Assembly (NCBI RefSeq): GCF_003428645.1
Contig: NZ_QVQH01000005.1
Location: 62,001 to 126,000, forward strand
Direction: 5' to 3'
Source of the DNA: Geodermatophilus marinus
GTDB taxonomy: Bacteria; Actinomycetota; Actinomycetes; Mycobacteriales; Geodermatophilaceae
DNA length: 64,000 nucleotides
In this document: positions 1-64,000 of the stretch, one piece after another
How positions within the stretch are numbered: the first letter of the stretch is position 1
Layout of the letters: each line of letters starts with the position of its first letter
Notes under the pieces: model-generated
The model's input: the letters and a program-made list of their open reading frames with translations, nothing else
The model's database searches: none
What the model was told of the DNA's origin: nothing
Position numbers and translations under genes: made by a program

Positions 1-2
1 GT

Positions 3-1178
3 GTAGGTGTGCAGCAGCTCCGGGCGGGCGGTGCCGCGCAGGACGGCGGCGAGCTTCCAGCCGAGGTTCCAGGCGTCGGCCATGGAGACGTTCATGCCCT
101 GACCGGCCTTGGCGCTGTGCGTGTGGCAGGCGTCGCCGGCGATGAACACCCGCGGCAGGCGGGTGCCGGTCTCGGCGGCCGGCACGTCGTCGAACCGGTC
201 GCAGAGCCGCTGGCCGATCTCGTACACCGACCACCAGCCGACGTCGCGCACGTCGATCGTGTAGGGGTGCAGGATCCGGTTGGCGACCGCGGCCAGCTTC
301 TCGGGCGTGACGGTGCGCCGGTCGAGCAGCTCGCGGTCGTGCACCGCGTCCAGCTCGATGTAGAGCCGGACCAGGTACCCGCCCTCGCGCGGGATGATCA
401 GCAGGTTGCCCTGGTTGGCCGAGTGGACGGCGCACTTGAGCCGGATGTCGGGGAAGTCGGTGACGGCCAGGACGTCCATCACGCCCCAGGAGGAGTTCAT
501 CGGGTCGCCGACGAGCTCCCGGCCGATCGCCGTCCGGATGCTGCTGCGCGCGCCGTCGCAACCGACGACGTACCTCGCCCGGACGGTCGAGGTCCGGCCG
601 GTCGGGTGGCCGCCCTCCAGGTGCTGCAGCGTGAGGGTGACCGGGTGGTCGGCGGCGTCGGGGTCGATGTCGACGGCGGTGGCGTGCAGGCCGTAGGAGG
701 GGCGCAGCCGGCCGCCCGACCGCGCCATGTGCTCGCGCAGCCAGGCGAGCACCCGGGCCTGGTTGACGATGACGTGCGGGAACTCCGACAGGTCCTCCTC
801 GGTGTCCCGGACGCGGCCGGTGCGGGTGATCCGGCTGCGGTCGTCCGGGTCGGGGCGCCAGAAGGCGACCTCGTTGACCCAGTAGGCCTCGTCGACCAGC
901 CGGGTCGCCAGGCCGAACGCCTCGAACACCTCGACGGTGCGCACGGCGACGCCGTCGGCCTGGCCCACCTCCAGCGGCCCGTCCCGGCGGTCGACGACGA
1001 CCGTGCGGAGGTCGGGGAAGGCGGCCAGCTGCGCCGCCAGGACCAGGCCGGCCGGGCCGCAGCCGACGACCACGACGTCGGCCTCCTCGGGCAGGCCCTC
1101 GGGCCGCCCGGCGACGGCGGGGTGCGGCTCCTCGACCAGCGGGTCGCCGGTCCGGTATCCGTCCAGGTAGAACTGCAC
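3..1178 (-). CDS. FAD-dependent aromatic monooxygenase (phenol 2-monooxygenase / 3-hydroxybenzoate 4-hydroxylase type), C-terminus outside window
   Basis: Flavoprotein hydroxylase that would use NAD(P)H and O2 to hydroxylate a phenolic ring. Only the first 392 residues lie in the window; the frame is open to the left edge. Visible are the Rossmann FAD motif GCGPAG (about residues 39-44), the DG motif GCDGARS (about 207-212) and the GD motif AGDACHTHSAKAGQG (about 347-361), the order seen in class A flavin monooxygenases. The stretches VNQARVL and AWNLGWKLA are typical of the phenol hydroxylase/MobA branch, whose C-terminal thioredoxin-like domain would be in the missing part. The GTG start follows GAGGGAG at good spacing. 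The gene is divergent from an IclR regulator 77 bases away, which probably controls it with the aromatic substrate as signal. The exact substrate cannot be read from sequence. Confidence 0.88.
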   Translation of the reverse strand, partial: MQFYLDGYRTGDPLVEEPHPAVAGRPEGLPEEADVVVVGCGPAGLVLAAQLAAFPDLRTVVVDRRDGPLEVGQADGVAVRTVEVFEAFGLATRLVDEAYWVNEVAFWRPDPDDRSRITRTGRVRDTEEDLSEFPHVIVNQARVLAWLREHMARSGGRLRPSYGLHATAVDIDPDAADHPVTLTLQHLEGGHPTGRTSTVRARYVVGCDGARSSIRTAIGRELVGDPMNSSWGVMDVLAVTDFPDIRLKCAVHSANQGNLLIIPREGGYLVRLYIELDAVHDRELLDRRTVTPEKLAAVANRILHPYTIDVRDVGWWSVYEIGQRLCDRFDDVPAAETGTRLPRVFIAGDACHTHSAKAGQGMNVSMADAWNLGWKLAAVLRGTARPELLHTY

Positions 1179-1255
1179 GACTCGACTCCCTCGGCACGTC
1201 CGACGTCCTCCCGACGGTCCCGGACGTCCCGCACGGGGGGATAGCCTTTTCTGCT

Positions 1256-1993
1256 GTGAGGAACCGGCCGGCCTACGCGATCGGGTCGGTCGACTCCGCC
1301 CTGCTGCTGGCCACCCTGCTCCAGCAGGAGGGTCCACTCCGCGTGACCGACGCCGCCGCGCGCCTGGGGGTCTCGGTCTCCACGGCGCACCGGTTGCTGG
1401 GGATGCTCGTCCACCGCGACTTCGCCGAGCAGCTGCCCGACCGCCGGTACGGGCCCGGGCCGGTGCTGCGGCGGGGGGTGCTGCACCAGGCACCGGTCGC
1501 CCGGCTGCGCGAGGTGGCCCTGCCGCACCTGCGGGCGCTGGTCGAGGCGGTGGGGGAGACGGCCAACGTCGTGGTGCTCGCCGGCCCGGACGTGCGCTTC
1601 GTCGCGACGGTGGAGTGCGACCGGGTGCTGCGGGTCGGGGACCGCACCGGCCGGACGCTGCCGGCCCACCTGAGCTCGGCCGGCAAGGCGGTGCTGGCCA
1701 CGCTCGGGGGCGCGGAGCTCGCCCCGCTCCTCGCCCCGCTGGGGGAGGCCGGGGCGGCGCGGCTGGCACGGGAGCTGCGCACCGTCCGGCGCCGCGGGTT
1801 CGCGGTCAACGACCAGGGGACCGAGGAGGGGCTGACCGCGGTGGGTGTCGCCGTCCCGCCGGCCGGCGGCATCGGCGGTGCCGCCCTGTCGGTGGCCGCG
1901 CCCACGGTGCGCTGCTCGGCGGACCGGTGGCCGGGCTGGGCCACCCACCTCACCGCCGCGGCCGCGGCGATCGCCCGGGACCTGGGCGCCTGA
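1256..1993 (+). CDS. IclR-family transcriptional regulator
   Basis: A 245-residue regulator. The N-terminal winged helix-turn-helix (about residues 8-65) includes RVTDAAARLGVSVSTAHRLL, followed by the IclR effector-binding domain (about 75-240) with the typical segments ANVVVLAGPDVRFVATVE and LPAHLSSAGKAVLA. It starts at GTG. The family usually controls the adjacent divergent catabolic operon and binds small aromatic or organic acids, so the natural target is the FAD monooxygenase transcribed away from it across a 77-base gap. Repressor or activator mode cannot be told from sequence. Confidence 0.9.
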   Translation: MRNRPAYAIGSVDSALLLATLLQQEGPLRVTDAAARLGVSVSTAHRLLGMLVHRDFAEQLPDRRYGPGPVLRRGVLHQAPVARLREVALPHLRALVEAVGETANVVVLAGPDVRFVATVECDRVLRVGDRTGRTLPAHLSSAGKAVLATLGGAELAPLLAPLGEAGAARLARELRTVRRRGFAVNDQGTEEGLTAVGVAVPPAGGIGGAALSVAAPTVRCSADRWPGWATHLTAAAAAIARDLGA

Positions 1994-1996
1994 CCG

Positions 1997-2635
1997 TCAG
2001 CCGTCCCCGCTGCTCTCCCGTCGGCGCCGGCGGGGCGGGCCCGGTGCGTGCAGGTGGTACCGGACGCCGAGCAGGCGGACGCCGAAGCAGAGGGCGGCGG
2101 CGCCGATCGCGGCGGGCACCCCGTAGACGCCGGCGAGGCCGGCCACGACGGTGACCGCCGCCGCGGCGAGCGCGGGGATCGCGTGGAGGTCGCTGGTGAG
2201 GACGGCGGGGACCCGCCGGACGAGGACGTCGCGCAGCGTCCCGCCCCCGACCCCGGTGAGCGCCCCGAGCAGGACCGCCTGCACCGGGCCGAGGCCGAAG
2301 TCGAGCGCCTTGCTGGCCCCGGTGACCGCGAACAGGCTCAGGCCGGCCGCGTCGAGCACGGTGATCGGCGTGCGCAGCCGCTCCAGGTGGTGGGCGAAGC
2401 CGAACACCAGCAGGCCGCCGCCGGCGGCCACCGCGAGGTAGCGCCAGTCGCTGAACGTGGCCGGGGGCAGGTCGTCGAGGACGATGTCGCGCAGGATCCC
2501 GCCACCGAGCGCGGTGGTCATGGCCAGGGCGACGACCCCGACGATGTCCAGGTCCGCGGCGCGGACGGCGGTCAGCGCGCCGTTCAGCGCGAAGGCGAAG
2601 GTGCCCACGAGGTCGAGGACCAGGAGCAGCGTCAC
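1997..2635 (-). CDS. UPF0126/TRIC-like membrane protein
   Basis: Predicted integral membrane protein of 212 residues made of two similar halves, each with short hydrophobic helices and a glycine-rich turn (GGGILRDIVL in the first half, GVGGGTLRDVLV in the second). This is the UPF0126 (YicG/YadS) signature; the family is related to TRIC channels and some members transport glycine. The C-terminal tail is short and arginine-rich. I chose the GTG at 2635 because upstream sequence in frame lacks family similarity and lies in the next gene. It ends 3 bases from the end of the convergent IclR gene, so there is no room for a conventional terminator. The substrate is unknown. Confidence 0.82.
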   Translation of the reverse strand: MTLLLVLDLVGTFAFALNGALTAVRAADLDIVGVVALAMTTALGGGILRDIVLDDLPPATFSDWRYLAVAAGGGLLVFGFAHHLERLRTPITVLDAAGLSLFAVTGASKALDFGLGPVQAVLLGALTGVGGGTLRDVLVRRVPAVLTSDLHAIPALAAAAVTVVAGLAGVYGVPAAIGAAALCFGVRLLGVRYHLHAPGPPRRRRRESSGDG

Positions 2636-2688
2636 CCGGTGATGGTGCCCCGCCGGCCTCCGGCCGGGAGCACCCGGGCGGGGGGCGG

Positions 2689-3159
2689 CTACGGCCGGCC
2701 GGCGTCGCCGCGCCCGGCCGGGGCGTCCCCCATCTCGTCGAGGACCAGGAGGGTGTGCGTGGCCCGGACCCCCGGGATCGCCTGGAGCCGGTTGAGCACG
2801 AGGTCGCGCAGCGCTGTCGCGTCGGTGGTGCGGACCAGCAGCACCAGGTCGTGGTCGCCGGAGACCAAGGTCGCGTGCCACACCTCCGGGATGGCCCCGA
2901 TGGCCTCCCGCACGTCCTTCCAGGTCTGCTGGGCGATGCGCAGGTGGACCAGTGCCGAGACCGCCAGCCCCAGTCGCTCCGGGTCGACGACCGCCTGGTA
3001 GCCACGGATCACGCCCTCCCGCTCCAGGCGCTGCACCCGGGCGTGCACGGCCGCCCGGGAGACGTGCACCTGCTCGGCCAAGGCGCGGACCGACAGTCGC
3101 CCGTCCCCGCGCAGGGCGTCGACGATGCGCCGGTCGATGTCGTCCAGCCGGGTCAGCAC
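2689..3159 (-). CDS. Lrp/AsnC-family transcriptional regulator
   Basis: A 156-residue regulator. The N-terminal helix-turn-helix (about residues 4-50) contains RRIVDALRGDGRLSVRALAE and VSRAAVHARVQRLEREGVI, followed by the RAM/AsnC ligand-binding domain (about 65-145). It reads from GTG at 3159. It lies downstream of, and in the same direction as, a fused indolepyruvate ferredoxin oxidoreductase and a small unknown gene. Lrp proteins respond to amino acids, so control of that arylpyruvate-degrading enzyme is a reasonable inference. The neighbouring UPF0126 gene could also be a target. Confidence 0.88.
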   Translation of the reverse strand: MLTRLDDIDRRIVDALRGDGRLSVRALAEQVHVSRAAVHARVQRLEREGVIRGYQAVVDPERLGLAVSALVHLRIAQQTWKDVREAIGAIPEVWHATLVSGDHDLVLLVRTTDATALRDLVLNRLQAIPGVRATHTLLVLDEMGDAPAGRGDAGRP

Positions 3160-3208
3160 GACGCCATGGTGGCGCACCGGGGGATCGGCGCAGCGGGCCG
3201 GCCCGGTG

Positions 3209-3460
3209 TCAGCCGGGGAGGTTCTGCACGTCCCCCTCCGAGGGCCCCCGGGGGTCGCGCGGGTCCGGTGAGGTCCCGCTCGGCTGGACCCGGCCGCCCG
3301 CCCCCGCGGGCGGCGCCCCCTCCGTGAGCGCGGCGGTGTTGGGCTCCAGCCGCCCCTCGACCGCCGGGTCGGCCTCGAGCCCGTCGTCGTCCCGGGCGCC
3401 CGGCCGGCCGCGGCGGCCGCGGGTGGGCAGGTGGGTGAGCCAGCGTCGTAGCAGGGCCAC
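3209..3460 (-). CDS. small hypothetical protein, 83 residues
   Basis: Not recognised. It begins with GTG preceded by a strong ribosome site (GAGGAGG, 5 bases before the start), which is the main reason to accept it. The first 20 residues are basic (LLRRWLTHLPTRGRRGRPG); the rest is rich in Pro, Gly, Asp and Glu and probably disordered. It lies 55 bases after the indolepyruvate oxidoreductase gene and 49 bases before the Lrp gene on the same strand, so it may be co-transcribed. No cysteines, signal peptide or membrane segment are visible. Confidence 0.5.
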   Translation of the reverse strand: MALLRRWLTHLPTRGRRGRPGARDDDGLEADPAVEGRLEPNTAALTEGAPPAGAGGRVQPSGTSPDPRDPRGPSEGDVQNLPG

Positions 3461-3515
3461 GGGGACCTCCTCGTCGGGCAGGGTGCCGGCTGTGCGGGGT
3501 GTGGACGGGCCCGCG

Positions 3516-6500
3516 TCAGCCGACCACCGGGAGCGATCCGCCCCGGAGGCGGCCGTCGGTCAGGCGGGCCCGGAGCCGGTCCATCTGCTCGTGGTAGATC
3601 TCGACGTTGCGCAGCTTGATCTCGTCGTAGCCGCGGACCACGTCGGGCAGCCGGGCCAGCTCCACCGCCAGCTCGTGGTCGGCCGGGGTGAGGCGGTCGG
3701 CGATCTCCTCCAGGAGCTGCTCGTACTCGCGGACGAGCCCGCGCTCGACGACCCGGACGTGGTCGCGCCCGAAGGGGTCCAGCCGGGTGCCGCGCAGCCG
3801 CTTCATCCCGGCCAGCGCCCGGAACGCCGCGAGGCCCGCCCGCCCCGGGACGGTGATCTTGCGCTGCATGCCGAGCGCCTTCAGCGTCGGCGGGTGCAGC
3901 ATGAAGCCGAACCTGGCGTCGGGGCCGAACCGGGCCCGCAGGTCCGTGGCGAGGGCGTCGTCGAGGTGCAGCCGGGCGACCTCGTACTCGTCCTTGTAGG
4001 CCATCAGCTTGTGCAGGCCGGAGGCGGCGGCCTCGGCCAGCTCCGAGTGCCCCGGGACCCGGTCCGCCTCGGCGGCGCGCACCCGCTCCACGGCCCGGGC
4101 GTAGCGCTCGGCGTAGGCCGCGTCCTGGTAGCCGACGAGGTCGGCCACCCGGACGTCGACCAGGTGCTCGAGGGGGGAGCCGGGCTCGGACCGGACGAGG
4201 GCGGCGAGCCGGCGCGCGGTGCGCGAGCGGACCGGCTGCGGGGTGCCGGCACCGGTCGCCGGGGTCAGCGCCGCCTCCAGCCCCTCCGGGTCGCTGACCG
4301 CCTGCCGGCCCCGGCGGAAGGCCTGCAGGTTCGTCGCGACCGCCACCCCGTTGAGCTCGATCGCCTGCTCGATCGAGTCCGCGCTCAGCGGCAGGGCGCC
4401 GCTCTGGTAGGCGGCGCCGACCAGCAGGATGTTGGCGGCCTGGTCGCCGCCGAACAGCCGCTCGGCCACGGCCTGCGCGTCGAGCCCGACGGCGGCGTCG
4501 GGCCGGGCCGCCCGTTCGATGCGGCGGAACAGCACGCCGGGGTCGGGGAAGGTGGTCCGCGTGTCGACGACCATCTGCCCGGTCGGCACCTGGGCGGTGG
4601 ACACCACGGCGATCGTCCGCGCCCGGTCGGTGACCGCGAGGTTGCCCTGCTGGGCGCCGACGAGCAGGTCGCAGGCGAGGTAGAGGTCGCAGTCGGCCGC
4701 GGTGAGCTTGTTGGCCTGGTCGACCGGGGCGGTCGTGATCCGCAGGTCGGAGACGACCGGGCCGCCCTTCTGCGCCAGCCCGGTCTGGTCCAGGCCGCGG
4801 ACGAACCGGCCGTCCAGCAGGGCGGCCGTGGCCAGCGTCTGCGCCACGGTGACCACCCCGGTTCCCCCGATGCCGGTGATCCGCATCCCGAACTCGTCGG
4901 TGGGCACCCGCAGCTCGGGCTCGGGCAGCTCCGTGCCGTCGAGCTCGGCCACGGCGGACCGCCGGGGTCCCTGCTTCCCGGGGACGACGGTGAGGAAGGA
5001 GGGGCAGTTGCCCTTCAGGCAGGAGTAGTCCTTGTTGCAGGACGGCTGGTGGATCTGGGTCTTGCGCCCGAACTCCGTCTCGACCGGGTGCACCGACAGG
5101 CAGTTGGACTGGACGCCGCAGTCCCCGCAGCCCTCGCAGACGCGCTCGTTGATGAGGACGCGCAGCGCGGGGTCCTCGAGCTTGCCGCGCTTGCGCTTCC
5201 GGCGCTTCTCGGCGGCGCACTCCTGGTCGTGCACGATCACGGTGACGCCCTCGATGCCGCGCAGCAGCTCCTGGGCCTCCACCATCCGGTCGCGGTCCCA
5301 GACCTCGACCCCCGCCGGCAGCCGCACGCCGGCGTACCGGTCGAGGTCCTCGGTGGTGACGACGACCCGCTTCACGCCCTCGGCGAGCAGCTCCTGCACG
5401 AGCTGGGGCACCGCCTGGATGCCGATCGCCGGCTGCGCCCCCGTCATCGCGACGTGGTCGTTGTAGAGCAGCTTGTAGGTGATGTTCGTGCCGGCGGCGA
5501 TCGAGGCGCGGATGGCGAGGGTGCCGGAGTGGGCGTACGTGCCGTCCCCGATGTTCTGGATCAGGTGCGGCAGGCCGGTGAACGGCGCGGCGCCGATCCA
5601 CTGGGCGCCCTCGTTGCCCATCGCGGTGATGCCGATGATCGAGCCGACGTCCTCCGGGCGCATGAAGACGGCGAGCACGTGGCAGCCCGTCCCCCCGCCG
5701 ACGACCGCCCCCTCGGGCACGGCCGCGGCCGAGGAGTTGTGCGGGCACCCGGAGCAGAAGTACGGCGAGCGGGACAGCGCCAGCGGCGCGAGCTGCGGTC
5801 CGCCGGCCAGCCGCTCCAGCCGCTCCTCGACGGCCGGCACCTCCGCGAAGCGGCGGAGGCGCCCGGCCACCAGCCGGGCGATGGACCGGGTGTCCAGCTC
5901 GGCGTGGATCGGCACGAGGTGGGCGCCCCGCTCGTCGAGCTTGCCGAAGACCTGCGGCCGGTCGGTCAGGCCGTACAGCTCGTCCTTGAGGAACAGCTCC
6001 ACGAACGGCCGCTTGTCCTCCAGGACCAGGACCTCCTCCAGCCCCGAGGCGAACTCCCGGACGACCCGGCCGTCGAGCGGGTAGGGCATGCGCAGCTGCA
6101 GCAGCCGGACGCCGAGGCGGCGCAGCTCGCCGTCGTCCAGGCCGAGCTCGCGCAGCGCCTGGCGCAGCTCGAAGTAGGTCTTGCCGGAGGCGACCAGGCC
6201 CAGCCGGTCGCCGGGCGTGCGCACGGTGATCCGGTTGATGTCGTTGGCGCGGGCGTAGGCCAGCGCCGCCTCGATGCGGGCGTAGACCATCGAGCGCTCC
6301 AGCTGCAGCACGCTCTCCCCGTACAGGTGGGAGGAGGGCACGTGCTCGTAGGGGCGGCCGTCGAGCTCGGCGGCGACCATCACCGGGTCTACCCGGTCGG
6401 GCGACACCAGCGCCGAGCCCGACCCGTCGGCGACCGGGGTGGACATCTTCAGCGCGGTCCACAGGCCCGAGCACCGGGACATCGCGATCGCGTGCAGCCC

Positions 6501-7055
6501 CAGGTCCAGGACCTCCTGGACGTCCCCGGGGTAGAGCATGGGCATCATCAGCGCCGCGGCGGCGACCTCGCTGGCCCCCGGGGTCGGGGAGGACTTGGCG
6601 GTGGGGTCGTCGCCGACCAGGGCCAGCGCGCCGCCGGTCCGCGTGGTGCCGCACAAGTTCGCCTGGCGCAGCGCGTCCATGGCGCGGTCGAAGCCGTTGG
6701 CCTTGCCGTACCACATGCCGACGACGCCGTCGTAGCGCGGATCGGGCAGCTGCTGGGCCAGCTGGCTGCCCATGACCGACGTCGCGGCCAGCTCCTCGTT
6801 GACGCCCATCGTGTGGACGACGTGGTGCTCGGCGAGCAGGGCCCGGCGGCGCTGCAGCTCCAGGTCGTAGCCGCCGAGGGGCGACCCCGGGTACCCGGAG
6901 ATGAAGGTCGCCGTGTCCAGCCCCCGCGCGAGGTCCGCCCGCCGCTGGACCAGGGGCAGGCGGACCAGCGCCTGCACCCCGGTCAGGTAGATGGTGCCGT
7001 CCTCGACGGTGAACTTGTCGTCGAGGGACAGGGGCGACGCTTCGTGCAGGACCAT
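3516..7055 (-). CDS. indolepyruvate ferredoxin oxidoreductase, fused alpha/gamma type
   Basis: A single 1179-residue chain that oxidatively decarboxylates aryl- or branched-chain 2-oxoacids to the acyl-CoA with ferredoxin as electron acceptor. It is a thiamine-diphosphate iron-sulfur enzyme of amino acid breakdown. The order is as in fused bacterial IOR proteins: pyrimidine-binding domain at the N-terminus (TFISGYPGSPLGGYDLELQ), TPP-binding region (CSGCPHNSS and GDGTYAHSGTLAIRAS), a cysteine-rich iron-sulfur region (CEGCGDCGVQSNCL, then CNKDYSCLKGNCP), the gamma domain starting at ITGIGGTGVVTVAQTLA, and a long C-terminal extension. The ATG at 7055 is chosen for its upstream GAGGCGAG; earlier in-frame codons give only low-complexity residues. 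The Lrp-type gene downstream may regulate it. Confidence 0.92.
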   Translation of the reverse strand: MVLHEASPLSLDDKFTVEDGTIYLTGVQALVRLPLVQRRADLARGLDTATFISGYPGSPLGGYDLELQRRRALLAEHHVVHTMGVNEELAATSVMGSQLAQQLPDPRYDGVVGMWYGKANGFDRAMDALRQANLCGTTRTGGALALVGDDPTAKSSPTPGASEVAAAALMMPMLYPGDVQEVLDLGLHAIAMSRCSGLWTALKMSTPVADGSGSALVSPDRVDPVMVAAELDGRPYEHVPSSHLYGESVLQLERSMVYARIEAALAYARANDINRITVRTPGDRLGLVASGKTYFELRQALRELGLDDGELRRLGVRLLQLRMPYPLDGRVVREFASGLEEVLVLEDKRPFVELFLKDELYGLTDRPQVFGKLDERGAHLVPIHAELDTRSIARLVAGRLRRFAEVPAVEERLERLAGGPQLAPLALSRSPYFCSGCPHNSSAAAVPEGAVVGGGTGCHVLAVFMRPEDVGSIIGITAMGNEGAQWIGAAPFTGLPHLIQNIGDGTYAHSGTLAIRASIAAGTNITYKLLYNDHVAMTGAQPAIGIQAVPQLVQELLAEGVKRVVVTTEDLDRYAGVRLPAGVEVWDRDRMVEAQELLRGIEGVTVIVHDQECAAEKRRKRKRGKLEDPALRVLINERVCEGCGDCGVQSNCLSVHPVETEFGRKTQIHQPSCNKDYSCLKGNCPSFLTVVPGKQGPRRSAVAELDGTELPEPELRVPTDEFGMRITGIGGTGVVTVAQTLATAALLDGRFVRGLDQTGLAQKGGPVVSDLRITTAPVDQANKLTAADCDLYLACDLLVGAQQGNLAVTDRARTIAVVSTAQVPTGQMVVDTRTTFPDPGVLFRRIERAARPDAAVGLDAQAVAERLFGGDQAANILLVGAAYQSGALPLSADSIEQAIELNGVAVATNLQAFRRGRQAVSDPEGLEAALTPATGAGTPQPVRSRTARRLAALVRSEPGSPLEHLVDVRVADLVGYQDAAYAERYARAVERVRAAEADRVPGHSELAEAAASGLHKLMAYKDEYEVARLHLDDALATDLRARFGPDARFGFMLHPPTLKALGMQRKITVPGRAGLAAFRALAGMKRLRGTRLDPFGRDHVRVVERGLVREYEQLLEEIADRLTPADHELAVELARLPDVVRGYDEIKLRNVEIYHEQMDRLRARLTDGRLRGGSLPVVG

Positions 7056-7506
7056 GGGGGACTCGCCTCGTCGTTCGGGGTGGGCAGCGGGCGGCGGCCG
7101 GGACCGGTGGGCCTCGCCGGTGGACCCTGCCGGTGGGGCTCGCCGGTGGGGCCGGTGGGCGGGGCCTACCGGCCCACACTCGGGTCGCCGCGGCCGTCTG
7201 TCCAGTCGCGAGCGCCAGGACCGGACGAGCGGTCGCACGGGAGGGCTACCGGTCGGCCGGGGGCCGCCGCCTCGGCGGTCAGGGCGCCACCCGTCCTGCG
7301 GGCGCCGGGGTGCGGCCCCGGGACGGCGGGACTGTCACACCCGGGCGCACAATCGAACACGTGTTCGTACCCTGGTGGTCGCTCCTCGGCCGGGGTGGCG
7401 GGGCGCCGGCCCCGTCGCCCACCTCCGCGCTGCTGCCACCCCGGCTCGCCCGGGTCGGTCCGGTGCCCGGCCGGCCCCGGCGCCCCCTGATCCCGGAGAG
7501 GTCCCG
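7056..7506. other. 451-base intergenic region between divergent genes
   Basis: No convincing gene. The part next to the oxidoreductase start (about 7100-7165) is low-complexity, with imperfect direct repeats of the core CTCGCCGGTGG. A perfect 14-bp palindrome inside a LexA-like box lies at 7353-7368. The rest is GC-rich without clear structure and should hold the promoters for both flanking genes. Confidence 0.6.
7353..7368. promoter_or_regulatory. LexA (SOS) box-like operator
   Basis: TCGAACACGTGTTCGT matches the actinobacterial SOS box TCGAAC-N4-GTTCGA at 11 of 12 defined positions, and its inner 14 bases form a perfect palindrome. It lies 138 bases upstream of the next rightward start (7507) and 297 bases from the oxidoreductase start. 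The sequence TACCCT next to it could be part of a -10 element. The match is seen directly; the role is inferred. Confidence 0.6.
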
Positions 7507-8022
7507 ATGACCGAGCCCACGTCCGCCCACCCCTTCCGCCGGGCCGCCGGGGAGGTCGCCTGGCGCTGCTCCTGCGGCAGGAGCCGCAACGCCGCCGTGC
7601 ACCGCGGGGCGCCCGCCCCGGCCCGGGACGCCATGCCCGGCCCGGCCCGGGAGGCTGCACGCGCCTCCGACCGCACCACCACGCCCGCCCCGCCCCGGGC
7701 CGCTGCGCCCGCCCCCGACCGGGCCGCTCCGCGGGCCCGGGTGCGGCGGGCCGCGCCGGAGCGGGCGGTCACCGTCCCGACGGCCCACCTGCCCTCCGGT
7801 GAGCCGGTCCTGACCACCGACGTCGTGGGCAGCGACTTCGGGCTCCCGCTGGTCCGGCCGACCCGGACCCGCCAGGGGAGCCGGGTCCGGACCGTCCGCG
7901 CGCACTGCAGGGCGCACGGCGGGGTCGTCGTCTGGTTCACCGACGGGACCAAGACCCCGCCGCTGCACGGCCGCACGACGTGGCTCCTCGCCCCGCCGGA
8001 CGGGCAGCGCCCCGTGGCCTGA
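7507..8022 (+). CDS. hypothetical protein, 171 residues, downstream of a LexA-like box
   Basis: Not recognised. Translation starts at ATG after GGAGAGG. Residues about 15-30 contain a CSCGRSRNAA segment that could be a small metal or nucleic-acid binding element. Residues about 35-85 are a low-complexity Ala/Pro/Arg linker. The C-terminal 80 residues look folded (GSDFGLPLVRPTRTRQGSR, then RAHCRAHGGVVVWFTDGTK). A second reading from further upstream in the same frame is possible, but only the ATG has a good ribosome site. The LexA-like box in its upstream region suggests DNA-damage control. A strong hairpin follows the stop. Confidence 0.6.
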   Translation: MTEPTSAHPFRRAAGEVAWRCSCGRSRNAAVHRGAPAPARDAMPGPAREAARASDRTTTPAPPRAAAPAPDRAAPRARVRRAAPERAVTVPTAHLPSGEPVLTTDVVGSDFGLPLVRPTRTRQGSRVRTVRAHCRAHGGVVVWFTDGTKTPPLHGRTTWLLAPPDGQRPVA

Positions 8023-8033
8023 CCCGGTCGGTC

Positions 8034-8073
8034 GAGGAGGGCGGGGGCCCGCTGACGGGTCCCCGCCCTCCTC
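8034..8073. terminator. strong hairpin between convergent genes
   Basis: A perfect 13-bp stem (GAGGAGGGCGGGG pairs with CCCCGCCCTCCTC) around a 14-base loop that can itself pair. It lies between the stop of the hypothetical gene and the stop of the SSB gene. There is no U-tract, as is common for actinobacterial terminators; it would work for both strands. Confidence 0.65.
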
Positions 8074-8100
8074 CGGTGCGCGGTGCGCCCGCCGTCGAGG

Positions 8101-8598
8101 TCAGAAGGGCGGCTCCTCGCTCAGGGCGCCGGCCGGTGCCGCCCACGGGTCCTCCGAGCCGCCCCGGCCGGCCCCCGCGCCACCGTTGCCGGCTGCGCCC
8201 CCGCCGGCCTCGTCGCCGGGGCGGTCGTGGGACCGGCCGGCCCGGGTGACGGTCGCGGTCGCGTAGCGCAGCGACGGGCCGATCTCGTCGACCTCCAGCT
8301 CGACGACGGTGCGCTTCTCGCCCTCCTTGGTCTCGAAGGAGCGCTGCTTGAGGCGACCCTGGGCCATCACGCGCGAGCCGCGGGTGAGTGACTCGGCGAC
8401 GTGCTCGGCCGCCTGCCGCCACACGCTGCAGCGCAGGAAGAGCGCCTCGCCGTCCTTCCACTCCTGGGTCTGGCGGTCCAGGGTGCGCGGGGTCGAGGCG
8501 ATGGTGAAGTTGGCGACCGCCGCGCCCGAGGGCGTCCAGCGCAGCTCGGGGTCGCTGGTCAGGTTGCCGATGACGGTGATGACAGTCTCGCCGGCCAT
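8101..8598 (-). CDS. ssb: single-stranded DNA-binding protein
   Basis: A 165-residue SSB. The OB-fold covers about residues 1-108 ([20 protein letters not shown] at the start, [20 protein letters not shown] in the middle). A Gly/Ala-rich flexible linker (about 118-150) follows, then the acidic tip ending SEEPPF, which recruits repair and replication partners in this family. ATG follows GGAGG at good spacing. The chromosomal replication SSB of actinobacteria normally sits between rpsF and rpsR; that context is absent here, so this is probably a second, repair- or competence-related SSB, or the usual one moved. It is divergent from the RecD2 helicase gene. Confidence 0.92.
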
Positions 8599-8720
8599 GA
8601 TCCGGTCCTCCGTGTGTGTCGGTGCAGCGCTCGGGTGAGCGCCCGGAGGTTATGGGCGACCACCGACATTCCCGCGCCGTCCGACCGGCGAGCCTTCTCG
8701 ACACCCGCGGTGCAGCGGAT

Positions 8721-8743
8721 CTGTCGGCGGGCCGTGCCACGCT
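8721..8743 (+). promoter_or_regulatory. weak PafBC-like damage promoter candidate upstream of recD2
   Basis: CTGTCGGCG, 8 bases, then CACGCT resembles the mycobacterial RecA-independent damage promoter TTGTCRGTG-N8-TAnnnT at 7 of 9 and 2 of 3 defined positions, with exact spacing, 36 bases before the RecD2 start. In GC-rich DNA this quality of match can arise by chance. Confidence 0.25.
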
Positions 8744-8778
8744 CGGGACGGCGGGAACCGCGGAGGCGAGGGGCGGCG

Positions 8779-11028
8779 GTGGAGCAGGCACGGAGCGGGG
8801 CGGTCCTCGAGGCGACGCTGGAGCGGATCACCTTCGCCAACCCGCAGACCGGCTACACCGTGGCCCGGGTGGACACCGGCCGCGGCGGTGACCTGGTGAC
8901 CGTGGTGGGCTCGCTGCTCGGCGCGCAACCGGGGGAGACGCTGCGGCTGCGGGGGCGGTGGGGGGCGCACCCGCAGTACGGCCGCCAGTTCCAGGTCGAG
9001 GACTACCGCACGGTGCTGCCGGCCACGGTGCAGGGCATCCGCCGCTACCTGGGCTCGGGGCTGGTCAAGGGCATCGGCCCGCGGCTGGCCGAGCGGATCG
9101 TCGACCACTTCGGCACCGACGCGCTCCGGGTGATCGAGGAGGCGCCGGCCCGGTTGGCCGAGGTGCCGAACCTCGGCCCGAAGCGGACCCGGCTCATCAC
9201 CGCGGCCTGGGAGGAGCAGCGGGCCATCAAGGAGGTGATGGTCTTCCTGCAGGGCGTGGGCGTGTCGACCTCGCTGGCCGTGCGCATCTTCCGGCGGTAC
9301 GGCGACGCCTCGATCGGCGTGGTCCGCACCGAGCCCTACCGCCTCGCCGCCGAGGTGTGGGGCATCGGTTTCCGGACCGCCGACACCATCGCGGCCGCGG
9401 TGGGGATCCCGCACGACAGCACGCAGCGGGTCGAGGCGGGGCTGCAGTTCGTGCTCTCCGAGGCGACCGGGCAGGGGCACTGCTTCCTGCCCGAGGAGCA
9501 CCTCGTCGCCCAGGCCGTCGAGATCCTGCAGGTCCCGGCCGGCCTGGTGGGCCACTGCCTGGCCCTGCTGGTCGCCGAGCAGGGGGTGATCCGCGAGGAG
9601 CTCCCCGGTGCGCACGGGGAGCCGACGGTGGCGTACTACCTGGTCCCGTTCCACCGGGCCGAGGTCTCGCTCGCCGCCGGGCTGCGGCGGCTGGCCGATG
9701 CCGACGCCGACCGGATGCGGGGCTTCGCCGCCGTGGACTGGGACGCCGCCCTGGGCTGGCTGCACCGGCGCACGGGCGTGCAGCTGGCGCCCGGCCAGCG
9801 GGAGGCGGTGCGCCTGGCGCTGACCGAGCGGGTCGCCGTCCTCACCGGTGGCCCCGGCTGCGGCAAGAGCTTCACGGTCCGCTCCATCGTCACCCTGGCC
9901 GCGGCCAAGGGGGCGCGGATCCTGCTCGCCGCCCCCACCGGCCGGGCGGCCAAGCGGCTGACCGAGCTGACCGGGGTCGACGCGGTGACGGTGCACCGGC
10001 TGCTGGAGCTGCGGCCGGGCGGGGACGCCGCCTTCGACCGGGAGCGGCCGCTGCAGGCCGACCTGGTCGTGGTCGACGAGTCCTCGATGCTGGACCTCCT
10101 GCTGGCCAACAAGCTGGTGCGGGCCGTCCCGCCGGGGGCGCACCTGCTGCTGGTGGGGGACGTCGACCAGCTGCCCTCGGTCGGCGCCGGCCAGGTGCTG
10201 CGTGACCTGCTCGCCGACGGCACCCCGGTCCCGCACGTGCGCCTGACGCAGGTCTTCCGCCAGGCCAGCCGGTCGGGGGTGGTGACCAACGCCCACCGGA
10301 TCAACGCCGGCCGCCCGCCCCAGGTGCGCGGCCTGGACGACTTCTTCCTGTTCAGCACCGACGACGCCGAGGAGGCCGCCCGCCTCACCGTGGACGTCGT
10401 CGTCCGCCGCATCCCGGTCCGGTTCGGCCTCGACCCCCGCCGGGACGTCCAGGTGCTGACGCCGGTGCACCGCGGTCCGGCCGGCGCCGTGGCGCTCAAC
10501 GAGCTCCTGCAGGAGGCGCTGACCCCGGCCGGCCCCGACCGGCCCGAGAAGCGCTTCGGCGGCCGGGTGTTCCGGGTCGGGGACAAGGTCAGCCAGATCC
10601 GCAACGACTACGACAAGGGCAGGAACGGCGTCTTCAACGGCACCCAGGGGGTCGTCACCGCCGTCGACCCCGTCGAGCAGACCGTCACCGTCGTCACCGA
10701 CGAGGACGAGACCATCGCGTACGACTTCGCCGAGCTCGACGAGCTGGTGCACGCCTACGCCGTCACCGTGCACCGCTCCCAGGGCAGCGAGTACCCCTGC
10801 GTCGTCGTCCCGCTGACGACCAGCGCCTGGATGATGCTGCAGCGCAACCTCCTCTACACCGCCGTCACCCGCGCCAAGCAGCTGGTCGTCCTGGTCGGCT
10901 CGCCGCGGGCGCTCGCCCAGGCCGTGCGCGCCGGCGGCTCCGGGCGCCGGCACACCGCCCTCGCCCACCGCCTCCGCGGGGACCCGGGCCGCACCCGCGC
11001 CGCGCCCGCCGTACTGGCCGCCGGGTAG
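8779..11028 (+). CDS. recD2: RecD2-type ATP-dependent DNA helicase
   Basis: A 749-residue SF1B 5'-3' helicase of the RecD/TraA family that works without RecBC, in repair and recombination. The N-terminal extension typical of RecD2 (about residues 1-330) has an OB-like part (TFANPQTGYTVARVDTG) and helix-hairpin-helix segments (LVKGIGPRLAERIVDHFG, LAEVPNLGPKRTRLITAAW). The motor follows: Walker A GGPGCGKSFT at about residues 357-366, motif II VVVDESSMLD near 430, motif III LLLVGDVDQLPSVGAGQVL, and motif VI with VTVHRSQGSEYPCVVVPL near 660-677. I start at the GTG at 8779 after GGAGG, because upstream residues in frame overlap the divergent SSB promoter region. Its neighbourhood is rich in repair genes. 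Confidence 0.93.
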   Translation: MEQARSGAVLEATLERITFANPQTGYTVARVDTGRGGDLVTVVGSLLGAQPGETLRLRGRWGAHPQYGRQFQVEDYRTVLPATVQGIRRYLGSGLVKGIGPRLAERIVDHFGTDALRVIEEAPARLAEVPNLGPKRTRLITAAWEEQRAIKEVMVFLQGVGVSTSLAVRIFRRYGDASIGVVRTEPYRLAAEVWGIGFRTADTIAAAVGIPHDSTQRVEAGLQFVLSEATGQGHCFLPEEHLVAQAVEILQVPAGLVGHCLALLVAEQGVIREELPGAHGEPTVAYYLVPFHRAEVSLAAGLRRLADADADRMRGFAAVDWDAALGWLHRRTGVQLAPGQREAVRLALTERVAVLTGGPGCGKSFTVRSIVTLAAAKGARILLAAPTGRAAKRLTELTGVDAVTVHRLLELRPGGDAAFDRERPLQADLVVVDESSMLDLLLANKLVRAVPPGAHLLLVGDVDQLPSVGAGQVLRDLLADGTPVPHVRLTQVFRQASRSGVVTNAHRINAGRPPQVRGLDDFFLFSTDDAEEAARLTVDVVVRRIPVRFGLDPRRDVQVLTPVHRGPAGAVALNELLQEALTPAGPDRPEKRFGGRVFRVGDKVSQIRNDYDKGRNGVFNGTQGVVTAVDPVEQTVTVVTDEDETIAYDFAELDELVHAYAVTVHRSQGSEYPCVVVPLTTSAWMMLQRNLLYTAVTRAKQLVVLVGSPRALAQAVRAGGSGRRHTALAHRLRGDPGRTRAAPAVLAAG

Positions 11029-11147
11029 GACGGCGCCGCGGGCCATTGCCGAGGACCCTGCACGTGCCGGGATGTCACGAACGCGGTGCCGGCTCCGTCC
11101 CGGGGGCAGCGGTGGCCACGCCAGGCCGCGCGACGAAGGAGGACACC

Positions 11148-11588
11148 ATGACGATCCAGCGGATGGACCACGTGAGCGTCGTCGTCGACGACCTCGAGGC
11201 CGCCAAGGCCTTCTTCGTCGAGCTCGGCATGGAGCTGGAGGGCGAGGCGCCGATCGAGGGACGGTGGGTGGACCGCGTCAACGGGCTCGACGGCGTCCGC
11301 GTCGACGTCGCGATGATGCGGACCCCCGACGGCCACGGCCGGCTCGAGCTGACGAAGTTCCACTCCCCGGAGGCGGTCCGCGCCGAGCCGGAGGACGCAC
11401 TGGGGAACACGCTGGGCCTGCGCAGCATCATGTTCGCCGTCGACGACGTCGACGCCGCTGTCGCCGCCCTGCGGGCCCAGGGCGCGAAGCTCGTCGGAGA
11501 GGTGGCGCAGTACCAGGACAGCCACCGGCTCTGCTACGTCCGCGGCCCCGCCGGGATCATCGTCGCGTTGGCCGAGCAGCTCGGCTGA
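11148..11588 (+). CDS. VOC/glyoxalase-fold protein
   Basis: A 146-residue vicinal-oxygen-chelate protein with two beta-alpha-beta modules: the first begins MDHVSVVVDDLEAAKAFFVE, the second LRSIMFAVDDVDAAVAALRA. Metal-ligand positions appear as H8 in the first strand, E near residue 66 (GRLELTKF) and a C-terminal segment GIIVALAEQ where the family often has another Glu. The enzyme could be a glyoxalase, dioxygenase or resistance-type binding protein; sequence alone does not settle this. ATG follows an excellent GAAGGAGG. It converges with the 13E12 gene, leaving only 6 bases between stops. Confidence 0.85.
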   Translation: MTIQRMDHVSVVVDDLEAAKAFFVELGMELEGEAPIEGRWVDRVNGLDGVRVDVAMMRTPDGHGRLELTKFHSPEAVRAEPEDALGNTLGLRSIMFAVDDVDAAVAALRAQGAKLVGEVAQYQDSHRLCYVRGPAGIIVALAEQLG

Positions 11589-11594
11589 CGGCGG

Positions 11595-13103
11595 TCAGAA
11601 CGGTGGCGGGTCGTCGTCCGGGGGCGGGTCGCTCGATGGCGTCGGCGTCGGTGTCGGCGTCGGTGGCGGCGGCTCGGGTGCGGGTGGCCGAAGGCCGGGC
11701 GGTCGGGTGGTGCGGGTGACCCCCGACGGTGTGGTCACGTGCAGCGTGCCGTCGGCCTCTATCACGAACCGCCAGCCGCGGGCCAGCGTCTTGAGCCGGT
11801 GGTGGCTGCGGCACAGGCAGCAGAGGTTGGTGCAGTCGGTCGCCCCGCCGCAGGCGTGGGGGACGACGTGGTCGTGGTCGGCCCAGCCCGCGCGCCGGCC
11901 GCAGTTGGGGAAGCGGCAGGTGCGGTCGCGCACGTCGACGAACGCGGACTGGGCGGCGGTCGGCGCGTACGCCGCGGTCGCCACCGGGCGCCCCAGTACC
12001 GCGCACCCGCAGTCGCCGTCGGGGTGCCGGCGGCAGCCGGACCGGGCCAGCCGCTCGAGCTGCTCCGGGGTGGTGGTGGCCAGCAGGCGCCCGTCGGCGC
12101 CGGTGAGGGCGAGGCGCAGCGCCCCGCCCTCGGGCGCGCAGAGGCCGAGGGCTCCGATGCGGGCCGCCAGCTCGCGCACGTGGGCGGCGGTGATCGGCAG
12201 GCCGTCGACCTCGCCCGGCGTGGCCGCGGTGCCCTCGAGGGCGGTCAGCGCGGCGGTGATCGTCACCGCCGCCGTGACCCCGGGCAGCCCGGAGCCCCCG
12301 GGGCGGCGCAGGAGCACGGAGAAGACCTCGGCCCGGACCTGACCGATCGGGCGGGGGTCGCCGTCGGCCTTGGCCATCTCCGCCAGCCGGTTGATCACGT
12401 CGTAGGCCTCGGCGACCTCGTCCGTGGGCAGATCGGCCGCCAGCGTGCTCATGCCCTCCCGGTGCGAGGGGTGGGCGCGGACGTCGGCCTGCCGCTGCGC
12501 GTCCTCGCGGCGCGCATCCACGGCGTCGGCGTCCAGCTCCAGGAGCAGCGCCAGGGCGCGGCGCCGCAACCGCCCGGTCGACAGCTGAGCGGCCTCGGGG
12601 AGCAGCCGGGACTCGACCTGCCGGGCGACGGCCGGCGTCGTGTGCTGCAGCACGTCGACGAGCACCTTCGCGCGGGCCTCGTCGAGCGCGCCGGCGGCCA
12701 TCGCGGCCCAGGTGCCGGGCAGGCTCTCCCGGTAGGTCCAGGCGCGCTGCGCGACGTGCGACGCGGTGCCGCGGCCGCAGTTGAGCACGACCGCCAGCTC
12801 GGCGGGGAAGAACTCCGACACGCCGGGCAGCTCGGTGTCGGGCGCCCACGAGCCCGTGCGCGCGCCGGGGTGGCCCGGCGGCGGGTCGGCCGTGTCGGGG
12901 GTGTCGTCGGCCAGGCCCAGGACGAGCTCGGCCTCGTAGGCGGCCTCCATCGCCTTGCGGGCCTGCACCCGCTGCAACTCGGCGGCCTTCTGCTCGCGGC
13001 TCAGCAGCGCCACGGGCAGCCGAGCGCTGGTCGGCGGCAGCTCGAGCAGCCGGCCGACCAGCGCTGCCTCGAGCGGTGAGGGCGCGGTGCCGGCCGGTGT
13101 CAT
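11595..13103 (-). CDS. DUF222/13E12-family HNH endonuclease-like protein (copy 1)
   Basis: A 502-residue member of the actinobacterial 13E12 family: an N-terminal helical DUF222 domain (about residues 50-300, including ARKAMEAAYEAELVLG) and a C-terminal HNH nuclease domain (about 385-440) with CRFPNCGRRAGWADHDHVVP and CCLCRSHHRLKT, keeping the zinc Cys pairs and the catalytic DHDH. The tail is a Pro/Thr/Asp-rich repeat (PPPPTPTPTPTPSSD). The family is often found in many copies and next to introns or repeats, and its function is unknown. The ATG lies 7 bases after a -10-like TAGCTT, so the mRNA is probably leaderless. A second, more divergent copy is at 34846-37065. Confidence 0.9.
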   Translation of the reverse strand: MTPAGTAPSPLEAALVGRLLELPPTSARLPVALLSREQKAAELQRVQARKAMEAAYEAELVLGLADDTPDTADPPPGHPGARTGSWAPDTELPGVSEFFPAELAVVLNCGRGTASHVAQRAWTYRESLPGTWAAMAAGALDEARAKVLVDVLQHTTPAVARQVESRLLPEAAQLSTGRLRRRALALLLELDADAVDARREDAQRQADVRAHPSHREGMSTLAADLPTDEVAEAYDVINRLAEMAKADGDPRPIGQVRAEVFSVLLRRPGGSGLPGVTAAVTITAALTALEGTAATPGEVDGLPITAAHVRELAARIGALGLCAPEGGALRLALTGADGRLLATTTPEQLERLARSGCRRHPDGDCGCAVLGRPVATAAYAPTAAQSAFVDVRDRTCRFPNCGRRAGWADHDHVVPHACGGATDCTNLCCLCRSHHRLKTLARGWRFVIEADGTLHVTTPSGVTRTTRPPGLRPPAPEPPPPTPTPTPTPSSDPPPDDDPPPF

Positions 13104-13109
13104 GCCCCG

Positions 13110-13131
13110 AAGCTACGGGCGGGGTACGACA
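13110..13131 (-). promoter_or_regulatory. leaderless promoter of the first 13E12 gene, PafBC-like layout
   Basis: Read leftward: TGTC, 12 bases, then TAGCTT, with the ATG 7 bases after the -10. The spacing from TGTC to TAnnnT is that of the PafBC-dependent damage promoter, though the RGTG part matches poorly. The promoter of the Sak4-like gene at 15356-15378 shares TGTC, GTACCCC and CCGTAGCTTC with it. Confidence 0.4.
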
Positions 13132-13221
13132 GTTCCGGGGGGTGAGCGGGACTTTCTCAACCGGCCCTCGGGCCTGCGGACCGGCGCCGCGGCGATCCGA
13201 CCACCCGGTGGGCGCCGTGGA

Positions 13222-13497
13222 CTACGCCGGGCCCGGCTGCCGGCTCTTCCACTCCCGGTACTGCGCCCGCATGCAGTGCCCGCACGGCCGGTAGCCGGCC
13301 GCGGTGGCCGTCTCCTCGTCGGCGAAGAAGACGCGGATCCGCTCGTAGCCCCGGCCGAGGGCACGACGAGCGCTCCAGCAGTCGAGCCGCCCGTAGATCC
13401 GCAGCCTCGAGTTGCCGCCCAGCGTGCCGCGGTGCTCGCTGGCGTAGGGCCGGCCGTCGGCGCCGAGGAGGGTGTACACGGGGCGATCCTGCGGCAC
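13222..13497 (-). CDS. stand-alone Ada-like zinc-domain protein lacking the methyl-acceptor cysteine
   Basis: A 91-residue protein resembling the N-terminal zinc domain of the Ada DNA-repair regulator. The alignment anchors are IYGRLDCWSARRAL against Ada's IFCRPSCRARHAL, and the C-terminal GYRPCGHC against Ada's GFRPCKRC. Three cysteines fit the Ada zinc ligands (C40, C72, C75). The position of Ada Cys38, which accepts the methyl group from phosphotriesters, is Gly36. It is therefore unlikely to repair phosphotriesters the way Ada does, and may instead bind DNA or another metal. It lies just downstream, on the same strand, of the alkyltransferase/sigma operon (125-base gap), which strengthens the Ada link. 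ATG start; the ribosome site is not strong. Confidence 0.65.
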   Translation of the reverse strand: MPQDRPVYTLLGADGRPYASEHRGTLGGNSRLRIYGRLDCWSARRALGRGYERIRVFFADEETATAAGYRPCGHCMRAQYREWKSRQPGPA

Positions 13498-13622
13498 GCC
13501 TCCCCGCCGCGCCGAGGAGGACGAGGCCGGGGGAGTGCCGCACCCGCGAACGCACCGTGCTCACCCGGTGCCGCATCGGACCGGCCGGCGCCCGGGCCGC
13601 CCGGCCGCGTCCACGCGGTCCC

Positions 13623-14189
13623 TCATGCCGCCGCCTCCAGGCCGAGCAGCGTCCGCTTGGCCGCGACGCCGCCCACGTAGCTGCCGAGCGCACCGTCGCT
13701 GCGCACCACCCGGTGGCAGGGGACGACGACCGGGAGCGGGTTGGTCGCGCACGCCGTCCCCACCGCGCGCACCGCCCGCGGGCTGCCGGCGGCCGCCGCC
13801 AGGGCGGCGTAGCTGGCCGTCGTCCCGTAGCCGATCTCGCGCAGCCGGGCCAGCACGTCGCGGCGGAACCCGGCCGACAGCCGCAGGTCCAGCGGTAGGT
13901 CGAAGGCGCGGCGCCCGCCGGCGAAGTACTCCTCGAGCTGCCGGACGGCGGGGTCGAGCCGGGCCGGTGCCCGCAGCAGGCGCGGGCTGATCCGGTCGGC
14001 GAGGGACTGCAGGACGGCGTCGTGGTCCTCGGCGGCGTACGCCACCCGCACGAGGCCCCGGTCGGTGGCGGCCAGCAGCAGCGGCCCGACCGGGGTGTCC
14101 AGGGTCGTGAACGCGACGTCGAGCAGGCCGGCGTCGTCGGCGGCGGACGCCAGCCGCGCCGCCAGGCGGTCCAGGTCAGCGGTCGTCAT
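13623..14189 (-). CDS. ogt: methylated-DNA-[protein]-cysteine S-methyltransferase (first of two)
   Basis: O6-alkylguanine-DNA alkyltransferase of 188 residues that takes the alkyl group irreversibly onto Cys158 in VVPCHRV. The helix-turn-helix and arginine finger segment RAVGTACATNP precedes the active site. The beta-rich N-terminal domain begins near residue 25 (AFTTLDTPVGPLLLA), preceded by a 22-residue helical extension (LDRLAARLASAADDA) not usual for Ogt. The ATG lies inside the end of the sigma-factor gene (14-base overlap), so translation is coupled. The operon order is alkyltransferase 2, sigma factor, alkyltransferase 1. The extension might contact the sigma factor, but that is speculation. 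Confidence 0.92.
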   Translation of the reverse strand: MTTADLDRLAARLASAADDAGLLDVAFTTLDTPVGPLLLAATDRGLVRVAYAAEDHDAVLQSLADRISPRLLRAPARLDPAVRQLEEYFAGGRRAFDLPLDLRLSAGFRRDVLARLREIGYGTTASYAALAAAAGSPRAVRAVGTACATNPLPVVVPCHRVVRSDGALGSYVGGVAAKRTLLGLEAAA

Positions 14190-14664
14190 CGAGGGCTCCT
14201 CGGTAGGTGCGGCGCAACGCGGCGACGCCGTCGGCGGCCGCGCGGCGGGCGGCTTCGGGGGTGCCGCCCACGAGGGCGGCGATCTCGGCGTAGGGCAGGC
14301 CGGCGAGGTGGTGGTAGGCGACGGTCTGCCGCTGCTTCTCCGGCAGCGCGGCGAGCGCCGCCCACAGCTCGCCGTCCCGCTCCCCGGGCAGGCCGGTGGC
14401 GCTGGGCACCTCCGGCAGCTCGGCGACGGGGACGGCGCGGCGGGCCGCGGCGCGCAGCTGGTCGACCGCCTTGCGGTGCGCGATCGTCACCAGCCAGGCC
14501 TCGACGTCGCTGCCCGGCGGCAGCACGGGGTAGGCCCGCAGCGCCGCGAGGAACGTCTCGGACCAGGCGTCGTCGGCGGCGTCCGGGCCGACGACCGCGC
14601 GGCAGACCCGCAGGACCGCCGGCCCGTGCCGTCGCACGACCGCCTCGAACGGTTCGAGCCGCAC
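14176..14664 (-). CDS. ECF-like sigma-70 family RNA polymerase sigma factor
   Basis: A 162-residue small sigma factor. Region 2 covers about residues 5-75 (FEAVVRRHGPAVLRVCRAVV, then DVEAWLVTIAHRKAVDQLRA). Region 4 covers about 100-155 (LWAALAALPEKQRQTVAYHH, LPYAEIAALVGGTPEAARRA). The GTG start comes 1 base after the stop of one alkyltransferase gene, and its 3' end overlaps the next alkyltransferase gene by 14 bases. No anti-sigma factor is adjacent, so one of the alkyltransferases may supply the signal. Its natural target would include its own operon. Known: pairs of sigma-70-like genes and alkyltransferases occur in actinobacteria; the regulatory mechanism here is inference. Confidence 0.88.
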   Translation of the reverse strand: MRLEPFEAVVRRHGPAVLRVCRAVVGPDAADDAWSETFLAALRAYPVLPPGSDVEAWLVTIAHRKAVDQLRAAARRAVPVAELPEVPSATGLPGERDGELWAALAALPEKQRQTVAYHHLAGLPYAEIAALVGGTPEAARRAAADGVAALRRTYRGALDDDR

Positions 14665-14665
14665 G

Positions 14666-15151
14666 TCAGAACAGCCGGTGGTCGCGCTGCTCCAGGTCGA
14701 GCAGGAACCGCTTGCGGGCCAGCCCGCCGCCGAAGCCGACCAGGCTGCCGTCCGCGCCGATCACCCGGTGGCAGGGGACGACGATCGCCAGCGGGTTGCG
14801 ACCGTTCGCGGCCCCGACGGCCTGCGCCCCGCCGGGCTCGCCGACGGCCCGGGCGACGGCGCCGTAGGAGCGGGTCTCGCCGTAGGGGATGCGGGTCAGC
14901 TGCTCCCAGACGGCCAGCTCGAAGTCGCTGCCCACCGGCCGCAGCGGCAGGTCGAAGGCGGTCCGCTCGCCGGCGAGGTACTCGCCCAGCTGCCGGACGA
15001 CGTCGGCGAACCCCTCCCCGGACCGCTCGCCGACCTCGGCGTCCGCGAAGCGCCCGGGCGGCGACATGGCCAGCCGGACCAGCGCCCCGTCCTCCTGGAC
15101 GACGGTCAGCGGGCCGATCGGCGAGGGCACCACCGTGTGCGTCCTGCTCAT
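14666..15151 (-). CDS. ogt: methylated-DNA-[protein]-cysteine S-methyltransferase (second)
   Basis: A 161-residue O6-alkylguanine-DNA alkyltransferase with active-site Cys127 in IVVPCHRV and the conserved NGRNP before it. The arginine-finger position reads GGAQAVGAANG, with Gln in place of the Arg seen in its partner gene; this variant is frequent in one branch of Ogt proteins. It is only 28% or so alike by eye to the other copy, so the two are not a recent duplication. Starts at 15151, 15160 and 15166 are all possible; 15151 has GGAG upstream. First gene of the operon with the sigma factor and the other alkyltransferase, transcribed away from the Sak4-like gene. Confidence 0.9.
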   Translation of the reverse strand: MSRTHTVVPSPIGPLTVVQEDGALVRLAMSPPGRFADAEVGERSGEGFADVVRQLGEYLAGERTAFDLPLRPVGSDFELAVWEQLTRIPYGETRSYGAVARAVGEPGGAQAVGAANGRNPLAIVVPCHRVIGADGSLVGFGGGLARKRFLLDLEQRDHRLF

Positions 15152-15355
15152 CGTTCGCATCTCCATACCGGGTAGACGCCCCGGACCTCGTGATCGTGAG
15201 GTCGGGGGACGACATCTTCGGCTCCGCCGGGCACGACGCCGGCCCCGGTTACGCCGACAGCGAACACCCGACACGCCGGTGACGTCCTTGGCACGCTCCT
15301 GACCTGCGACGTCACCTCGGAGAGGTGGATGCGCTTGCGTCACGGCCGGATCTGT

Positions 15356-15378
15356 GTGTCAGTACCCCTCCGTAGCTT
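15356..15378 (+). promoter_or_regulatory. PafBC-like (RecA-independent) DNA-damage promoter
   Basis: GTGTCAGTA, 8 bases, TAGCTT. Compared with TTGTCRGTG-N8-TAnnnT it matches 7 of 9 positions in the upstream element, all three fixed positions in the -10, and has exact spacing. It lies 40 bases before the ATG of the Sak4-like gene, which would give a transcript start near 15385. Seen directly; PafBC control is inferred from the mycobacterial motif. Confidence 0.55.
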
Positions 15379-15417
15379 CCGGATCGACATCTTCCCCATG
15401 TCGACGAGGAGTTCACC

Positions 15418-16890
15418 ATGGCCGTCTCCGGCCTCAAGACCCGCAAGCCGACCGGCCGCGTGCCGTGGCCCTGCATCCTCCTGGAGGGTGAGGAGAAGGC
15501 GGGCAAGAGCTGGGCGCTGGCCCAGTTCAGCACCAGCGACAAGATCGGCGCCCTCTACTGGATCGACCTCAACGAGGGCGCCGGCGACGAGTACGGCGCC
15601 ATCCCCGGCGCGAACTACCAGATCATCGAGCACGACGGCTCCTACGCCGCGGTGCTGGCCGCCGTCCAGGCGGTCAAGGCCCAGGCGCGCCGGGCCGCCG
15701 ACGCCGGCGAGCCGCCGGTCGTGCTCGGCATCGACACCGGCTCGGCCATCTGGGACGGCCTGAAGGACTGGGCCAGCGAGCGCGCCGCGAAGTCGGCCCG
15801 CAACCGCGAGCTGCTCAAGCGCGACCCGAACGCCGAGATCACCATCAGCCAGAACCTGTGGAACGACGCCGGCGCCCGCTGGCGCAAGCTGCAGACCGAG
15901 CTGCTGACCTTCCCCGGCATCGTCGTCGTGACCGCCCGCGGCAAGGAGGTCACCGAGGTCGACGCCAACGGCCGCCCGATCGAGGGGCAGAAGACCTGGT
16001 CGGTGCAGACCCACCGCGAGTTCCCGTACGCGGCCAGCGTGTGGCTGCGGCTGCGGCGCGGGCGCCGGCCGCTGATCGTCGGCGCGCGCAGCGTGCACGT
16101 CGGCATCAAGCCCAACACCGACCCGGCCAAGGAGGTCACCGACAAGGCCGCCACCGGCCGGCTGCTGGAGTGGCTGGTGTTCGACGCGCTCCAGTGCGAC
16201 CCGGGCACCGCGCACGTCCGCGACCTGGTTCCCTTCCACGGCGGCGGGCTGCTCGACCACGAGCGGACCGAGGACGCCGCGGCCGGGCGCACCCGCCGGC
16301 CGGACGAGGCCGACGTCGCCGACCTGGTCGCGCGGATCGGCGAGGCGGGTGACGACGACGAGCTGCGGGAGGTGTGGGCCGAGGCCAACCGCGGCGGCCT
16401 GCTGCAGGTCGAGGTGCCGACCCCCGGCGGTTCGTACACCCTCGCCCAGCTGATCCAGGCCCGCCACGAGGAGTTCCTCGAGGCGTCGGTGCAGGCCCAC
16501 CCGGCCGGGCGGCGCTCGGCGCCGCCCGCCGACCGGACGCCCGAGGCGGTGCTCGCGTCGGCGCGCGCGGCCTCCGCGGCCGCCCGCCCGGCCGCCGGCA
16601 GCGGTTCCGGCACGGCGGCCGGCGCCGCGGGCGGCGAGCAGCCCCCGTCGGCGAACCCGCTGCTGGAGGCCTCGCCGACGCCGGACGACCCGAGGGAGCG
16701 CCGGCTCACCGCGGCCCGCCGGGGCGTGCTGGCCAGCCTGGAGTCGCTGGGCGTGACCGGCGAGCAGATCGGCGAGCGGTTCGGCCGGCCGGTCGAGCAC
16801 GTGGCGACCAGGCGGCTGACCGCCCTCGTCCGCGAGGTCATCGCCGTCCAGCGGGCCGGCCTGACCGGGCAGCAGGAGATCGTCGCGTGA
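15418..16890 (+). CDS. phage-type RecA-like AAA ATPase (Sak4-like recombinase)
   Basis: A 490-residue ATPase. The N-terminal 250 residues form a RecA-like core: Walker A GEEKAGKS (residues 24-31), Walker B VVLGID (101-106), and a stretch like the sensor strand (LLTFPGIVVVTARGKEV). This is the layout of the phage Sak4/AAA-ATPase single-strand annealing recombinases, which in actinophages are paired with a Cas4-family exonuclease, just as here. The C-terminal half has a conserved-looking region to about 370, an Ala/Pro-rich linker, and a helix-turn-helix-like end (GVTGEQIGERFGRPVEHVAT). ATG follows GAGGAG. No capsid, integrase or other phage gene is nearby, so the pair seems kept on its own. 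The partner nuclease starts 64 bases after the stop. Confidence 0.72.
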   Translation: MAVSGLKTRKPTGRVPWPCILLEGEEKAGKSWALAQFSTSDKIGALYWIDLNEGAGDEYGAIPGANYQIIEHDGSYAAVLAAVQAVKAQARRAADAGEPPVVLGIDTGSAIWDGLKDWASERAAKSARNRELLKRDPNAEITISQNLWNDAGARWRKLQTELLTFPGIVVVTARGKEVTEVDANGRPIEGQKTWSVQTHREFPYAASVWLRLRRGRRPLIVGARSVHVGIKPNTDPAKEVTDKAATGRLLEWLVFDALQCDPGTAHVRDLVPFHGGGLLDHERTEDAAAGRTRRPDEADVADLVARIGEAGDDDELREVWAEANRGGLLQVEVPTPGGSYTLAQLIQARHEEFLEASVQAHPAGRRSAPPADRTPEAVLASARAASAAARPAAGSGSGTAAGAAGGEQPPSANPLLEASPTPDDPRERRLTAARRGVLASLESLGVTGEQIGERFGRPVEHVATRRLTALVREVIAVQRAGLTGQQEIVA

Positions 16891-16954
16891 GCGACGCCGC
16901 CGGGGCGGGGCCGGTCCACCGGCCCCGCCCCACCCCTCGTGCCGCGGGGAGGAC

Positions 16955-18007
16955 GTGGTGACCGCCGTCCTCCCCGCCCGGCCCAGCGCCGCCGAGCGCC
17001 GGGCCGCCCCGAGCCTGGCCGCCGCGGTCCGCGACCTGGACAGCCGCCGGGCCCGGTCCCGCCAGCGGATGATCGGTGCCTCGGAGCTGGGCGAGTGCCG
17101 GCGGCGGGCGGCCTACCGGGTCGCCCGCCGCCGGCCGACCAACACCCGCACCGGGCTGCAGGCCTTCATGGGCACCGAGCTGCACCGCGGGGTGCTGCGC
17201 GCGCTGCGCCGCCAGTACGGCGGGCTGACCGAGGTCGCGCTCAGGGGCGAGCAGGTCAAGGGCCGCTGCGACTGGTGGCACGCCCCCGTCGTCGAGGACC
17301 TCAAGACCACCTCCCGCTTCGGGTTCGAGCGGGTGCTGACCCGCGGGGTGCCGGTCCGGCACTGGTTCCAGGTCGCCGTCTACGCCTGGCTGCTGCGGAC
17401 GGGGCAGACCGCCGACCGCCGGCTGCCGGCCGGTGGCGCGCAGGACGTCGAGGGGCTGCGGATCCGCTACCTGTCCCGGGACTCCGGCGAGGACGTCGTC
17501 TTCGAGGCCGACCACGACCCCGCGCTGACCGCCGAGGCGATCCTGTGGCTCACCGACGTCTACGCCACCGTGGAGGACGACGGGGTGGACGCCGTCCCCC
17601 GCGACGGGTTCGGGCCGGGCGTGGACACCATGTGCGACTGGTGCCCGTTCCTCGACCTGTGCTGGGGCCCGCCGGTCGACCCGGCGAGGGAGGGCGAGGT
17701 CTCGCGCCAGTCGCGCCTGACGGTCACCGACGACGACTACGTCGCCGCGGTCCACGACTACGACGCCTGGCGGGCCGCCGAGAACGAGGCCCGTCGGCAC
17801 AAGGAGTACGCGCGGGAACGGCTGCGGGGCCGGTCCGGCCCGGCCGACGACCTGCACTGCGAGTGGACCGGGGGCGGCCTGCGCACCCAGGTGGACAAGG
17901 AGGCCGCGGTCGAGCGGCTGGCCGAGCTCGGTGAGGTCGTCCCCACCCGGACCACCCGCAGCGCGCAGACCATCCGGGTCACCCGGAACGGCACCCCGCC
18001 GGGCTGA
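16955..18007 (+). CDS. Cas4/RecB-like PD-(D/E)XK exonuclease with iron-sulfur cysteines
   Basis: A 350-residue nuclease. The PD-(D/E)XK core is clear: H77 in GTELHRG, D106 in GRCDWW, D115-x-K117 in VEDLKTTS, and the QxxxY helix Q139/Y143 in HWFQVAVYAWLL. Four cysteines are arranged as in Cas4/AddB nucleases (C48, then C227, C230 and C236 in CDWCPFLDLC), which hold a 4Fe-4S cluster. There is a C-terminal coiled-coil-like part (AWRAAENEARRHKEYARERL). It starts at GTG (16955 or 16958) after GGGGAGG. Paired with the Sak4-like ATPase upstream, it would resect double-strand ends for annealing. No cas1 or cas2 is present, so a CRISPR role is not supported. Confidence 0.8.
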   Translation: MVTAVLPARPSAAERRAAPSLAAAVRDLDSRRARSRQRMIGASELGECRRRAAYRVARRRPTNTRTGLQAFMGTELHRGVLRALRRQYGGLTEVALRGEQVKGRCDWWHAPVVEDLKTTSRFGFERVLTRGVPVRHWFQVAVYAWLLRTGQTADRRLPAGGAQDVEGLRIRYLSRDSGEDVVFEADHDPALTAEAILWLTDVYATVEDDGVDAVPRDGFGPGVDTMCDWCPFLDLCWGPPVDPAREGEVSRQSRLTVTDDDYVAAVHDYDAWRAAENEARRHKEYARERLRGRSGPADDLHCEWTGGGLRTQVDKEAAVERLAELGEVVPTRTTRSAQTIRVTRNGTPPG

Positions 18008-18099
18008 GGGCCCGCGTCCCGCCGCGGGTGCGGACGACGGCGCCCCGGACCCCTCCCGGGCCCCGGCGTGGTGGCCGGCCCTGCGACCGGAGCCGCGGC

Positions 18100-18489
18100 C
18101 TACGGCTTGACGGCGAGCACCGGGCGGTGGGCGTCGAGCAGGACGCGCTGGGCGGAACTGCCCATGAGCAGCTTCCCGACGGGGGAGCGCCGGCGCAGCC
18201 CGATGACGATGACGGAGGCGTCGGTCTCGTCGGCGACGCGCAGGATCTCGTCGGCCACCTCGCCGCTGTGCGCGGACTGCCGGACCTCGATGTCGACGCC
18301 CTCGTCCCGCGCGCGAGCGGTCATCTCCGCGACGGCGGCCTCCGGCGCGACGTCCGCGCTCACCGGGGCGCCGGTGCGGGCGGAGTTGAGCACCACCAGG
18401 CGCTCCCCGCGGCGCACCGCCTCACCGAGGGCGGCGCGGAAGGCGGCGTCCCCCTCGGGGGTGGGGAGGTAGCCGGCCAGGACGGTCAT
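18100..18489 (-). CDS. universal stress protein (UspA family)
   Basis: A 129-residue single-domain Usp. The nucleotide-binding signature near the C-terminus reads GLRRRSPVGKLLMGSSAQRV, i.e. G-2x-G-9x-G(S/T) with small changes, and the chain ends HRPVLAVKP as usual for the family. Such proteins bind ATP and accumulate in starvation or oxidative stress; the partner is unknown. ATG at 18489. It converges with the nuclease gene; the 92-base gap holds short GC-rich inverted repeats but no clear terminator. Confidence 0.9.
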   Translation of the reverse strand: MTVLAGYLPTPEGDAAFRAALGEAVRRGERLVVLNSARTGAPVSADVAPEAAVAEMTARARDEGVDIEVRQSAHSGEVADEILRVADETDASVIVIGLRRRSPVGKLLMGSSAQRVLLDAHRPVLAVKP

Positions 18490-18583
18490 ACGGGCTCCTT
18501 GGTCGTGCCCGGAAGCGTACTGGCCCGATCACCCGCCCGGGGACCACGTCGGGGGCCCGGCGGGCAGCGGGTCGGCCGCCAGC

Positions 18584-19375
18584 TCACCGGGTGACCGTGC
18601 CCAGCCTCCGGCGGACGACGGCGACCTGCTCGGGGGAGCCCATGAGGGCACCGATCTCGTCCTGCTCGGCCTGCAGCCCCTCGGCGAGCGGTACCCGGCC
18701 GGCGAGGTCCAGGAGCCGCTTGGTGGCGCGGGTGGCGCTGCGGCTGTGCCCGGCGATCTCGGCGGCCAGCTCCTGCGCCGCGGCGAGCGGGTCGGCGGCC
18801 TCCCGCGTGGCCAGGCCGAGCCGCACCGCCTCGGTGCCGGGCACCCGGCGGCCGGTGAGCGCCAGCTCCTTGGCGACGTCGCGGCCGACCAGCTCGGGCA
18901 GCAGCTGGGTCCCGCACATGTCCGGCACCAGCCCCCACTGCACCTCCATCACCGACAGCTGCGCGTCCGGGGCGACGGTTCGGATGTCCGCGCCGAGGGC
19001 GATCTGCAGGCCGCCGCCGAAGGCGACCCCGTGGACGGCGGCGACCACCGGGGCGGGGACCAGCGACCACACGTGCACGGCCTGCTGGCCGCGGGCGCGG
19101 GCGGCGCCCAGCGGCTCCCGGGGGACGACGACGCGGCCGGCGCCCCCCTCGGCCATCGCGGCGAACGAGCCGAGGTCCAGGCCCGCGCAGAACGCGCGAC
19201 CGGAGCCGGTGAGCACGACCGCGCCGACGTCGTCCCGCTCGACCAGCTCCCGGCCCACCGCCACCAGTGCCTCGAACATCGCGGGGTCGAGGGCGTTGAG
19301 CTTCTCCGGCCGGTCCAGCCGGACCGTCGCCACGCCGTCGGACACCTCGAGCGCCACCCGGCGCGGCTCGTCCAC
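18584..19375 (-). CDS. enoyl-CoA hydratase/isomerase family (crotonase) protein
   Basis: A 263-residue crotonase-fold enzyme acting on acyl-CoA esters in fatty-acid or related breakdown. Oxyanion-hole segments are FCAGLDLG (about residue 60) and VHGVAFGGGLQIALGADIR (about 108-126); the catalytic region reads VMEVQWGLVPDM, with Glu at the usual first catalytic position but Val-Pro-Asp in place of the Pro-Gly-Gly often seen. I start at the GTG at 19375; the longer reading adds 12 basic residues. Neighbouring PHA genes make a role in feeding 3-hydroxyacyl-CoA possible, but it is not in their operon. Confidence 0.85.
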   Translation of the reverse strand: MDEPRRVALEVSDGVATVRLDRPEKLNALDPAMFEALVAVGRELVERDDVGAVVLTGSGRAFCAGLDLGSFAAMAEGGAGRVVVPREPLGAARARGQQAVHVWSLVPAPVVAAVHGVAFGGGLQIALGADIRTVAPDAQLSVMEVQWGLVPDMCGTQLLPELVGRDVAKELALTGRRVPGTEAVRLGLATREAADPLAAAQELAAEIAGHSRSATRATKRLLDLAGRVPLAEGLQAEQDEIGALMGSPEQVAVVRRRLGTVTR

Positions 19376-19469
19376 CCCCCGGTGTCTACGGAGGCGTGAC
19401 GCGGGTGTCAACGCCCCGGCCGCGCGTCCGGCCGGCGCCCCGGCGGCCGGCGCCGGCCCGCGGCGCTGC

Positions 19470-20192
19470 TCAGCAGCCCTTCCGGCGGGTCAGCACCAGC
19501 CCGGCGACCTCCGCGGCCCCGGCCTCGAGGAGCACCCGGGCCATCTCGCGCAGCGAGAAGCCCTCCGAGTAGACGTCGTCGAAGACGAGGACCCGGCGCC
19601 CGGCCACCCGGGACCGCTCCGGCACGGACAGGGCCGCCCGCAGCGGTCCCTCGGCGACGGTCCGGCGGTCACCCGGCCCGATGCCGAGGAAGCGCCGCGT
19701 GGGCACCGACTTCACGATGAGGCCGGGCGCGAACGGCCAGCCGGGAGCGGCCCGCCCGGCCGCCTCGACGATCAGGCGCAGGTGGTCCCACGACCGGGGC
19801 GCCGGGGGTCCGACGTACGCGGCGGCGGTGGTGATCAGGTCGAAGCGCGCCAGGTCCTCCCGGTGCTCGTCCAGGAACCCCGCGAGGATGCGCCCGAGGA
19901 TCTCGGCCCAGCCGCGGTCGTCCCCGTACTTGTACGCCGCCACCGCGCCCCACATCGCCTCCTGCCGGTCGGTCAGGGCGTAGATGCGGGAGAAGTGGCG
20001 GTCGGCCATGCCGCACACGGTGTTCGGGCACCGGCCGCCGGCGTCGCAGGGCTCGCCGCAGACGGCGCACGCCGGCCCCCCGGCCGCCGCCCCGGGGGAG
20101 CGGGCGCACGCGAAGCAGACCGCCGAGGTGCCGCGGGCCCGGTAGGCGCAGTCCCCGCAGGCGCCGAACCCGGCCGGGAGCGGTGCGGGGTC
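19470..20192 (-). CDS. phosphoribosyltransferase-domain protein with cysteine-rich N-terminus (start not resolved)
   Basis: The C-terminal half is a PRTase fold with the PRPP-binding motif VLVFDDVYSEGFSL. The N-terminal 60 residues hold nine cysteines in zinc-finger-like pairs (CGDC, CFAC, CAVCGEPC, CPNTVC). This pairing of a zinc finger with a PRTase is seen in ComF-like and related actinobacterial proteins. The frame is certain from about 20168 to the stop, but no ATG, GTG or TTG occurs in frame near the first cysteines; the first ATG (GMADRHF) would cut off the zinc region. The real start is perhaps CTG or lies further upstream. Given coordinates are therefore approximate at the 5' end. 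The target base is unknown. Confidence 0.7.
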   Translation of the reverse strand, partial: DPAPLPAGFGACGDCAYRARGTSAVCFACARSPGAAAGGPACAVCGEPCDAGGRCPNTVCGMADRHFSRIYALTDRQEAMWGAVAAYKYGDDRGWAEILGRILAGFLDEHREDLARFDLITTAAAYVGPPAPRSWDHLRLIVEAAGRAAPGWPFAPGLIVKSVPTRRFLGIGPGDRRTVAEGPLRAALSVPERSRVAGRRVLVFDDVYSEGFSLREMARVLLEAGAAEVAGLVLTRRKGC

Positions 20193-20339
20193 CGCGCCCC
20201 CGGACCGGGGCGCAGCCCGGGGGCAGCCGGTGGCGGTCGGCCCACCGCCACCGGCGTCGCGCGGGTTCGTCCCCGCGGGGTGACGCGCCGGCCCCTCCGC
20301 GCCCGCACCCTCCTCCGGGAGGGAAGGGGCGGTGCCGCG

Positions 20340-21008
20340 GTGAGCCGTGCGGTCGGTCGCGACGTCCAGGAGAGCTTCACCTGGCCGCTGTTCTCGATCG
20401 CCGTCGTCATCGCGGCCCAGGTGCTGGTGCCCGCCGACAGGCGGGTGGGCCCGCCCCTCGTGGTGCCGGTCGTCGAGGCGGTCGTCCTGCTCGTGCTGGT
20501 GGGCATCGCGGCGCGACCGGGCCCCGTCCCGCGGACCGCCCGCACCGTCGTCCTGGCCCTGTTCGGGGTGCTGGTGTGCGCCAACGCGTCCGCGGCGACG
20601 CGGCTGGTCGTCCTGGTGCTGGAGGGCGGCGAGGTCGACGGCGCCGCGCTGACCGCGGAGCGGCTGCTCGTCGCGGGCGCCCTGGTGCTGCTGACCAACG
20701 TGGTCACCTTCGCGCTGCTCTACTGGCAGCTCGACGGCGGCGGGCCGGCCGGGCGCGTCGCCGATCACCCACCCCTGCCCGACTTCCAGTTCCCGCAGAC
20801 GACCGCGCCGGCCCTGGCGGCGCCGGGCTGGCGGCCCCGGTTCGGGGACCACCTGTACCTCGCGTTCACCAACCTGGTGGCCTTCAGCCCGACCGACACC
20901 CTGCCGCTGACCCTGCGGGCCAAGGGGCTGATGGCGGTGCAGTCCGCGATCTCCCTGGGCGTCCTGGTGGTGGTGCTCGCCCGGGTCGTCAACATCCTCC
21001 CGGCCTGA
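20340..21008 (+). CDS. membrane protein with ion-channel-like C-terminal segment
   Basis: A 222-residue protein with about five hydrophobic helices: near residues 12-32, 40-60, 66-90, 98-125 and 190-222. The region LYLAFTNLVAFSPTDTLPLT followed by LRAKGLMAVQSAISLGVLV resembles the pore-loop and last helix of two-helix potassium channels (FTTvGYGDxxP), but the selectivity filter is replaced by FSPTDTLP. This makes it a known type of channel-like membrane protein rather than a working K+ channel. GTG start after GGGAAGGGG. Divergent from the phosphoribosyltransferase gene. Function unknown. Confidence 0.7.
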   Translation: MSRAVGRDVQESFTWPLFSIAVVIAAQVLVPADRRVGPPLVVPVVEAVVLLVLVGIAARPGPVPRTARTVVLALFGVLVCANASAATRLVVLVLEGGEVDGAALTAERLLVAGALVLLTNVVTFALLYWQLDGGGPAGRVADHPPLPDFQFPQTTAPALAAPGWRPRFGDHLYLAFTNLVAFSPTDTLPLTLRAKGLMAVQSAISLGVLVVVLARVVNILPA

Positions 21009-21012
21009 CCCC

Positions 21013-21028
21013 GGCGGGCGCGCCCGCC
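21013..21028. terminator. 16-bp perfect palindrome between convergent genes
   Basis: GGCGGGCGCGCCCGCC lies between the stop of the membrane protein and the stop of phaB. With a small central loop it forms a stable GC hairpin that could end transcription from both sides. No U-tract. Confidence 0.45.
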
Positions 21029-21040
21029 CCCCGTCCGCGG

Positions 21041-21907
21041 TCACATGTCGAGGCCGCCGTTGACGCCCCACACCTGGCCGGTGACGTACCCGGAGGCGTC
21101 CGCGGCGAGGAAGTGCACGATGCGGGCGACCTCCTCGGGGCGGCCGAGCCGGCCCATGGGGATCTGCGCGGTGATCTTCTCGAGGACCTTCTCCGGCACC
21201 GCCTCGACCATCTCGGTGGCGATGTAGCCCGGCGTCACCGTGTTGACCGTCAGCCCGATGCCCTCGCCGAGCTTGCCGGACCGCTGGAGCTGGAAGCAGG
21301 CCTCGCGGGCCAGCGTCTTGGTCAGCCCGAACAGGCCCGACTTGGCCGAGGCGTAGTTGGACTGGCCGATGTTGCCCATCTCGCCGATGACCGACGAGAT
21401 GTTGATGATCCGGCCGGTGCCCCGCTCGAGCATGTGCCGCAGGGCGGCCTGGGAGAGGTAGAAGGCGCCGGAGAGGTTGACGTCGATGACCCGGCGCCAG
21501 TCGTCGTCGGTCATCTTCAGCACGGTGCGGTCGGCGGTGATCCCGGCGTTGTTGACCAGGATGTCGAGCCGGCCGTGCTGGTCGATGACCTCCTGGATGG
21601 TCCGCCGGCAGTCGTCGGCGTCGCTGATGTCGCCCTTGTGCACGCTGAAGCCCTGGTCGGGGAAGTCGGAGCAGAAGGCCGTGCGGAAGCGCTCGGCGGC
21701 CTCGTCGTTGCCGCTGTAGCCGGCGGCGACCGCGGCGCCCTGGCTGGCCAGGCTGCGGCAGATCGCCGCGCCGATGCCCCGGGTGCCGCCGGTGACGAAG
21801 GCGACCCGGTCGCGCAGCTTGCTGCCCGCGGCCGCCGTGCCGGGCGCGGCGTCGGTCTGCGCGGTGTTCTCGCGGAACTCCGTGCTCGTGGACGAGGTCG
21901 TGGTCAT
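21041..21907 (-). CDS. phaB: acetoacetyl-CoA reductase (PhaB-type SDR)
   Basis: A 288-residue short-chain dehydrogenase. The cofactor motif TGGTRGIG is at about residues 40-47, NNAG at about 117-120, and the catalytic Ser-Tyr-Lys as ISSVIGEMG and YASAKSG, with PGYIATEM after it, closely as in PhaB/FabG-type acetoacetyl-CoA reductases. In PHA synthesis this makes (R)-3-hydroxybutyryl-CoA with NADPH. There is an unusual 30-residue Thr/Ala/Ser-rich N-terminal extension before the Rossmann fold. It lies 63 bases downstream of phaC on the same strand, which supports the PHA assignment over a FabG role. Confidence 0.88.
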   Translation of the reverse strand: MTTTSSTSTEFRENTAQTDAAPGTAAAGSKLRDRVAFVTGGTRGIGAAICRSLASQGAAVAAGYSGNDEAAERFRTAFCSDFPDQGFSVHKGDISDADDCRRTIQEVIDQHGRLDILVNNAGITADRTVLKMTDDDWRRVIDVNLSGAFYLSQAALRHMLERGTGRIINISSVIGEMGNIGQSNYASAKSGLFGLTKTLAREACFQLQRSGKLGEGIGLTVNTVTPGYIATEMVEAVPEKVLEKITAQIPMGRLGRPEEVARIVHFLAADASGYVTGQVWGVNGGLDM

Positions 21908-21970
21908 GGGTCTCCTCCTGGGCTCGGGTGGGCGGCTGGGGTGGGGCGGCTCGGGGTGGGGGTGCGGTCG

Positions 21971-23716
21971 TCAGCGGCGGTCGGCGCGCACGTAGGTGCC
22001 GGGCGCCGGGCCCAGGGGCGGGTGGGCGGTGCTGCCGGGCTGCTCCGGGGCGGCGCGACGCGGGCCGCTGCGCTCGGCGAGCCAGGCGATCCAGTGCTCC
22101 CACCAGCTGCCCCGGTGCTCGGTGGACGCCTCGAGCCAGCGGTCGGGGTCCGGCCCGGTGTCGGGGCCCTCCCGGTAGGAGGCCTTCGCGCCGCCGACCG
22201 GGTTGACCATCGACTGGATGTGGCCGGCGTTGGAGAGGACGAACTCCACCCGGCCGCCGAGGACCTGGGTGGTGGCGTAGGCGGCCCGCCAGGACACGAT
22301 GTGGTCGGTGCTGCCCGCCATGGCGTAGGTCTCCACGTCGACCTTGGAGAGGTCCACCGGCGTCCCGAGGACGGTCAGCCCGCCGGGGGTGGCGAGCAGG
22401 TTGCCCTCGTAGAGCTCCAGGTACTGGGCGTAGAGCGCGGCCGGCAGCTCCGTGGTGTCGGCGTTCCAGGCGAGGACGTCGAAGGCCGGCGGCTCCTTGC
22501 CGAGCAGCCAGTTGTTGACCGCGTAGTTCCACACCAGGTCGTTGGGGCGCAGCCAGGCGAACACCCGGGCCATGTCGCGGCCGGAGTGCACGCCGCGGCG
22601 CCGGGCCCGGGCGACGGCCGCGGCCACCGACCGGCGGGAGGCCAGCGCACCCAGCTGGGTGGGCGCGGAGGTGTCGAGCATGTTGACCAGCAGCGTCAGC
22701 GTGCGCACCCGGGACAGCCGCCCGGTGGCGGCCAGGTGGCCCAGCAGCCCTGCCGCCGTCATCCCCCCGGCGCACAGGCCGAGGACGTGCGCGCACGGCC
22801 GGCCGGTGATCTCCTCGACCGCGTCCAGGGCCTCCAGCAGGGCGCCGGCGTAGGTGGAGAGGTCCCAGTCGGCGTGCTCGCGGCCGGGGTTGCGCCAGCT
22901 GACGGTGAACCAGTGCACGCCCTGCCCGACGGCGTGCTCGACGAGGGAGCGCCCGGGCGCCAGGTCGAGGACGTAGTACTTGTTGATCTGCGGGGGCACG
23001 TAGACCAGCGGCACCTCGTGCACGGTGTCGGTGGTGGGTGCGTACTCGATGAGCTCGAGCACCTCGTTGCGGAACACCACCTGCCCGGGCGTGGCGGCCA
23101 GGCTCTCGCCGACGACGAACGGCCGGCGGTCGACCGTGCTGGGCATGCCGCCGTTGTGCCGCAGGTCGGAGACGAGGTGCCGGGCGCCGGTCAGCAGCGA
23201 CCCGCCGCCGGTGTCGATGACCCGCTTGAGGACGGCGGGCTGCAGCGGGTTGTTGGTCGGGGCCAGGGCCTCGGTGATGATCCCGACGGCGAACCGGCCC
23301 CGCATCTCGCTCTTGACGTCGAGGTCGGCCTCCTCGATGGCGCGGTCGACCGCCGCGGTCACCGCCAGGTAGGTCTGCTGCATCCGCCGGTAGGCCGGGT
23401 TGCCCTGCCACGCCGGGTCCGCCCAGCGCTTGTCCCCGCGGGCCGGGGTGAGCTCCGAGCGGCCGGCGGCCACCAGCGCGAGGTCGCGGGCGAGCAGGCC
23501 CAGCTGCCGGGCGACCACCCGCGGGCGCAGCCCGAGGCGGGTGAGCAGCCGACCGGCGGCGGCGAGCACCTGGCGGACGTTGAGCCCCACGAAGGGGTTG
23601 GCGCCGAGCACGGCCTCGGCGGCGGCCTCCTCGAGCAGCCCCGGCGGCGCCTCGGCGCCCTCCCGGGCCGTGCTGCCGCTCCCGGCCCCAGCGGTCCTCG
23701 TGGGCTCGCTGACCAT
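21971..23716 (-). CDS. phaC: poly(3-hydroxyalkanoate) synthase, class I-like
   Basis: A 581-residue polymerase that joins (R)-3-hydroxyacyl-CoA into PHA granules. It has the lipase-box-like HVLGLCAGGM with the nucleophile Cys315, the SWRNPGREH segment before it, a downstream Asp region (GSTDHIVSWRAAY) and the catalytic His in LSNAGHIQSMVNP. The N-terminal domain (about 60-210) is the helical region typical of class I enzymes. ATG at 23716. A CRP-like palindrome lies 50 bases upstream. No phaE or phaR subunit is visible, which fits class I. The operon partner is phaB. Confidence 0.95.
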   Translation of the reverse strand: MVSEPTRTAGAGSGSTAREGAEAPPGLLEEAAAEAVLGANPFVGLNVRQVLAAAGRLLTRLGLRPRVVARQLGLLARDLALVAAGRSELTPARGDKRWADPAWQGNPAYRRMQQTYLAVTAAVDRAIEEADLDVKSEMRGRFAVGIITEALAPTNNPLQPAVLKRVIDTGGGSLLTGARHLVSDLRHNGGMPSTVDRRPFVVGESLAATPGQVVFRNEVLELIEYAPTTDTVHEVPLVYVPPQINKYYVLDLAPGRSLVEHAVGQGVHWFTVSWRNPGREHADWDLSTYAGALLEALDAVEEITGRPCAHVLGLCAGGMTAAGLLGHLAATGRLSRVRTLTLLVNMLDTSAPTQLGALASRRSVAAAVARARRRGVHSGRDMARVFAWLRPNDLVWNYAVNNWLLGKEPPAFDVLAWNADTTELPAALYAQYLELYEGNLLATPGGLTVLGTPVDLSKVDVETYAMAGSTDHIVSWRAAYATTQVLGGRVEFVLSNAGHIQSMVNPVGGAKASYREGPDTGPDPDRWLEASTEHRGSWWEHWIAWLAERSGPRRAAPEQPGSTAHPPLGPAPGTYVRADRR

Positions 23717-23765
23717 GTCGCCTCCCCTTGGCCGCCGGTGCGGGCGGCCGTGTCGCGGGTGACCT

Positions 23766-23781
23766 CGTGATCGAGATCACA
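23766..23781. promoter_or_regulatory. CRP-like operator upstream of phaC
   Basis: CGTGATCGAGATCACA fits the CRP-family site TGTGA-N6-TCACA with one change. It lies 50 bases upstream of the phaC start and about 139 bases from the divergent synthase-like gene, so it could act on either. The match is direct; the factor is inferred. Confidence 0.5.
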
Positions 23782-23919
23782 CGGTAGTGGCACGGCGCCG
23801 GCCGCGCTCCCGGCGCGGGGGCCAGCGTGCCGAACCGACCCCGCGACACGCCCGCGGGCCTACAGTCGTGTGCGGTCTCACACGACGGGGTGGCGGGACC
23901 GCGGGACGGGAGCAGGCGC

Positions 23920-25161
23920 ATGACCGAGACGCGCGCGGGGGCCGCGGACCCGCCCGCCGAGCCCGAGGCGGGGTTCTTCCCGACGGCCGAGGCGCCCGAC
24001 CCGCCCACCCTGGCCGGTCGCGCGGTGGCCAGCGCCCTCGCCATCGGCCGGGTCGGGCTCTCGGAGGGCTGGCGCTACTGGTCCCGGCTGCCGCGCCGCG
24101 GGTTCCCGCCCCTGACCGTGCTCGCCGACCTCGGCCGGTGGGCCGCGATCGTCCTCGACCGCCGCCCGCCGGTCTGGCACAGCCCGAACGAGGTCGTCTG
24201 GAGCACGCCCATCGCCCGCCTCCGCGACTTCACCGACGGCGCGGGCGACGACGTCGTCCCCACGCTGCTGCTGCCGCCGCAGGCCGGGCACGACTCCTGC
24301 ATCGTCGACTTCAGCCCGCAGCAGAGCCAGGTCCGGGCGGCGCGAGCCGCCGGGCTGACCGCGCTGTGGTCCCTGGACTGGATCGGCGCCACGTACGAGA
24401 CCCGCGACGCAGGCATCGAGGACCACGTCGCCGTCGTCGACCGGGCCGTGGAGACGCTGGGCGGCCGGGTCAACCTGGTCGGTGACTGCCAGGGCGGCTG
24501 GCTGTCGGCCATCTACGCCGCGCTCCACCCGGCGAAAGTGCACACGCTGACCCTGGCCGGGGCGCCGATCGACACGGTCATCGGCGCCCCGCAGGTCGGG
24601 GACTGGATCGGCGTGCTCGAGGCCGGCGACATGGCCTTCTACCGCGCGCTGGTGGCCAGCGGCGGCGGGGTGCTGCCCGGCCGCTACCAGCTCGGCGGGT
24701 TCATCGCGCTCAAGCCGGAGGCCGAGGTGGAGCGCCAGCTGCAGCTGCTCACCCACCTCGACGACCCCGACCACGTGGCCCGCTACCGCGAGTTCGAGGA
24801 CTGGTTCAAGCACACCCAGGACGTCGCCGGCGCGTTCTACCTCTGGATCGTCCAGCACCTCTTCCGCGACAACGAGCTGGTGCGCGGCGAGCTCGTCGTG
24901 GGCGGGCAGCGGGTCGACCTCGCCCGGATCACCTGCCCGCTGCACCTGCTCGGCGGCGCCACCGACCACATCACCCCGCCGGCCCAGGTCTTCGCCGCCG
25001 CCGCCCACGTCGGGACGCCGGTCGCGGACATCCGCGCCGCGACCACCGCGGGCGGGCACCTCGGGCTGTTCATGGGCACCGAGGCGCTGCGCGACCACTG
25101 GCCGGTCATCTTCGCCGACGTCGCGCGGCGCAGCCGCCGCGACGTCGGGATCGCCTCCTAG
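23920..25161 (+). CDS. PHA synthase-like alpha/beta hydrolase with Cys nucleophile
   Basis: A 413-residue protein related to the catalytic domain of PHA synthases. The nucleophile elbow reads LVGDCQGGWLSAI with Cys190 where typical hydrolases have Ser, the acid region is LGGATDHITPPAQ, and the His is in AGGHLGLFMG. A short N-terminal part (about 35-80) partly resembles the synthase N-domain but is shorter than in PhaC. It could be a second synthase, an inactive partner, or a depolymerase-like enzyme; the Cys and the acid and His regions argue it is active. ATG at 23920 after GGGAGCAGG. It is divergent from phaC across a 203-base regulatory region. Confidence 0.75.
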   Translation: MTETRAGAADPPAEPEAGFFPTAEAPDPPTLAGRAVASALAIGRVGLSEGWRYWSRLPRRGFPPLTVLADLGRWAAIVLDRRPPVWHSPNEVVWSTPIARLRDFTDGAGDDVVPTLLLPPQAGHDSCIVDFSPQQSQVRAARAAGLTALWSLDWIGATYETRDAGIEDHVAVVDRAVETLGGRVNLVGDCQGGWLSAIYAALHPAKVHTLTLAGAPIDTVIGAPQVGDWIGVLEAGDMAFYRALVASGGGVLPGRYQLGGFIALKPEAEVERQLQLLTHLDDPDHVARYREFEDWFKHTQDVAGAFYLWIVQHLFRDNELVRGELVVGGQRVDLARITCPLHLLGGATDHITPPAQVFAAAAHVGTPVADIRAATTAGGHLGLFMGTEALRDHWPVIFADVARRSRRDVGIAS

Positions 25162-25421
25162 CCTCCCGCACCCCCGCGCCCCGCACCCCGGCGCCCGCTG
25201 CCGCTGCGGACCACCCGCAGGACCTCGAGGGTCAGGTCCCGCTGGGCCCGCAGCACCTCCGCGGCGACGTCGTAGGAGGCGCGCACCGCGGTCTCCGGGT
25301 CGGGCACCACCTCGCCCAGCTGCCGGAGCGCTCCGGCCCAGGCGCGGGCCGCACCGGTGACGGCGTGCCCGCCCTGGTCGGCGAGGCGGGTGACGCGGCC
25401 GAGCAGCGGTCCGGTGGGCAT
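25158..25421 (-). CDS. small helical protein, 87 residues, by the PHA genes
   Basis: Not recognised by family. The start ATG follows an excellent GGAGGAG, and its stop codon overlaps the convergent PHA-synthase-like stop through the palindrome CTAG. Residues about 10-75 look like two amphipathic helices (GGHAVTGAARAWAGALRQLG and YDVAAEVLRAQRDLTLEVLR), and the last 15 residues are Gly/Arg-rich. Helical small proteins encoded next to PHA synthases are often phasins that coat granules. That role is suggested by position and composition only. Confidence 0.6.
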   Translation of the reverse strand: MPTGPLLGRVTRLADQGGHAVTGAARAWAGALRQLGEVVPDPETAVRASYDVAAEVLRAQRDLTLEVLRVVRSGSGRRGAGRGGAGG

Positions 25422-25542
25422 CGCGCTCCTCCCTGCGGGCGGGTGGTGCACCCATCCTGCCGGGTCCGGCCGGCGCGGGGGCGGCCCGCGCGCGGCATGC
25501 TCTGCCCGGGGACGACGGTCCCCGGGCAGGGGAGGGGTGCCG

Positions 25543-26415
25543 GTGGGCGAGACGAGGGTGACCAGCCGCGACGGCACGGTGCTGCGGGCCTGGTGCAACG
25601 ACGGGGCGGGCCCGGCGGTGCTCGTGTGCAACGGCCTGGGCACCCCGCCGCAGGCCTGGCCGGGGGTCGTGGCCCGCGGCAGCGGCTTCCGGGTGGTCAC
25701 CTGGTACCAGCGGGGGCTGGGCGGCTCCGACCGGCCCCGCGACCGCTCCCGGGTGCGGGTGGAGGACCACGCCGACGACGCCCGGGCGGTGCTCGACGCG
25801 TACGGCGTCGACTCGGCTCTCCTGGTGGGCTGGTCGCTCGGGGTCAACGTGGCGTTCGAGCTCGCCCTGACCGACCCGGACCGGGTGTCCGGCGTCCTCG
25901 CGGTGGCCGGGGTGCCCGGCGGCAGCTTCTCCGCGCTGTTCGGCCCCCAGGGGGTGCCCCGGCCGCTCCGGCCGCCGCTGGGCCGGCTCAGCTCCCGCCT
26001 GCTGCCCCTCGTCGGCCCGGTGCTGCCGGTGCTGGTGGCCAGCCTGCCGTCGTGGGGCAGCGCGTTCTCCGCCGACGCGCTCCGCGGCCCGGCGCGCGAG
26101 GCCACCCACCCCGCGGCCCTGGCCACGGTGCTGCGCGAGTTCTCCCGGCACGACTGGTCGTGGTTCCGGCACCTCGCGGTCGCCGCGGGCGACCACGCCC
26201 CGCTCGACGTCGCCCGGGTGCGCTGCCCGGTGACCTTCCTGGCCGGTCGCTTCGACTCCCTCGTCGACGTGGAGGACGTGCGGGCCGCCGCCCGCGCGGT
26301 CCCCGGCGCCCGCTTCCGGGAGCTGCTCGGCACCCACTTCCTCCCGCTGCAGTACCCCGAGGTCATGACCGCGGAGCTGCGCATGCTGCAGGCCCGCGGC
26401 GGGTCCCGGCGCTGA
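25543..26415 (+). CDS. alpha/beta hydrolase
   Basis: A 290-residue hydrolase. The oxyanion strand reads VLVCNGLGTPPQAW, the nucleophile elbow VGWSLGVN has Ser near residue 105, the acid is in FLAGRFDSLVDVEDV, and the catalytic His in LLGTHFLPLQ. Middle cap region is Pro/Leu-rich (PLRPPLGRLSSRLLPL). GTG after GGGGAGGGG. Substrate unknown: an esterase, lipase or PHA-oligomer hydrolase would all fit; its closeness to PHA genes gives a slight hint. Confidence 0.8.
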   Translation: MGETRVTSRDGTVLRAWCNDGAGPAVLVCNGLGTPPQAWPGVVARGSGFRVVTWYQRGLGGSDRPRDRSRVRVEDHADDARAVLDAYGVDSALLVGWSLGVNVAFELALTDPDRVSGVLAVAGVPGGSFSALFGPQGVPRPLRPPLGRLSSRLLPLVGPVLPVLVASLPSWGSAFSADALRGPAREATHPAALATVLREFSRHDWSWFRHLAVAAGDHAPLDVARVRCPVTFLAGRFDSLVDVEDVRAAARAVPGARFRELLGTHFLPLQYPEVMTAELRMLQARGGSRR

Positions 26416-26427
26416 GCCGCGCCCGCC

Positions 26428-27840
26428 TCACCGGCCGGTGAGCAGGTCCGCGACGTCGGTGATCCGGCTGGGCCGGCGCAGCCCGGCCGCCTCCCGCCGG
26501 TCGGCCGCCCGGTAGAGGGCGTACATCGACCGGACGCCGAGCCAGCGCAGCGGCTCGGGCTCCCACCGCCGGACCGGGCGGCCCGCCCAGGGCAGTGACG
26601 CCGCCTCGGTGTCCCGGCCGAGCACGAGGTCGGCGAGGGTGCGCGCGGCCAGGTACGCGGTGGTCAGCCCGCTGCCGACGTACCCGCCGGCCCAGCCCAG
26701 CCCGGTCCGCCGGTCCAGGGTCACGCTGGCGCACCAGTCGCGGGGCACGCCGAGGACCCCGCACCAGGCGTGCGCCAGCGGGACGTCGAGGGTGGCGGGG
26801 AACTGGCTGTGCAGGACGGCGGTGAGGGCCTCGACCGTCCGGCGCTGGGTCACGCCATCGGTGTCGGTGCGCGAGCCGAACCGGTAGGGGACGCCGCGGC
26901 CGCCGATCGCGATGCGCCCGTCGGCGGTCCGCTGCGCGTAGCTGTAGGCGTTCGCGCCGTCCCCGACCAGCTCCGCACCGGCCCAGCCGATCTCCGCCCA
27001 GGCCGACGCCGGGAGCGGCTCGGTGACCACCATCGAGCTGTTCATCGGCAGCCACGCCCTCCGCTGCCCCGGCAGCGCGGCGGTCCAGCCCTCCAGGCAG
27101 CGCAGCACGACCTCGGCGCGGACCGTCCCGTGCCGGGTGACCGCGCGGCCGGGGGAGACCGCGGTGACCTCGGTGCCCTCGTGCACGGTGACCCCGCGCC
27201 GGCGCACCGCCCCGGCGAGCCCGCGGACCAGCGCCGCCGGCTGCACGCGGGCACCGTGCGGGCTGTACACCCCACCCAGCGCACCCTCCACGCGCACCCG
27301 GTCGCGGACCTCGCCGCGGGTCAGCCACCGGGCGTGGTCGGCGCCGATGCCCCAGGCGCGGTGGTGGTCGAGCCCCGCCCGCAGGCGGGCCCGCTGGGGT
27401 TCGGACCGGGCGACGAGCAGGACGCCGTCCTTGGCGACGTCGGCGTCGATGCCCTCGCGCCGGCAGACGTCGATGACCTCGTCGACCGCCCGCTCCATCG
27501 CCCGGACCAGGCGTCGCACGCCGTCCCGGCCGCCGGTCGCGGCGTAGCGGCCGAGGTCCCCGGACAGCTCGGCGGACAGCCAGCCGCCGTTGCGGCCGGA
27601 GGCGCCGTAGCCGGCGAACTCCTTCTCCAGCACGACGACCCGCAGGTCCGGCCGGGCCCCGGCGAGGTGGTAGGCGGTCCACAGACCGGTGAGGCCCCCG
27701 CCGACGACGCAGACGTCGGCGGTCCGGTCGCCGGGCAGCGCGGGGCCGCGCTCCGGGACGCCGATCTGCCGGTACCAGAACGACACCCCGCCGGTGACGG
27801 TGCCGGCCCGCTCCCGGGTCCGGTACGCGCGCGCGCCCAC
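26428..27840 (-). CDS. FAD-dependent amine/amino-acid oxidoreductase (DAO superfamily)
   Basis: A 470-residue flavoenzyme. The dinucleotide motif VVGGGLTGLWTAYHLA is near residues 47-62, then RNGGWLSAEL (the gamma-glutamylputrescine oxidase/PuuB-like signature), and a C-terminal FAD segment GYVGSGLTTAYLAART. It would oxidise a primary or secondary amine or an amino acid with O2. The GTG at 27840 lies 10 bases after the amidase stop codon; GTG at 27786 (18 residues shorter) is an alternative start. It is likely co-transcribed with the amidase upstream, suggesting a pathway in which an amide is cut and the amine oxidised. Confidence 0.85.
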   Translation of the reverse strand: MGARAYRTRERAGTVTGGVSFWYRQIGVPERGPALPGDRTADVCVVGGGLTGLWTAYHLAGARPDLRVVVLEKEFAGYGASGRNGGWLSAELSGDLGRYAATGGRDGVRRLVRAMERAVDEVIDVCRREGIDADVAKDGVLLVARSEPQRARLRAGLDHHRAWGIGADHARWLTRGEVRDRVRVEGALGGVYSPHGARVQPAALVRGLAGAVRRRGVTVHEGTEVTAVSPGRAVTRHGTVRAEVVLRCLEGWTAALPGQRRAWLPMNSSMVVTEPLPASAWAEIGWAGAELVGDGANAYSYAQRTADGRIAIGGRGVPYRFGSRTDTDGVTQRRTVEALTAVLHSQFPATLDVPLAHAWCGVLGVPRDWCASVTLDRRTGLGWAGGYVGSGLTTAYLAARTLADLVLGRDTEAASLPWAGRPVRRWEPEPLRWLGVRSMYALYRAADRREAAGLRRPSRITDVADLLTGR

Positions 27841-27850
27841 GGGAGCCCGG

Positions 27851-29245
27851 TCAGCCGGCCGCGAGGAGCGCCTCGACCCGGCCGGCGACCGCGAGGAGGG
27901 CGGCGTCGTCGCCCGGCAGCGCCTCCAGCGAGACGCCGATCGGCAGGCCGGCCGCCGTGGCGCCGGCGGGCAGCGAGATCGCGGGCATGCCGGCGGTCGA
28001 CCCGGGGCCGGTGTTGCGGATGGTGGTGAGGAAGACCGGTACCTGCCGGCCGTTGAGCTCGGTGGTCTCGTCGTCCCCGACAGGTGGGGCGGGCAGCGGC
28101 ACCGTCGGGTAGACGAGCGCGTCGAGCCGCTCGCCGCCGGCCGGGCGCAGCGCCGCGCCGTAGGCCTGCCGCAGCCGCGCGCGGACCTCCAGGTTCTGCC
28201 GGTACAGCTCCTCGGTGACGCTGCCGGAGGCGGCCATCTCGAGCGCGGCGCGGACGTCGGGGGAGGCCACCTGCTCGATCACCTCGGCCAGGGTCAGCCG
28301 GTTCTCCGGTCCGGGCAGCGTGGCCAGGTAGGCGGGCAGCTCGCGGGCGATCTCGAAGAACACGATGGGGAAGCCGCACTCGGCGTCGAGCGCGTGCGCG
28401 TCGGCGACGTCCACCTCGACCAGCCGCACCCCGGCGTCGGCGAGCCGGTCGAGCGCGCGCCGGGCGGTGTCGGCCACCTCCGGGTGGAGGTCGTCGTAGA
28501 AGCCGGTGCGGGGGACGCCCAGCCGCAGCGGGCGGTCCGGCGCCGCGCCGGCGGGCTCCCCGGTGACCAGCCCGTCGACCAGGACGGCGTCGGCGACGCG
28601 CGTGGCCAGGACGCCGGCGGTGTCGCGGGTGCTGGAGATCGGCACGGTGCGCCCGGTGCCCCACCGGCCGACCGTCGGCCGCCAGCCGACCAGCCCGCAG
28701 TGCGCGGCCGGCACCCGCACCGACCCGCCGGTGTCGGTGCCGAGCGCGACCGGGACGACGCCCGTGGCGACCGCGACCGCCGAGCCGCCCGAGGAGCCGC
28801 CGGCCGACCGGCCCGGGTCGGCGGGGTTGCGGACCGGGCCGAAGGCGGCGTTGTTGCTGGTGATGCCGAGCGCGAGCTCGTGCAGGTTCGTCTTCCCGAC
28901 CACCGCCGCACCGGCCGCCCGGAGCCGGCCGACCGCGTGCTGGTCGTGCGCCGGGTGGGAGTGCCGCAGCGCCGGCGTGCCGCCGGTGGTGGGCAGGTCC
29001 TGGGTGTCGAGGTTGTCCTTGACCGCGACCGGGACGCCGGCCAGCGGCCCGTCCCCGCCCGCGGCGCTGTCGGCGATCGTGGTGAAGGCGCCGAGGTGGG
29101 CGACCCCCCGGGCCCGCTCGAGGCTCGCGGCCACGACGTCCGCGGCGGAGGACGCGGCGATCCGCCGCCGGACCTCGTCGATCCCCGCCCGGTCGCCGGG
29201 CCCCACCCGGTCGCCGGGCCCCGCCGTGCCGTCGGGCCCCGCCAT
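27851..29245 (-). CDS. amidase (amidase-signature family)
   Basis: A 464-residue amide hydrolase. The Ser-cisSer-Lys triad is visible: Lys in VAVKDNLDTQ (about residue 74), Ser in the signature GRSAGGSSGGSAVAVATG (about 145-162), and Ser in TDTGGSVRVPAAHCG (about 170-185). The C-terminal end has GMPAISLPAG and GLPIGVSLEA, typical of the family. Start at ATG 29245 after GAGAGGGG; the longer reading adds 15 unconvincing residues. The natural amide is unknown (indoleacetamide-, mandelamide- or urea-type are possible). Operon with the DAO enzyme. Confidence 0.9.
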   Translation of the reverse strand: MAGPDGTAGPGDRVGPGDRAGIDEVRRRIAASSAADVVAASLERARGVAHLGAFTTIADSAAGGDGPLAGVPVAVKDNLDTQDLPTTGGTPALRHSHPAHDQHAVGRLRAAGAAVVGKTNLHELALGITSNNAAFGPVRNPADPGRSAGGSSGGSAVAVATGVVPVALGTDTGGSVRVPAAHCGLVGWRPTVGRWGTGRTVPISSTRDTAGVLATRVADAVLVDGLVTGEPAGAAPDRPLRLGVPRTGFYDDLHPEVADTARRALDRLADAGVRLVEVDVADAHALDAECGFPIVFFEIARELPAYLATLPGPENRLTLAEVIEQVASPDVRAALEMAASGSVTEELYRQNLEVRARLRQAYGAALRPAGGERLDALVYPTVPLPAPPVGDDETTELNGRQVPVFLTTIRNTGPGSTAGMPAISLPAGATAAGLPIGVSLEALPGDDAALLAVAGRVEALLAAG

Positions 29246-29280
29246 GCCGTCCCCTCTCGCCGCCCCGGAGACTGCCACAC

Positions 29281-29955
29281 GTGCCGCCACCGGACCGAGC
29301 AGTCGCCGTCCACACCGGCGTCCCGTACGCGCCCGCCGAGCCGGCGGGCGGGTGGACGGCGGCCATGGCCGGTGTCACCGGGGACGTGGCCGCGCTGGAG
29401 GGGGACGTCGGCGGCAACGCCGGGTACCCGAGCGCGGTCCAGGCCGTCGTGGACCTCTACGGACCCACCGACTTCCTGCAGATGGACGAGCACGTGCTCC
29501 CGGGGGCCTGCCAGGACTTCGACGCGGTGTTCGGCCTGTCGGGCTGCCACGGCGACCCGGCCTCGCCCGAGTCGCTGCTGCTCGGCCGGCCGATCGGGAC
29601 CGGCCCCGAGGCCGTTCGGGCCGCCAACCCGGTCACCCACGTCGGCCCGGGGGCCCCGCCGTTCCTCATCGCGCACGGCCGCGAGGACGCCGTGGTCCCG
29701 CGCCACCGGAGCGAGCTGCTGTTCGCGGCGCTGGCCGGGGCCGGCGTGCCGGCCACCTTCTCCTCGCTACCGGGCACGGGGCACAGCCGGACGATCGTCG
29801 ACCCGGGCACCCCCACCGCCGAGGTCCGCTCGACCCTCCCCGCCGTGCCGTGGCCGGTGGGCACCCCACCGACCCTCGCGACCGTCCAGTCCTCCCTGCG
29901 CGTCGCGCTGGACCGACCGCACGGCTCCGGGGGGCTGCGGCCGGGGCGCGGCTGA
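29281..29955 (+). pseudogene. remnant of an alpha/beta hydrolase (esterase) lacking its N-terminus and nucleophile
   Basis: An open frame of 224 residues whose body matches the C-terminal two thirds of actinobacterial esterases: MAGVTGDVAALEGDVGGNAG, VVDLYGPTDFL, the acid IAHGREDAVVP and the His in GTGHSRTI. The first 30 residues do not match. Where the family has GDSAGGHLAAM, this has AEPAGGWTAAM, so the nucleophile Ser is absent, and the N-terminal oxyanion half is missing. Nothing in the upstream 36 bases or the neighbouring frames restores it. It reads as a 5'-deleted, decaying gene next to the amidase promoter region, unless translated for another purpose. Confidence 0.65.
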
Positions 29956-29996
29956 CCTAGCCTCGGTCCGGTCCCCACGACGGCGAGGAGGACCCC

Positions 29997-30203
29997 GTGA
30001 GCGACCACGTCTACCGGCTCAGCGAGGTCGTCGGCAGCAGCACCACCAGCGTCGACGACGCGATCAGGACGGCCATCCGCAAGGCGGCCGAGACGGTCCG
30101 CAACATCGAGTGGTTCGAGACCCAGCAGGTCCGCGGCCAGGTGGTGGACGGCGACGTCGCGCACTTCCAGGTCGTCCTGAAGATCGGCTTCCGGGTCGAC
30201 TGA
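29997..30203 (+). CDS. dodecin
   Basis: A 68-residue flavin-storage protein that forms hollow dodecamers. The typical pattern is complete: VYRLSEVVGSSTTSVDDAIR at the start, IRKAAETVRNIEWFE with the flavin-stacking Trp, and VAHFQVVLKIGFRVD at the end. GTG start after GAGGAGG. Stand-alone gene. Confidence 0.95.
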   Translation: MSDHVYRLSEVVGSSTTSVDDAIRTAIRKAAETVRNIEWFETQQVRGQVVDGDVAHFQVVLKIGFRVD

Positions 30204-30232
30204 CCGCGGGCCCGGGCCGGGTCCCGCCGGTG

Positions 30233-30664
30233 TCAGCGGCCCTGGCGCTCCCGGTACCGGGCGGCCCGCCGGGCGGCGGCGGCCCGGCGGCGTGCCGAGT
30301 CCTCCGCCTCGCGGGTGCGGGCCGCCTCCTCGCGCACGGCGGTCGCGGTGCCGGCCGGGTAGCCGGCCTTGACCACCCGGTTCTCCGTCGCCTCCGGCAT
30401 GTAGGCCAGCGAGAAGATCAGCCCGAGGGCGATGCCGCCCAGCGCCGCCATCCCGCGGATCCAGAACGGGCCGGGGACGACGAGCAGGACCAGGGCGATC
30501 GGGACGGCCATCTGCACGACGGCCCGGCCGACGTGCCGCAGCGCCCAGGTCCGGGTCGTGGTGTCGTGCAGCACCCAGGTGCGGTGGCGCTCGGGGAGGC
30601 CGCCGCCCAGGGCGTACCAGAGCCAGCGCAGCACCCCCGGCCGCTGCAGGGCCGGCTGCGTCAC
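30233..30664 (-). CDS. DUF5313-like membrane protein
   Basis: A 143-residue protein with two hydrophobic helices (about residues 47-67 and 70-92, MAVPIALVLLVVP and MAALGGIALGLIFSLAYMP). Before them is PGVLRWLWYALGGGLPERH, and a long charged Arg/Ala-rich tail follows, as in actinobacterial DUF5313 proteins of unknown function. The GTG overlaps the stop of the OhrR-like gene (GTGA), so the two are translated together. Confidence 0.8.
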   Translation of the reverse strand: MTQPALQRPGVLRWLWYALGGGLPERHRTWVLHDTTTRTWALRHVGRAVVQMAVPIALVLLVVPGPFWIRGMAALGGIALGLIFSLAYMPEATENRVVKAGYPAGTATAVREEAARTREAEDSARRRAAAARRAARYRERQGR

Positions 30665-31176
30665 GGGGCCCCCTCGGGCTCGTCGTCCCCCGGCGATCCG
30701 TCCGGCCCCCGGCGTTCCAGGGCCCCCTGCGCCGCGGTGATGACCCGGGTGAGCGCCCCGTGCAGGGACACCAGGTCCTCCACCGGCAGGCCGAGGTGCG
30801 CCACGATCCCCGCCGGGATCTCCTCCGCCCGGGCGCGCAGCGCCCGCCCCTCCGGGGTGAGCGCGATGGCGAGGGCGCGCTCGTCGCGGGGGTCGCGGTC
30901 CCGGCGGACGAGGCCCGCGGCCTCCAGGCGCTTGACCAGCGGGGAGAGGGTCCCCGGGTCCAGCTGGAGCAGCCGGCTGAGGTCCCGGATGGCCAGCGGC
31001 CCGTGCTGCCAGAGCGCGAGCATCACGAGGTACTGCGGGTGGGTGAGGCCCATCGGCTCGAGCCAGGGGCGGTACACGGCCACGACGGTGCGGGCGGCCA
31101 CGGAGAGCGCGTAGCAGACCTGCTGGTCGAGGGCGAGCGGGTCCGGTGGTGCCGCCGGGTCGGTCGTCGTCCGCAC
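30661..31176 (-). CDS. MarR-family regulator, OhrR-like
   Basis: A 171-residue winged-helix regulator close to OhrR, the organic-hydroperoxide sensor. It has Cys21 in LDQQVCYALSVAAR at the position of the reactive Cys of OhrR, the recognition region DLSRLLQLDPGTLSPLVKRL, and the wing RDPRDERALAIALT. The single reactive Cys fits the one-Cys type. The usual partner ohr is not next to it; the downstream DUF5313 gene overlaps by 4 bases. GTG at 31176 is chosen since the longer reading crosses the promoter region, which contains the 8-bp palindrome ACACGTGT and CCAATGGTTGG. Confidence 0.85.
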   Translation of the reverse strand: MRTTTDPAAPPDPLALDQQVCYALSVAARTVVAVYRPWLEPMGLTHPQYLVMLALWQHGPLAIRDLSRLLQLDPGTLSPLVKRLEAAGLVRRDRDPRDERALAIALTPEGRALRARAEEIPAGIVAHLGLPVEDLVSLHGALTRVITAAQGALERRGPDGSPGDDEPEGAP

Positions 31177-31300
31177 GCCACCGACCGTACACGTGTGGTA
31201 CCCCAATGGTTGGCCCCCCAAGGATTCCTCGGCCTGCGCCCCGCCGCCGACCGCCCTACGGTGGCGGCACCGCCCGGTGACCGTCCGAGCAGGAGGGGTC

Positions 31301-31666
31301 ATGGCCGTCTTCCGGATCCTCGAGGCGAGGGCGCGCCCCGGCGCGCTCGACCGCCTCGCCGAGCTCCTCGTCCGCCAGAACGAGCAGGTGGTCTCCTCGG
31401 CCCCCGGTGCGCTGTTCGCGCAGGCGCTGCGCAGCGGCGACCAGGTGCTCGCCGTCTCGAGCTGGCGCAGCGCCGACGACGTCGCGCGCTACCTGGACCA
31501 GGAGGTGACCCAGCGCTTCTACCGGGCCCTGACCGACCTGCTCATGGGGACGCCGAGCGTCCGCACGTACGAGGTGCTGGGGTCCGGCGACGACGGCGCC
31601 GCGGCGTGGGCGGACGGCGGTGCGCCCGCGGACGGCGGTGCGCCCGCGGGCGGTGGTGCGCGGTGA
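31301..31666 (+). CDS. antibiotic-biosynthesis-monooxygenase-fold (ABM) protein, first gene of an unknown operon
   Basis: A 121-residue protein with a ferredoxin-like ABM fold over residues 1-90 (FRILEARARPGALDRLAELL, then VLAVSSWRSADDVARYL), followed by a tail with three short Ala/Asp/Gly repeats (DGGAPADGGAPAGGGA). ABM-fold proteins are cofactor-free oxygenases, heme-degrading enzymes or simple binding proteins. ATG after AGGAGGGG. Its TGA overlaps the GTG of the next gene, so it opens a translationally coupled operon of four genes ending at 34743. What it acts on is unknown. Confidence 0.75.
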   Translation: MAVFRILEARARPGALDRLAELLVRQNEQVVSSAPGALFAQALRSGDQVLAVSSWRSADDVARYLDQEVTQRFYRALTDLLMGTPSVRTYEVLGSGDDGAAAWADGGAPADGGAPAGGGAR

Positions 31667-32337
31667 GCTGGTACTACCCGAAGGGCTGGACCGACCAGGA
31701 GGACGGCGTCGAGCAGGTCCTCATCCACTACGCCTGCACGCCGCCGGGCCAGTACCCCGACTGGTCCTGGGGGCACGGGTCCCGCGTCCTGGAGGACCGC
31801 GGCGGGTACCCGCGCACCCGGCTGAAGGTGCTGCGGATGCCCCGCGAGGTCTGGGACATGGAGCACGGGTGGTCGACCCCGGAGTACCGGTTCCACTACT
31901 ACTTCGAGGTCTTCCAGGACGGCGCCCGCTGGACGACGGACCTGTTCAGCGAGGACATCGTCTACCGCGACCTCGAGTACGTCGACGACCACGGCTGGGC
32001 GACCAACATCTGCATCTACTGGTCGGTGGGGGACTGGGGCGCCCCCGTCTACAGCCCGATGGAGGACCCCCGCTTCCCGGCGGACTCCGAGTTCCGGTCG
32101 ACGCGGTACTACTCCTACTGGGACAAGGACCGCTTCCACCACGACAAGTTCCACATGCTCCAGGCGATGGAGCGGCCGCACCGCTGGCAGGCCCGCATGT
32201 ACGGGCCGCGCGGGGCCACGCTCGTCCAGCAGTACCACATCGGCCGCATGCACCCGCCGGAGGAGAAGGACGAGTTCTGGCTGGGGCCGGACGGCCGGTC
32301 CGCGCCCGGCGGCAACTGGTGGGTCCAGCACCTGTGA
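31663..32337 (+). CDS. Trp/Tyr-rich beta-sandwich-like protein, 224 residues (operon gene 2)
   Basis: No family recognised with certainty. The protein is extraordinarily rich in Trp, Tyr and His. Segments such as WYYPKGWTDQEDGVEQVLIH, RFHYYFEVFQDGARW and GWATNICIYWSVGDW look like beta-strands of the CBM25/CBM53 starch-binding fold (in that family YY..gW, IHY, and W near the end). The C-terminal half (about residues 135-224) is also aromatic-rich and ends GGNWWVQHL. No signal peptide or catalytic motif is visible. It overlaps the ABM gene by 4 bases and shares its general pattern with the next gene, so the two are diverged paralogues. Confidence 0.7.
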   Translation: MSWYYPKGWTDQEDGVEQVLIHYACTPPGQYPDWSWGHGSRVLEDRGGYPRTRLKVLRMPREVWDMEHGWSTPEYRFHYYFEVFQDGARWTTDLFSEDIVYRDLEYVDDHGWATNICIYWSVGDWGAPVYSPMEDPRFPADSEFRSTRYYSYWDKDRFHHDKFHMLQAMERPHRWQARMYGPRGATLVQQYHIGRMHPPEEKDEFWLGPDGRSAPGGNWWVQHL

Positions 32338-32350
32338 GGACGGGAGACCC

Positions 32351-33028
32351 GTGAGCGAACTGACCGCCGGCGCCGCCGGGGCCCGGCACGCCGGGGCCGA
32401 CCACCTGTTCGGCCTGCGCAAGACGTGGTGGGACCCCGCGCCGGGCATCGAGATGGTGCAGATCCACTTCGCCTGGACGCCCCCGGACGGGGAACCGGAC
32501 TGGGAGTCGGCCGAGTCCCGGGTGATGACGCCGGGCGAGCTCTCCCGGCTGCGGACCGCGGTCCTCGAGGTGCCCCGGGAGCTGGACGGGAGCCGGGAGT
32601 ACCTGCTGCACCACTTCTTCTACGTGGTCCGCGGCACCGAGTGGGTCAGCTCGCCGGTGTTCACCGAGGAGGTCGTCACCCGCGAGGTGACCTGGACCGA
32701 CGAGACCGGTGACTGGACGCACGTGGGCATCGGCTGGGGGGTGTCCCCGGGCGCCCCCGGGCTCGCCGCACCGAACTACACCGCCGCCGCGATGGACGGC
32801 CTGACCTTCGAGGACGCCGGCGCCGGCGCGCCTCCGGAGCCCTCCCCCATCCACGAGTTCGTGCGGGCGCAGCCGCTGCCGCACGTCTTCCGGGGCCTGG
32901 TGTGGGGGCCGCGGGGGGCCGACGTCCGCTACGTCGTCCACCTGGTCCGCGCGGGGAGCCCGCGGCCCGAGGAGGACGCGGAGGCCTGGGAGGACAACGG
33001 CGGGGCCGGGTGGACGATCACCCTGTGA
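32351..33028 (+). CDS. Trp/Tyr-rich beta-sandwich-like protein, 225 residues (operon gene 3)
   Basis: A diverged paralogue of the preceding gene: IEMVQIHFAWTPPDGEPDW matches VEQVLIHYACTPPGQYPDW there, then LEVPRELDG / LRMPREVWD, HHFFYVVRGTEWVSSPVF / HYYFEVFQDGARWTTDLF and REVTW / RDLEY. The C-terminal half is different and ends AWEDNGGAGWTITL, which resembles the WDNNGG motif of CBM25/53-type domains. GTG at 32351 is 13 bases after the previous stop, and its own stop overlaps the start of the amidohydrolase fusion by 4 bases. Function unknown; a sugar-ligand role is inference. Confidence 0.7.
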   Translation: MSELTAGAAGARHAGADHLFGLRKTWWDPAPGIEMVQIHFAWTPPDGEPDWESAESRVMTPGELSRLRTAVLEVPRELDGSREYLLHHFFYVVRGTEWVSSPVFTEEVVTREVTWTDETGDWTHVGIGWGVSPGAPGLAAPNYTAAAMDGLTFEDAGAGAPPEPSPIHEFVRAQPLPHVFRGLVWGPRGADVRYVVHLVRAGSPRPEEDAEAWEDNGGAGWTITL

Positions 33029-34743
33029 GCACGGTGCTGCCCCTGAGCTGGGCCTCGCCGGTGGAGGAGCGGGCCCCGACGGGGTGGGTGCGTTACCGAG
33101 GGAGTCTCGCCGGCGCCGACCGGCCGCTGCACCTGCACCTCGGTCTCGACGGCGCGGGCCCGCCGTTCACCGCCGTCCCCCTGCAGCGCGCCGACGACGG
33201 CAGCTGGGTGGGCGAGGTGCCGGACACCGGCGGCCACGTCCTGCTCGACGGCGCCGTCGCCACCGCCGACGGCGAGTGGGACAACAACGGCGGGGCCGAC
33301 CACCGGCTCTGGATCGGCCTGGACCCGGTCGACTCCCACGTGCACGTGCGGACGCCCGGCCTGGACGAGATGGGGTTCGAGAGCCTGCGGGTCGCGCTGG
33401 CCTCCGGGGGGATGACGCACGGGCTGGTGTCCTGGCAGGACAACGCCTTCGTGGACGGGGTGGCCGCGGGGGTGCCCTGGCTGACCCGGCTGGTCTGGGT
33501 GAGCCCGGGCGGGCCGGACCCCGACGAGGTCCGCCGGCGGCTGGCCGACGGCGCGGTCGGGCTGAAGCTGCACCCCTCCTACGACGAGTACCCGGCCGAC
33601 ACCCCGGCGCTGGACCCGTTCCTCCGGGTCGCGGCCGAGACGGGCGTGCCGGTCACCGTGCACACCGCGCCGGGGCCCTCGGACCCCGACCTGATCCGCC
33701 GGCTGGCCGAGCGGTTCCCCACCGTGCCCGTCGTCCTGTACCACACCTTCCTCGGCCTCCCGGAGGGCCGGCGGCGGGCGGCCCGGCACGCCCGGGAGCT
33801 GCCGAACCTGCACCTGGAGACGTCGTGGTGCCGCTCGGAGGAGGTCCGGCGGCTGATCGACGAGGTGGGGCCCGACCGGGTGCTGTTCGGGTCCGATGCG
33901 GCGGTCGACGGGCCCGCCCACTTCGTCCGGACGCCGCCGAACATCGAGCTGGTCGAGAACTACAACACCAGCCTCCTGCGCCTGGCCCGCCTGCTGGAGC
34001 CGGACGTCTTGCGAGCCTTCCTCGAGAACAACACGCGGCGGTTGTTCGGGCTCCCCGCTGCCGTTCCCGAGCCGGCCGCGGTCGGGGAACCGGTCGTGGT
34101 CGCCGAGCCGGCCGGCGCTGCCGAGCCGGTGCCCGCGGGACCGGGGCGTGCCCGGGTCGCCCTCGCGGCCCGGTCCCCGGACGCCGCGACTCTCTTCGCC
34201 GATGCGCTGGCGCAGGCCGAGCGCGTCGTCGCCGACGTGACCGCCGACCACCTGCCGCTGCCCACCCCGTGCGCGGACTGGGACGTGCGGGCGCTGCTCG
34301 GGCACCTGCTGGCCGCGGTCCGGCGGGCCGAGCGGGTGGCGCGGGGACGCCCGGCGTCGTCCGTTCCGGCGGTCGCCGTCGTCGACCCGCGCGGGCGCTG
34401 GGCGTCCACCTTCGCGGCGTCCGCGCGGCGGGCGCGGGAGGCGTGGGCGGCGGACGGCGCGCCGGTCGACGTCCCGGCCCCCTGGGGGGCGGTGCCGGCG
34501 CCGGCCGGCCTGTCGGGGTTCGTGCTGGAGGTCGTCGCGCACACGCACGACCTGGCCGTCGCGACGTCGTCCGGCCGGCCGCTCGACGAGGGGCTCGCGA
34601 CCGCTGCGCTCGGCTTCGCCGAGCGGCTGGTTCCGGCCGAGCTCCGCGGGGAGTCGGCGGCCTTCGGTGAGCCGGTGCCCGTCCCGGCGGACGCCGGTCC
34701 CTACGACCGCCTCGCGGCCTTCCTGGGACGGGTGCCGAGCTGA
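33025..34743 (+). CDS. fusion: carbohydrate-binding-like domain, amidohydrolase, mycothiol-type DinB domain (operon gene 4)
   Basis: A 572-residue three-part protein. Residues 1-95: beta-domain with DDGSWVGEV and EWDNNGGADHRLW, as in CBM25/53. Residues about 98-355: amidohydrolase_2 TIM-barrel with metal motif DSHVHV, KLHPSYDEYP, VTVHTAPG, YHTFLG and the catalytic Asp in LFGSDAAVDG. A Pro/Ala/Glu-rich linker (about 360-385) follows. Residues about 390-572: DinB/TIGR03086-type domain of mycothiol-dependent maleylpyruvate isomerase relatives (LPLPTPCADWDVRALLGHLL, EVVAHTHDLAVAT, with the His and Asp metal-site positions). GTG overlaps the previous stop. Such a fusion is unusual; substrate unknown. 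Confidence 0.8.
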   Translation: MSTVLPLSWASPVEERAPTGWVRYRGSLAGADRPLHLHLGLDGAGPPFTAVPLQRADDGSWVGEVPDTGGHVLLDGAVATADGEWDNNGGADHRLWIGLDPVDSHVHVRTPGLDEMGFESLRVALASGGMTHGLVSWQDNAFVDGVAAGVPWLTRLVWVSPGGPDPDEVRRRLADGAVGLKLHPSYDEYPADTPALDPFLRVAAETGVPVTVHTAPGPSDPDLIRRLAERFPTVPVVLYHTFLGLPEGRRRAARHARELPNLHLETSWCRSEEVRRLIDEVGPDRVLFGSDAAVDGPAHFVRTPPNIELVENYNTSLLRLARLLEPDVLRAFLENNTRRLFGLPAAVPEPAAVGEPVVVAEPAGAAEPVPAGPGRARVALAARSPDAATLFADALAQAERVVADVTADHLPLPTPCADWDVRALLGHLLAAVRRAERVARGRPASSVPAVAVVDPRGRWASTFAASARRAREAWAADGAPVDVPAPWGAVPAPAGLSGFVLEVVAHTHDLAVATSSGRPLDEGLATAALGFAERLVPAELRGESAAFGEPVPVPADAGPYDRLAAFLGRVPS

Positions 34744-34809
34744 GGTCCCGCCGGCTCCCTGGTCCCTGGGGTGCTGCCGGCTGACCTGCGGATTCTTTGT
34801 CCACAGCGG

Positions 34810-34842
34810 TTGCCTGTGGCTAGTTCTCGAACGTATGATCGA
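34810..34842 (+). promoter_or_regulatory. leaderless promoter with overlapping LexA-like box
   Basis: TTGCCT (34810-34815), 18 bases, TATGAT (34834-34839); the ATG at 34846 lies 7 bases after the -10, so the message would be leaderless. TCGAACGTATGATCGA (34827-34842) differs from the SOS box TCGAAC-N4-GTTCGA at one position and covers the -10. An inverted repeat CCACAG/CTGTGG (34801-34819) lies over the -35. Confidence 0.6.
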
Positions 34843-34845
34843 TGC

Positions 34846-37065
34846 ATGCCGCCCGTCGCCGCTCCGCCCGCCGATCCGGCGGTGGTGGCGCCGGCGGCGG
34901 GCTGGGCGTCCGGGCCGCTGGGGGTGGTGCAGGCCGCGGAGCGGGAGATGGCCCGCCTCGTGGCGGTGCAGGCGACCGCGGTGGCGGAGTTCGCCGACGC
35001 CCGGCCTGCCTCGGTCGACCGGCCGCAGGGTCAGCGGGGGGCGATGAGCGCGGAGCGGTGGGCGGCGCGCCCGGAGCTGTTGCGGGAGGTCAGTGAGTGG
35101 GCCGCCCCGGAGCTGGCGGTGGCGCTGTCGTGCAGCGAGCGGTCGGCTGAGCTGCTGCTCGAGCGGTCGTTGACGCTGGTGCTCCGGCTGCCGGGAGTGC
35201 ACGCGGCGCTGCAGGAGGGCCGGTTGCACCGCGGGCAGCTGTGGGTGTTCCTGGACCTGGTGGCACCGCTGGCCGAGGACGCGGTGCGCGCCGCGGTGGA
35301 GGCGCAGCTGCTGGGCTGGGTGGCCGCCCGTACCGCCGGCGGGCGGGTGACCACCCCGGCGCAGCTGCGGGACAAGGCCCGGCGGGTGCTGGCCGGCCGC
35401 GGGCTGCGGCAGGCCGCGCAGGACCTGGCGGCGGCGATCCGGGCCCGCGGGGTGGCGGTGGTGGCGGAGCGCACGGCGGGGATGGCGTCGCTGTCGGCGC
35501 TGCTGACCCTGCCCGAGGCCCGGGCGGTGCACGCGGCGCTGGGCGCCTGCGTCGACGCGCTGCCCGCCGACCCGGGTGACGCCCGGTCCCGGGGCGAGCG
35601 GATGGCCGACTGCCTGGTGGACCTGGTGCTGCGCCCGGGTGAGGGGGCGTGGCCGCCGGTGCAGGTGGCGCTGACGCTGGTGGCCTCGCTGGAGACCGTG
35701 CTGGGCGGGGAGGCCCCCGGCGAGCTGGACGGGCAGGTGATCTCGGCGGAGATGGTTCGCCAGCTGCTGCGGCTGCTCACCGGCACCCCCGCCGGCACCG
35801 GCGACGACCCCACCGACGACCCCACCGACGACCCCGACGACCCCGGCGACACCGGCACCGGCGCCGCGGGCGGGGCCGGGCCCGCGGGCGGGGCCGGGGC
35901 CGGGGGCGATGCGGGGTGGCTGGACTGGGCCGGTGACGACGACCCGGCCCTGGCCCCGGACCTGACCCCGGCCCAGCGGCGCGCGCTGGCCGCCGCGGAG
36001 GCCCGCTGGTGGGCCGACCGGGACCGCGAGGTCTTCGGCGAGGGCGAGGTCTTCGGCGATGACCCGATGCCCGGATTCGGCGCGGGGATGGTGGACGACC
36101 TCCTCGCGCCGAGTTCGCCGGGCCCGCCGGGGCCGGAGGAGTGGCCGCCGGGCCCACCTGCACCGGAGGCGCCCCCGCCGGGCCCCGCCGCGCCCGGCGA
36201 CCGGACCGGTGACACCGCGCCCGGTGACACCGCGCCCGGTGACACCGCGCCCGGTGACACCGCGCCCGGTGACACCGCGCCCGGTGACACCGCGCCCGGT
36301 GACGCGGCGGTGGGGTCGGGTTGGTGGGCGGCGGCCGACGCCGCGGTCACCGACGCCGCCTCCGCCGCCCACCAGGCGCTGCTGGCCCTGGCCCGGGCCC
36401 GCCGGCTGGTGCGCACCGCCGAGCACGCCGCCGCCGCCGACGAGCACACCTGGCGCACCCGCCCGGCCGCCGCACTGGACGCCGCGGCCACCAGCCTGGC
36501 CGCGCTGGCCGCCGCCGGCGCCGCCGACCGGGCCGCCCTCGGCGCGCTGCTGGCCGCCACCGCCGGCGGCGGGCTGGCCGACCGGCCCCGCCTGGCCCTG
36601 GTCGACGCCCTCACCGGCGCGCTGATCGCCCTCACCGACCTGCCCGCGCTGCGCCGCACCGGCGCCTGCGCCCGCCCCGGCTGCCGGCGCGCCCCGGCCG
36701 GCGGCTGCCCGCACGACCTCACCGGCCGGCCCGGGCTGGGGGCGCCCGGCTCGACCGCCGGCTACCGGCCCGGCGCCGCGCTGGACCGGTTCCTGCGCGC
36801 CCGCGACCGCCGCTGCCGCTTTCCCGGCTGCCGCCGCCGGGTGCCCGCCGGCGGCGAGCTGGACCACCGCATCCGCTATCCCGACGGGCCCACCGCCGCG
36901 GCCAACATGGCCGGCTTCTGCACCGGCCACCACCGCGGCAAGCACCAGGCCCCCGGCTGGACCCACACCCCCAGCGGCGATGCTGCGCTCACCGTCACCA
37001 CCCCCGCCGGCCTGACCGCCACCACCGACCCGCCCCCCTACGGCGACCAGGACTGCCCGTACTGA
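34846..37065 (+). CDS. DUF222/13E12-family HNH endonuclease-like protein (copy 2)
   Basis: A 739-residue member of the same family as the gene at 11595-13103 but longer and distinct. DUF222 helices cover about residues 20-310 (REMARLVAVQATAVAEFADA). A Gly/Pro/Asp-rich insert with a short tandem repeat PGDTA spans about 310-490. The HNH domain is at about 640-715 (RDRRCRFPGCRRRVPAGG, ELDHRIRYPDGPT, GFCTGHHRGKHQAPGW). Catalytic His and zinc Cys are kept. The ATG at 34846 directly follows a -10-type TATGAT, consistent with leaderless translation; the LexA-like box over this promoter suggests DNA-damage control, as reported for some 13E12 genes of mycobacteria. Confidence 0.9.
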   Translation: MPPVAAPPADPAVVAPAAGWASGPLGVVQAAEREMARLVAVQATAVAEFADARPASVDRPQGQRGAMSAERWAARPELLREVSEWAAPELAVALSCSERSAELLLERSLTLVLRLPGVHAALQEGRLHRGQLWVFLDLVAPLAEDAVRAAVEAQLLGWVAARTAGGRVTTPAQLRDKARRVLAGRGLRQAAQDLAAAIRARGVAVVAERTAGMASLSALLTLPEARAVHAALGACVDALPADPGDARSRGERMADCLVDLVLRPGEGAWPPVQVALTLVASLETVLGGEAPGELDGQVISAEMVRQLLRLLTGTPAGTGDDPTDDPTDDPDDPGDTGTGAAGGAGPAGGAGAGGDAGWLDWAGDDDPALAPDLTPAQRRALAAAEARWWADRDREVFGEGEVFGDDPMPGFGAGMVDDLLAPSSPGPPGPEEWPPGPPAPEAPPPGPAAPGDRTGDTAPGDTAPGDTAPGDTAPGDTAPGDTAPGDAAVGSGWWAAADAAVTDAASAAHQALLALARARRLVRTAEHAAAADEHTWRTRPAAALDAAATSLAALAAAGAADRAALGALLAATAGGGLADRPRLALVDALTGALIALTDLPALRRTGACARPGCRRAPAGGCPHDLTGRPGLGAPGSTAGYRPGAALDRFLRARDRRCRFPGCRRRVPAGGELDHRIRYPDGPTAAANMAGFCTGHHRGKHQAPGWTHTPSGDAALTVTTPAGLTATTDPPPYGDQDCPY
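36208..36297 (+). repeat. six tandem copies of a 15-bp unit inside the second 13E12 gene
   Basis: Six perfect head-to-tail copies of GGTGACACCGCGCCC followed by a decayed seventh. They keep the reading frame and encode repeated GDTAP. The unit number probably varies between strains by slippage. It separates the DUF222 half from the HNH half, so it is a flexible linker. Confidence 0.95.
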
Positions 37066-37184
37066 CCCCGCGACCGGTGACGGTGCTGCGACCTGTGGCA
37101 CGAGCGTTCTCCTGCTCCGGCCCGCCGACCGGTCCCGTGCACGGAGGTCCGCCGCGTCGCCCCGGGACGTGGCAGCGTGCCCCC

Positions 37185-37571
37185 GTGGACCGCGCCGGCG
37201 TGATGCAGTGGGTCGCCGGCTACGAGCGCGCGTGGCGCGAGGGTGATCTCGCCTCGGTCGCTCGGCTGTTCACCGACGACGCCCGCTACCGGCGGTCGCC
37301 CTACGAGCCGTCGAAGGTCGGACACGCGCAGATCCGGGAGTTCTGGCGGGACGACGAGGGCAGGACGTTCACGGTGGCCGCCGAGCCGGTCGCGGTCGAG
37401 GGACGCGAGGCGGTGGTCCGGCTGGAGGTCCGGTACGGCGACCCGGAGCCCCGGGAGTACCGGGACCTGTGGGTGCTGCGCTTCGCGGCGGACGGCCGGG
37501 TCGAGGACTTCGAGGAGTGGGCGTACTGGCCGGGCAGGCCGTACACCGCGGACGCCGGATCGGCCGGGTGA
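37185..37571 (+). CDS. SnoaL-like (NTF2-fold) protein
   Basis: A 128-residue protein with the NTF2-like fold: VMQWVAGYERAWREGDLASV, then LFTDDARYRRSPYE and HAQIREFWRD, ending in strands VRLEVRYGDPEPREYRDLW and FEEWAYWPGRPY. The SnoaL group contains polyketide cyclases, isomerases and many small-molecule binders. GTG at 37185; GTG/ATG at 37200-37203 are alternatives. The gene is alone, converging with another SnoaL-like gene. Confidence 0.8.
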   Translation: MDRAGVMQWVAGYERAWREGDLASVARLFTDDARYRRSPYEPSKVGHAQIREFWRDDEGRTFTVAAEPVAVEGREAVVRLEVRYGDPEPREYRDLWVLRFAADGRVEDFEEWAYWPGRPYTADAGSAG

Positions 37572-37628
37572 GGCGCAGCCCGGCGTGGTGGAGCACCGGC
37601 ACCGGGCGAGACCGGGGGCCGCGGGAGC

Positions 37629-38147
37629 TCAGGTGACGTCCGCGGGACCGTGCGAGTCGGCGTCGGCGTGCAGGCGGCTGTGCTCGGAGCCGGGCACGGA
37701 GTAGCCCCGCTCGGCGTAGGGGAACCCGTCGAGCTCGGTCGTCACCGGCCGCAGCTGGTGGTAGGAGCGGATCTCCCGGATCAGCCCGTCGGCGCAGGTG
37801 AACCACTCGGTGCCGCGGGTGGCGACCCGCGCCGGAGCGCCCTCGGGCTGCCACCACATCGTCCACTCGACGACCGCCTGCTCCGGGGTGGCGCAGATGC
37901 TCTCCACGACCCAGCGGGCCTGCAGCGTGCGGGCCACCTTGCGCCAGTAGCGGGCGAGGTGCTCGGCCCCGGCCACGGCCGCGGAGCCGGTGTTCGGCGC
38001 CAGGAACCAGTGGACGACGTCCGGGTGCAGCGTCTCCCGCACCCGGTCGACGTCACCGGCGCTGCAGCCGTCGTAGTAGCGGGTGATCAACGCGGTCCAG
38101 GCTGCGGTGGGATCGGATGCCGTCCGGGGATCGGCCAGGGCTGCCAC
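37629..38147 (-). CDS. SnoaL-like (NTF2-fold) protein, lyase/isomerase type
   Basis: A 172-residue NTF2-fold protein: ALITRYYDGCSAGDVDRVRE, TLHPDVVHWFLAP, HLARYWRKVARTLQARWVVE and VEWTMWWQPEG are the usual helix and strands. It shows no signal peptide. GTG at 38147 follows GAGAGGAG, a better start than the upstream ATG reading. It lies 163 bases downstream of a mycofactocin-type SDR gene on the same strand and may act on a related compound. Function unknown. Confidence 0.8.
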   Translation of the reverse strand: MAALADPRTASDPTAAWTALITRYYDGCSAGDVDRVRETLHPDVVHWFLAPNTGSAAVAGAEHLARYWRKVARTLQARWVVESICATPEQAVVEWTMWWQPEGAPARVATRGTEWFTCADGLIREIRSYHQLRPVTTELDGFPYAERGYSVPGSEHSRLHADADSHGPADVT

Positions 38148-38310
38148 GGGTCTCCTCTCGGGACGGAGCCGGGCAGGCACGCGCAGCTGCCACCGCTCCG
38201 CCCGGCACTGCGGTGAGCATGACGGCTCCGCGCGCTCGCGCGAGCCCCCGGGCCCCGGGACGGGCGTTCGTCACCGCCCCGGGGCGCCGAGCGGACGCAG
38301 ACCGCCCCGG

Positions 38311-39165
38311 TCAGCGGAGGACGACGCCCGCGTCCACCCGGAGCTCGAGCCCCGTGACGTACCGCGCCTCGTCCGACACGAGCCAGCGCAGGGCGGCCGA
38401 GGTGTCGCGGGTCTCCATCCACCCGATGGGGATCACGTGCTGCGGCCGCGAGGCGAGCTCGTACTCCTCGTCCGTGGGGGCCGGGTTGTCCGGGAGGAAC
38501 AGCCGCTTGTTCGTCTCGGTCATGTAGATCGCCGTGTTGACGTTGGTCGGCGACAGGGCGTTGACCCGGATGAAGTGCGGGCCGAGCTCGGCGGCCATCG
38601 GCTTGAGCATCCCCACCAGAGCCGTCTTGGCGGCGACGTAGTGCGTGATGTTCTGGAAGCCCTTGGTGGCGCCCGCGGACGCGACCATGACGATCGCCCC
38701 GCCACGGCCGCCCTCGATCATGGCCGGTGTGGCCGCGCGCACGGTGTGCCAGGCGCCGGTGAGGTCGGTGTCCACGGTGGACCGCCAGTCCTCGAGACCG
38801 ATCTCCCAGAAGGGCGCGGCGCCGGCCAGGATGCCGGCATTGGCGACGACGATGTCGACCCGGCCGAACTCCGCCAACCCCCGGTTCAGCACGGCCTCGA
38901 CCGCGGCGTAGTCCCGCACGTCGGCCTGCTCCGCCACCATCCGGCGGCCCGCGGCCTCGACCGCGGCGCGGGTCTCCTCGAGGTCGGCCTTGGTGGCCAT
39001 CGGCGTGCTGGCCCCGGGGATGTCCTCGCAGATGTCGAAGCCGATGATGTCCGCGCCCTCCTTGGCGAGGTCCACGGCGAACTGGCGACCCTGCCCGCGG
39101 CCGGCGCCGCTGATGAAGGCCACCCGGCCCGCGAACCGGCCGGGGTCGAACGACGGCTCTGTCAT
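38311..39165 (-). CDS. mycofactocin-coupled SDR-family oxidoreductase
   Basis: A 284-residue short-chain dehydrogenase with GAGRGQGRQ (about residues 20-28), NAGI, and the active-site Ser-Tyr-Lys as ASAGATKG and HYVAAKTA. The insertion after the second strand (FDICEDIPGASTPMATKADL, then AAGRRMVAEQADVRD) is the mark of the mycofactocin-coupled SDR group, in which NAD stays bound and electrons go to the redox peptide mycofactocin. No mycofactocin genes are in the window. The hairpin after mmsA separates it from the inositol operon. Confidence 0.85.
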   Translation of the reverse strand: MTEPSFDPGRFAGRVAFISGAGRGQGRQFAVDLAKEGADIIGFDICEDIPGASTPMATKADLEETRAAVEAAGRRMVAEQADVRDYAAVEAVLNRGLAEFGRVDIVVANAGILAGAAPFWEIGLEDWRSTVDTDLTGAWHTVRAATPAMIEGGRGGAIVMVASAGATKGFQNITHYVAAKTALVGMLKPMAAELGPHFIRVNALSPTNVNTAIYMTETNKRLFLPDNPAPTDEEYELASRPQHVIPIGWMETRDTSAALRWLVSDEARYVTGLELRVDAGVVLR

Positions 39166-39216
39166 GTCTCTTCCTCGTCTGTCGGGGGGGCAGTGGGGGT
39201 GGGGGGGCAGCGGCGC

Positions 39217-39265
39217 AGGGTGGCCGGCGCCGTCGGGAACGCGTCCCGTCGGCGCCGGCCACCCT
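39217..39265 (-). terminator. hairpin terminator after the inositol operon
   Basis: A perfect 16-bp stem (AGGGTGGCCGGCGCCG pairs with CGGCGCCGGCCACCCT) with a 17-base loop that itself contains GGGA/TCCC. It lies 60 bases past the mmsA stop and 51 bases before the SDR start, so it most likely ends the eight-gene inositol transcript. Confidence 0.7.
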
Positions 39266-39324
39266 CCGCAGCCTCCTGCGGGGGTCCCGCCGCGAGCTCG
39301 CGCGTGGTGGGCAGGAGGGCCCTG

Positions 39325-40818
39325 TCAGGCGTTCTGGGGGAAGCCCAGGTTCAACCCGCCGTGGCTGGGGTCCAGCCAGCGGGAGGTGATGACCTTGCCG
39401 CGGGTGAAGAAGTGCACGCCCTCGGCGCCGTGCGCGTGGGAGTCGCCGAACAGGCTGTTCTTCCACCCGCCGAACGAGTAGTAGGCCATGGGGACCGGGA
39501 TCGGCACGTTGATCCCGATCATCCCGACCTCCACCTCGTGGGCGAACCGGCGCGCGGCGCCGCCGTCGTTGGTGAAGATCGCCGTCCCGTTGCCGTACTC
39601 GTTGCCGTTGACCAGCGCGAGGGCCTCCTCGTAGGTGTCGGCGCGCAGCACCGACAGCACCGGGCCGAAGATCTCGTCGGTGTAGACGCTCATGTGCGGC
39701 TGCACGTGGTCCAGCAGCGTCGGGCCCAGCCAGAAGCCGTCCTCGCCGCCGTCGGGGGTCACCTGCCGGCCGTCGACGACGACCTTGGCGCCGTCGGCCT
39801 CGCCGGCGTCGACGTAGGAGGCGACCCGGTCCCGGTGCGTGCGGCTGATCAGCGGGCCCATGTCGCAGCCCTTGCGCCCGTCGCCGGTGCGCAGCGTGTG
39901 GGCGCGCTCGGAGATCCGGGCGACGAGGTCGTCGCCGATCCCCCCGACGGCCACGACCGCGCTGATCGCCATGCAGCGCTCGCCGGCCGAGCCGAAGCCG
40001 GAGTTGATGGCCTGGTCGGCGGCCAGGTCCAGGTCGGCGTCCGGCAGCACGATCATGTGGTTCTTCGCCCCGCCGAGGGCCTGCACCCGCTTGCCGTGCC
40101 GGGTGCCGGTCTCGTACACGTAGCGCGCGATGGCGGTCGAGCCGACGAAGGAGACCGACTGGATGTCGGGGTGCTCCAGCAGCCGGTCGACGGCGACCTT
40201 GTCGCCCTGGGCGACGTTGAACACGCCGTCGGGCAGCCCGGCCTCCTTCCACAGCTCGGCGATCCAGAGCGCGGCCGACGGGTCCTGCTCGCTGGGCTTG
40301 AGGACGACGGTGTTGCCCGTGGCGATGGCGATGGGGAAGAACCACATCGGCACCATGGCCGGGAAGTTGAACGGGCTGATGATCGCGACCGGGCCGAGCG
40401 GCTGGCGCACCGAGTGCACGTCGACGCTGGTCGAGGCGTTCTCGGTGAACCCGCCGCGCACCAGCGAGGGCACGCCGCAGGCGTACTCGACGACCTCCTG
40501 GCCGCGGGAGACCTCGCCGAGGGCGTCGTCGAGGACCTTGCCGTGCTCGGCGGTGATGATCGCGGCCAGCTCGGGCTTGCGGGCGTTGAGCAGCTCCCGG
40601 AAGCGGAACAGCACGGCGGTGCGCTTGGTCAGCGACGTGTCGCGCCAGCCCGGGAAGGCCGCCGACGCGGCGGCGACCGCGGCGTCGACCTCCTCCACCG
40701 AGGCCAGCGCGACCTCGCCGGTGACCTCGCCGGTCGCGGAGTCGGTGACGGGGGTGGTGCGGCCGCTGGTGCCCTCGCGGCGGGCACCGTCGATCCAGTG
40801 CGGGATGGACGTGGGCAT
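39325..40818 (-). CDS. mmsA: methylmalonate-semialdehyde dehydrogenase (acylating), IolA type
   Basis: A 497-residue CoA-acylating aldehyde dehydrogenase that converts malonic semialdehyde to acetyl-CoA and CO2, the last step of inositol catabolism, and methylmalonic semialdehyde to propionyl-CoA. Signs: the FPAMVPMWFFPIAIATGNTV region typical of MmsA, the NAD site FVGSTAIARYVYETG, and catalytic Cys282 in GSAGERCMAIS. ATG at 40818. It is the last gene of the operon, 33 bases after iolH; a strong hairpin follows. Confidence 0.93.
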   Translation of the reverse strand: MPTSIPHWIDGARREGTSGRTTPVTDSATGEVTGEVALASVEEVDAAVAAASAAFPGWRDTSLTKRTAVLFRFRELLNARKPELAAIITAEHGKVLDDALGEVSRGQEVVEYACGVPSLVRGGFTENASTSVDVHSVRQPLGPVAIISPFNFPAMVPMWFFPIAIATGNTVVLKPSEQDPSAALWIAELWKEAGLPDGVFNVAQGDKVAVDRLLEHPDIQSVSFVGSTAIARYVYETGTRHGKRVQALGGAKNHMIVLPDADLDLAADQAINSGFGSAGERCMAISAVVAVGGIGDDLVARISERAHTLRTGDGRKGCDMGPLISRTHRDRVASYVDAGEADGAKVVVDGRQVTPDGGEDGFWLGPTLLDHVQPHMSVYTDEIFGPVLSVLRADTYEEALALVNGNEYGNGTAIFTNDGGAARRFAHEVEVGMIGINVPIPVPMAYYSFGGWKNSLFGDSHAHGAEGVHFFTRGKVITSRWLDPSHGGLNLGFPQNA

Positions 40819-40851
40819 GGGTGCCTCTCTCGGGGTCAGGGGGTCGGAGGT

Positions 40852-41727
40852 TCAGGGGGTGGGGGCGTTCGGGAAGTGCTCGGCGACCAGCGCCCGGATG
40901 GCCTCGAGCATCCGGATGCCGGACTCGCGGGCCTGGTCGTCCCAGCCGAAGACGCAGGTGGTGAGGACGCCGTCGAAGCCGACGCCGGCCAGCGCCGCGA
41001 AGGCCTCGTCGAAGTCCACGTCGCCGCGGCCGATCTCCATGTGCTGGTGGACGCGCGTCGTGTTGCCCGGCGGGTTGGTGATGTAGCGCAACCCGTCGGA
41101 GGCCCGGTGGTCCATCGAGTCGGCGACGTGCACGTGCGTCAGCAGCTCGCCGGCGCGGGCGATGATCCCCGGCGCGTCGTCGCCCTGGTGGAACGTGTGG
41201 GGCAGGCAGTACAGGAAGGACGCGCACGGCGAGTCGATGCCGCGGACCATGTCGACCGCAGGGGACCCGAGCTCGATGAAGTCGTCCGGGTGCGGCTCGA
41301 GGGCGAGCCTGATGCCCTCGCGCTCGAACACCGGCAGCAGCTCCTCCATCGAGCGCCAGAACATCGCCTCGGCGAGCTCGGGCGCCTCCGGGCGGCCGTT
41401 GAACTCGCTGTTCATCGTGTCCACGCCCAGCTCGGCGCAGATCTCGATGGCCCGCCGCCAGTAGCGGACGGCGGCCTGCCGCTCGACCTCGTCCGGCCCC
41501 GACCAGCGCATCACCGGCAGCAGCGAGGTCACGCCGACCCCGGCGTCGGCCAGCCTCGACCGGAAGGCGCGCACCGTGGCCAGGTCGACCCGGGGGTGCT
41601 TGAAGAACGGGATGAAGTCCTCGCGCGGCGAGAGCTCGATCCACTCGTAGCCCATCGAGGCCACCACGTCGGGCAGCTCCAGCAGCGGCGTGGTCCGCAG
41701 CATCTGCGGGTCCAGGGCGATCCTCAT
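40852..41727 (-). CDS. iolH: sugar phosphate isomerase/epimerase, IolH-like
   Basis: A 291-residue TIM-barrel of the xylose-isomerase-like family. Metal-site segments are visible: [10 protein letters not shown] (Glu), [26 protein letters not shown] and [14 protein letters not shown]. Proteins of this branch sit in inositol operons as IolH, whose reaction is not well established. It overlaps iolG by 4 bases (ATGA), so it is expressed with it. An epimerase for inositol stereoisomers is a plausible role. Confidence 0.82.
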
Positions 41728-42809
41728 GACCGGCCTTCTCGCGGTGCCATCCGGACCTCCGTGCGCCGGCCGCTGCGCAGGGCCTCGACGCCGGCCTCGG
41801 CGACGGCCGCGGCCGCGTACCCGTCCCAGACGCCCGGGCCGTCGGTGCCGCCGCGGCGGGCCGCGTCGACCCAGCGCTGCACCTGGACGTCGTAGGCGCG
41901 CCCGAACCGCACGCGGAAGTCGGGGGCGATCGTCGTGCTGCGCGCGGCCCCGCGGGGCCCCGCACCCACCCGCACCAGGCCCTGGTCGAGGCCGATGACC
42001 GCGCTGCCGTCCTCGCCGACCACCTCGGTGCGCACCTCGTAGCCGATGCCGGTGCTCACGAAGGCCTCGACGTCCACCAGCCGGCCGCCGGTGGTCTCGA
42101 GGAGCACCAGCAGCGGGTCGGACTGCCCGGGCAGCGCGTGCCGGGTGGCCCGCGGCCGGAGCACGGTCACCGCGGTGATCTCCTCGTCGAGGAGGAACCG
42201 GGTGACGTCGACCTCGTGCACGACCGAGTCGGTGATCGTCAGCTCGCTGCCGAAGTGCGGTGGGACGGCGGCGTTGCGGTGAGCGCAGTGCAGCAGCAGC
42301 GGCTCGCCGATCCCACCGGAGGCGATCAGTGCCCGCAGCTGGGCGTACTCCGGGTCGAAGCGGCGCATGAAGCCGACCTGGACCAGGCGTCGCCCGGTCC
42401 GCGCGGCGTACGCGTCCTCGGCCCGGACGACGGCCAGCGAGCTGGCCGCGTCCAGGGTCAGCGGCTTCTCGCAGAGCACCGGCAGGCCTCGGTCGATGCA
42501 GGCGAGCAGCTGCTCCTCGTGGAACTGCCCGGGCGTGGCGATCACGACGGCGTCGACCTCGGGGTCGGCGATGGCGGCGAGCGGGTCGGTGACCACCCGG
42601 GCCCCGGGCACCGTGCCGGCGACCTGCTCGGCGCGCTCGGCGGACGCGTCGCTGACGGCGACCACCCGGGCGCCGGAGATCCGCGCGTGCAGGCGGGCGA
42701 CGTGGTCGGCGCCCATCAGGCCGACGCCCAGCACGGCCACGCGCAGCTCGGTGGCGGGGACCTCGGTGCGGGCCGGCAGGACGCCCGCGACGGTCTCGGC
42801 GGTGGTCAT
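41724..42809 (-). CDS. iolG: inositol 2-dehydrogenase family protein (Gfo/Idh/MocA)
   Basis: A 361-residue NAD-dependent dehydrogenase that would oxidise myo-inositol to scyllo-inosose, the first pathway step. Signs: the Rossmann start [20 protein letters not shown] (about residues 24-43), the conserved CEKPLT (about 111-116), and the active-site region [14 protein letters not shown], in which Asp and His are catalytic in this family. The ATG overlaps the iolE stop by 4 bases, and its own stop overlaps the iolH start. Other Gfo/Idh members of the cluster are not seen, so this is probably the only inositol dehydrogenase in the window. Confidence 0.92.
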
Positions 42810-43792
42810 GCCCGGCCTCCCCCGGGGACCGCGGTGCGCGGCGTGCCGATCTCCAGCGAGCGCAGCCCGCAGGAGCCGATGTGGCGGTGGGTGCGCTGCG
42901 CGATGCCGAACGGCAGGTCCGGGTCGCAGGGGTAGAGGTCGTGCTCGACGATCGCGAAGACGTCCAGGCCCAGCTCCTCCACCGCCTCGAGCAGCGGTGG
43001 GAGGTCGGGCACGCCGTTCGGCGGCTCGATCATGGCGCCCAGCTGCACCGCCTGGGGGAAGGGGATGTCCTCGGCGTGCACCCGCTCGATCACGGCCGGG
43101 TCGACCTGCTTGAGGTGCAGGTAGCCGATCCGCTCGGGGTAGCGGCGGATCAGGTCCAGGTTGTCGCCGCCGTAGTAGCTGACGTGACCGGTGTCCAGGC
43201 ACAGCGGCACGTACGACGGGTCGGTCTCGGCCAGGAAGCGCTCGATGTCGTGCTGGTGGCCGACGTGGCTGTCGGCGTGCGGGTGGAAGGCGACGGACAG
43301 GCCGTACTCCTCCTGCACCGCCCGGCCCAGCCGGTCCATCCCGGTGGCCAGGCGCGCCCACCCCTCGGCGGGCAGGTCGCGCGGCTCGACGGCCGCACCG
43401 GTCCGGTGGTCGCGCCAGACGTCGGGGATGACGACGACGTGGGTGCCGCCCACGGCCCGGGTGAGGGCCGCGACATCGGTGACCTGGCGCCACACCGCGT
43501 CCCACGAGTCGGGCCGGTGCAGGTGCTCGAACACCGTGCCGGCCGAGACCCTCAGCCCCCGCGCGCCGAGCTCGTCGGCCAGCCGCGACGGGTCGGTGGG
43601 GAGGTAGCCGTAGGGGCCGAGCTCGATCCACTCGTACCCGGAGGCGCTCACCTCGTCGAGGAAGCGCTGCCAGGGCACCTGCACGGGGTCGTCGGGGAAC
43701 CACACCCCCCACGAGTCGGGGGCCGACCCGACCCGGATCCGGGGGCCGCCCGGGCCGGTCGGCGTGCTCGCCGCTGAGCTCTGCGCGGTCAT
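42806..43792 (-). CDS. iolE: inosose dehydratase, IolE type
   Basis: A 328-residue TIM-barrel that removes water from scyllo-inosose to give the diketone used by IolD. The characteristic IolE start is present ([17 protein letters not shown] at about residues 19-35), then [13 protein letters not shown], and the metal-site segments [25 protein letters not shown] and [14 protein letters not shown] at 43792, 25 bases after the iolD stop, within the operon. The C-terminus carries about 25 extra residues after the barrel ([15 protein letters not shown]). Confidence 0.93.
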
Positions 43793-43817
43793 TCGTCTCT
43801 CCTCCGGGGTGGGGTGC

Positions 43818-45767
43818 TCAGGACTCGGTGGTGGGCCGCTCGGACGGCGCCAGGGGGGTGCGCTGGACGGCTTTCCAGCGGTCGTAGACCGCCCGGGCCT
43901 CCTGGGTGCTCCGCAGGGTGGAGACCTCGCCGACCGGGACGTCCCACCACGACCCGCTGGACGGGGCGTCGACCAGCGGGTCGGTCTCGACGTGCACGAC
44001 CGTGGTGCGGTCGGCGGCCTTGGCCTTGCGCAGGGCGGCCTCGAGGCTCGGGCCGTCCTGGGCCACCAGCACGTCGACGCCCAGGCTGGCGGCGTTGGCG
44101 GCCAGGTCGACCGGGAGGACGTCGCCCTCGAGCCGGCCGCGGGCGTCGCGGTAGCGGTACCGGGTGCCGAAGCGCTGCGACCCGAGCTGCTCGGACAGCG
44201 CGCCGATCGAGGCGAAACCGTGGTTCTGCACCAGGACGACGACGACCTTCACGCCCTCCTGGACGGCGGTGACCAGCTCGGTGGCCATCATCAGGTAGGA
44301 GCCGTCGCCGACCATGACGAAGACGTCGCGGTCGGGGCTGGCCATGGCCACGCCGATGCCGCCGGCGACCTCGTAGCCCATGCAGGAGTAGCCGTACTCG
44401 ACGTGGTAGCCCTTGGGGTCGCGGGTGCGCCACATCTTGTGCAGGTCGCCGGGCATCGAGCCGGCCGCGCACACCACGACGTCCCGCGGCGCGGACACGT
44501 CGTTGACCAGCCCGATGACCTCGTTCTGGGTCAGCCGGCCGCCCTCCCCGGCACCCGGGGTGGCCGGGTGGTAGGCGGCCTCCACGATGCGGTCCCACTC
44601 CGCGGCCAGCTCGGCGGTGCGGGCGCGGTGGCCGTCGTCGACCGACCAGCCGGCCAGCGCCGCGGTCAGCGCGGTCAGCGCCTCCCGCGCGTCGGCCTGC
44701 ACCACGACGCCGGCGTTCTTCACGGTGTCCAGCGCGGCGACGTTGACGTTGACGAAGCGGACGCCCGGGTCGTTGAACGCCGTCCGCGAGGCGGTGGTGA
44801 AGTCCTGGTAGCGGGTGCCGATGCCGATGACGACGTCGGCGTCCCGGGCCAGGGCGTTGGCGGCCGTGGTGCCGGTCGAGCCGATGGCGCCGACCGACTG
44901 CGGGTGGTCGTAGGGGAGGGCGCCCTTGCCGGCCTGGGTCTGGCCGACCGGGATGCCGGTGGCGCGGGCGAAGGCGTCGAGGGCGTCGGTGGCGCCGGAG
45001 TAGACGACCCCGCCGCCGGCGACCACGAGCGGCCGGCGGGCCGAGCGGATCACCTCGACGGCGCGGGCCAGGGCGGCCGGCTCGGGCAGCGGGCGCCCGA
45101 CGTGCCAGGTGCGCTCCGCGAAGAGCGCCACCGGCCAGTCGAAGGCCTCGGCCTGCACGTCCTGCGGGAGGCACAGGGTGACCGCGCCGGTCTCGGCCGG
45201 GTCGGTGAGCACCCGCACGGCCGCGAGCAGGGCGGCCGGCAGCTGCTCCGGCCGCCAGATCCGGTCGAAGTAGCGCGAGACCGGGCGGAAGGCGTCGTTG
45301 ACCGTGACGTCGCCGCTGTCGGGCCGCTCGAGCTCCTGCAGCAGCGGGCTCGCCGACCGGGTGGCGAAGGTGTCGGCCGGGAGCAGCAGCACCGGAAGCC
45401 GGTTGATGGTGGCCAGGGCCGCGCCGGTGACCATGTTCGTGGCGCCGGGGCCGACGCTGGTCGAGACCGCCCAGGTCTGCAGCCGGTCCCGGGCCCGGGC
45501 GTAGGCGACGGCGGTGTGCACCACGGCCTGCTCGTTGCGGCCCAGCACGTAGGGCAGCGCGCCGGGCTCGTCGACCTCGGCCTGCAGCAGGGCCTGGCCG
45601 AGCCCGGCGACGTTGCCGTGGCCGAAGATGCCGAAGCAGCCGGCGAACAGGCGCTGCCGCTGCCCGTCGCGCTCGGTGTGCTGCTGGGCGAGGAAGCGGA
45701 CGACGGCCTGGGAGACGGTGAGCCGCACCGTCTCCTCGGCGGCCGGCGGCGGGAAGTGGTCGCTCAC
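43818..45767 (-). CDS. iolD: 3D-(3,5/4)-trihydroxycyclohexane-1,2-dione hydrolase
   Basis: A 649-residue thiamine-diphosphate enzyme that opens the cyclic diketone to 5-deoxy-glucuronate. The N-terminal pyrimidine domain has FGHGNVAGLGQAL and the conserved Glu region; the centre has VVAGGGVVYSGA; the C-terminal domain has the TPP motif MVGDGSYLMM...VVLVQNHGFASIG. GTG overlaps the iolB stop by 4 bases (GTGA). Its length and all conserved segments fit functional IolD. Confidence 0.95.
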   Translation of the reverse strand: MSDHFPPPAAEETVRLTVSQAVVRFLAQQHTERDGQRQRLFAGCFGIFGHGNVAGLGQALLQAEVDEPGALPYVLGRNEQAVVHTAVAYARARDRLQTWAVSTSVGPGATNMVTGAALATINRLPVLLLPADTFATRSASPLLQELERPDSGDVTVNDAFRPVSRYFDRIWRPEQLPAALLAAVRVLTDPAETGAVTLCLPQDVQAEAFDWPVALFAERTWHVGRPLPEPAALARAVEVIRSARRPLVVAGGGVVYSGATDALDAFARATGIPVGQTQAGKGALPYDHPQSVGAIGSTGTTAANALARDADVVIGIGTRYQDFTTASRTAFNDPGVRFVNVNVAALDTVKNAGVVVQADAREALTALTAALAGWSVDDGHRARTAELAAEWDRIVEAAYHPATPGAGEGGRLTQNEVIGLVNDVSAPRDVVVCAAGSMPGDLHKMWRTRDPKGYHVEYGYSCMGYEVAGGIGVAMASPDRDVFVMVGDGSYLMMATELVTAVQEGVKVVVVLVQNHGFASIGALSEQLGSQRFGTRYRYRDARGRLEGDVLPVDLAANAASLGVDVLVAQDGPSLEAALRKAKAADRTTVVHVETDPLVDAPSSGSWWDVPVGEVSTLRSTQEARAVYDRWKAVQRTPLAPSERPTTES

Positions 45768-46675
45768 GGTCGGGACGCTCCGTCCTGGGGTCGGCCGGCG
45801 GGGGGAGTGAGGGGCAGGCGCGGGTCGAGGTCCTCCCCGGCCCAGGTGTCGCGCACCCAGGCGTGCTGCGGGTCGTCGACGATCCGCCAGGCGCGCTCGG
45901 GGCCGGGGCCGGCCATGACGTTGAGGTAGTAGAGGTCGTGGCCGGGCGCGGCGATCGACGGCCCGTGCCAGCCGTGGGGGACGAGGACGACGTCGCGGTC
46001 GCGGACCTCGGCGAGGACGTCGATCGGCCGCTCGGGGGTGCCGTAGACGCGGTGGTAGGCGAGGCCGGCCTCCCCGTGCGGGCCGGGGGCCACCTCGAAG
46101 TAGTAGATCTCCTCGAGCTCGGTCTCCTCCGCCGAGGTCTCGTCGTGCTTGTGCGGCGGGTAGGAGGACCAGTTGCCGCCCGGGGTGAGGACCTCGCAGG
46201 CGATGATCGAGTCGGCCTCGAACACCCCCGCGGTGGCGAAGTTGTTCACCTGCCGGCTGCACCGCCCGGCGCCGCGCAGCTCCACCGGTACCCCGGCCGC
46301 CGGGCCGTGGCGGACCGGCAGCCGCCGGGAGGCGCGGGCGCTGCAGAGGGCGAACCGGCCGCCGCTCTCGCTGGCGAGCTCGGCGGTGCTGCCCAGCGGC
46401 AGGTAGGCGAAGTCGGTGGGCCCGGCGAAGACACCGGCCCGGCCGGCGAGGGTCAGCGCCTGCCCCTCGCAGCGGACGGTGAGCGAGCCGGACAGCGGGA
46501 CGACGAGCACCTCGTCGTCCCCGGTGCCGAGCGTGTGGACGCCGCCGGCGGGCAGCTCGAGGACGCGCAGCCCGGCGTGGCCCCAGCCGGCGGACCCCGG
46601 CGTGACCTCGACGGCGTACGGGCCGGAGGCGGCGCTGCCGGCCGGCAGGTGCAGCGAGCGGGTGGTCGCGGTCAC
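45764..46675 (-). CDS. iolB: 5-deoxy-glucuronate isomerase
   Basis: A 303-residue bicupin that converts 5-deoxy-glucuronate to 2-deoxy-5-keto-gluconate. The second cupin carries the IolB signature NWSSYPPHKHDE and VLVPHGWHGPSIAAPGHDLYYLNVMAG, giving the metal-binding His and Glu. GTG overlaps the preceding gene by 4 bases, as does its stop with iolD. Length is normal for the family. Confidence 0.95.
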   Translation of the reverse strand: MTATTRSLHLPAGSAASGPYAVEVTPGSAGWGHAGLRVLELPAGGVHTLGTGDDEVLVVPLSGSLTVRCEGQALTLAGRAGVFAGPTDFAYLPLGSTAELASESGGRFALCSARASRRLPVRHGPAAGVPVELRGAGRCSRQVNNFATAGVFEADSIIACEVLTPGGNWSSYPPHKHDETSAEETELEEIYYFEVAPGPHGEAGLAYHRVYGTPERPIDVLAEVRDRDVVLVPHGWHGPSIAAPGHDLYYLNVMAGPGPERAWRIVDDPQHAWVRDTWAGEDLDPRLPLTPPAGRPQDGASRP

Positions 46676-47610
46676 CGGGCGCCCCCCGGGTGGACCAGCC
46701 CGACCGCGGTGTCCACGGCGGCGGCGACGTCGTCGTCCGGGGGGTAGAGGAGCGTCCGGCCCACCACGAGGCCGCGGACCGAGGGCAGGGCCAGGGCGTC
46801 CTGCCACTGCGCGTAGGTCTCCTCGGGCCGGCGGGAGGGGTCGCCGCCGAGCAGCAGGGTGGGCAGCGTGGTGGCGTCCATGACCCGGGCCATCTCGGTG
46901 ACCACGGGCAGCTTGAGCCAGGTGAACGCGGAGGTGGCGCCCAGGCCCTGGGCGATGTGCACCGACCTGATGACCGCGTCGGGGCCGAGGTCGTTGACGA
47001 CCCGGCCGTCGACCCGCCGGGACAGGAACGGCTCGAGCATGGCGATCACGCCCGCGCGGGCCAGCTCGCTCACCGCCCGGCCGGCGCTCTCGAGCATGGC
47101 CACGGTCCCGGCGTCGTCGAGGTCGATGCGGTTGAGCATCTTGGCCGCGTCGAACCGGGCGTCGACGACCCCGGCCACGTCGTAGCCGGTCATGCGGTCG
47201 TCGAGCTCGAACGTCGCCCCGGCCAGCCCGCCGCGGTTCATCGAGGCGACCACGACCTTGTCCTCCAGGGCGCCGAGCAGGAGCAGGTCCTCGGCGATGT
47301 CGGCGGTGGCCAGCAGCCCGTCGACCCCGGGCCGGGCCAGGGCGGTCCGCAGCCGGTCGAGCATCTCGGTCCGGCTGTTCATCGCGGTGGGCCGGCCCTG
47401 CGCCGACAGCGCACCGCGGGCGGGGTGGTCGGCGGCGACGAGCATCAGCCGGCCGTCCTCGGGCAGGAACGAGGCGCGGCGCCGGCGGTCGGCCAGCGCG
47501 CGGCCGACCGCCCACGGGTCGCGGCTGCGCAGCTCGGTGATCTCGGCGTAGGTGCGGCAGCGGGGCGCGGGTGCCGCCACCTCGTCCAGGGTCAGGGCGG
47601 TGTCAGGCAC
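46672..47610 (-). CDS. Cgl0158-type (beta/alpha)8-barrel protein in the inositol operon
   Basis: A 312-residue protein of the DeoC/aldolase-like barrel group known from corynebacterial inositol clusters. Segments: RRRASFLPEDGRLMLVAADH, VDGLLATADIAEDLLLLGAL, KMLNRIDLDDAGTVAMLESA and TLLLGGDPSRRPEETYAQWQ. No class II aldolase (IolJ) lies in the window, and the position between iolC and iolB suggests that this protein does the aldol cleavage of 2-deoxy-5-keto-gluconate 6-phosphate; that is inference. The GTG has GGAGGAG upstream and lies within the end of iolC (8-base overlap). Confidence 0.85.
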   Translation of the reverse strand: MPDTALTLDEVAAPAPRCRTYAEITELRSRDPWAVGRALADRRRRASFLPEDGRLMLVAADHPARGALSAQGRPTAMNSRTEMLDRLRTALARPGVDGLLATADIAEDLLLLGALEDKVVVASMNRGGLAGATFELDDRMTGYDVAGVVDARFDAAKMLNRIDLDDAGTVAMLESAGRAVSELARAGVIAMLEPFLSRRVDGRVVNDLGPDAVIRSVHIAQGLGATSAFTWLKLPVVTEMARVMDATTLPTLLLGGDPSRRPEETYAQWQDALALPSVRGLVVGRTLLYPPDDDVAAAVDTAVGLVHPGGAR

Positions 47611-48577
47611 GGGTCTCCTCCAGGCGGGGCACGGGGTGGGCGGCGACGTGCGCGGCGACCTCGTCGGCGGTGGGCATGGCGGTCGAGCACTCCAGCCGCG
47701 AGGCGACGAGGGCGCCGGCAGCGTTGGCCGCGTGCAGCAGCTGCTCCAGCGGCCGGCCGGTGAGCAGGCCGTGGACCAGCGAGCCGCCGAACGCGTCGCC
47801 GGCGCCGAGGCCGTTGACGACGTCCACGGGGGTCGGGGGGACGACGACCCGCTCGGTGCGGGTCTTCCCGAGGACGCCGCGCGGCCCCTGCTTGACCACG
47901 GCGAGCTCCACCCCGGCGTCGAGGAGGGCGTCGGCGGCGCGGTCGGGGTCGGTCTCCCCGACGGCGACCTCGCACTCCTCGCGGTTGCCGACGGCCACCG
48001 TGACGTGGGGGAGGGCGGCACGCACCTGGGCGCTCGCCTCCTCGCGGGAGGCCCAGAAGACCGGACGGTAGTCGAGGTCCAGCACGGTGTGCCGGCGCCG
48101 GCCGCGGGCGGCCCAGGCGGCGTGGTGCGCCGACCGGCTGGGCTCCTCGGACAGGCCGGTCACCGTGGCCCAGAAGAGGTCGGCACCCCGGACGGCGTCG
48201 AGGTCGAGGTCCTCGGGGCGGACCTGCAGGTCCGGGGCCGTGGGGCGCCGGTAGAAGTAGAGGGGGAAGTCGTCGGGCGGGAAGACCTCGCAGAAGGTCA
48301 CCGGCGTGGGGTGGTCGGGGTCGACGACGACGAACCGGTCGTCGACCCCGAGGTCGCGCAGCGCCCGGCGCACGAAGCGGCCGAAGGGGTCTTCGCCCAC
48401 GCCGGTCACGAGGGCGGGGGAGTGCCCGAGGCGGGCCGCGGCGACGGCCACGTTGGCCGCGCTGCCGCCGAGGAACTTGCCGAACGTCTCGACGTCCTCG
48501 AGGCCGACCCCGGTCTGCAGCGGGTAGACGTCGACGCCGCTGCGGCCCATCACCACCACGTCGTGGGCGTTCTCCAC
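47603..48577 (-). CDS. iolC: 5-dehydro-2-deoxygluconokinase (PfkB family)
   Basis: A 324-residue ribokinase-fold kinase that phosphorylates 2-deoxy-5-keto-gluconate at C6. PfkB signature 1 is FLGGSAANVAVAAARLG (about residues 34-50), and signature 2 with the catalytic Asp is DVVNGLGAGDAFGGSLVHGL (about 245-264). GTG at 48577 follows GGAG. It is the first gene of the inositol operon. The 225-base region to the start of the divergent GntR gene holds the operator-like motif and an inverted repeat. Confidence 0.93.
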   Translation of the reverse strand: MENAHDVVVMGRSGVDVYPLQTGVGLEDVETFGKFLGGSAANVAVAAARLGHSPALVTGVGEDPFGRFVRRALRDLGVDDRFVVVDPDHPTPVTFCEVFPPDDFPLYFYRRPTAPDLQVRPEDLDLDAVRGADLFWATVTGLSEEPSRSAHHAAWAARGRRRHTVLDLDYRPVFWASREEASAQVRAALPHVTVAVGNREECEVAVGETDPDRAADALLDAGVELAVVKQGPRGVLGKTRTERVVVPPTPVDVVNGLGAGDAFGGSLVHGLLTGRPLEQLLHAANAAGALVASRLECSTAMPTADEVAAHVAAHPVPRLEETRA

Positions 48578-48621
48578 GGTGCGCTCCGTCCTGTCGGCGG
48601 TCTGTCGTCGGTCGTCTGCGA

Positions 48622-48639
48622 CTGTGCGCCACCGCACAG
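48622..48639. repeat. 18-bp inverted repeat upstream of iolC
   Basis: CTGTGCG-CCAC-CGCACAG, a perfect 7-bp inverted repeat with a 4-base centre, 45 bases before the iolC start. A leftward -35-like TTGACG (48650-48645) lies just outside it, so the repeat covers the probable promoter region of the inositol operon. It may be a second operator or a short RNA hairpin. Confidence 0.5.
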
Positions 48640-48655
48640 CACGCCGTCAAGACTT

Positions 48656-48667
48656 TGTCCTGACATA
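48656..48667. promoter_or_regulatory. operator-like motif 1 for the GntR regulator
   Basis: TGTCCTGACATA with palindromic core TGTC-CT-GACA, 79 bases before the iolC start and 78 to 136 bases before the possible GntR starts. The identical 12 bases occur at 49574-49585 on the other side of the GntR gene. GntR/HutC operators are short palindromes of this kind. Identity of the two copies is seen; the binding protein is inferred. Confidence 0.65.
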
Positions 48668-48802
48668 CGGACGAACTTTTGTGTCGACGACCGATTGCCC
48701 CGATGAGGTGAGGGCAGACCCGGTGCCCGGTGCGATCATGCGGGTGTGTCGCCGCCGCTCCGGCCGCGCGCCCGCCCGCACGAGGAGGACGAGGAGGACG
48801 AG

Positions 48803-49540
48803 GTGGCCGACGTGCCGACCTTCGACATCGACCGCTCCAGCCCCACGCCGCTGTGGTTCCAGCTGTCGCACGCCATCGAGAGCGCCATCTCGGAGGGGCG
48901 GCTGCCGACCGGGTCGCGGCTGGAGAACGAGCTCTCCCTCGCCGAGCGCTACGGGCTGTCGCGGCCCACCGTGCGGCGCGCGGTCCAGGAACTGGTCGAC
49001 AAGGGCCTCCTGGTGCGCAAGCGCGGGGTCGGGACGCAGGTCATCCAGCCGCACGTGCGCCGCTCCGTGGAGCTGACCAGCCTCTACGACGACCTGGCCC
49101 GCGGCGGCGAGAAGCCGACCACCGAGGTGCTCTCGCTGCAGCGGGTGCCCGCGCCGGCCGACGTCGCCGAGGAGCTGGACCTCGCGCCGGGCGAGGAGGT
49201 GGTGGCGCTGCGCCGGCTGCGGCGGACCCGCGGGGAGCCGCTGGCGCTGCTCACCAACTACCTGCCCGGGCGCTTCGAGCCGACGCTCGAGGAGCTCACC
49301 GAGCGCGGGCTCTACCAGTACCTGCGCGGGCAGGGGGTGCACCTGCGGGTGGCCCACCAGCGCATCGGCGCGCGGCTGGCGCGTGCGGACGAGGCGCGGC
49401 TGCTCGAGGAGCCGCCACGGTCGGCCCTGCTGACCATGCAGCGCACCGCCTTCGACGACAAGGGCGCCGCCGTCGAGCACGGCCGGCACGTCTACCGCGC
49501 GTCCCGCTACGACTTCGAGACCACGCTCGTCGGCCGCTGA
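48803..49540 (+). CDS. iolR: GntR/HutC-family regulator of the inositol operon
   Basis: A 245-residue regulator. The winged helix-turn-helix covers about residues 10-80 (LWFQLSHAIESAISEGRLPT, LSLAERYGLSRPTVRRAVQE). The UTRA/HutC ligand domain (about 95-240) has LRRTRGEPLALLTNYLPGR and the end ASRYDFETTLVGR. GTG at 48803 follows AGGAGG; GTG at 48746 gives a longer reading with an acidic repeat. It is divergent from iolC and flanked by two copies of one 12-bp motif. It would act as a repressor released by an inositol intermediate, as known for other Iol regulators. Confidence 0.88.
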   Translation: MADVPTFDIDRSSPTPLWFQLSHAIESAISEGRLPTGSRLENELSLAERYGLSRPTVRRAVQELVDKGLLVRKRGVGTQVIQPHVRRSVELTSLYDDLARGGEKPTTEVLSLQRVPAPADVAEELDLAPGEEVVALRRLRRTRGEPLALLTNYLPGRFEPTLEELTERGLYQYLRGQGVHLRVAHQRIGARLARADEARLLEEPPRSALLTMQRTAFDDKGAAVEHGRHVYRASRYDFETTLVGR

Positions 49541-49558
49541 GGATCTTCCGGCTCCCTC

Positions 49559-49587
49559 TTCACAAAGACGTAATGTCCTGACATAGT
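49559..49587 (+). promoter_or_regulatory. promoter with operator-like motif 2 before the tautomerase gene
   Basis: TTCACA (49559-49564), 17 bases, CATAGT (49582-49587). The 12-bp motif TGTCCTGACATA (49574-49585) lies over the spacer and -10. Expected start of transcription is near 49594, with the GTG at 49642. This suggests that the tautomerase belongs to the GntR (inositol) regulon. Confidence 0.55.
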
Positions 49588-49641
49588 CCTCGACGTGTGG
49601 CTGGCGTCACGCCGGCCGATCCCGCCGTCGAGGGAGTTCCC

Positions 49642-50034
49642 GTGCCCCTGGTCCGCATCGACGTCGTCGAGGGACGACGCACCCCCGAGCAGCTGCGGCT
49701 CCTGGCCGACACCGTCCAGGAGGTGCTGCTCGACGTGTTCGCCGCACCGCCCCGCGACCGCTACCAGGTCCTCACCGAGCACCGGCCCGGTCACCTCATC
49801 TGCGAGGACACCGGGCTGGGCATCGAGCGCACCGACGACCTCGTGGTGCTCCAGGTCGTCCAGCAGGGGCGGTCGGAGGAGCAGAAGCGGGCGCTCTACG
49901 CCCGGCTGTGCGAGCGCCTGGGCGAGGTGACCGGGTTGGCGCCCGGCGACCTCGTCGTCTCCGTCACCGCCAACACCCGGGCCGACTGGTCCTTCGGGCT
50001 CGGCCGCGCCCAGTTCCTCGACGGCGACCTCTGA
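49642..50034 (+). CDS. tautomerase-family protein
   Basis: A 130-residue protein of the 4-oxalocrotonate tautomerase superfamily. After removal of the initiator it starts with Pro, the catalytic base of the family (PLVRIDVVEGRRTPEQL). It is longer than classic 60-residue tautomerases and is thus of the fused-unit Tautomerase_2 type, with strands DLVVLQVVQQGR and DLVVSVTANTRADWSFG. GTG follows GAGGGAG. Its promoter carries the motif shared with the iolC/GntR region, so it may act on an enolisable inositol intermediate; that is inference. Confidence 0.82.
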   Translation: MPLVRIDVVEGRRTPEQLRLLADTVQEVLLDVFAAPPRDRYQVLTEHRPGHLICEDTGLGIERTDDLVVLQVVQQGRSEEQKRALYARLCERLGEVTGLAPGDLVVSVTANTRADWSFGLGRAQFLDGDL

Positions 50035-50126
50035 CCCCGGGCCCTGCCCCCGCCCGGCCCGCCCCTGGCCCTGCCCCGCCCGGCCCGCCCCCGCCCGTCT
50101 GGAGACCAGCCATGCCCGCACCGCGA

Positions 50127-51344
50127 TCAGAGCGGACGGCGACCGACCCGCAGCTGCAGCGCGGCGCGGCGCCTCGTCACCGCACCTCCGCCGGGGACGG
50201 GGCCCAGCTCGTCGAGCATGCGGTCCACCGTCGTGAGGAGCGCGGAGTTCAGCTCCCACAGCCCCGCCCGGCTCCGCGGGTCCTCGAGGAGCAGGTCCCG
50301 CACCAGGGCGCGGTCGCTGCCCAGCGCGGCCAGCGAGCCGGCGAGCAGCCCGGCCCGGTCGTCCTCCGGACCCCGCGCCGGCTCGGTGAGCAGCCGGCCG
50401 AAGGCGTCGACCACGTCCCCCATGCGCTCGAGCAGGGCCGCGGTGCTCGACCGGACCGTGTCGGCGTAGGCGGCGTCGGCGGCGACGCCGGTCCGCTCCC
50501 GCGTGGCGTCGTCGATGGCGCGGAACAGCGTGCGCAGCGAGACCGAGGTGTACTCCAGCGCGTCGAGCCCGGCTCGCATGCCGTCGGGCACCCACGGCGC
50601 CCGCAGCGCCCGCAGGTTGAGCCGGCGGCTCTCCTCGGCGTCGGCGAGCGCGCGGTCCAGCCGGGGGACGTGCCGGTTGAGCCGGCGGGCGTCCTGCAGC
50701 CAGCGGGACGACTGCTCCACCCCCACCGCGCCCGCGCGCAGCTCCGCCGCCGCCCCGTGCAGCAGCCCGGCGATCTCCGCGGCGAAGTGGCCGACCGACC
50801 GGGTCGCGTACCGGGTCTGCACCGCGGGCGGGACGGCGGCGTTGACGGCGATGCCCACGGCCGCCCCGACCAGCGTCTCGAGGACGCGGTCGGCGCCGAC
50901 GGTCCCCGCCGTCGAGGCGCCCACGCCCAGCACCAGCATCGCGCTGATCGGCACCTCCACCAGGTGCGGCCCCAGGCGCAGCAGCTGGCCGACGAGGATC
51001 GACGCCGCGACGAGCGCCGCGAGGCTCCACCAGGTCAGGCCCACGACCGCGACGAACAGGACGGCGAGGGCCACGCCGGAGACGACGCTCAGCACCCGCT
51101 GGACGCCGTTGACCACGGTGCCGGTGAGCGTGGCCTGGACGACCAGCAGCGCGGTGAGCGCGGCGATCAGCGGGGGCGGGTCCGCCAGCCCCAGGGCCCG
51201 CGCGACGAGGTAGGCCGCGACCGTCGCGGCCGTCAGCCGCAGCGCACGGGAGGCCGCCGAGCGGCCGCGCCGGCGGAGCAGCGCCACGATTCCGGCGGGA
51301 CCGGGTCCCCCGGGTGCCGGCCGGCTCCGGGGTCCCGCGGTCAC
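50127..51344 (-). CDS. FUSC-family (aromatic acid exporter-like) membrane protein
   Basis: A 405-residue protein with about six hydrophobic helices in the first 180 residues (LRLTAATVAAYLVARALG, PPLIAALTALLVVQATL, VLSVVSGVALAVLFVAVVG, VPISAMLVLGVGASTAGT and neighbours), then a soluble helical domain rich in Arg and Glu (about 190-380). This is half of the usual FUSC/ArAE layout and matches the shorter actinobacterial exporter-like group. GTG at 51344. The cargo is unknown. The stretch between it and the tautomerase (50036-50110) is a C-rich, partly repeated sequence. Confidence 0.82.
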   Translation of the reverse strand: MTAGPRSRPAPGGPGPAGIVALLRRRGRSAASRALRLTAATVAAYLVARALGLADPPPLIAALTALLVVQATLTGTVVNGVQRVLSVVSGVALAVLFVAVVGLTWWSLAALVAASILVGQLLRLGPHLVEVPISAMLVLGVGASTAGTVGADRVLETLVGAAVGIAVNAAVPPAVQTRYATRSVGHFAAEIAGLLHGAAAELRAGAVGVEQSSRWLQDARRLNRHVPRLDRALADAEESRRLNLRALRAPWVPDGMRAGLDALEYTSVSLRTLFRAIDDATRERTGVAADAAYADTVRSSTAALLERMGDVVDAFGRLLTEPARGPEDDRAGLLAGSLAALGSDRALVRDLLLEDPRSRAGLWELNSALLTTVDRMLDELGPVPGGGAVTRRRAALQLRVGRRPL

Positions 51345-51558
51345 GTCCCCATCGTCCCCGGTCCCCGGCGCCGGTGGTGCCCGAACCGCCGACGGCTCCC
51401 CCGGGCGGGGGTGTGCTCGCCCACAGCGGCCGCGGTGCGGCGGGTGCCGATCCGCCGTCGGGCGCCCTGACCCGCGCGATCACCCGCCCCGCTCCCTCCA
51501 CCCCCGTCCCCTCCCCGCACCCGGGGCCGCACCGGCCCCCCTCCCGAGAAGAGGCGCC

Positions 51559-53022
51559 ATGTCGGCGATCCACCACCCCCCCGGCGGGACCCCCGCCGGG
51601 ACCGGAGGCCCCCCGGGCCACAACCGGTTCCTCGTCAAGCTCACCGTCATCTCCACGCTCGGCGGCCTGCTGTTCGGCTACGACACCGGGGTCATCTCCG
51701 GCGCCCTGCTCTACATGGGCGAGGACCTGGACCTGACACCGCTCAGCGAGGCGGTCGTGGTCAGCTCGCTGCTCTTCCCCGGCGCCGCCTTCGGCGCACT
51801 CCTCGGCGGCCGGCTGGCCGACGCGCTGGGCCGGCGCGGTGCCCTGTTCGTCTGCGCCGTCCTCTTCCTCTTCGGGGCCCTGATCACGGCGGTCGCCCCG
51901 AACGTCCCGATCATGGTGGCCGGCCGCGTCCTGCTCGGCTTCGGCGTCGGCGCCGCGGCGGCGGTCGTCCCGCTGTACCTCGCCGAGATGGCGCCGGTGT
52001 CCAAGCGCGGCCGCATGGTGACGATCAACGAGCTGATGATCGTGACCGGGCAGTTCCTCGCCTTCACGACCAACGCCGTCCTCGACGCGGTCATCGACGA
52101 CCCGAACGTCTGGCGCTGGATGCTCGGCGTCGCCACCATCCCGGCGATCGCCCTCTTCGTCGGCCTGTTCGTCCTGCCGGACTCGCCGCGCTGGTACGCC
52201 GTCCGCGACCGGCTCGACGACACCCGGCGGGTCCTGGAGCTCAGCCGGCCCGCGGCCGAGGCCGCCGAGGAGTACGACGTCGTCGCCGAGCACGCCCGGC
52301 GCGACCTCGCCGAGGACAAGGGCCGGGCGCTGCAGGACCTGCGGGCCTACCCGTGGATGCGCCGGGTCCTCTGGATCGGCTGCGGGCTGGCCACGGTCCA
52401 GCAGGCCACCGGCATCAACACCGTCAACTACTACGCGCCGACGATCCTGGAGGACACCGGCCTCGGCGCCAGCGCCAGCCTGGTCCTCACCATCACCGTC
52501 GGCGTCATCGCGATCATCGGCACGATCATCGGGATCATCCTGCTCGGGTTCGTCAACCGGCGGCCGCTCATCATCACCGGCTTCGTCGGGGTGGCGGCCG
52601 GGCACGCGATCCTCGCGCTGTGCTTCCTGCTGGCCGAGTCCGACCTCCGCAGCTACCTGATCCTCGCCGCCATGCTGCTCGTCGTCTTCTTCGTGCAGAC
52701 GTTCATCGGGACGCTGGTGTGGCTGCTGCTGTCGGAGATCTTCCCCATGACCATCCGCGGGTTCGCCATGGGCATCGCGGTGTTCGTCCTCTGGACGGTC
52801 AACGCCGCCATCTCCTTCGCCTTCCCGCCGCTGGTCGCCGCGCTGGGCGCGACGCTGACGTTCGGCCTGTTCGCGCTCGTCAACACCGGCTCGATCGTCT
52901 TCGTCACCAAGTTCGCGCCGGAGACCCGCGGCCGGACCCTCGAGGAGCTCGAGGACAACTTCCGGACGCACGACGCCGGGCACTTCGTCCACGAGGCCCC
53001 GGCCGGGGTCCGCGGGGGCTGA
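51559..53022 (+). CDS. MFS sugar transporter, sugar-porter family (likely inositol uptake)
   Basis: A 487-residue 12-helix transporter. Sugar-porter signatures are present: GGLLFGYDTGVISGALLYM in helix 1, GGRLADALGRRGAL after helix 2, VPLYLAEMAPVSKRG after helix 4, PDSPRWY after helix 6, QQATGINTVNYYAPTI in helix 7, and PETRGRTLEELE at the C-terminus. This is the IolT-type layout (proton symport of inositol or a hexose). ATG at 51559 after GAGAAGAGG. Position near the inositol operon supports inositol, but no operator motif copy was found in its upstream 214 bases. Confidence 0.9.
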   Translation: MSAIHHPPGGTPAGTGGPPGHNRFLVKLTVISTLGGLLFGYDTGVISGALLYMGEDLDLTPLSEAVVVSSLLFPGAAFGALLGGRLADALGRRGALFVCAVLFLFGALITAVAPNVPIMVAGRVLLGFGVGAAAAVVPLYLAEMAPVSKRGRMVTINELMIVTGQFLAFTTNAVLDAVIDDPNVWRWMLGVATIPAIALFVGLFVLPDSPRWYAVRDRLDDTRRVLELSRPAAEAAEEYDVVAEHARRDLAEDKGRALQDLRAYPWMRRVLWIGCGLATVQQATGINTVNYYAPTILEDTGLGASASLVLTITVGVIAIIGTIIGIILLGFVNRRPLIITGFVGVAAGHAILALCFLLAESDLRSYLILAAMLLVVFFVQTFIGTLVWLLLSEIFPMTIRGFAMGIAVFVLWTVNAAISFAFPPLVAALGATLTFGLFALVNTGSIVFVTKFAPETRGRTLEELEDNFRTHDAGHFVHEAPAGVRGG

Positions 53023-53038
53023 CCCCGCCGCTCCACCC

Positions 53039-53078
53039 GCGCCCGCCGCCCCGGGGTCCGTCCCGGGGCGGCGGGCGC
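53039..53078. terminator. strong bidirectional hairpin
   Basis: A perfect 17-bp stem (GCGCCCGCCGCCCCGGG pairs with CCCGGGGCGGCGGGCGC) with a 6-base loop, 17 bases after the transporter stop and 28 bases before the convergent zinc-ribbon gene's stop. This is the most stable simple hairpin noticed in the window. Confidence 0.75.
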
Positions 53079-53106
53079 AGGCGTGCCCGGGGCGGCGGCA
53101 GCGCGG

Positions 53107-53277
53107 TCAGGCCGGCAGCAGGGGCCGGCCGCAGCCGGCGCAGCGGGTGGGGGGATCGCGGTCCGCGACCCGGCCGCAGTCCGGGCAGACCCGCGCCAGC
53201 CAGCAGGCCGGGTCGCCGCCCGCCTCGTCCCCGGCGTCGTCCCGCGGATCGCCGGGTACCCGGTCCTCGCCCGTCAC
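53107..53277 (-). CDS. small zinc-ribbon protein, 56 residues
   Basis: A short frame read from GTG at 53277. The N-terminal half is acidic (GEDRVPGDPRDDAGDEAGGD); the C-terminal half is a zinc-ribbon with two Cys pairs, CPDCGR and CAGCGRPLLPA. Short zinc-ribbon proteins of this kind are common in actinobacteria and of unknown role. The start is uncertain: only a weak CGGGG lies ahead of it. It is divergent from the PTS gene. Confidence 0.5.
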   Translation of the reverse strand: MTGEDRVPGDPRDDAGDEAGGDPACWLARVCPDCGRVADRDPPTRCAGCGRPLLPA

Positions 53278-53326
53278 CCCCCGAGTGTGCGGCCCCGCGC
53301 GCCCCGGTCGCCCGTGCGCGCCCGAC

Positions 53327-53407
53327 TGTGTTGCCTCCATCTGTGTTGATGTGGGTTTCGTTGGGAAGGTGTTGACACGCCGCTCGTCGTGCGTGACCCT
53401 GGTCACC
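53327..53407 (+). promoter_or_regulatory. promoter/operator region of the hexitol PTS genes
   Basis: Direct repeats TGTGTTG (53327-53333, 53342-53348) and a related GGTGTTG just upstream of TTGACA (53372-53377). Then comes CGTGA-CCCTGG-TCACC (53392-53407), a palindrome fitting the CRP-type TGTGA-N6-TCACA at its eight core positions. TGACCC within it may be the -10. The repeats may be sites for a DeoR/MtlR-type regulator. The region ends 85 bases before the EIICB start. Confidence 0.45.
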
Positions 53408-53491
53408 GCCAACCGAGCTGGGAACGCCGCCCACCTCCACGGGGGACGGCCGTCACGGGGTGGTACCCGTCTGCCATCGAGAGGGAAGCCA

Positions 53492-55051
53492 GTGAGCACG
53501 TCGACAGCAGCACCCGCGGGGGCCTCCGGCGCCCGGGTCGCAGTCCAGAAGTTCGGCACGTTCCTGTCCGGGATGATCATGCCGAACATCGCCGCCTTCA
53601 TCGCCTGGGGCTTCATCACGGCCTTCTTCATCGAGACCGGGTGGACCCCCATCGGTGGGCTCGGTGGCTTCGGGACGAACGACGCCGGGGACCCGAACAC
53701 CGGCCTGGTCGGCCCGATGATCATCTACATGCTTCCGCTGCTGATCGCCTCGCAGGGTGGCCGGATGGTCTACGGCGTCCGCGGCTCCGTGGTCGCCGTG
53801 GTGGCCACGATGGGCGTCATCGTCAGCACCTCCCAGCCGATGTTCCTGGGCGCGCTGATCATGGCCCCGCTGGCCGCCTGGGTGATGAAGCAGGTCGACG
53901 GGCTGTGGGACGGCAAGATCAAGCCCGGCTTCGAGATGCTGGTGAACAACTTCTCCGCCGGTATCGTCTCCGCCGCGCTCGCCGTCGTCGGCTTCTTCAC
54001 CTTCGGCCCGGCCGTCGAGGGGATCTCCACCGCGCTCGGCAACGGCGTCGACTGGCTGGTCGAGAACGGCGTGCTGCCGCTGGCCAGCATCATCATCGAG
54101 CCGGCCAAGGTGCTGTTCCTCAACAACGCCATCAACCACGGCGTGCTGACCCCGCTCGGCGTGCAGCAGTCCGCCGAGACCGGCCAGTCGATCCTGTTCC
54201 TGCTCGAGGCCAACCCCGGCCCGGGCATGGGCGTGCTGCTGGCCTACATGTTCTTCGGCACCGGCATGGCGCGCAGCACCGCCCCGGCCGCGGCGATCAT
54301 CCACTTCTTCGGCGGCATCCACGAGATCTACTTCCCGTACGTGCTGATGAAGCCGATCCTGCTGCTGGGCACCATCGCCGGCGGCATGGTGGGCATCGGC
54401 ACCCTGGTGGTCTTCGACGCCGGCCTGCGCGCCCCGGCCGCCCCCGGCTCGATCATCGCCGTCCTCGCCCAGACCCCGGGCGGCAGTTTCGCGGGCGTGA
54501 TCCTGTCGGTGGTCCTGTCCTGCCTGACGTCCTTCGTCATCTGCTCGCTGCTGCTGCGGCTCAGCCGCAACAGGGGCGGGGACCTCTCCGAGGCGACCGC
54601 CTCGATGGAGGCCATGAAGGGCAAGAAGAGCTCCGTCGCCGGCACCCTCACCGCCTCCGAGGAGGCCGTCGAGGACCAGTACGAGGCGGCCGGCTGGGCC
54701 CACGGGGACGCCGCGGCGGCCGCCGCCGGCGAGCAGCGGGGGCCGGTCCACCGCATCGTGTTCGCCTGCGACGCGGGCATGGGCTCCAGCGCCATGGGCG
54801 CCTCGGTCCTCCGCAACAAGATCAAGAAGGCCGGGTTCTCGGACGTCGAGGTCACCAACATCGCCATCGCCAACCTGCAGGACGACGTCGACCTCATCGT
54901 CACGCACAAGGACCTCACGCCCCGCGCGCGGGGCATGTCGCCCTCGGCCCAGCACGTCTCGGTCGACAACTTCATGAACAGCCCGCAGTACGACGCGATC
55001 GTGGACCAGCTGCGGACCACGAACACGCAGGGCGCCTCGTCGTCCAGCTGA
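53492..55051 (+). CDS. mtlA: PTS mannitol-type transporter subunit IICB
   Basis: A 519-residue membrane permease and phosphotransfer protein. The EIIC part (about residues 10-370) has the MtlA start (VQKFGTFLSGMIMPNIAAFI), FLNNAINHGVLTPLG and FFGGIHEIYFPYVLM with the Glu-Ile-x-Phe-Pro motif. A linker rich in Ala and Glu (about 380-415) follows. The EIIB part (about 417-519) has the phosphorylated Cys426 in VFACDAGMGSSAMG. GTG after GAGAGGGAAG. EIIA is a separate gene downstream. It phosphorylates the incoming hexitol; mannitol is the best guess. Confidence 0.93.
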   Translation: MSTSTAAPAGASGARVAVQKFGTFLSGMIMPNIAAFIAWGFITAFFIETGWTPIGGLGGFGTNDAGDPNTGLVGPMIIYMLPLLIASQGGRMVYGVRGSVVAVVATMGVIVSTSQPMFLGALIMAPLAAWVMKQVDGLWDGKIKPGFEMLVNNFSAGIVSAALAVVGFFTFGPAVEGISTALGNGVDWLVENGVLPLASIIIEPAKVLFLNNAINHGVLTPLGVQQSAETGQSILFLLEANPGPGMGVLLAYMFFGTGMARSTAPAAAIIHFFGGIHEIYFPYVLMKPILLLGTIAGGMVGIGTLVVFDAGLRAPAAPGSIIAVLAQTPGGSFAGVILSVVLSCLTSFVICSLLLRLSRNRGGDLSEATASMEAMKGKKSSVAGTLTASEEAVEDQYEAAGWAHGDAAAAAAGEQRGPVHRIVFACDAGMGSSAMGASVLRNKIKKAGFSDVEVTNIAIANLQDDVDLIVTHKDLTPRARGMSPSAQHVSVDNFMNSPQYDAIVDQLRTTNTQGASSSS

Positions 55052-55114
55052 GGGCCGTCCCGCTCGAGGCCGTCCCGCTGAGGGCCGCCGCGGCCTGATC
55101 CGAGTTGCCCCGGG

Positions 55115-55154
55115 AACGGCCGGCCGGGAGCGTCGAGCTCACCGGCCGGCCGTT
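55115..55154. repeat. hairpin in the mtlA-mtlF spacer
   Basis: A 13-bp perfect inverted repeat (AACGGCCGGCCGG / CCGGCCGGCCGTT) around a 14-base loop between EIICB and EIIA. It ends 27 bases before the EIIA ATG. It may protect or set the ratio of the two messages, or act as a partial terminator. Confidence 0.6.
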
Positions 55155-55181
55155 ACCCCGAGCAGTGAGGTGCACGAGACG

Positions 55182-55619
55182 ATGAGCGAGATCCTGACGC
55201 CCGCCCAGGTCAAGGTCCCCGGCAGCGCCCGGACCAAGGACGACGCGATCCGGGAGGCCGGGCAGATCCTGGTCGACGCCGGCGCGGTCGACCCCGCCTA
55301 CGTGGACGCCATGTTCGAGCGGGAGCGGTCGGTGTCGACCTACATGGGCAACTACCTGGCCATCCCGCACGGCACCAACGAGGCCAAGGAGTCCATCCAC
55401 CGCTCGGCCCTGTCGGTGGTCCGCTACGACCAGCCCATCGACTGGGACGGCAACGAGGTCCGCTTCGCCGTCGGCGTCGCCGGCGTCGAGGGCGGTCACC
55501 TGGAGATCCTGGGGAAGATGGCGGTCGTCTTCTCCGACACCGACGAGGTCGACCGGCTCCTGGCCGCGGGCTCGGCCGAGGAGGTCCACCAGCTGCTCCA
55601 CTCGGTCAACGAGGACTGA
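55182..55619 (+). CDS. mtlF: PTS mannitol-type EIIA component
   Basis: A 145-residue EIIA of the mannitol/fructose class, which passes phosphate from HPr to EIIB. The active His63 is in LAIPHGTNEAK, and the start SEILTPAQVKVPGSARTKDD is typical. The ATG at 55182 is preferred; GTG at 55170 would add four residues. No HPr or enzyme I gene is in the window, so these must be elsewhere. Confidence 0.92.
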   Translation: MSEILTPAQVKVPGSARTKDDAIREAGQILVDAGAVDPAYVDAMFERERSVSTYMGNYLAIPHGTNEAKESIHRSALSVVRYDQPIDWDGNEVRFAVGVAGVEGGHLEILGKMAVVFSDTDEVDRLLAAGSAEEVHQLLHSVNED

Positions 55620-55690
55620 CCCCACCCACGACGTCCCGGGGCGCGCGCCGCACGGCGAGCCCGCGACCCGGCGGAGGAGGAACACCACAG

Positions 55691-56731
55691 ATGAAGGCCG
55701 TGCGCTTCTACGCACCGGGGGACGTCCGGATCGAGGACGTGGCCGAGCCCGTCTGCGGGCCGGACGAGGTCAAGCTGCGGGTCCGCAACTGCTCGACCTG
55801 CGGCACCGACGTCAAGATCCGCAACAACGGGCACCAGAACATCGACCCACCGCGGACCATGGGCCACGAGATCGCCGGCGAGGTGGTGCAGGTCGGCGAG
55901 GACGTCAGCGGCTGGTCGGTCGGCGACCGCGCGCAGGTGATCGCCGCCGTGCCCTGCGGCGAGTGCTACGAGTGCCGCCGCGGCTGGATGGCGGTCTGCG
56001 AGAACCAGACCTCCGTCGGCTACCAGTACGAGGGCGGCTTCGCCGAGTACCTGGTCGTGCCCCGCGAGGTGCTCAAGGTCGACGGCCTCAACCGGATCCC
56101 CGAGAACATCGGCTACGACGAGGCCTCGGTCGCCGAGCCGTTCGCCTGCGCGATCAACGCCCAGGAGCTGGTGCACGTCGGGGAGGGCGACACGGTCGTC
56201 GTCTTCGGGGCCGGGCCGATCGGCTGCATCCACATCCGGCTGGCGCGGGCCAACGGCGCCGAGCGGGTCTTCCTCATCGACGTCAACGCCGAGCGGCTGG
56301 CGATGTCGGCCAAGGCGGTCGGGCCCGACGAGGTCATCAACGGCAGCGAGGTCGACGTCGTCGAGCGGGTCAAGGAGCTCACCGGCGGGCGCGGGGCCGA
56401 CGTCGTCATCACCGCGACGGCGGCGAACGTGGCGCAGGAGCAGGCGATCCGGATGGCGGCGCGCCGCGGGCGGATCTCCTTCTTCGGCGGGCTGCCCAAG
56501 ACCAACCCCTTCATCCAGTGCGACTCCAACCTGGTGCACTACCGGGAGCTGATGATCATGGGGGCCAACGGGTCGGCGCCGTCGCACAACAAGCGCGCGC
56601 TGGAGTACATCGCCAGCGGCCAGGTGCCGGTGAAGGACCTCATCACCGCGCGGCTGCCGCTCGACCGGGCCCTGGAGGCCTTCGACGTCGTCGCCAGGGG
56701 CGAGGCGATCAAGGTCACCGTCGAACCCTGA
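55691..56731 (+). CDS. zinc-dependent polyol(-phosphate) dehydrogenase (MDR superfamily)
   Basis: A 346-residue medium-chain dehydrogenase. Catalytic zinc ligands are C37 in NCSTCGTD and H59-E60 in MGHEIAG; structural zinc ligands are C89, C92, C95 and C103 (PCGECYECRRGWMAVC). The NAD motif is VVVFGAGPIGCIHIRLA, followed by an Asp (LIDVNAERL) for NAD use. It resembles sorbitol, arabitol and galactitol-1-phosphate dehydrogenases. ATG after GGAGGAGG. It follows the EIIA gene and would oxidise the imported polyol phosphate, replacing the usual MtlD, which is not seen here. Confidence 0.85.
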   Translation: MKAVRFYAPGDVRIEDVAEPVCGPDEVKLRVRNCSTCGTDVKIRNNGHQNIDPPRTMGHEIAGEVVQVGEDVSGWSVGDRAQVIAAVPCGECYECRRGWMAVCENQTSVGYQYEGGFAEYLVVPREVLKVDGLNRIPENIGYDEASVAEPFACAINAQELVHVGEGDTVVVFGAGPIGCIHIRLARANGAERVFLIDVNAERLAMSAKAVGPDEVINGSEVDVVERVKELTGGRGADVVITATAANVAQEQAIRMAARRGRISFFGGLPKTNPFIQCDSNLVHYRELMIMGANGSAPSHNKRALEYIASGQVPVKDLITARLPLDRALEAFDVVARGEAIKVTVEP

Positions 56732-56768
56732 GGCCGACCCCGCCGCGCGGGCCGGGTCCGCCCGGCCC

Positions 56769-56842
56769 CGGCCCGCGCAGCGGGCTGCGCGTCCCGGCCC
56801 GCACAGCGGGCTGCGCGTCCCGGCCCGCACAGCGGGCTGCGC
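56769..56842. repeat. 26-bp tandem repeat, nearly three copies, each a hairpin
   Basis: Units at 56769-56794, 56795-56820 and 56821-56842 (last one cut) with core GCCCGC-RCA-GCGGGC, so each can form a 6-bp hairpin with a 3-base loop. Units 2 and 3 are identical over their shared length; unit 1 differs by one base. It lies between the dehydrogenase stop and the glcD start and may be a terminator-like or REP-like element. Confidence 0.8.
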
Positions 56843-56902
56843 CCCGTGCACCCGCGCCCTACTGTGTCGGGGAGCACACCCGGTGCAGGGGAGGGGCGAG
56901 GC

Positions 56903-58411
56903 GTGACGACGTACGCCGGCGAGTACCTCGACCTCCTCCCGGAGCCGCCGGCCGGCCGAGTCACGGCGGCCTTCCGCGCGGACGTCGCCCGGGCCGTGGG
57001 CCCCGGCGGCCTGATCACCGAGCCCGCCCAGCTGCGCACCTACGAGTGCGACGGGCTGACCGGGTACCGCGTCACCCCGGCGCTCGTGGTGCTGCCCGCG
57101 ACGACCGAGGAGGTCGCCGCCGTCGTCCGGCTCTGCGCCCGCGACGGCGTCCCGTTCGTCGCCCGCGGCGCCGGCACGGGGCTCTCCGGCGGCGCCCTGC
57201 CGGTCGCCGACGGCATCGTGATCGGCCTGGCCCGGATGCGCGCGGTCCTCTCCGTGGACGTCGACGACCAGCGCGCGGTCGTGCAGCCGGGGGTCACCAA
57301 CGCCGGCATCTCGGCCGCCGTCGCGCCGCACGACCTCTACTTCGCCCCCGACCCCTCCAGCCAGGTCGTGTGCACCATCGGCGGCAACGTGGCCGAGAAC
57401 TCCGGTGGCGCGCACTGCCTGAAGTACGGGTTCACCACCAACCACGTGCTCGCCCTGACCTTCGTCACCGCCGACGGCGACGTCGTGCAGCTCGGCGGGG
57501 ACGCGCCCGACCCCGTCGGCCCCGACCTGCGGGCGGTGGTGCTGGGGTCGGAGGGCACGCTCGGCGTGGTCACCGAGATCACCGTCCGGCTGCTGCGCCG
57601 CCCCGAGGCGGTGCGCACCCTCGTCGCCGACTTCGCCGACGCGGAGGACGCCGGCAACGCGGTCAGCGACATCGTCGCCGCCGGCATCGTCCCGGCGGCC
57701 GTGGAGATGCTCGACGAGCTCGCGATCGACGCCTGCGAGCGGGCGGTGCAGGCCGGCTACACCCCGGGCTGCCCCGCCGCCCTGGTCGTCGAGCTCGACG
57801 GGGTGGCCGCCGAGGTCGAGGACGAGTTCGAGCGGGTCCAGGAGATCTGCCGGCGGAACCGGACCACGCACGTCCGGATCGCCGCGGACCCCGAGGAGCG
57901 CGCCCGGGTCTGGAAGGGGCGCAAGGCGGCCTTCGCCGCCATGGGCCGGATCAGCCCCGACTACTTCGTCCAGGACGGCGTCATCCCCCGGACCCGGCTC
58001 GGCAGCACGCTGACCCGCATCCGGCAGATGTCGGAGCAGGCCGGCCTGCGGGTGGCCAACGTCTTCCACGCCGGGGACGGCAACCTGCACCCCCTGGTGC
58101 TCTACGACGGCGCCGTGCCGGGGGAGGCCGAGCGCGCCGAGCACCTGGCGACGGCGATCGTCGAGCTGTGCGTCGAGCAGGGCGGGTCGATCACCGGCGA
58201 GCACGGCGTCGGCAGCGACAAGGCCTGCTCCATGCCGAAGATGTTCGGCCCCGACGACCTCACCGTCATGGCCCGGGTCCGCGCCGCCTTCGACCCGCAG
58301 GGCATCTGCAACCCCGGCAAGGTGCTGCCGACCCCGCGGCTCTGCGGCGAGCGCCCCGGCCCCCACCGCCCGCACCCGCTGGAGGCGGCCGGCGTCATCG
58401 AGCGGCTGTGA
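56903..58411 (+). CDS. glcD: glycolate oxidase FAD subunit GlcD
   Basis: A 502-residue flavoprotein of the FAD-linked oxidase C family, the catalytic subunit oxidising glycolate (or D-lactate) to glyoxylate. The FAD domain (about residues 50-230) has FVARGAGTGLSGGALPVADG and TIGGNVAENSGGAHCLKYG. The C-terminal domain has VANVFHAGDGNLHPLVLYD and SITGEHGVGSDK. GTG after GGGGAGGGG. It opens an operon with glcE, glcF, malate synthase G and glcG; the context decides for glycolate over D-lactate. Confidence 0.93.
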   Translation: MTTYAGEYLDLLPEPPAGRVTAAFRADVARAVGPGGLITEPAQLRTYECDGLTGYRVTPALVVLPATTEEVAAVVRLCARDGVPFVARGAGTGLSGGALPVADGIVIGLARMRAVLSVDVDDQRAVVQPGVTNAGISAAVAPHDLYFAPDPSSQVVCTIGGNVAENSGGAHCLKYGFTTNHVLALTFVTADGDVVQLGGDAPDPVGPDLRAVVLGSEGTLGVVTEITVRLLRRPEAVRTLVADFADAEDAGNAVSDIVAAGIVPAAVEMLDELAIDACERAVQAGYTPGCPAALVVELDGVAAEVEDEFERVQEICRRNRTTHVRIAADPEERARVWKGRKAAFAAMGRISPDYFVQDGVIPRTRLGSTLTRIRQMSEQAGLRVANVFHAGDGNLHPLVLYDGAVPGEAERAEHLATAIVELCVEQGGSITGEHGVGSDKACSMPKMFGPDDLTVMARVRAAFDPQGICNPGKVLPTPRLCGERPGPHRPHPLEAAGVIERL

Positions 58412-58418
58412 GGCCGGC

Positions 58419-59639
58419 ATGACGGTCGCGGGCGGCACCCGGACCCGCGTCGAGCAGCCCGGCACGGTCGCCGAGGCCGCCGACCTGCTGCGCGGGTCGT
58501 CGGGCCCGCTGCTGTTCCGCGGCGCCGGCACCAAGCGGGCCTGGGCCGGCCGCCCCGCCGAGCCCGCGCTGGTCGTGGACACCGCCCGGTTGTCCGGCGT
58601 GCTGGCCTACCACCCGGCGGACATGACCGTCGCCGTCGGCGCAGGGATGCCGCTTGCCGACCTGCAGGCCCTGCTGGCGGAGGAGGGGCAGTGGCTGGCC
58701 CTCGACCCCGGCACCGAGGAGGCCGGCGCCACCGTCGGCGGACTGCTCGCCACCGGGGACTCCGGGCCGCGCCGGCTGCGCTACGGCGCCCTGCGGGACC
58801 TCGTCATCGGCGTCACCCTCGTGCTCCCCGACGGCACCGTGGCCCGCGGCGGCGGCAGGGTCATCAAGAACGTCGCCGGCTACGACCTGCCCAAGCTGCT
58901 GTACGGGTCGCTGGGCACCCTGGGGCTGGTCGCCGAGGTCGTGCTGCGGCTGCACCCCCGCCCGGGGGCGAGCGCGACCGCCACGGTGCGCGTCCCGGTC
59001 GACCGGGCCGCGGAGCTGGCCCGGCGGCTGCGCGCCTCCCCGCTGGAGCCGGCCGCGGTCGACTGGGCCGACCTCGACGGGGGGCTGCTCGCCGCCCGCT
59101 TCGAGGGCACCGCCGCCGGCGTCGAGGGCCGGCGGGAGGCCGCCCTCGCGCTGCTCGCCGACGGCGCGCCCGCCGCGTGGCGCACGGGGGACGGCGAGCA
59201 GGCCGTGTGGCGGCGGCTGGCCGAGCCGCACCGGCCCGACGGGGAGGCCACGCTGGCCGCGGCCGGCACGCGGCCCGGCCGCACCTCCGAGGTCGCCCGG
59301 GCCCTCGCCGCGTCGGGGGACGACGCCGGCGTCCGCACCGGGCTGGCCAGCCGCCCCGCGCTCGGCCTGCACACCGCGCGGTTCACCGGCCCGCCGGCCG
59401 CCGTGGCCGCGGCCGTCACCGCGTGGCGGGCGCGGGTGCTCGCGCTCGGCGGCACCGTCCTGCTGCGGGAGCGGCCCCCCGCGGTCGACGCCGAGCTGGA
59501 CCCGCTGGGCCCGCCCCCGTCGTCGGTCGGGCTGCTGCGGGCCCTGCGCCGGCGCCTGGACCCGCAGGCCCGCTGCGCCCCGGGCCGGCTCGGCTCCTGG
59601 CTCGACCCCGCACCCCGAGAGGACGGCCCCCGGTCATGA
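58419..59639 (+). CDS. glcE: glycolate oxidase FAD-binding subunit GlcE
   Basis: A 406-residue partner of GlcD with an FAD-binding domain (LLFRGAGTKRAWAGRP at about residues 30-45, LDPGTEEAGATVGGLLATG at about 95-113, GGRVIKNVAGYDLPKLLYGS at about 145-164) and a more variable C-terminal half. ATG at 58419, 7 bases after the glcD stop. Its stop overlaps the glcF start (ATGA). Confidence 0.9.
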   Translation: MTVAGGTRTRVEQPGTVAEAADLLRGSSGPLLFRGAGTKRAWAGRPAEPALVVDTARLSGVLAYHPADMTVAVGAGMPLADLQALLAEEGQWLALDPGTEEAGATVGGLLATGDSGPRRLRYGALRDLVIGVTLVLPDGTVARGGGRVIKNVAGYDLPKLLYGSLGTLGLVAEVVLRLHPRPGASATATVRVPVDRAAELARRLRASPLEPAAVDWADLDGGLLAARFEGTAAGVEGRREAALALLADGAPAAWRTGDGEQAVWRRLAEPHRPDGEATLAAAGTRPGRTSEVARALAASGDDAGVRTGLASRPALGLHTARFTGPPAAVAAAVTAWRARVLALGGTVLLRERPPAVDAELDPLGPPPSSVGLLRALRRRLDPQARCAPGRLGSWLDPAPREDGPRS

Positions 59640-61096
59640 CCGCAGGCGAGACCGGTCACGAGACCAGCCGCGACGAGGACCTGCGCCTCACCGTCGCCCC
59701 GCCCCCGGCCGGCGGCGACGGGGCCGGGCTGTTCGACCTGCACCACCCGCCCTCCGCCGAGCTCATCTCCGACTGCGTGCACTGCGGGTTCTGCCTGCCC
59801 ACCTGCCCGACCTACGCCCTCTGGGGCGAGGAGATGGACTCCCCGCGCGGCCGCATATACCTGATGAAGCTGGGCCGGGAGGGGGCGGTCGCGCTCGACG
59901 ACACCTACGTGCAGCACTTCGACGCCTGCCTCGGGTGCATGGCCTGCGTGACCGCCTGCCCGTCCGGGGTGCAGTACGACAAGCTGATCGAGGCCGTCCG
60001 CCCCCAGCTGGAACGCCACCACCGCCGCGAACGGCACGACCGGCTGTTCCGGGCCGCCGTCTTCGCGCTGTTCCCGCACCCCGGCCGGCTGCGGGTCGCG
60101 GCCGTCCTCGGCGCGGCCTACCAGCGCTCGGGTGCCCGCCGGCTGCTGCACCGCGGGCGGCTCTGGTCGCTGCTGCCCGACCGGCTGCAGGCCGTGGAGG
60201 AGCTGATGCCCCCGGCCCGGCTGCGCCGGCTGGCCGCCCGCACCCCGGAGGTCACGCCGGCCGTCGGCACCCGCCGGCGGCGGGTCGGCTTCCTCACCGG
60301 CTGCGTGCAGCGGGTCTTCTTCGCCGACGTCAACGCCGCCACCGTGCGCGTCCTCGCCGCCGAGGGCTGCGAGGTGGTCGCGCCGCGGGCGCAGCGCTGC
60401 TGCGGGGCGCTCAGCGAGCACGCCGGGCGGGAGCCGGAGGCGCTGGCGCGGGCCCGGCGGCTGATCGACGTCTTCGCCGCCACCGACGTCGACGCGATCG
60501 TCGCCAACGTCGCCGGGTGCGGCTCCACGCTCAAGGAGTACGGCCGGCTGCTGCGCGACGACCCGGCCTACGCCGAGCGGGCCGCCGACTTCTCGGCCAA
60601 GGTGCGCGACGTCTCCGAGCTGCTCGCCGAGCTCGAACCCGTCGCGCCCCGGCACCCGGTCGAGGGCCGGCTCGCCTACCACGACGCCTGCCACCTCGGG
60701 CACGCGCAGGGGGTCCGCGCCCAGCCGCGCGCGGTCCTGCGCACCATCCCCGGCCTGCAGGTCACCGACATCCCCGAGGCGGAGATCTGCTGCGGCTCCG
60801 CGGGGATCTACAACCTCGTCCAACCCGGGCCCGCCGGGGAGCTGGGCCGGCGCAAGGTGGAGAAGGTGCTGTCGGTCGCCCCCGACGCGCTGGCCACCGC
60901 CAACCCCGGCTGCCTGCTGCAGATCCGCCGGTACTGGCCCGGGGACCTGCCGATGTTCCACCCCGTCGAGCTGCTCGACGCCTCGATCCGCGGCGTGGAC
61001 CCGATCGCCGCGGCCCGCGCGCCCGGTGGCCGGCGGCGCCCCCCGTGGCTGCGCCGGCGGCACGAGGCCCGCACCGCCGAGCCCGGCCGCTTCTGA
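59636..61096 (+). CDS. glcF: glycolate oxidase iron-sulfur subunit GlcF
   Basis: A 486-residue electron-transfer subunit. Two 4Fe-4S ferredoxin motifs are present, CVHCGFCLPTCPTY (about residues 47-60) and CLGCMACVTACPSG (about 98-111), followed by two CCG-type domains (QRCCGALSEHAG and EICCGSAGIYNL) with the upstream GFLTGCVQ and YHDACHLGH segments. The C-terminus is a short basic tail (RRRPPWLRRRHEA). ATG overlaps glcE by 4 bases. Electrons would go to quinone at the membrane. Confidence 0.93.
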   Translation: MTAGETGHETSRDEDLRLTVAPPPAGGDGAGLFDLHHPPSAELISDCVHCGFCLPTCPTYALWGEEMDSPRGRIYLMKLGREGAVALDDTYVQHFDACLGCMACVTACPSGVQYDKLIEAVRPQLERHHRRERHDRLFRAAVFALFPHPGRLRVAAVLGAAYQRSGARRLLHRGRLWSLLPDRLQAVEELMPPARLRRLAARTPEVTPAVGTRRRRVGFLTGCVQRVFFADVNAATVRVLAAEGCEVVAPRAQRCCGALSEHAGREPEALARARRLIDVFAATDVDAIVANVAGCGSTLKEYGRLLRDDPAYAERAADFSAKVRDVSELLAELEPVAPRHPVEGRLAYHDACHLGHAQGVRAQPRAVLRTIPGLQVTDIPEAEICCGSAGIYNLVQPGPAGELGRRKVEKVLSVAPDALATANPGCLLQIRRYWPGDLPMFHPVELLDASIRGVDPIAAARAPGGRRRPPWLRRRHEARTAEPGRF

Positions 61097-61151
61097 CCAC
61101 CGCCGGCGGGCCGTCCTGCAGGGCACGAGGAGAGGGGCCAGGGTGGGCACC

Positions 61152-63398
61152 ATGACCGACACGACCGGGACGGGCGGGCTGCAGGTCGACCCCGCGCTGC
61201 GCGACTTCGTGGCCGACGAGCTGCTCGCCGGCCTCGACCTGGAGCCGGGGGGTTTCTGGTCGACGGTCGCCACGCTGCACGAGCGCTTCGCCGGGCGGGT
61301 CGAGGGCCTGCTGCGCCACCGCGACGAGCTGCAGGGGCGGATCGACGCCTGGCACCGCGAGCACGGGGCCGGGGACGTCGAGGAGCTCGAGGCCTTCCTC
61401 ACCGGCATCGGCTACCTGCTCCCGCCCGAGGAGCCGCAGGTGCACGTCACCGGCGTCGACCGGGAGATCGCCGAGGTGCCCGGCCCGCAGCTGGTCGTGC
61501 CGGCCACCGTGCCCCGCTACGCGCTCAACGCCGCCAACGCCCGCTGGGGGTCGCTGTACGACGCCCTCTACGGCACCGACGCCCTGCCGCTGGAGCACGA
61601 GCTCGCGCGCGGCTACGACGAGCGCCGCGGCGCGCAGGTCATCGCCGAGGCCGACCGCCTGCTGGACCGCTTCTGCCCGCTGGCCGGCGGCAGCCACGCC
61701 GACGTCACCGCCTACCGCGTGCCCGCGCCCGGCGAGCTGGCCGCCGACACCCCGGCGGGGACGACCGGCCTGGCCGACCCGGCGCAGCTGGCCGGCCACC
61801 GGCCGGCCGACGACACCGGCGGGGACCGACCGGCCGCCGTCCTGCTGCGCCGGAACGGCCTGCACCTGGAGCTGACCGTCGACCCGTCGACGACGGTCGG
61901 CGCGCAGCACCACGCCGGGGTGTCCGACGTGCTGCTGGAGTCCGCGGTCACCACGATCGTCGACCTCGAGGACTCCGTCGCCACGGTCGACGGCCCGGAC
62001 AAGGTCGGTGCCTACCGCACCTGGCTGGGGCTGCGCACCGGGGAGCTGACGGCGACCTTCGGCAAGGAGGGGCGCACCGTGACGCGCGCCGTCCACGGCG
62101 ACCGCCGCTACGTCGGCGCCGACGGCGGCGAGCTGACCCTGCCCGGGCGGTCGCTGCTGCTGGTGCGCAACGTCGGCCACCACATGCGGCTGGACGCCGT
62201 CCGCACCGCCGGCGGCGAGCCGGTGCTCGAGGAGGTCCTCGACGCGCTGGTCTCCGCGGTCGCCGCCCTGCAGGAGTTCCGCGGCAACGGCCGGTACCCC
62301 AACACCCGCACCGGCAGCGTCTACGTGGTCAAGCCGAAGATGCACGGGCCCGACGAGGTCGCGGTGTCGGTCGAGCTGCTCGCCGCCGTCGAGGAGGCGC
62401 TCGGCATGGCGCCCACCACCCTCAAGATCGGCATCATGGACGAGGAGAAGCGCACCTCGGTGAACCTCGAGGCCTGCATCGCCCGCGCCGCCGACCGCGT
62501 CATCTTCGTCAACACCGGCTTCCTCGACCGCACCGGCGACGAGATCCACACCGACTTCGAGGCCGGCCCCGTCGTCCGCAAGGACGACCAGAAGGCGCAG
62601 ACCTGGCTGACCACGTACGAGGCCCGCAACGTCGACGTGGCGCTGCGGGCCGGCTTCGCCGGGCAGGCGCAGATCGGCAAGGGCATGTGGGCCAAGCCGG
62701 CGGCGATGCGGGAGATGCTCGACACCAAGGGCGCCCACCCCCGGGCCGGGGCGAACACCGCCTGGGTGCCCTCGCCGACCGCGGCGACGCTGCACGCGCT
62801 GCACTACCTGGAGACCGACGTCCTCGCCGTGCAGCGGGAGCTGGCGCAGCGGCCGCCGGCCGACCGGCGCGGCCTGCTCGTGCCCCCGGTGCTGCCCGAC
62901 GGCGGCGCCGGGCTGTCCGCGGAGGAGAAGCGGCACGAGCTGGAGACCAACGCCCAGTCCATCCTCGGCTACGTCGTCCGCTGGGTCGGGCTGGGGATCG
63001 GCTGCTCGACCGTGCCCGACCTCGCCGGGGTGGGCCTGATGGAGGACCGCGCCACCCTGCGCATCTCCAGCCAGCAGATCGCCAACTGGCTGCACCACGG
63101 GCTGGTCGACGAGGCCCAGGTGCGCGAGACCTTCGCCCGGATGGCGGCCCTGGTCGACGAGCAGAACGCCGGGGAACCCGGCTACCAGCCGATGAGCGCC
63201 GACCTCGACGGCAGCCCGTCCTTCCAGGCCGCGCTGGACCTGGTGTTCTCCGGCCGGCGCGAGCCCAACGGCTACACCGAGCGGGCGCTCACCCAGTGGC
63301 GCAAGGAGGCCAAGGCCGGCCCCCGCCCTGCGGGGGGCGGGGAGCCGCGGACCCGCGAGGCCGTCCTCACCGACCAGGCACCCAGCCCGGCCTCCTGA
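61152..63398 (+). CDS. glcB: malate synthase G
   Basis: A 748-residue enzyme joining glyoxylate and acetyl-CoA to malate, which feeds the product of glycolate oxidation into the TCA cycle. Family segments: TTIVDLEDSVATVDGPDKVG, LLLVRNVGHHM, YVVKPKMHGPDEV, LKIGIMDEEKRTSVNLEACI and ANTAWVPSPTAATLHALHYL. The length fits isoform G. The ATG at 61152 is preferred; GTG at 61143 would add three residues and has GAGGAGAGG further upstream. It is 55 bases after glcF, in the same operon. Confidence 0.95.
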   Translation: MTDTTGTGGLQVDPALRDFVADELLAGLDLEPGGFWSTVATLHERFAGRVEGLLRHRDELQGRIDAWHREHGAGDVEELEAFLTGIGYLLPPEEPQVHVTGVDREIAEVPGPQLVVPATVPRYALNAANARWGSLYDALYGTDALPLEHELARGYDERRGAQVIAEADRLLDRFCPLAGGSHADVTAYRVPAPGELAADTPAGTTGLADPAQLAGHRPADDTGGDRPAAVLLRRNGLHLELTVDPSTTVGAQHHAGVSDVLLESAVTTIVDLEDSVATVDGPDKVGAYRTWLGLRTGELTATFGKEGRTVTRAVHGDRRYVGADGGELTLPGRSLLLVRNVGHHMRLDAVRTAGGEPVLEEVLDALVSAVAALQEFRGNGRYPNTRTGSVYVVKPKMHGPDEVAVSVELLAAVEEALGMAPTTLKIGIMDEEKRTSVNLEACIARAADRVIFVNTGFLDRTGDEIHTDFEAGPVVRKDDQKAQTWLTTYEARNVDVALRAGFAGQAQIGKGMWAKPAAMREMLDTKGAHPRAGANTAWVPSPTAATLHALHYLETDVLAVQRELAQRPPADRRGLLVPPVLPDGGAGLSAEEKRHELETNAQSILGYVVRWVGLGIGCSTVPDLAGVGLMEDRATLRISSQQIANWLHHGLVDEAQVRETFARMAALVDEQNAGEPGYQPMSADLDGSPSFQAALDLVFSGRREPNGYTERALTQWRKEAKAGPRPAGGGEPRTREAVLTDQAPSPAS

Positions 63399-63421
63399 GC
63401 CGGCACCGAGGAAGGAGCCCC

Positions 63422-63850
63422 GTGGCCATCGACCTGGACACCGCCCGCGCGGTCGTCGCGGCGGCGCGGGCCGCCGGCCGCGACCGCGGCCTCAAGCCCC
63501 TCACCGTCGTCGTCCTCGACGCCGGGGGGCACGTGGTCGCCGCCGAGCGCGAGGACGGCTCGTCCAACGGGCGCTTCGCGATCGCGTCCGGCAAGGCGTC
63601 CGGAGCCCTGGCGCTCGGCATGGGGTCGCGGGCCCTCATGGCCCGGGCCGAGCAGCAGGCCTACTTCGTCGCCGCCGCCGGCGCGGCGCTCGGCGGCGCG
63701 CTGGTGCCGGTCCCCGGCGGCGTCCTCGTCCGGGACGCCGGCGGGGCGCTGCTGGGCGCCGTCGGCGTCTCCGGGGACACCTCCGACAACGACGAGGCCG
63801 CCGCCGTGGCCGGCATCGAGGCGGCCGGTCTGGTCGCCCAGCCGGACTGA
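63422..63850 (+). CDS. glcG: GlcG/HbpS-family protein
   Basis: A 142-residue DUF336 protein: LKPLTVVVLDAGGHVVAAER at the start, GRFAIASGKASGALALGMGS in the centre, VPVPGGVLVRDAGGALLGAV and GVSGDTSDNDEAAA at the end. Members are found with glycolate operons (GlcG) or as heme-binding HbpS; the role in glycolate use is not established. GTG follows GAAGGAG. It lies 23 bases after malate synthase G. Confidence 0.88.
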   Translation: MAIDLDTARAVVAAARAAGRDRGLKPLTVVVLDAGGHVVAAEREDGSSNGRFAIASGKASGALALGMGSRALMARAEQQAYFVAAAGAALGGALVPVPGGVLVRDAGGALLGAVGVSGDTSDNDEAAAVAGIEAAGLVAQPD

Positions 63851-63861
63851 CGGGGCGGCGG

Positions 63862-64000
63862 GTGAGCGCACCGTCGCGGATCGGGGTCGTCGGCGCCGGC
63901 ATCGTCGGGCTGGCGGTCGCCCGGCGGCTGGCGCAGCTGCGGCCGGACGCGCGGATCACGGTGGTGGACAAGGAGGCCGACGTCGCCGTCCACCAGACCG
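63862..64000 (+). CDS. L-2-hydroxyglutarate oxidase-like FAD enzyme, 5' part only
   Basis: Forty-six residues before the window edge. They carry the FAD motif VGAGIVGLAVARRLAQ and a LhgO-like continuation (ITVVDKEADVAVHQT), in which HQT precedes the next conserved part of the family. GTG start 11 bases after glcG. The family oxidises 2-hydroxy acids, so it may be part of the same 2-hydroxy-acid operon. Rest of the gene is not seen. Confidence 0.7.
   Translation, partial: MSAPSRIGVVGAGIVGLAVARRLAQLRPDARITVVDKEADVAVHQT

Follow-up and report, generated by a model that had tools for sequence, protein, structure and literature searches.

A four-gene cassette of Geodermatophilus marinus recurs beside phenylacetate catabolism genes

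Four closely coupled genes in Geodermatophilus marinus raise the question of which pathway they serve. They lie on the forward strand of the window, as the whole analyzed stretch of 64,000 nucleotides is called here, and include gene A (31301..31666, 121 aa), gene B (31663..32337, 224 aa, of no known family), its paralogue C (32351..33028, 225 aa, likewise of no known family), and gene D (33025..34743), in which a CBM53-like module, an amidohydrolase TIM barrel, and a DinB domain are fused. A first-pass annotation had read the genes as one coupled expression unit and as a possible pathway in its own right. The coupling was borne out: A and B share a 4-base GTGA overlap, with the start of B on the stop of A, a 13-base gap separates B from C, and C and D again overlap by the four bases GTGA. 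Expression as one unit is likely, and the gene set is kept in other genera. No signal peptide was visible, as judged by eye only, in the cassette proteins.

The gene-neighborhood check that the annotation had proposed revealed a conserved A-B-C-D order in 15 of the 16 genomes found, and the remaining one keeps only B and D. The order A-B-C-D1-D2, where D1 and D2 denote the first two domains of D, was present at all 13 other named loci, and a further cassette with the same order was found in genome G1052. Compared with G. tzadiensis, the four genes had dN/dS values of 0.13-0.33. The kept order at the 13 loci, together with these values, shows that the cluster is not a chance assembly. The annotation had also considered that the middle proteins might adopt a known enzyme fold, or that the operon might occur in no other genome; neither was found. 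In genome G1061 the cassette is reduced to paaK-B-D, which is the only one of the 16 cassettes where C is missing, and A and C are therefore not essential to the core. As the cassettes are related to each other, they do not count as 16 independent cases.

The occurrence of the cassette was sparse. Within the family of the window, the Geodermatophilaceae, it was found in four of 112 genomes, whereas a PaaK match was found in 81; hence, the core phenylacetate route can do without the cassette. Among 396 genomes drawn phylum-wide and 394 drawn class-wide, B was found in the window's own genome only. A draw of 250 genomes from the Actinoplanes-type family yielded 11 carriers of B, although this is no fair prevalence because all nine carriers already known were included. 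No relative of B was identified in 72,556 plasmid records or among 32 candidate stretches from viral_contigs, and carriage of the cassette by mobile elements or viruses was dropped on this ground. Plasmid relatives of D shared at most 30% identity among the 20 matches listed. Additionally, the D matches in 24 other genomes covered the barrel alone, and the N-terminal domain was found in none of them.

The genomic surroundings point to phenylacetate breakdown, and a tie of the cassette to this process is very likely. Phenylacetate-linked genes adjoin the cassette in 15 of the 16 genomes, in four different layouts, a pattern at odds with the stand-alone pathway suggested in the annotation. In the Micromonosporaceae found, paaK heads the operon: it is located directly upstream in all 11 cassettes, at a distance of -1 to 17 bases from A in the nine cassettes measured. 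In one MAG (locus L019), paaK is located downstream of the cassette, 161 bases past D. In three Geodermatophilaceae, the cassette borders the paa cluster on one side or the other. Specifically, a convergent paaE follows 18 bases past D at L018, a hotdog-like gene of the genome's own paa cluster and then paaE follow D at L017, and a P450 gene and paaZ lie just upstream at L020; this P450 also adjoins paaZ in two other genomes. PaaK, PaaA, PaaE, and PaaZ scored above curated cutoffs, and the two PaaKs scored against TIGR02155 (equivalog cutoff 646.3) reached 714.2 (L021) and 722 (own genome).

Among described systems, the aerobic paa cluster (PaaK, PaaABCE, PaaG, PaaZ, and PaaR) comes nearest to the cassette, through paaK in the Micromonosporaceae and through the adjoining cluster in the three Geodermatophilaceae. 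PaaA was found in all 14 cassette genomes tested, in one of them only as a partial copy where a contig ends, and in the nine Micromonosporaceae tested it was always on a different contig from the cassette. The paa cluster of the window's own genome is located about 110 kb away. Since the cassette stands beside phenylacetate genes again and again, it probably represents an accessory to the pathway that has so far escaped description. Among the described Paa proteins, none of A-D was recognized in the portions of the literature searched, and the same portions contained no description of a pathway with this gene set, in line with the annotation. The term "amidohydrolase" is absent from the main text of PMC13186573 and PMC9493321, as are "antibiotic biosynthesis monooxygenase" and "carbohydrate" from that of PMC9493321.

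A phylogeny of 74 PaaK sequences, constructed with a quick method, provided further insight into how the association arose. The sample included 30 of the 81 Geodermatophilaceae matches and 29 of the 47 matches besides L021's own; three second copies were added, the duplicates L095, L103, L114, and L046 were removed, and no PaaK was obtained from the partial MAG L018. The 11 cassette PaaKs and one other sequence joined the Geodermatophilaceae-type PaaKs (SH-aLRT 99) and were separate from the 31 PaaKs native to Micromonosporaceae. As the cassette PaaKs of Micromonosporaceae group with those of Geodermatophilaceae rather than with the native ones, paaK and the cassette were probably transferred jointly. 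In G867, G870, and G871, a native-type PaaK is encoded besides that of the cassette, which is therefore an extra copy; the native-type gene is within about 7 kb of paaA in G867 and G871. Genome G989 encodes a PaaK of the cassette clade with no adjoining cassette gene.

Among the four cassette genes, B is the most conserved, and it evolves nearly as slowly as PaaK (L024 was omitted for D1 in this comparison). The likeness of the two middle proteins noted in the annotation was confirmed: homology searches with B recovered C and vice versa, and in alignment A5 the window's B shares 29-34% identity with the 14 C sequences, which identifies B and C as paralogues. A PDB sequence search with B and C returned no significant relative, and carbohydrate-binding module (CBM) profiles matched neither B nor the 14 C members. 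Folds were predicted for B and for residues 1-350 of D, and the models were compared with solved structures by VIA-align, for D almost entirely over D2. B is predicted to consist of two Ig-like beta-sandwiches that resemble the binding modules of starch enzymes. Its structural neighbors are modules that we take to be CBM34 (the N domain of neopullulanase/TVA II) and CBM56, the latter name also appearing in the title of 5t7a. The predicted fold of B is the Ig-like beta-sandwich common to these modules, but identity is 8-14% across 70-91 residues and, unlike in the CBM34 and CBM56 systems, B has no catalytic partner in its own chain.

The N-terminal domain of D (D1, residues 1-98, 33025..33318) is a CBM53/CBM25-like module. 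At E up to 1, nine of the 14 D homologues had a CBM53 match, with 3.1e-8 as the best value, and CBM53 accounted for five of the 10 matches listed in a second profile search of D1. Alignment A6 was built without L024, and alignment A8 without L021, L023, L024, and L027, which carry D1 insertions. The window's own D1 matched CBM_25 only, at 13.1-15.7 bits and below the cutoff of 27.3, with no CBM53 match among the matches listed. The carbohydrate-module folds put forward in the annotation thus stand for D1 through the sequences of its relatives and for B through its predicted fold, but not for the window's D1 at the Pfam cutoff. The CBM25 structure 2c3v aligned weakly with D1 (E 0.35) around the DNN motif. 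The residue before DNN is tryptophan in five of 14 members, presumably the aromatic sugar-binding residue, and cysteine in nine; hence, the starch-binding platform is not conserved. In contrast to CBM53/CBM25 starch-binding modules, D1 sits in a cytoplasmic-looking protein with no glycosidase in the chain. The annotation had further likened the end of C (WEDNGG) to the start of D (WDNNGG). They share a short motif only, and profile comparisons of D1 with C and with B gave no significant match and so do not support a single domain type.

The remaining domains of D were recognized as the annotation had described them, namely a hydrolase with metal motifs and a DinB domain, as PF04909, TIGR03086, and TIGR03083 were all matched above their cutoffs. 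D2 (residues 99-350, 33319..34074) is an Amidohydro_2 TIM barrel that scored 103.3 bits against PF04909 (cutoff 26.4), with a match in 14 of 14 members. H105, H107, K181, H213, H240, and D291 are invariant in all 14 and are taken by us to be metal ligands (the HxH, H, H, D pattern with an additional K), with the help of urease and 3cjp alignments; the invariant lysine aligns with that of the urease motif GLKIH, presumably its metal-site lysine. Solved folds near the D2 model include dihydroxybenzoate decarboxylases, ACMSD, LigW, pyrone-dicarboxylate hydrolase, and LigY. Two uncharacterized proteins rank on top, and the non-aromatic isoorotate decarboxylase and isoaspartyl dipeptidase are also among the neighbors. 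Relative to the Amidohydro_2 enzymes that act in aromatic catabolism (2,3-dihydroxybenzoate decarboxylase, ACMSD, LigW, LigY, and 2-pyrone-4,6-dicarboxylate hydrolase), D forms a separate branch, as judged from the barrel-only matches and the low identity of the plasmid relatives, and the invariant lysine is a further difference. The third domain (34159..34743), of the mycothiol-dependent isomerase type of DinB, scored 141.1 bits against TIGR03086 (cutoff 83) and 70.3 against TIGR03083 (cutoff 50), and D scored 34.4 bits against MDMPI_N (cutoff 24.2). However, DinB is present in just eight of the 16 cassettes, and mycothiol is therefore not part of the core, contrary to the annotation. A belongs to the antibiotic-biosynthesis-monooxygenase (ABM) family PF03992 (29.1 bits, cutoff 23.1), and all 14 of its homologues had an ABM match (E up to 0.1). 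Many ABM-fold proteins have no oxygenase activity.

The four-gene cluster, its conservation, the paa adjacency in four layouts, and the PaaK grouping are read directly from the sequences. We propose, at a probability of roughly 0.5, that the cassette is an accessory module of paa catabolism that moves horizontally, has the full form paaK-A-B-C-D, and would feed arylacetate to PaaK; the feeding role itself falls slightly short of even odds. Several observations weigh against this proposal: the 110-kb separation in the window's own genome, the lack of a convincing PaaR-like palindrome at the cassette, the scarcity of the cassette relative to PaaK, the native-type PaaK in three cassette genomes, PaaA on other contigs in the Micromonosporaceae tested, the G989 PaaK without a cassette, and the non-aromatic and uncharacterized neighbors of D2. 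For the reaction of D, its substrate and direction, and the role of B, C, and D1, we infer the following. The TIM barrel of D, a metal-dependent member of the decarboxylase/lactonase/C-C hydrolase class, would act on a carboxylated, lactonised, or conjugated aromatic and release an arylacetate, that is, phenylacetate or a near relative. PaaK would activate this product as a CoA thioester, which would then enter the usual Paa epoxidase route. B, together with C and D1, may provide Ig-like, CBM-type modules in the cytoplasm that either bind the substrate or link B and D in a complex, A may be a helper oxygenase or a carrier, and DinB would be an optional add-on. A more specific version, in which B and C represent a new family of cytoplasmic twin Ig-like, CBM-derived proteins that, with the CBM53-amidohydrolase, bring sugar-linked (e.g., glycoside- or mycothiol-bound) arylacetates to the metal hydrolase and on to a dedicated PaaK, is considered unlikely.

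Other roles of the cassette were weighed against the same evidence. It might trap or recycle the reactive products of phenylacetyl-CoA epoxidation, such as the epoxide, the oxepin, and the seven-membered-ring shunt product, which according to PMC13186573 arises by spontaneous rearrangement. D would then open a ring or lactone, DinB would use mycothiol, and A would oxidise the shunt phenol. The paaABCE cluster beside the cassette in three Geodermatophilaceae, the fused DinB in half of the cassettes, and the likeness of D2 to ring-product lactonases and C-C hydrolases favor such protection, but the Micromonosporaceae partner is paaK rather than paaABCE, the other half of the cassettes are without DinB, and the CBM-like modules would be left without a role, which makes it a doubtful reading.

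Rather less probable is a biosynthetic function, where PaaK would supply phenylacetyl-CoA and A-D would make a small secondary metabolite from it or from a sugar-linked form. Such a function would suit the PaaK-headed operon of 11 Micromonosporaceae, the second PaaK in three of them, the family of A, and the patchy distribution. However, when the 6-kb flanks of 14 loci were compared, paaK was the only ORF family that recurred at more than two of them, which leaves the cassettes without a synthase, glycosyltransferase, or exporter in common, and in two fully read Geodermatophilaceae the cassette adjoins a degradative cluster. A carbohydrate-linked, mycothiol-dependent pathway untied to phenylacetate, with an incidental neighborhood, would agree with the distance of the window's copy from the paa genes and with the CBM-like B and D1. 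It appears improbable, given the paa-linked neighbors of 15 cassettes in four layouts, a cassette paaK whose history is separate from that of the family's native paaK, and the optional DinB.

The phenylacetate route is a hub for the degradation of many aromatic compounds, and four undescribed linked genes, with B nearly as conserved as PaaK, suggest an overlooked entry reaction or accessory function of this hub. An accessory module of the kind proposed would employ carbohydrate-module folds inside the cell with no glycosidase and would give an orphan protein family a function. If sugar-linked arylacetates were indeed carried, it would be an intracellular carbohydrate-module system in the service of aromatic catabolism.

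Control by PaaR common to the cassette and the paa cluster was searched for and not found. A PaaR-like palindrome occurs twice between paaA and paaK of the window's own genome, and the cassette has no convincing copy; the sole match in the window, at 49772, has three mismatches, with 0.42 expected by chance. A divergent MarR/OhrR-type regulator (PF01047, 62 bits) is encoded upstream on the reverse strand, with its longest ORF at 30661..31302, and its ORF family had no counterpart in the flanks of other cassettes in the flank comparison. By eye, the start of this ORF was placed near 31190 rather than at 31302. Visual inspection of the Geodermatophilaceae-type cassette promoters suggested a short TACSGTA-like element in common.

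This cassette appears to be a conserved and as yet undescribed add-on to phenylacetate (paa) catabolism, an accessory module built around an orphan protein family. It comprises four forward-strand genes: gene A (31301-31666), encoding an ABM protein; the paralogues B (31663-32337), which overlaps A by 4 bases, and C (32351-33028), which starts 13 bases after B; and gene D (33025-34743), which overlaps C by 4 bases. In the product of D, a CBM53-like domain (D1), an Amidohydro_2 TIM barrel (D2), and a DinB domain are fused. No family in Pfam or NCBIfam was matched above its cutoff by the window's B and C, and the matches listed for the 14 C homologues included just three isolated weak ones, each to a single member (best E 0.018). 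A PDB sequence search with B and C returned no significant relative, the single match listed having an E of 0.12.

In a scan of named genomes, B was found at 13 loci: four in Geodermatophilus tzadiensis, a Blastococcus, and one MAG each of Modestobacter and Jatrophihabitans, and nine in Actinoplanes-type strains, which together form one family that we take to be the Micromonosporaceae. Two further carriers were identified in the latter family, G1052 with a complete cassette and G1061 with only paaK (phenylacetate-CoA ligase), B, and D, giving 16 cassettes when the window is included; DinB was present in eight of these. The order A, B, C, D1, D2 was identical at all 13 named loci; at 12 of them the end of A and the start of B overlapped by 4 bases, and at L025 by 1 base. 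Together with the 4-base overlaps and the 13-base gap, this bears out the coupled four-gene set proposed in the first-pass annotation. Its wider interpretation holds in part; the paa link was invisible to it.

The cassette was rare: B occurred in 4 of 112 genomes of the window's family, the window's own included, and in 1 of 396 and 1 of 394 genomes in wider draws, each time solely the window's own genome. Mean pairwise identities were 0.85 for PaaK (13 rows), 0.80 for B, 0.75 for D2, and 0.73 for A (14 rows each), 0.62 for C (14 rows), and 0.53 for D1 (13 rows); B thus evolves nearly as slowly as PaaK. The dN/dS values against G. tzadiensis were 0.14 (A), 0.13 (B), 0.28 (C), and 0.33 (D).

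When the ORFs of the 6 kb flanks were clustered, one additional family, PaaK, emerged in 10 of 14 loci, each time adjoining the cassette, and no other flank family was common to more than two of the 14. The PaaK of L021, a Micromonosporaceae cassette locus, scored 714.2 bits, above the curated cutoff (646.3). Each of the 11 Micromonosporaceae cassettes has paaK immediately upstream on the same strand, at -1 to 17 bases from A in the nine measured. In the Jatrophihabitans MAG, paaK starts 161 bases past D, and D of the Modestobacter MAG converges with paaE, 18 bases away. The G. tzadiensis cassette reaches a hotdog-like gene (presumably a thioesterase, with no NCBIfam match) and paaE, with paaA, paaK, and paaZ further on. 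The Blastococcus cassette sits at the opposite end of the paa cluster, where it adjoins a P450 gene and paaZ is about 3 kb off. Altogether, four layouts are seen among the 15 of 16 cassettes that lie beside paa-linked genes. By a rough estimate, the probability that a cassette would border a 10 kb cluster by chance, given a genome of 5 Mb, is well under 1% per genome; this figure was not multiplied because the cases are related. The sole exception is the window's genome, where about 110 kb of the same contig separate the cassette from the paa cluster (L034, G000:C45, about 207-217 kb) and PaaA, PaaE, PaaZ, and PaaK all exceed their cutoffs. A P450, 83-85% identical, accompanies paaZ in three Geodermatophilaceae (L034:13046-14371; G862:C5 near 61.2-62.6 kb; G865:C6 near 56.7-58.0 kb). 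The window genome's copy exceeded no cutoff among the NCBIfam families listed; it is possibly a further paa-linked gene.

A tree of 74 PaaKs built by a quick method placed the 11 cassette PaaKs and one other with those of the window's family and the Jatrophihabitans MAG (SH-aLRT 99), separate from 31 native PaaKs; several native rows were long-branched and many inner forks weak. The L021 cassette PaaK was about 80-85% identical to PaaKs of the window's family, whereas other PaaKs of its own family were mostly 66-76% identical to it. Joint movement of paaK and the cassette between the window's family and Micromonosporaceae groups is the most economical interpretation. Three cassette genomes (G867, G870, and G871) encode an additional native-type PaaK, within about 7 kb of paaA in two of them; their cassette PaaK is an extra copy, perhaps specialised. 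The one non-cassette PaaK in the cassette group (L152/L181) comes from the Micromonosporaceae genome G989; no cassette gene was found up to 18 kb from it, and a C-profile search of this genome found no relative of C or B, perhaps reflecting loss. A PaaK match was present in 81 of 112 genomes of the window's family, so the cassette is accessory.

Beyond the observed gene cluster, its conservation, the paa neighbourhood, the PaaK grouping, and the predicted folds, a mechanism can be proposed in which D2 would act on an aromatic or ring-derived compound to yield an arylacetate, which PaaK would activate. B, C, and D1 may bind the substrate or assemble the complex, with A as a putative helper and DinB as an optional part. 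The reduced paaK-B-D form in G1061 suggests that the working core consists of B and D. Evidence against arylacetate feeding comes from the remoteness of the cassette from the paa genes in the window's genome and from the location of PaaA on a different contig from the cassette in all nine Micromonosporaceae tested. Additionally, no PaaR-like operator was found at the window's cassette, whereas two PaaR-like palindromes occur in the paaA-paaK gap of the same genome's paa cluster. These palindromes resemble the operator arms ACCGACC/GGTCGGT given for Burkholderia PaaR in a review (PMC9493321).

Among the titles and abstract openings of the literature searched, no description of the gene set was found. 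The main text of a study of the distribution of the phenylacetate pathway that names an Actinoplanes PaaK (PMC13186573) does not contain the term amidohydrolase. Likewise, amidohydrolase, antibiotic biosynthesis monooxygenase, carbohydrate, phenylacetamide, and conjugate are all absent from the main text of PMC9493321.

About 2 kb from the cassette lies a reverse-strand amidase gene (27851-29290), whose best NCBIfam match was indoleacetamide hydrolase (474.6 bits; cutoff 532). The enzyme could release arylacetates; among the 6 kb flanks of the 14 loci compared, no other gene fell into an ORF family with it. It adjoins a gene for an FAD-dependent oxidoreductase of the DAO family (26428-27840, reverse strand). 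Other genes in the window include a forward-strand DUF222 gene (34771-37065) whose translation, inspected by eye, contains a tandem GDTAP repeat, a second DUF222 gene (11595-13103, reverse strand), and back-to-back PHA synthase-like and PHB depolymerase-like genes (21971-25161), both under their NCBIfam cutoffs. A reverse-strand region (39325-43792) is likely an inositol or sugar catabolic cluster: it encodes a methylmalonate-semialdehyde dehydrogenase (709.5 bits; cutoff 448.5), together with an IolE-like protein that falls short of the cutoff for its family.
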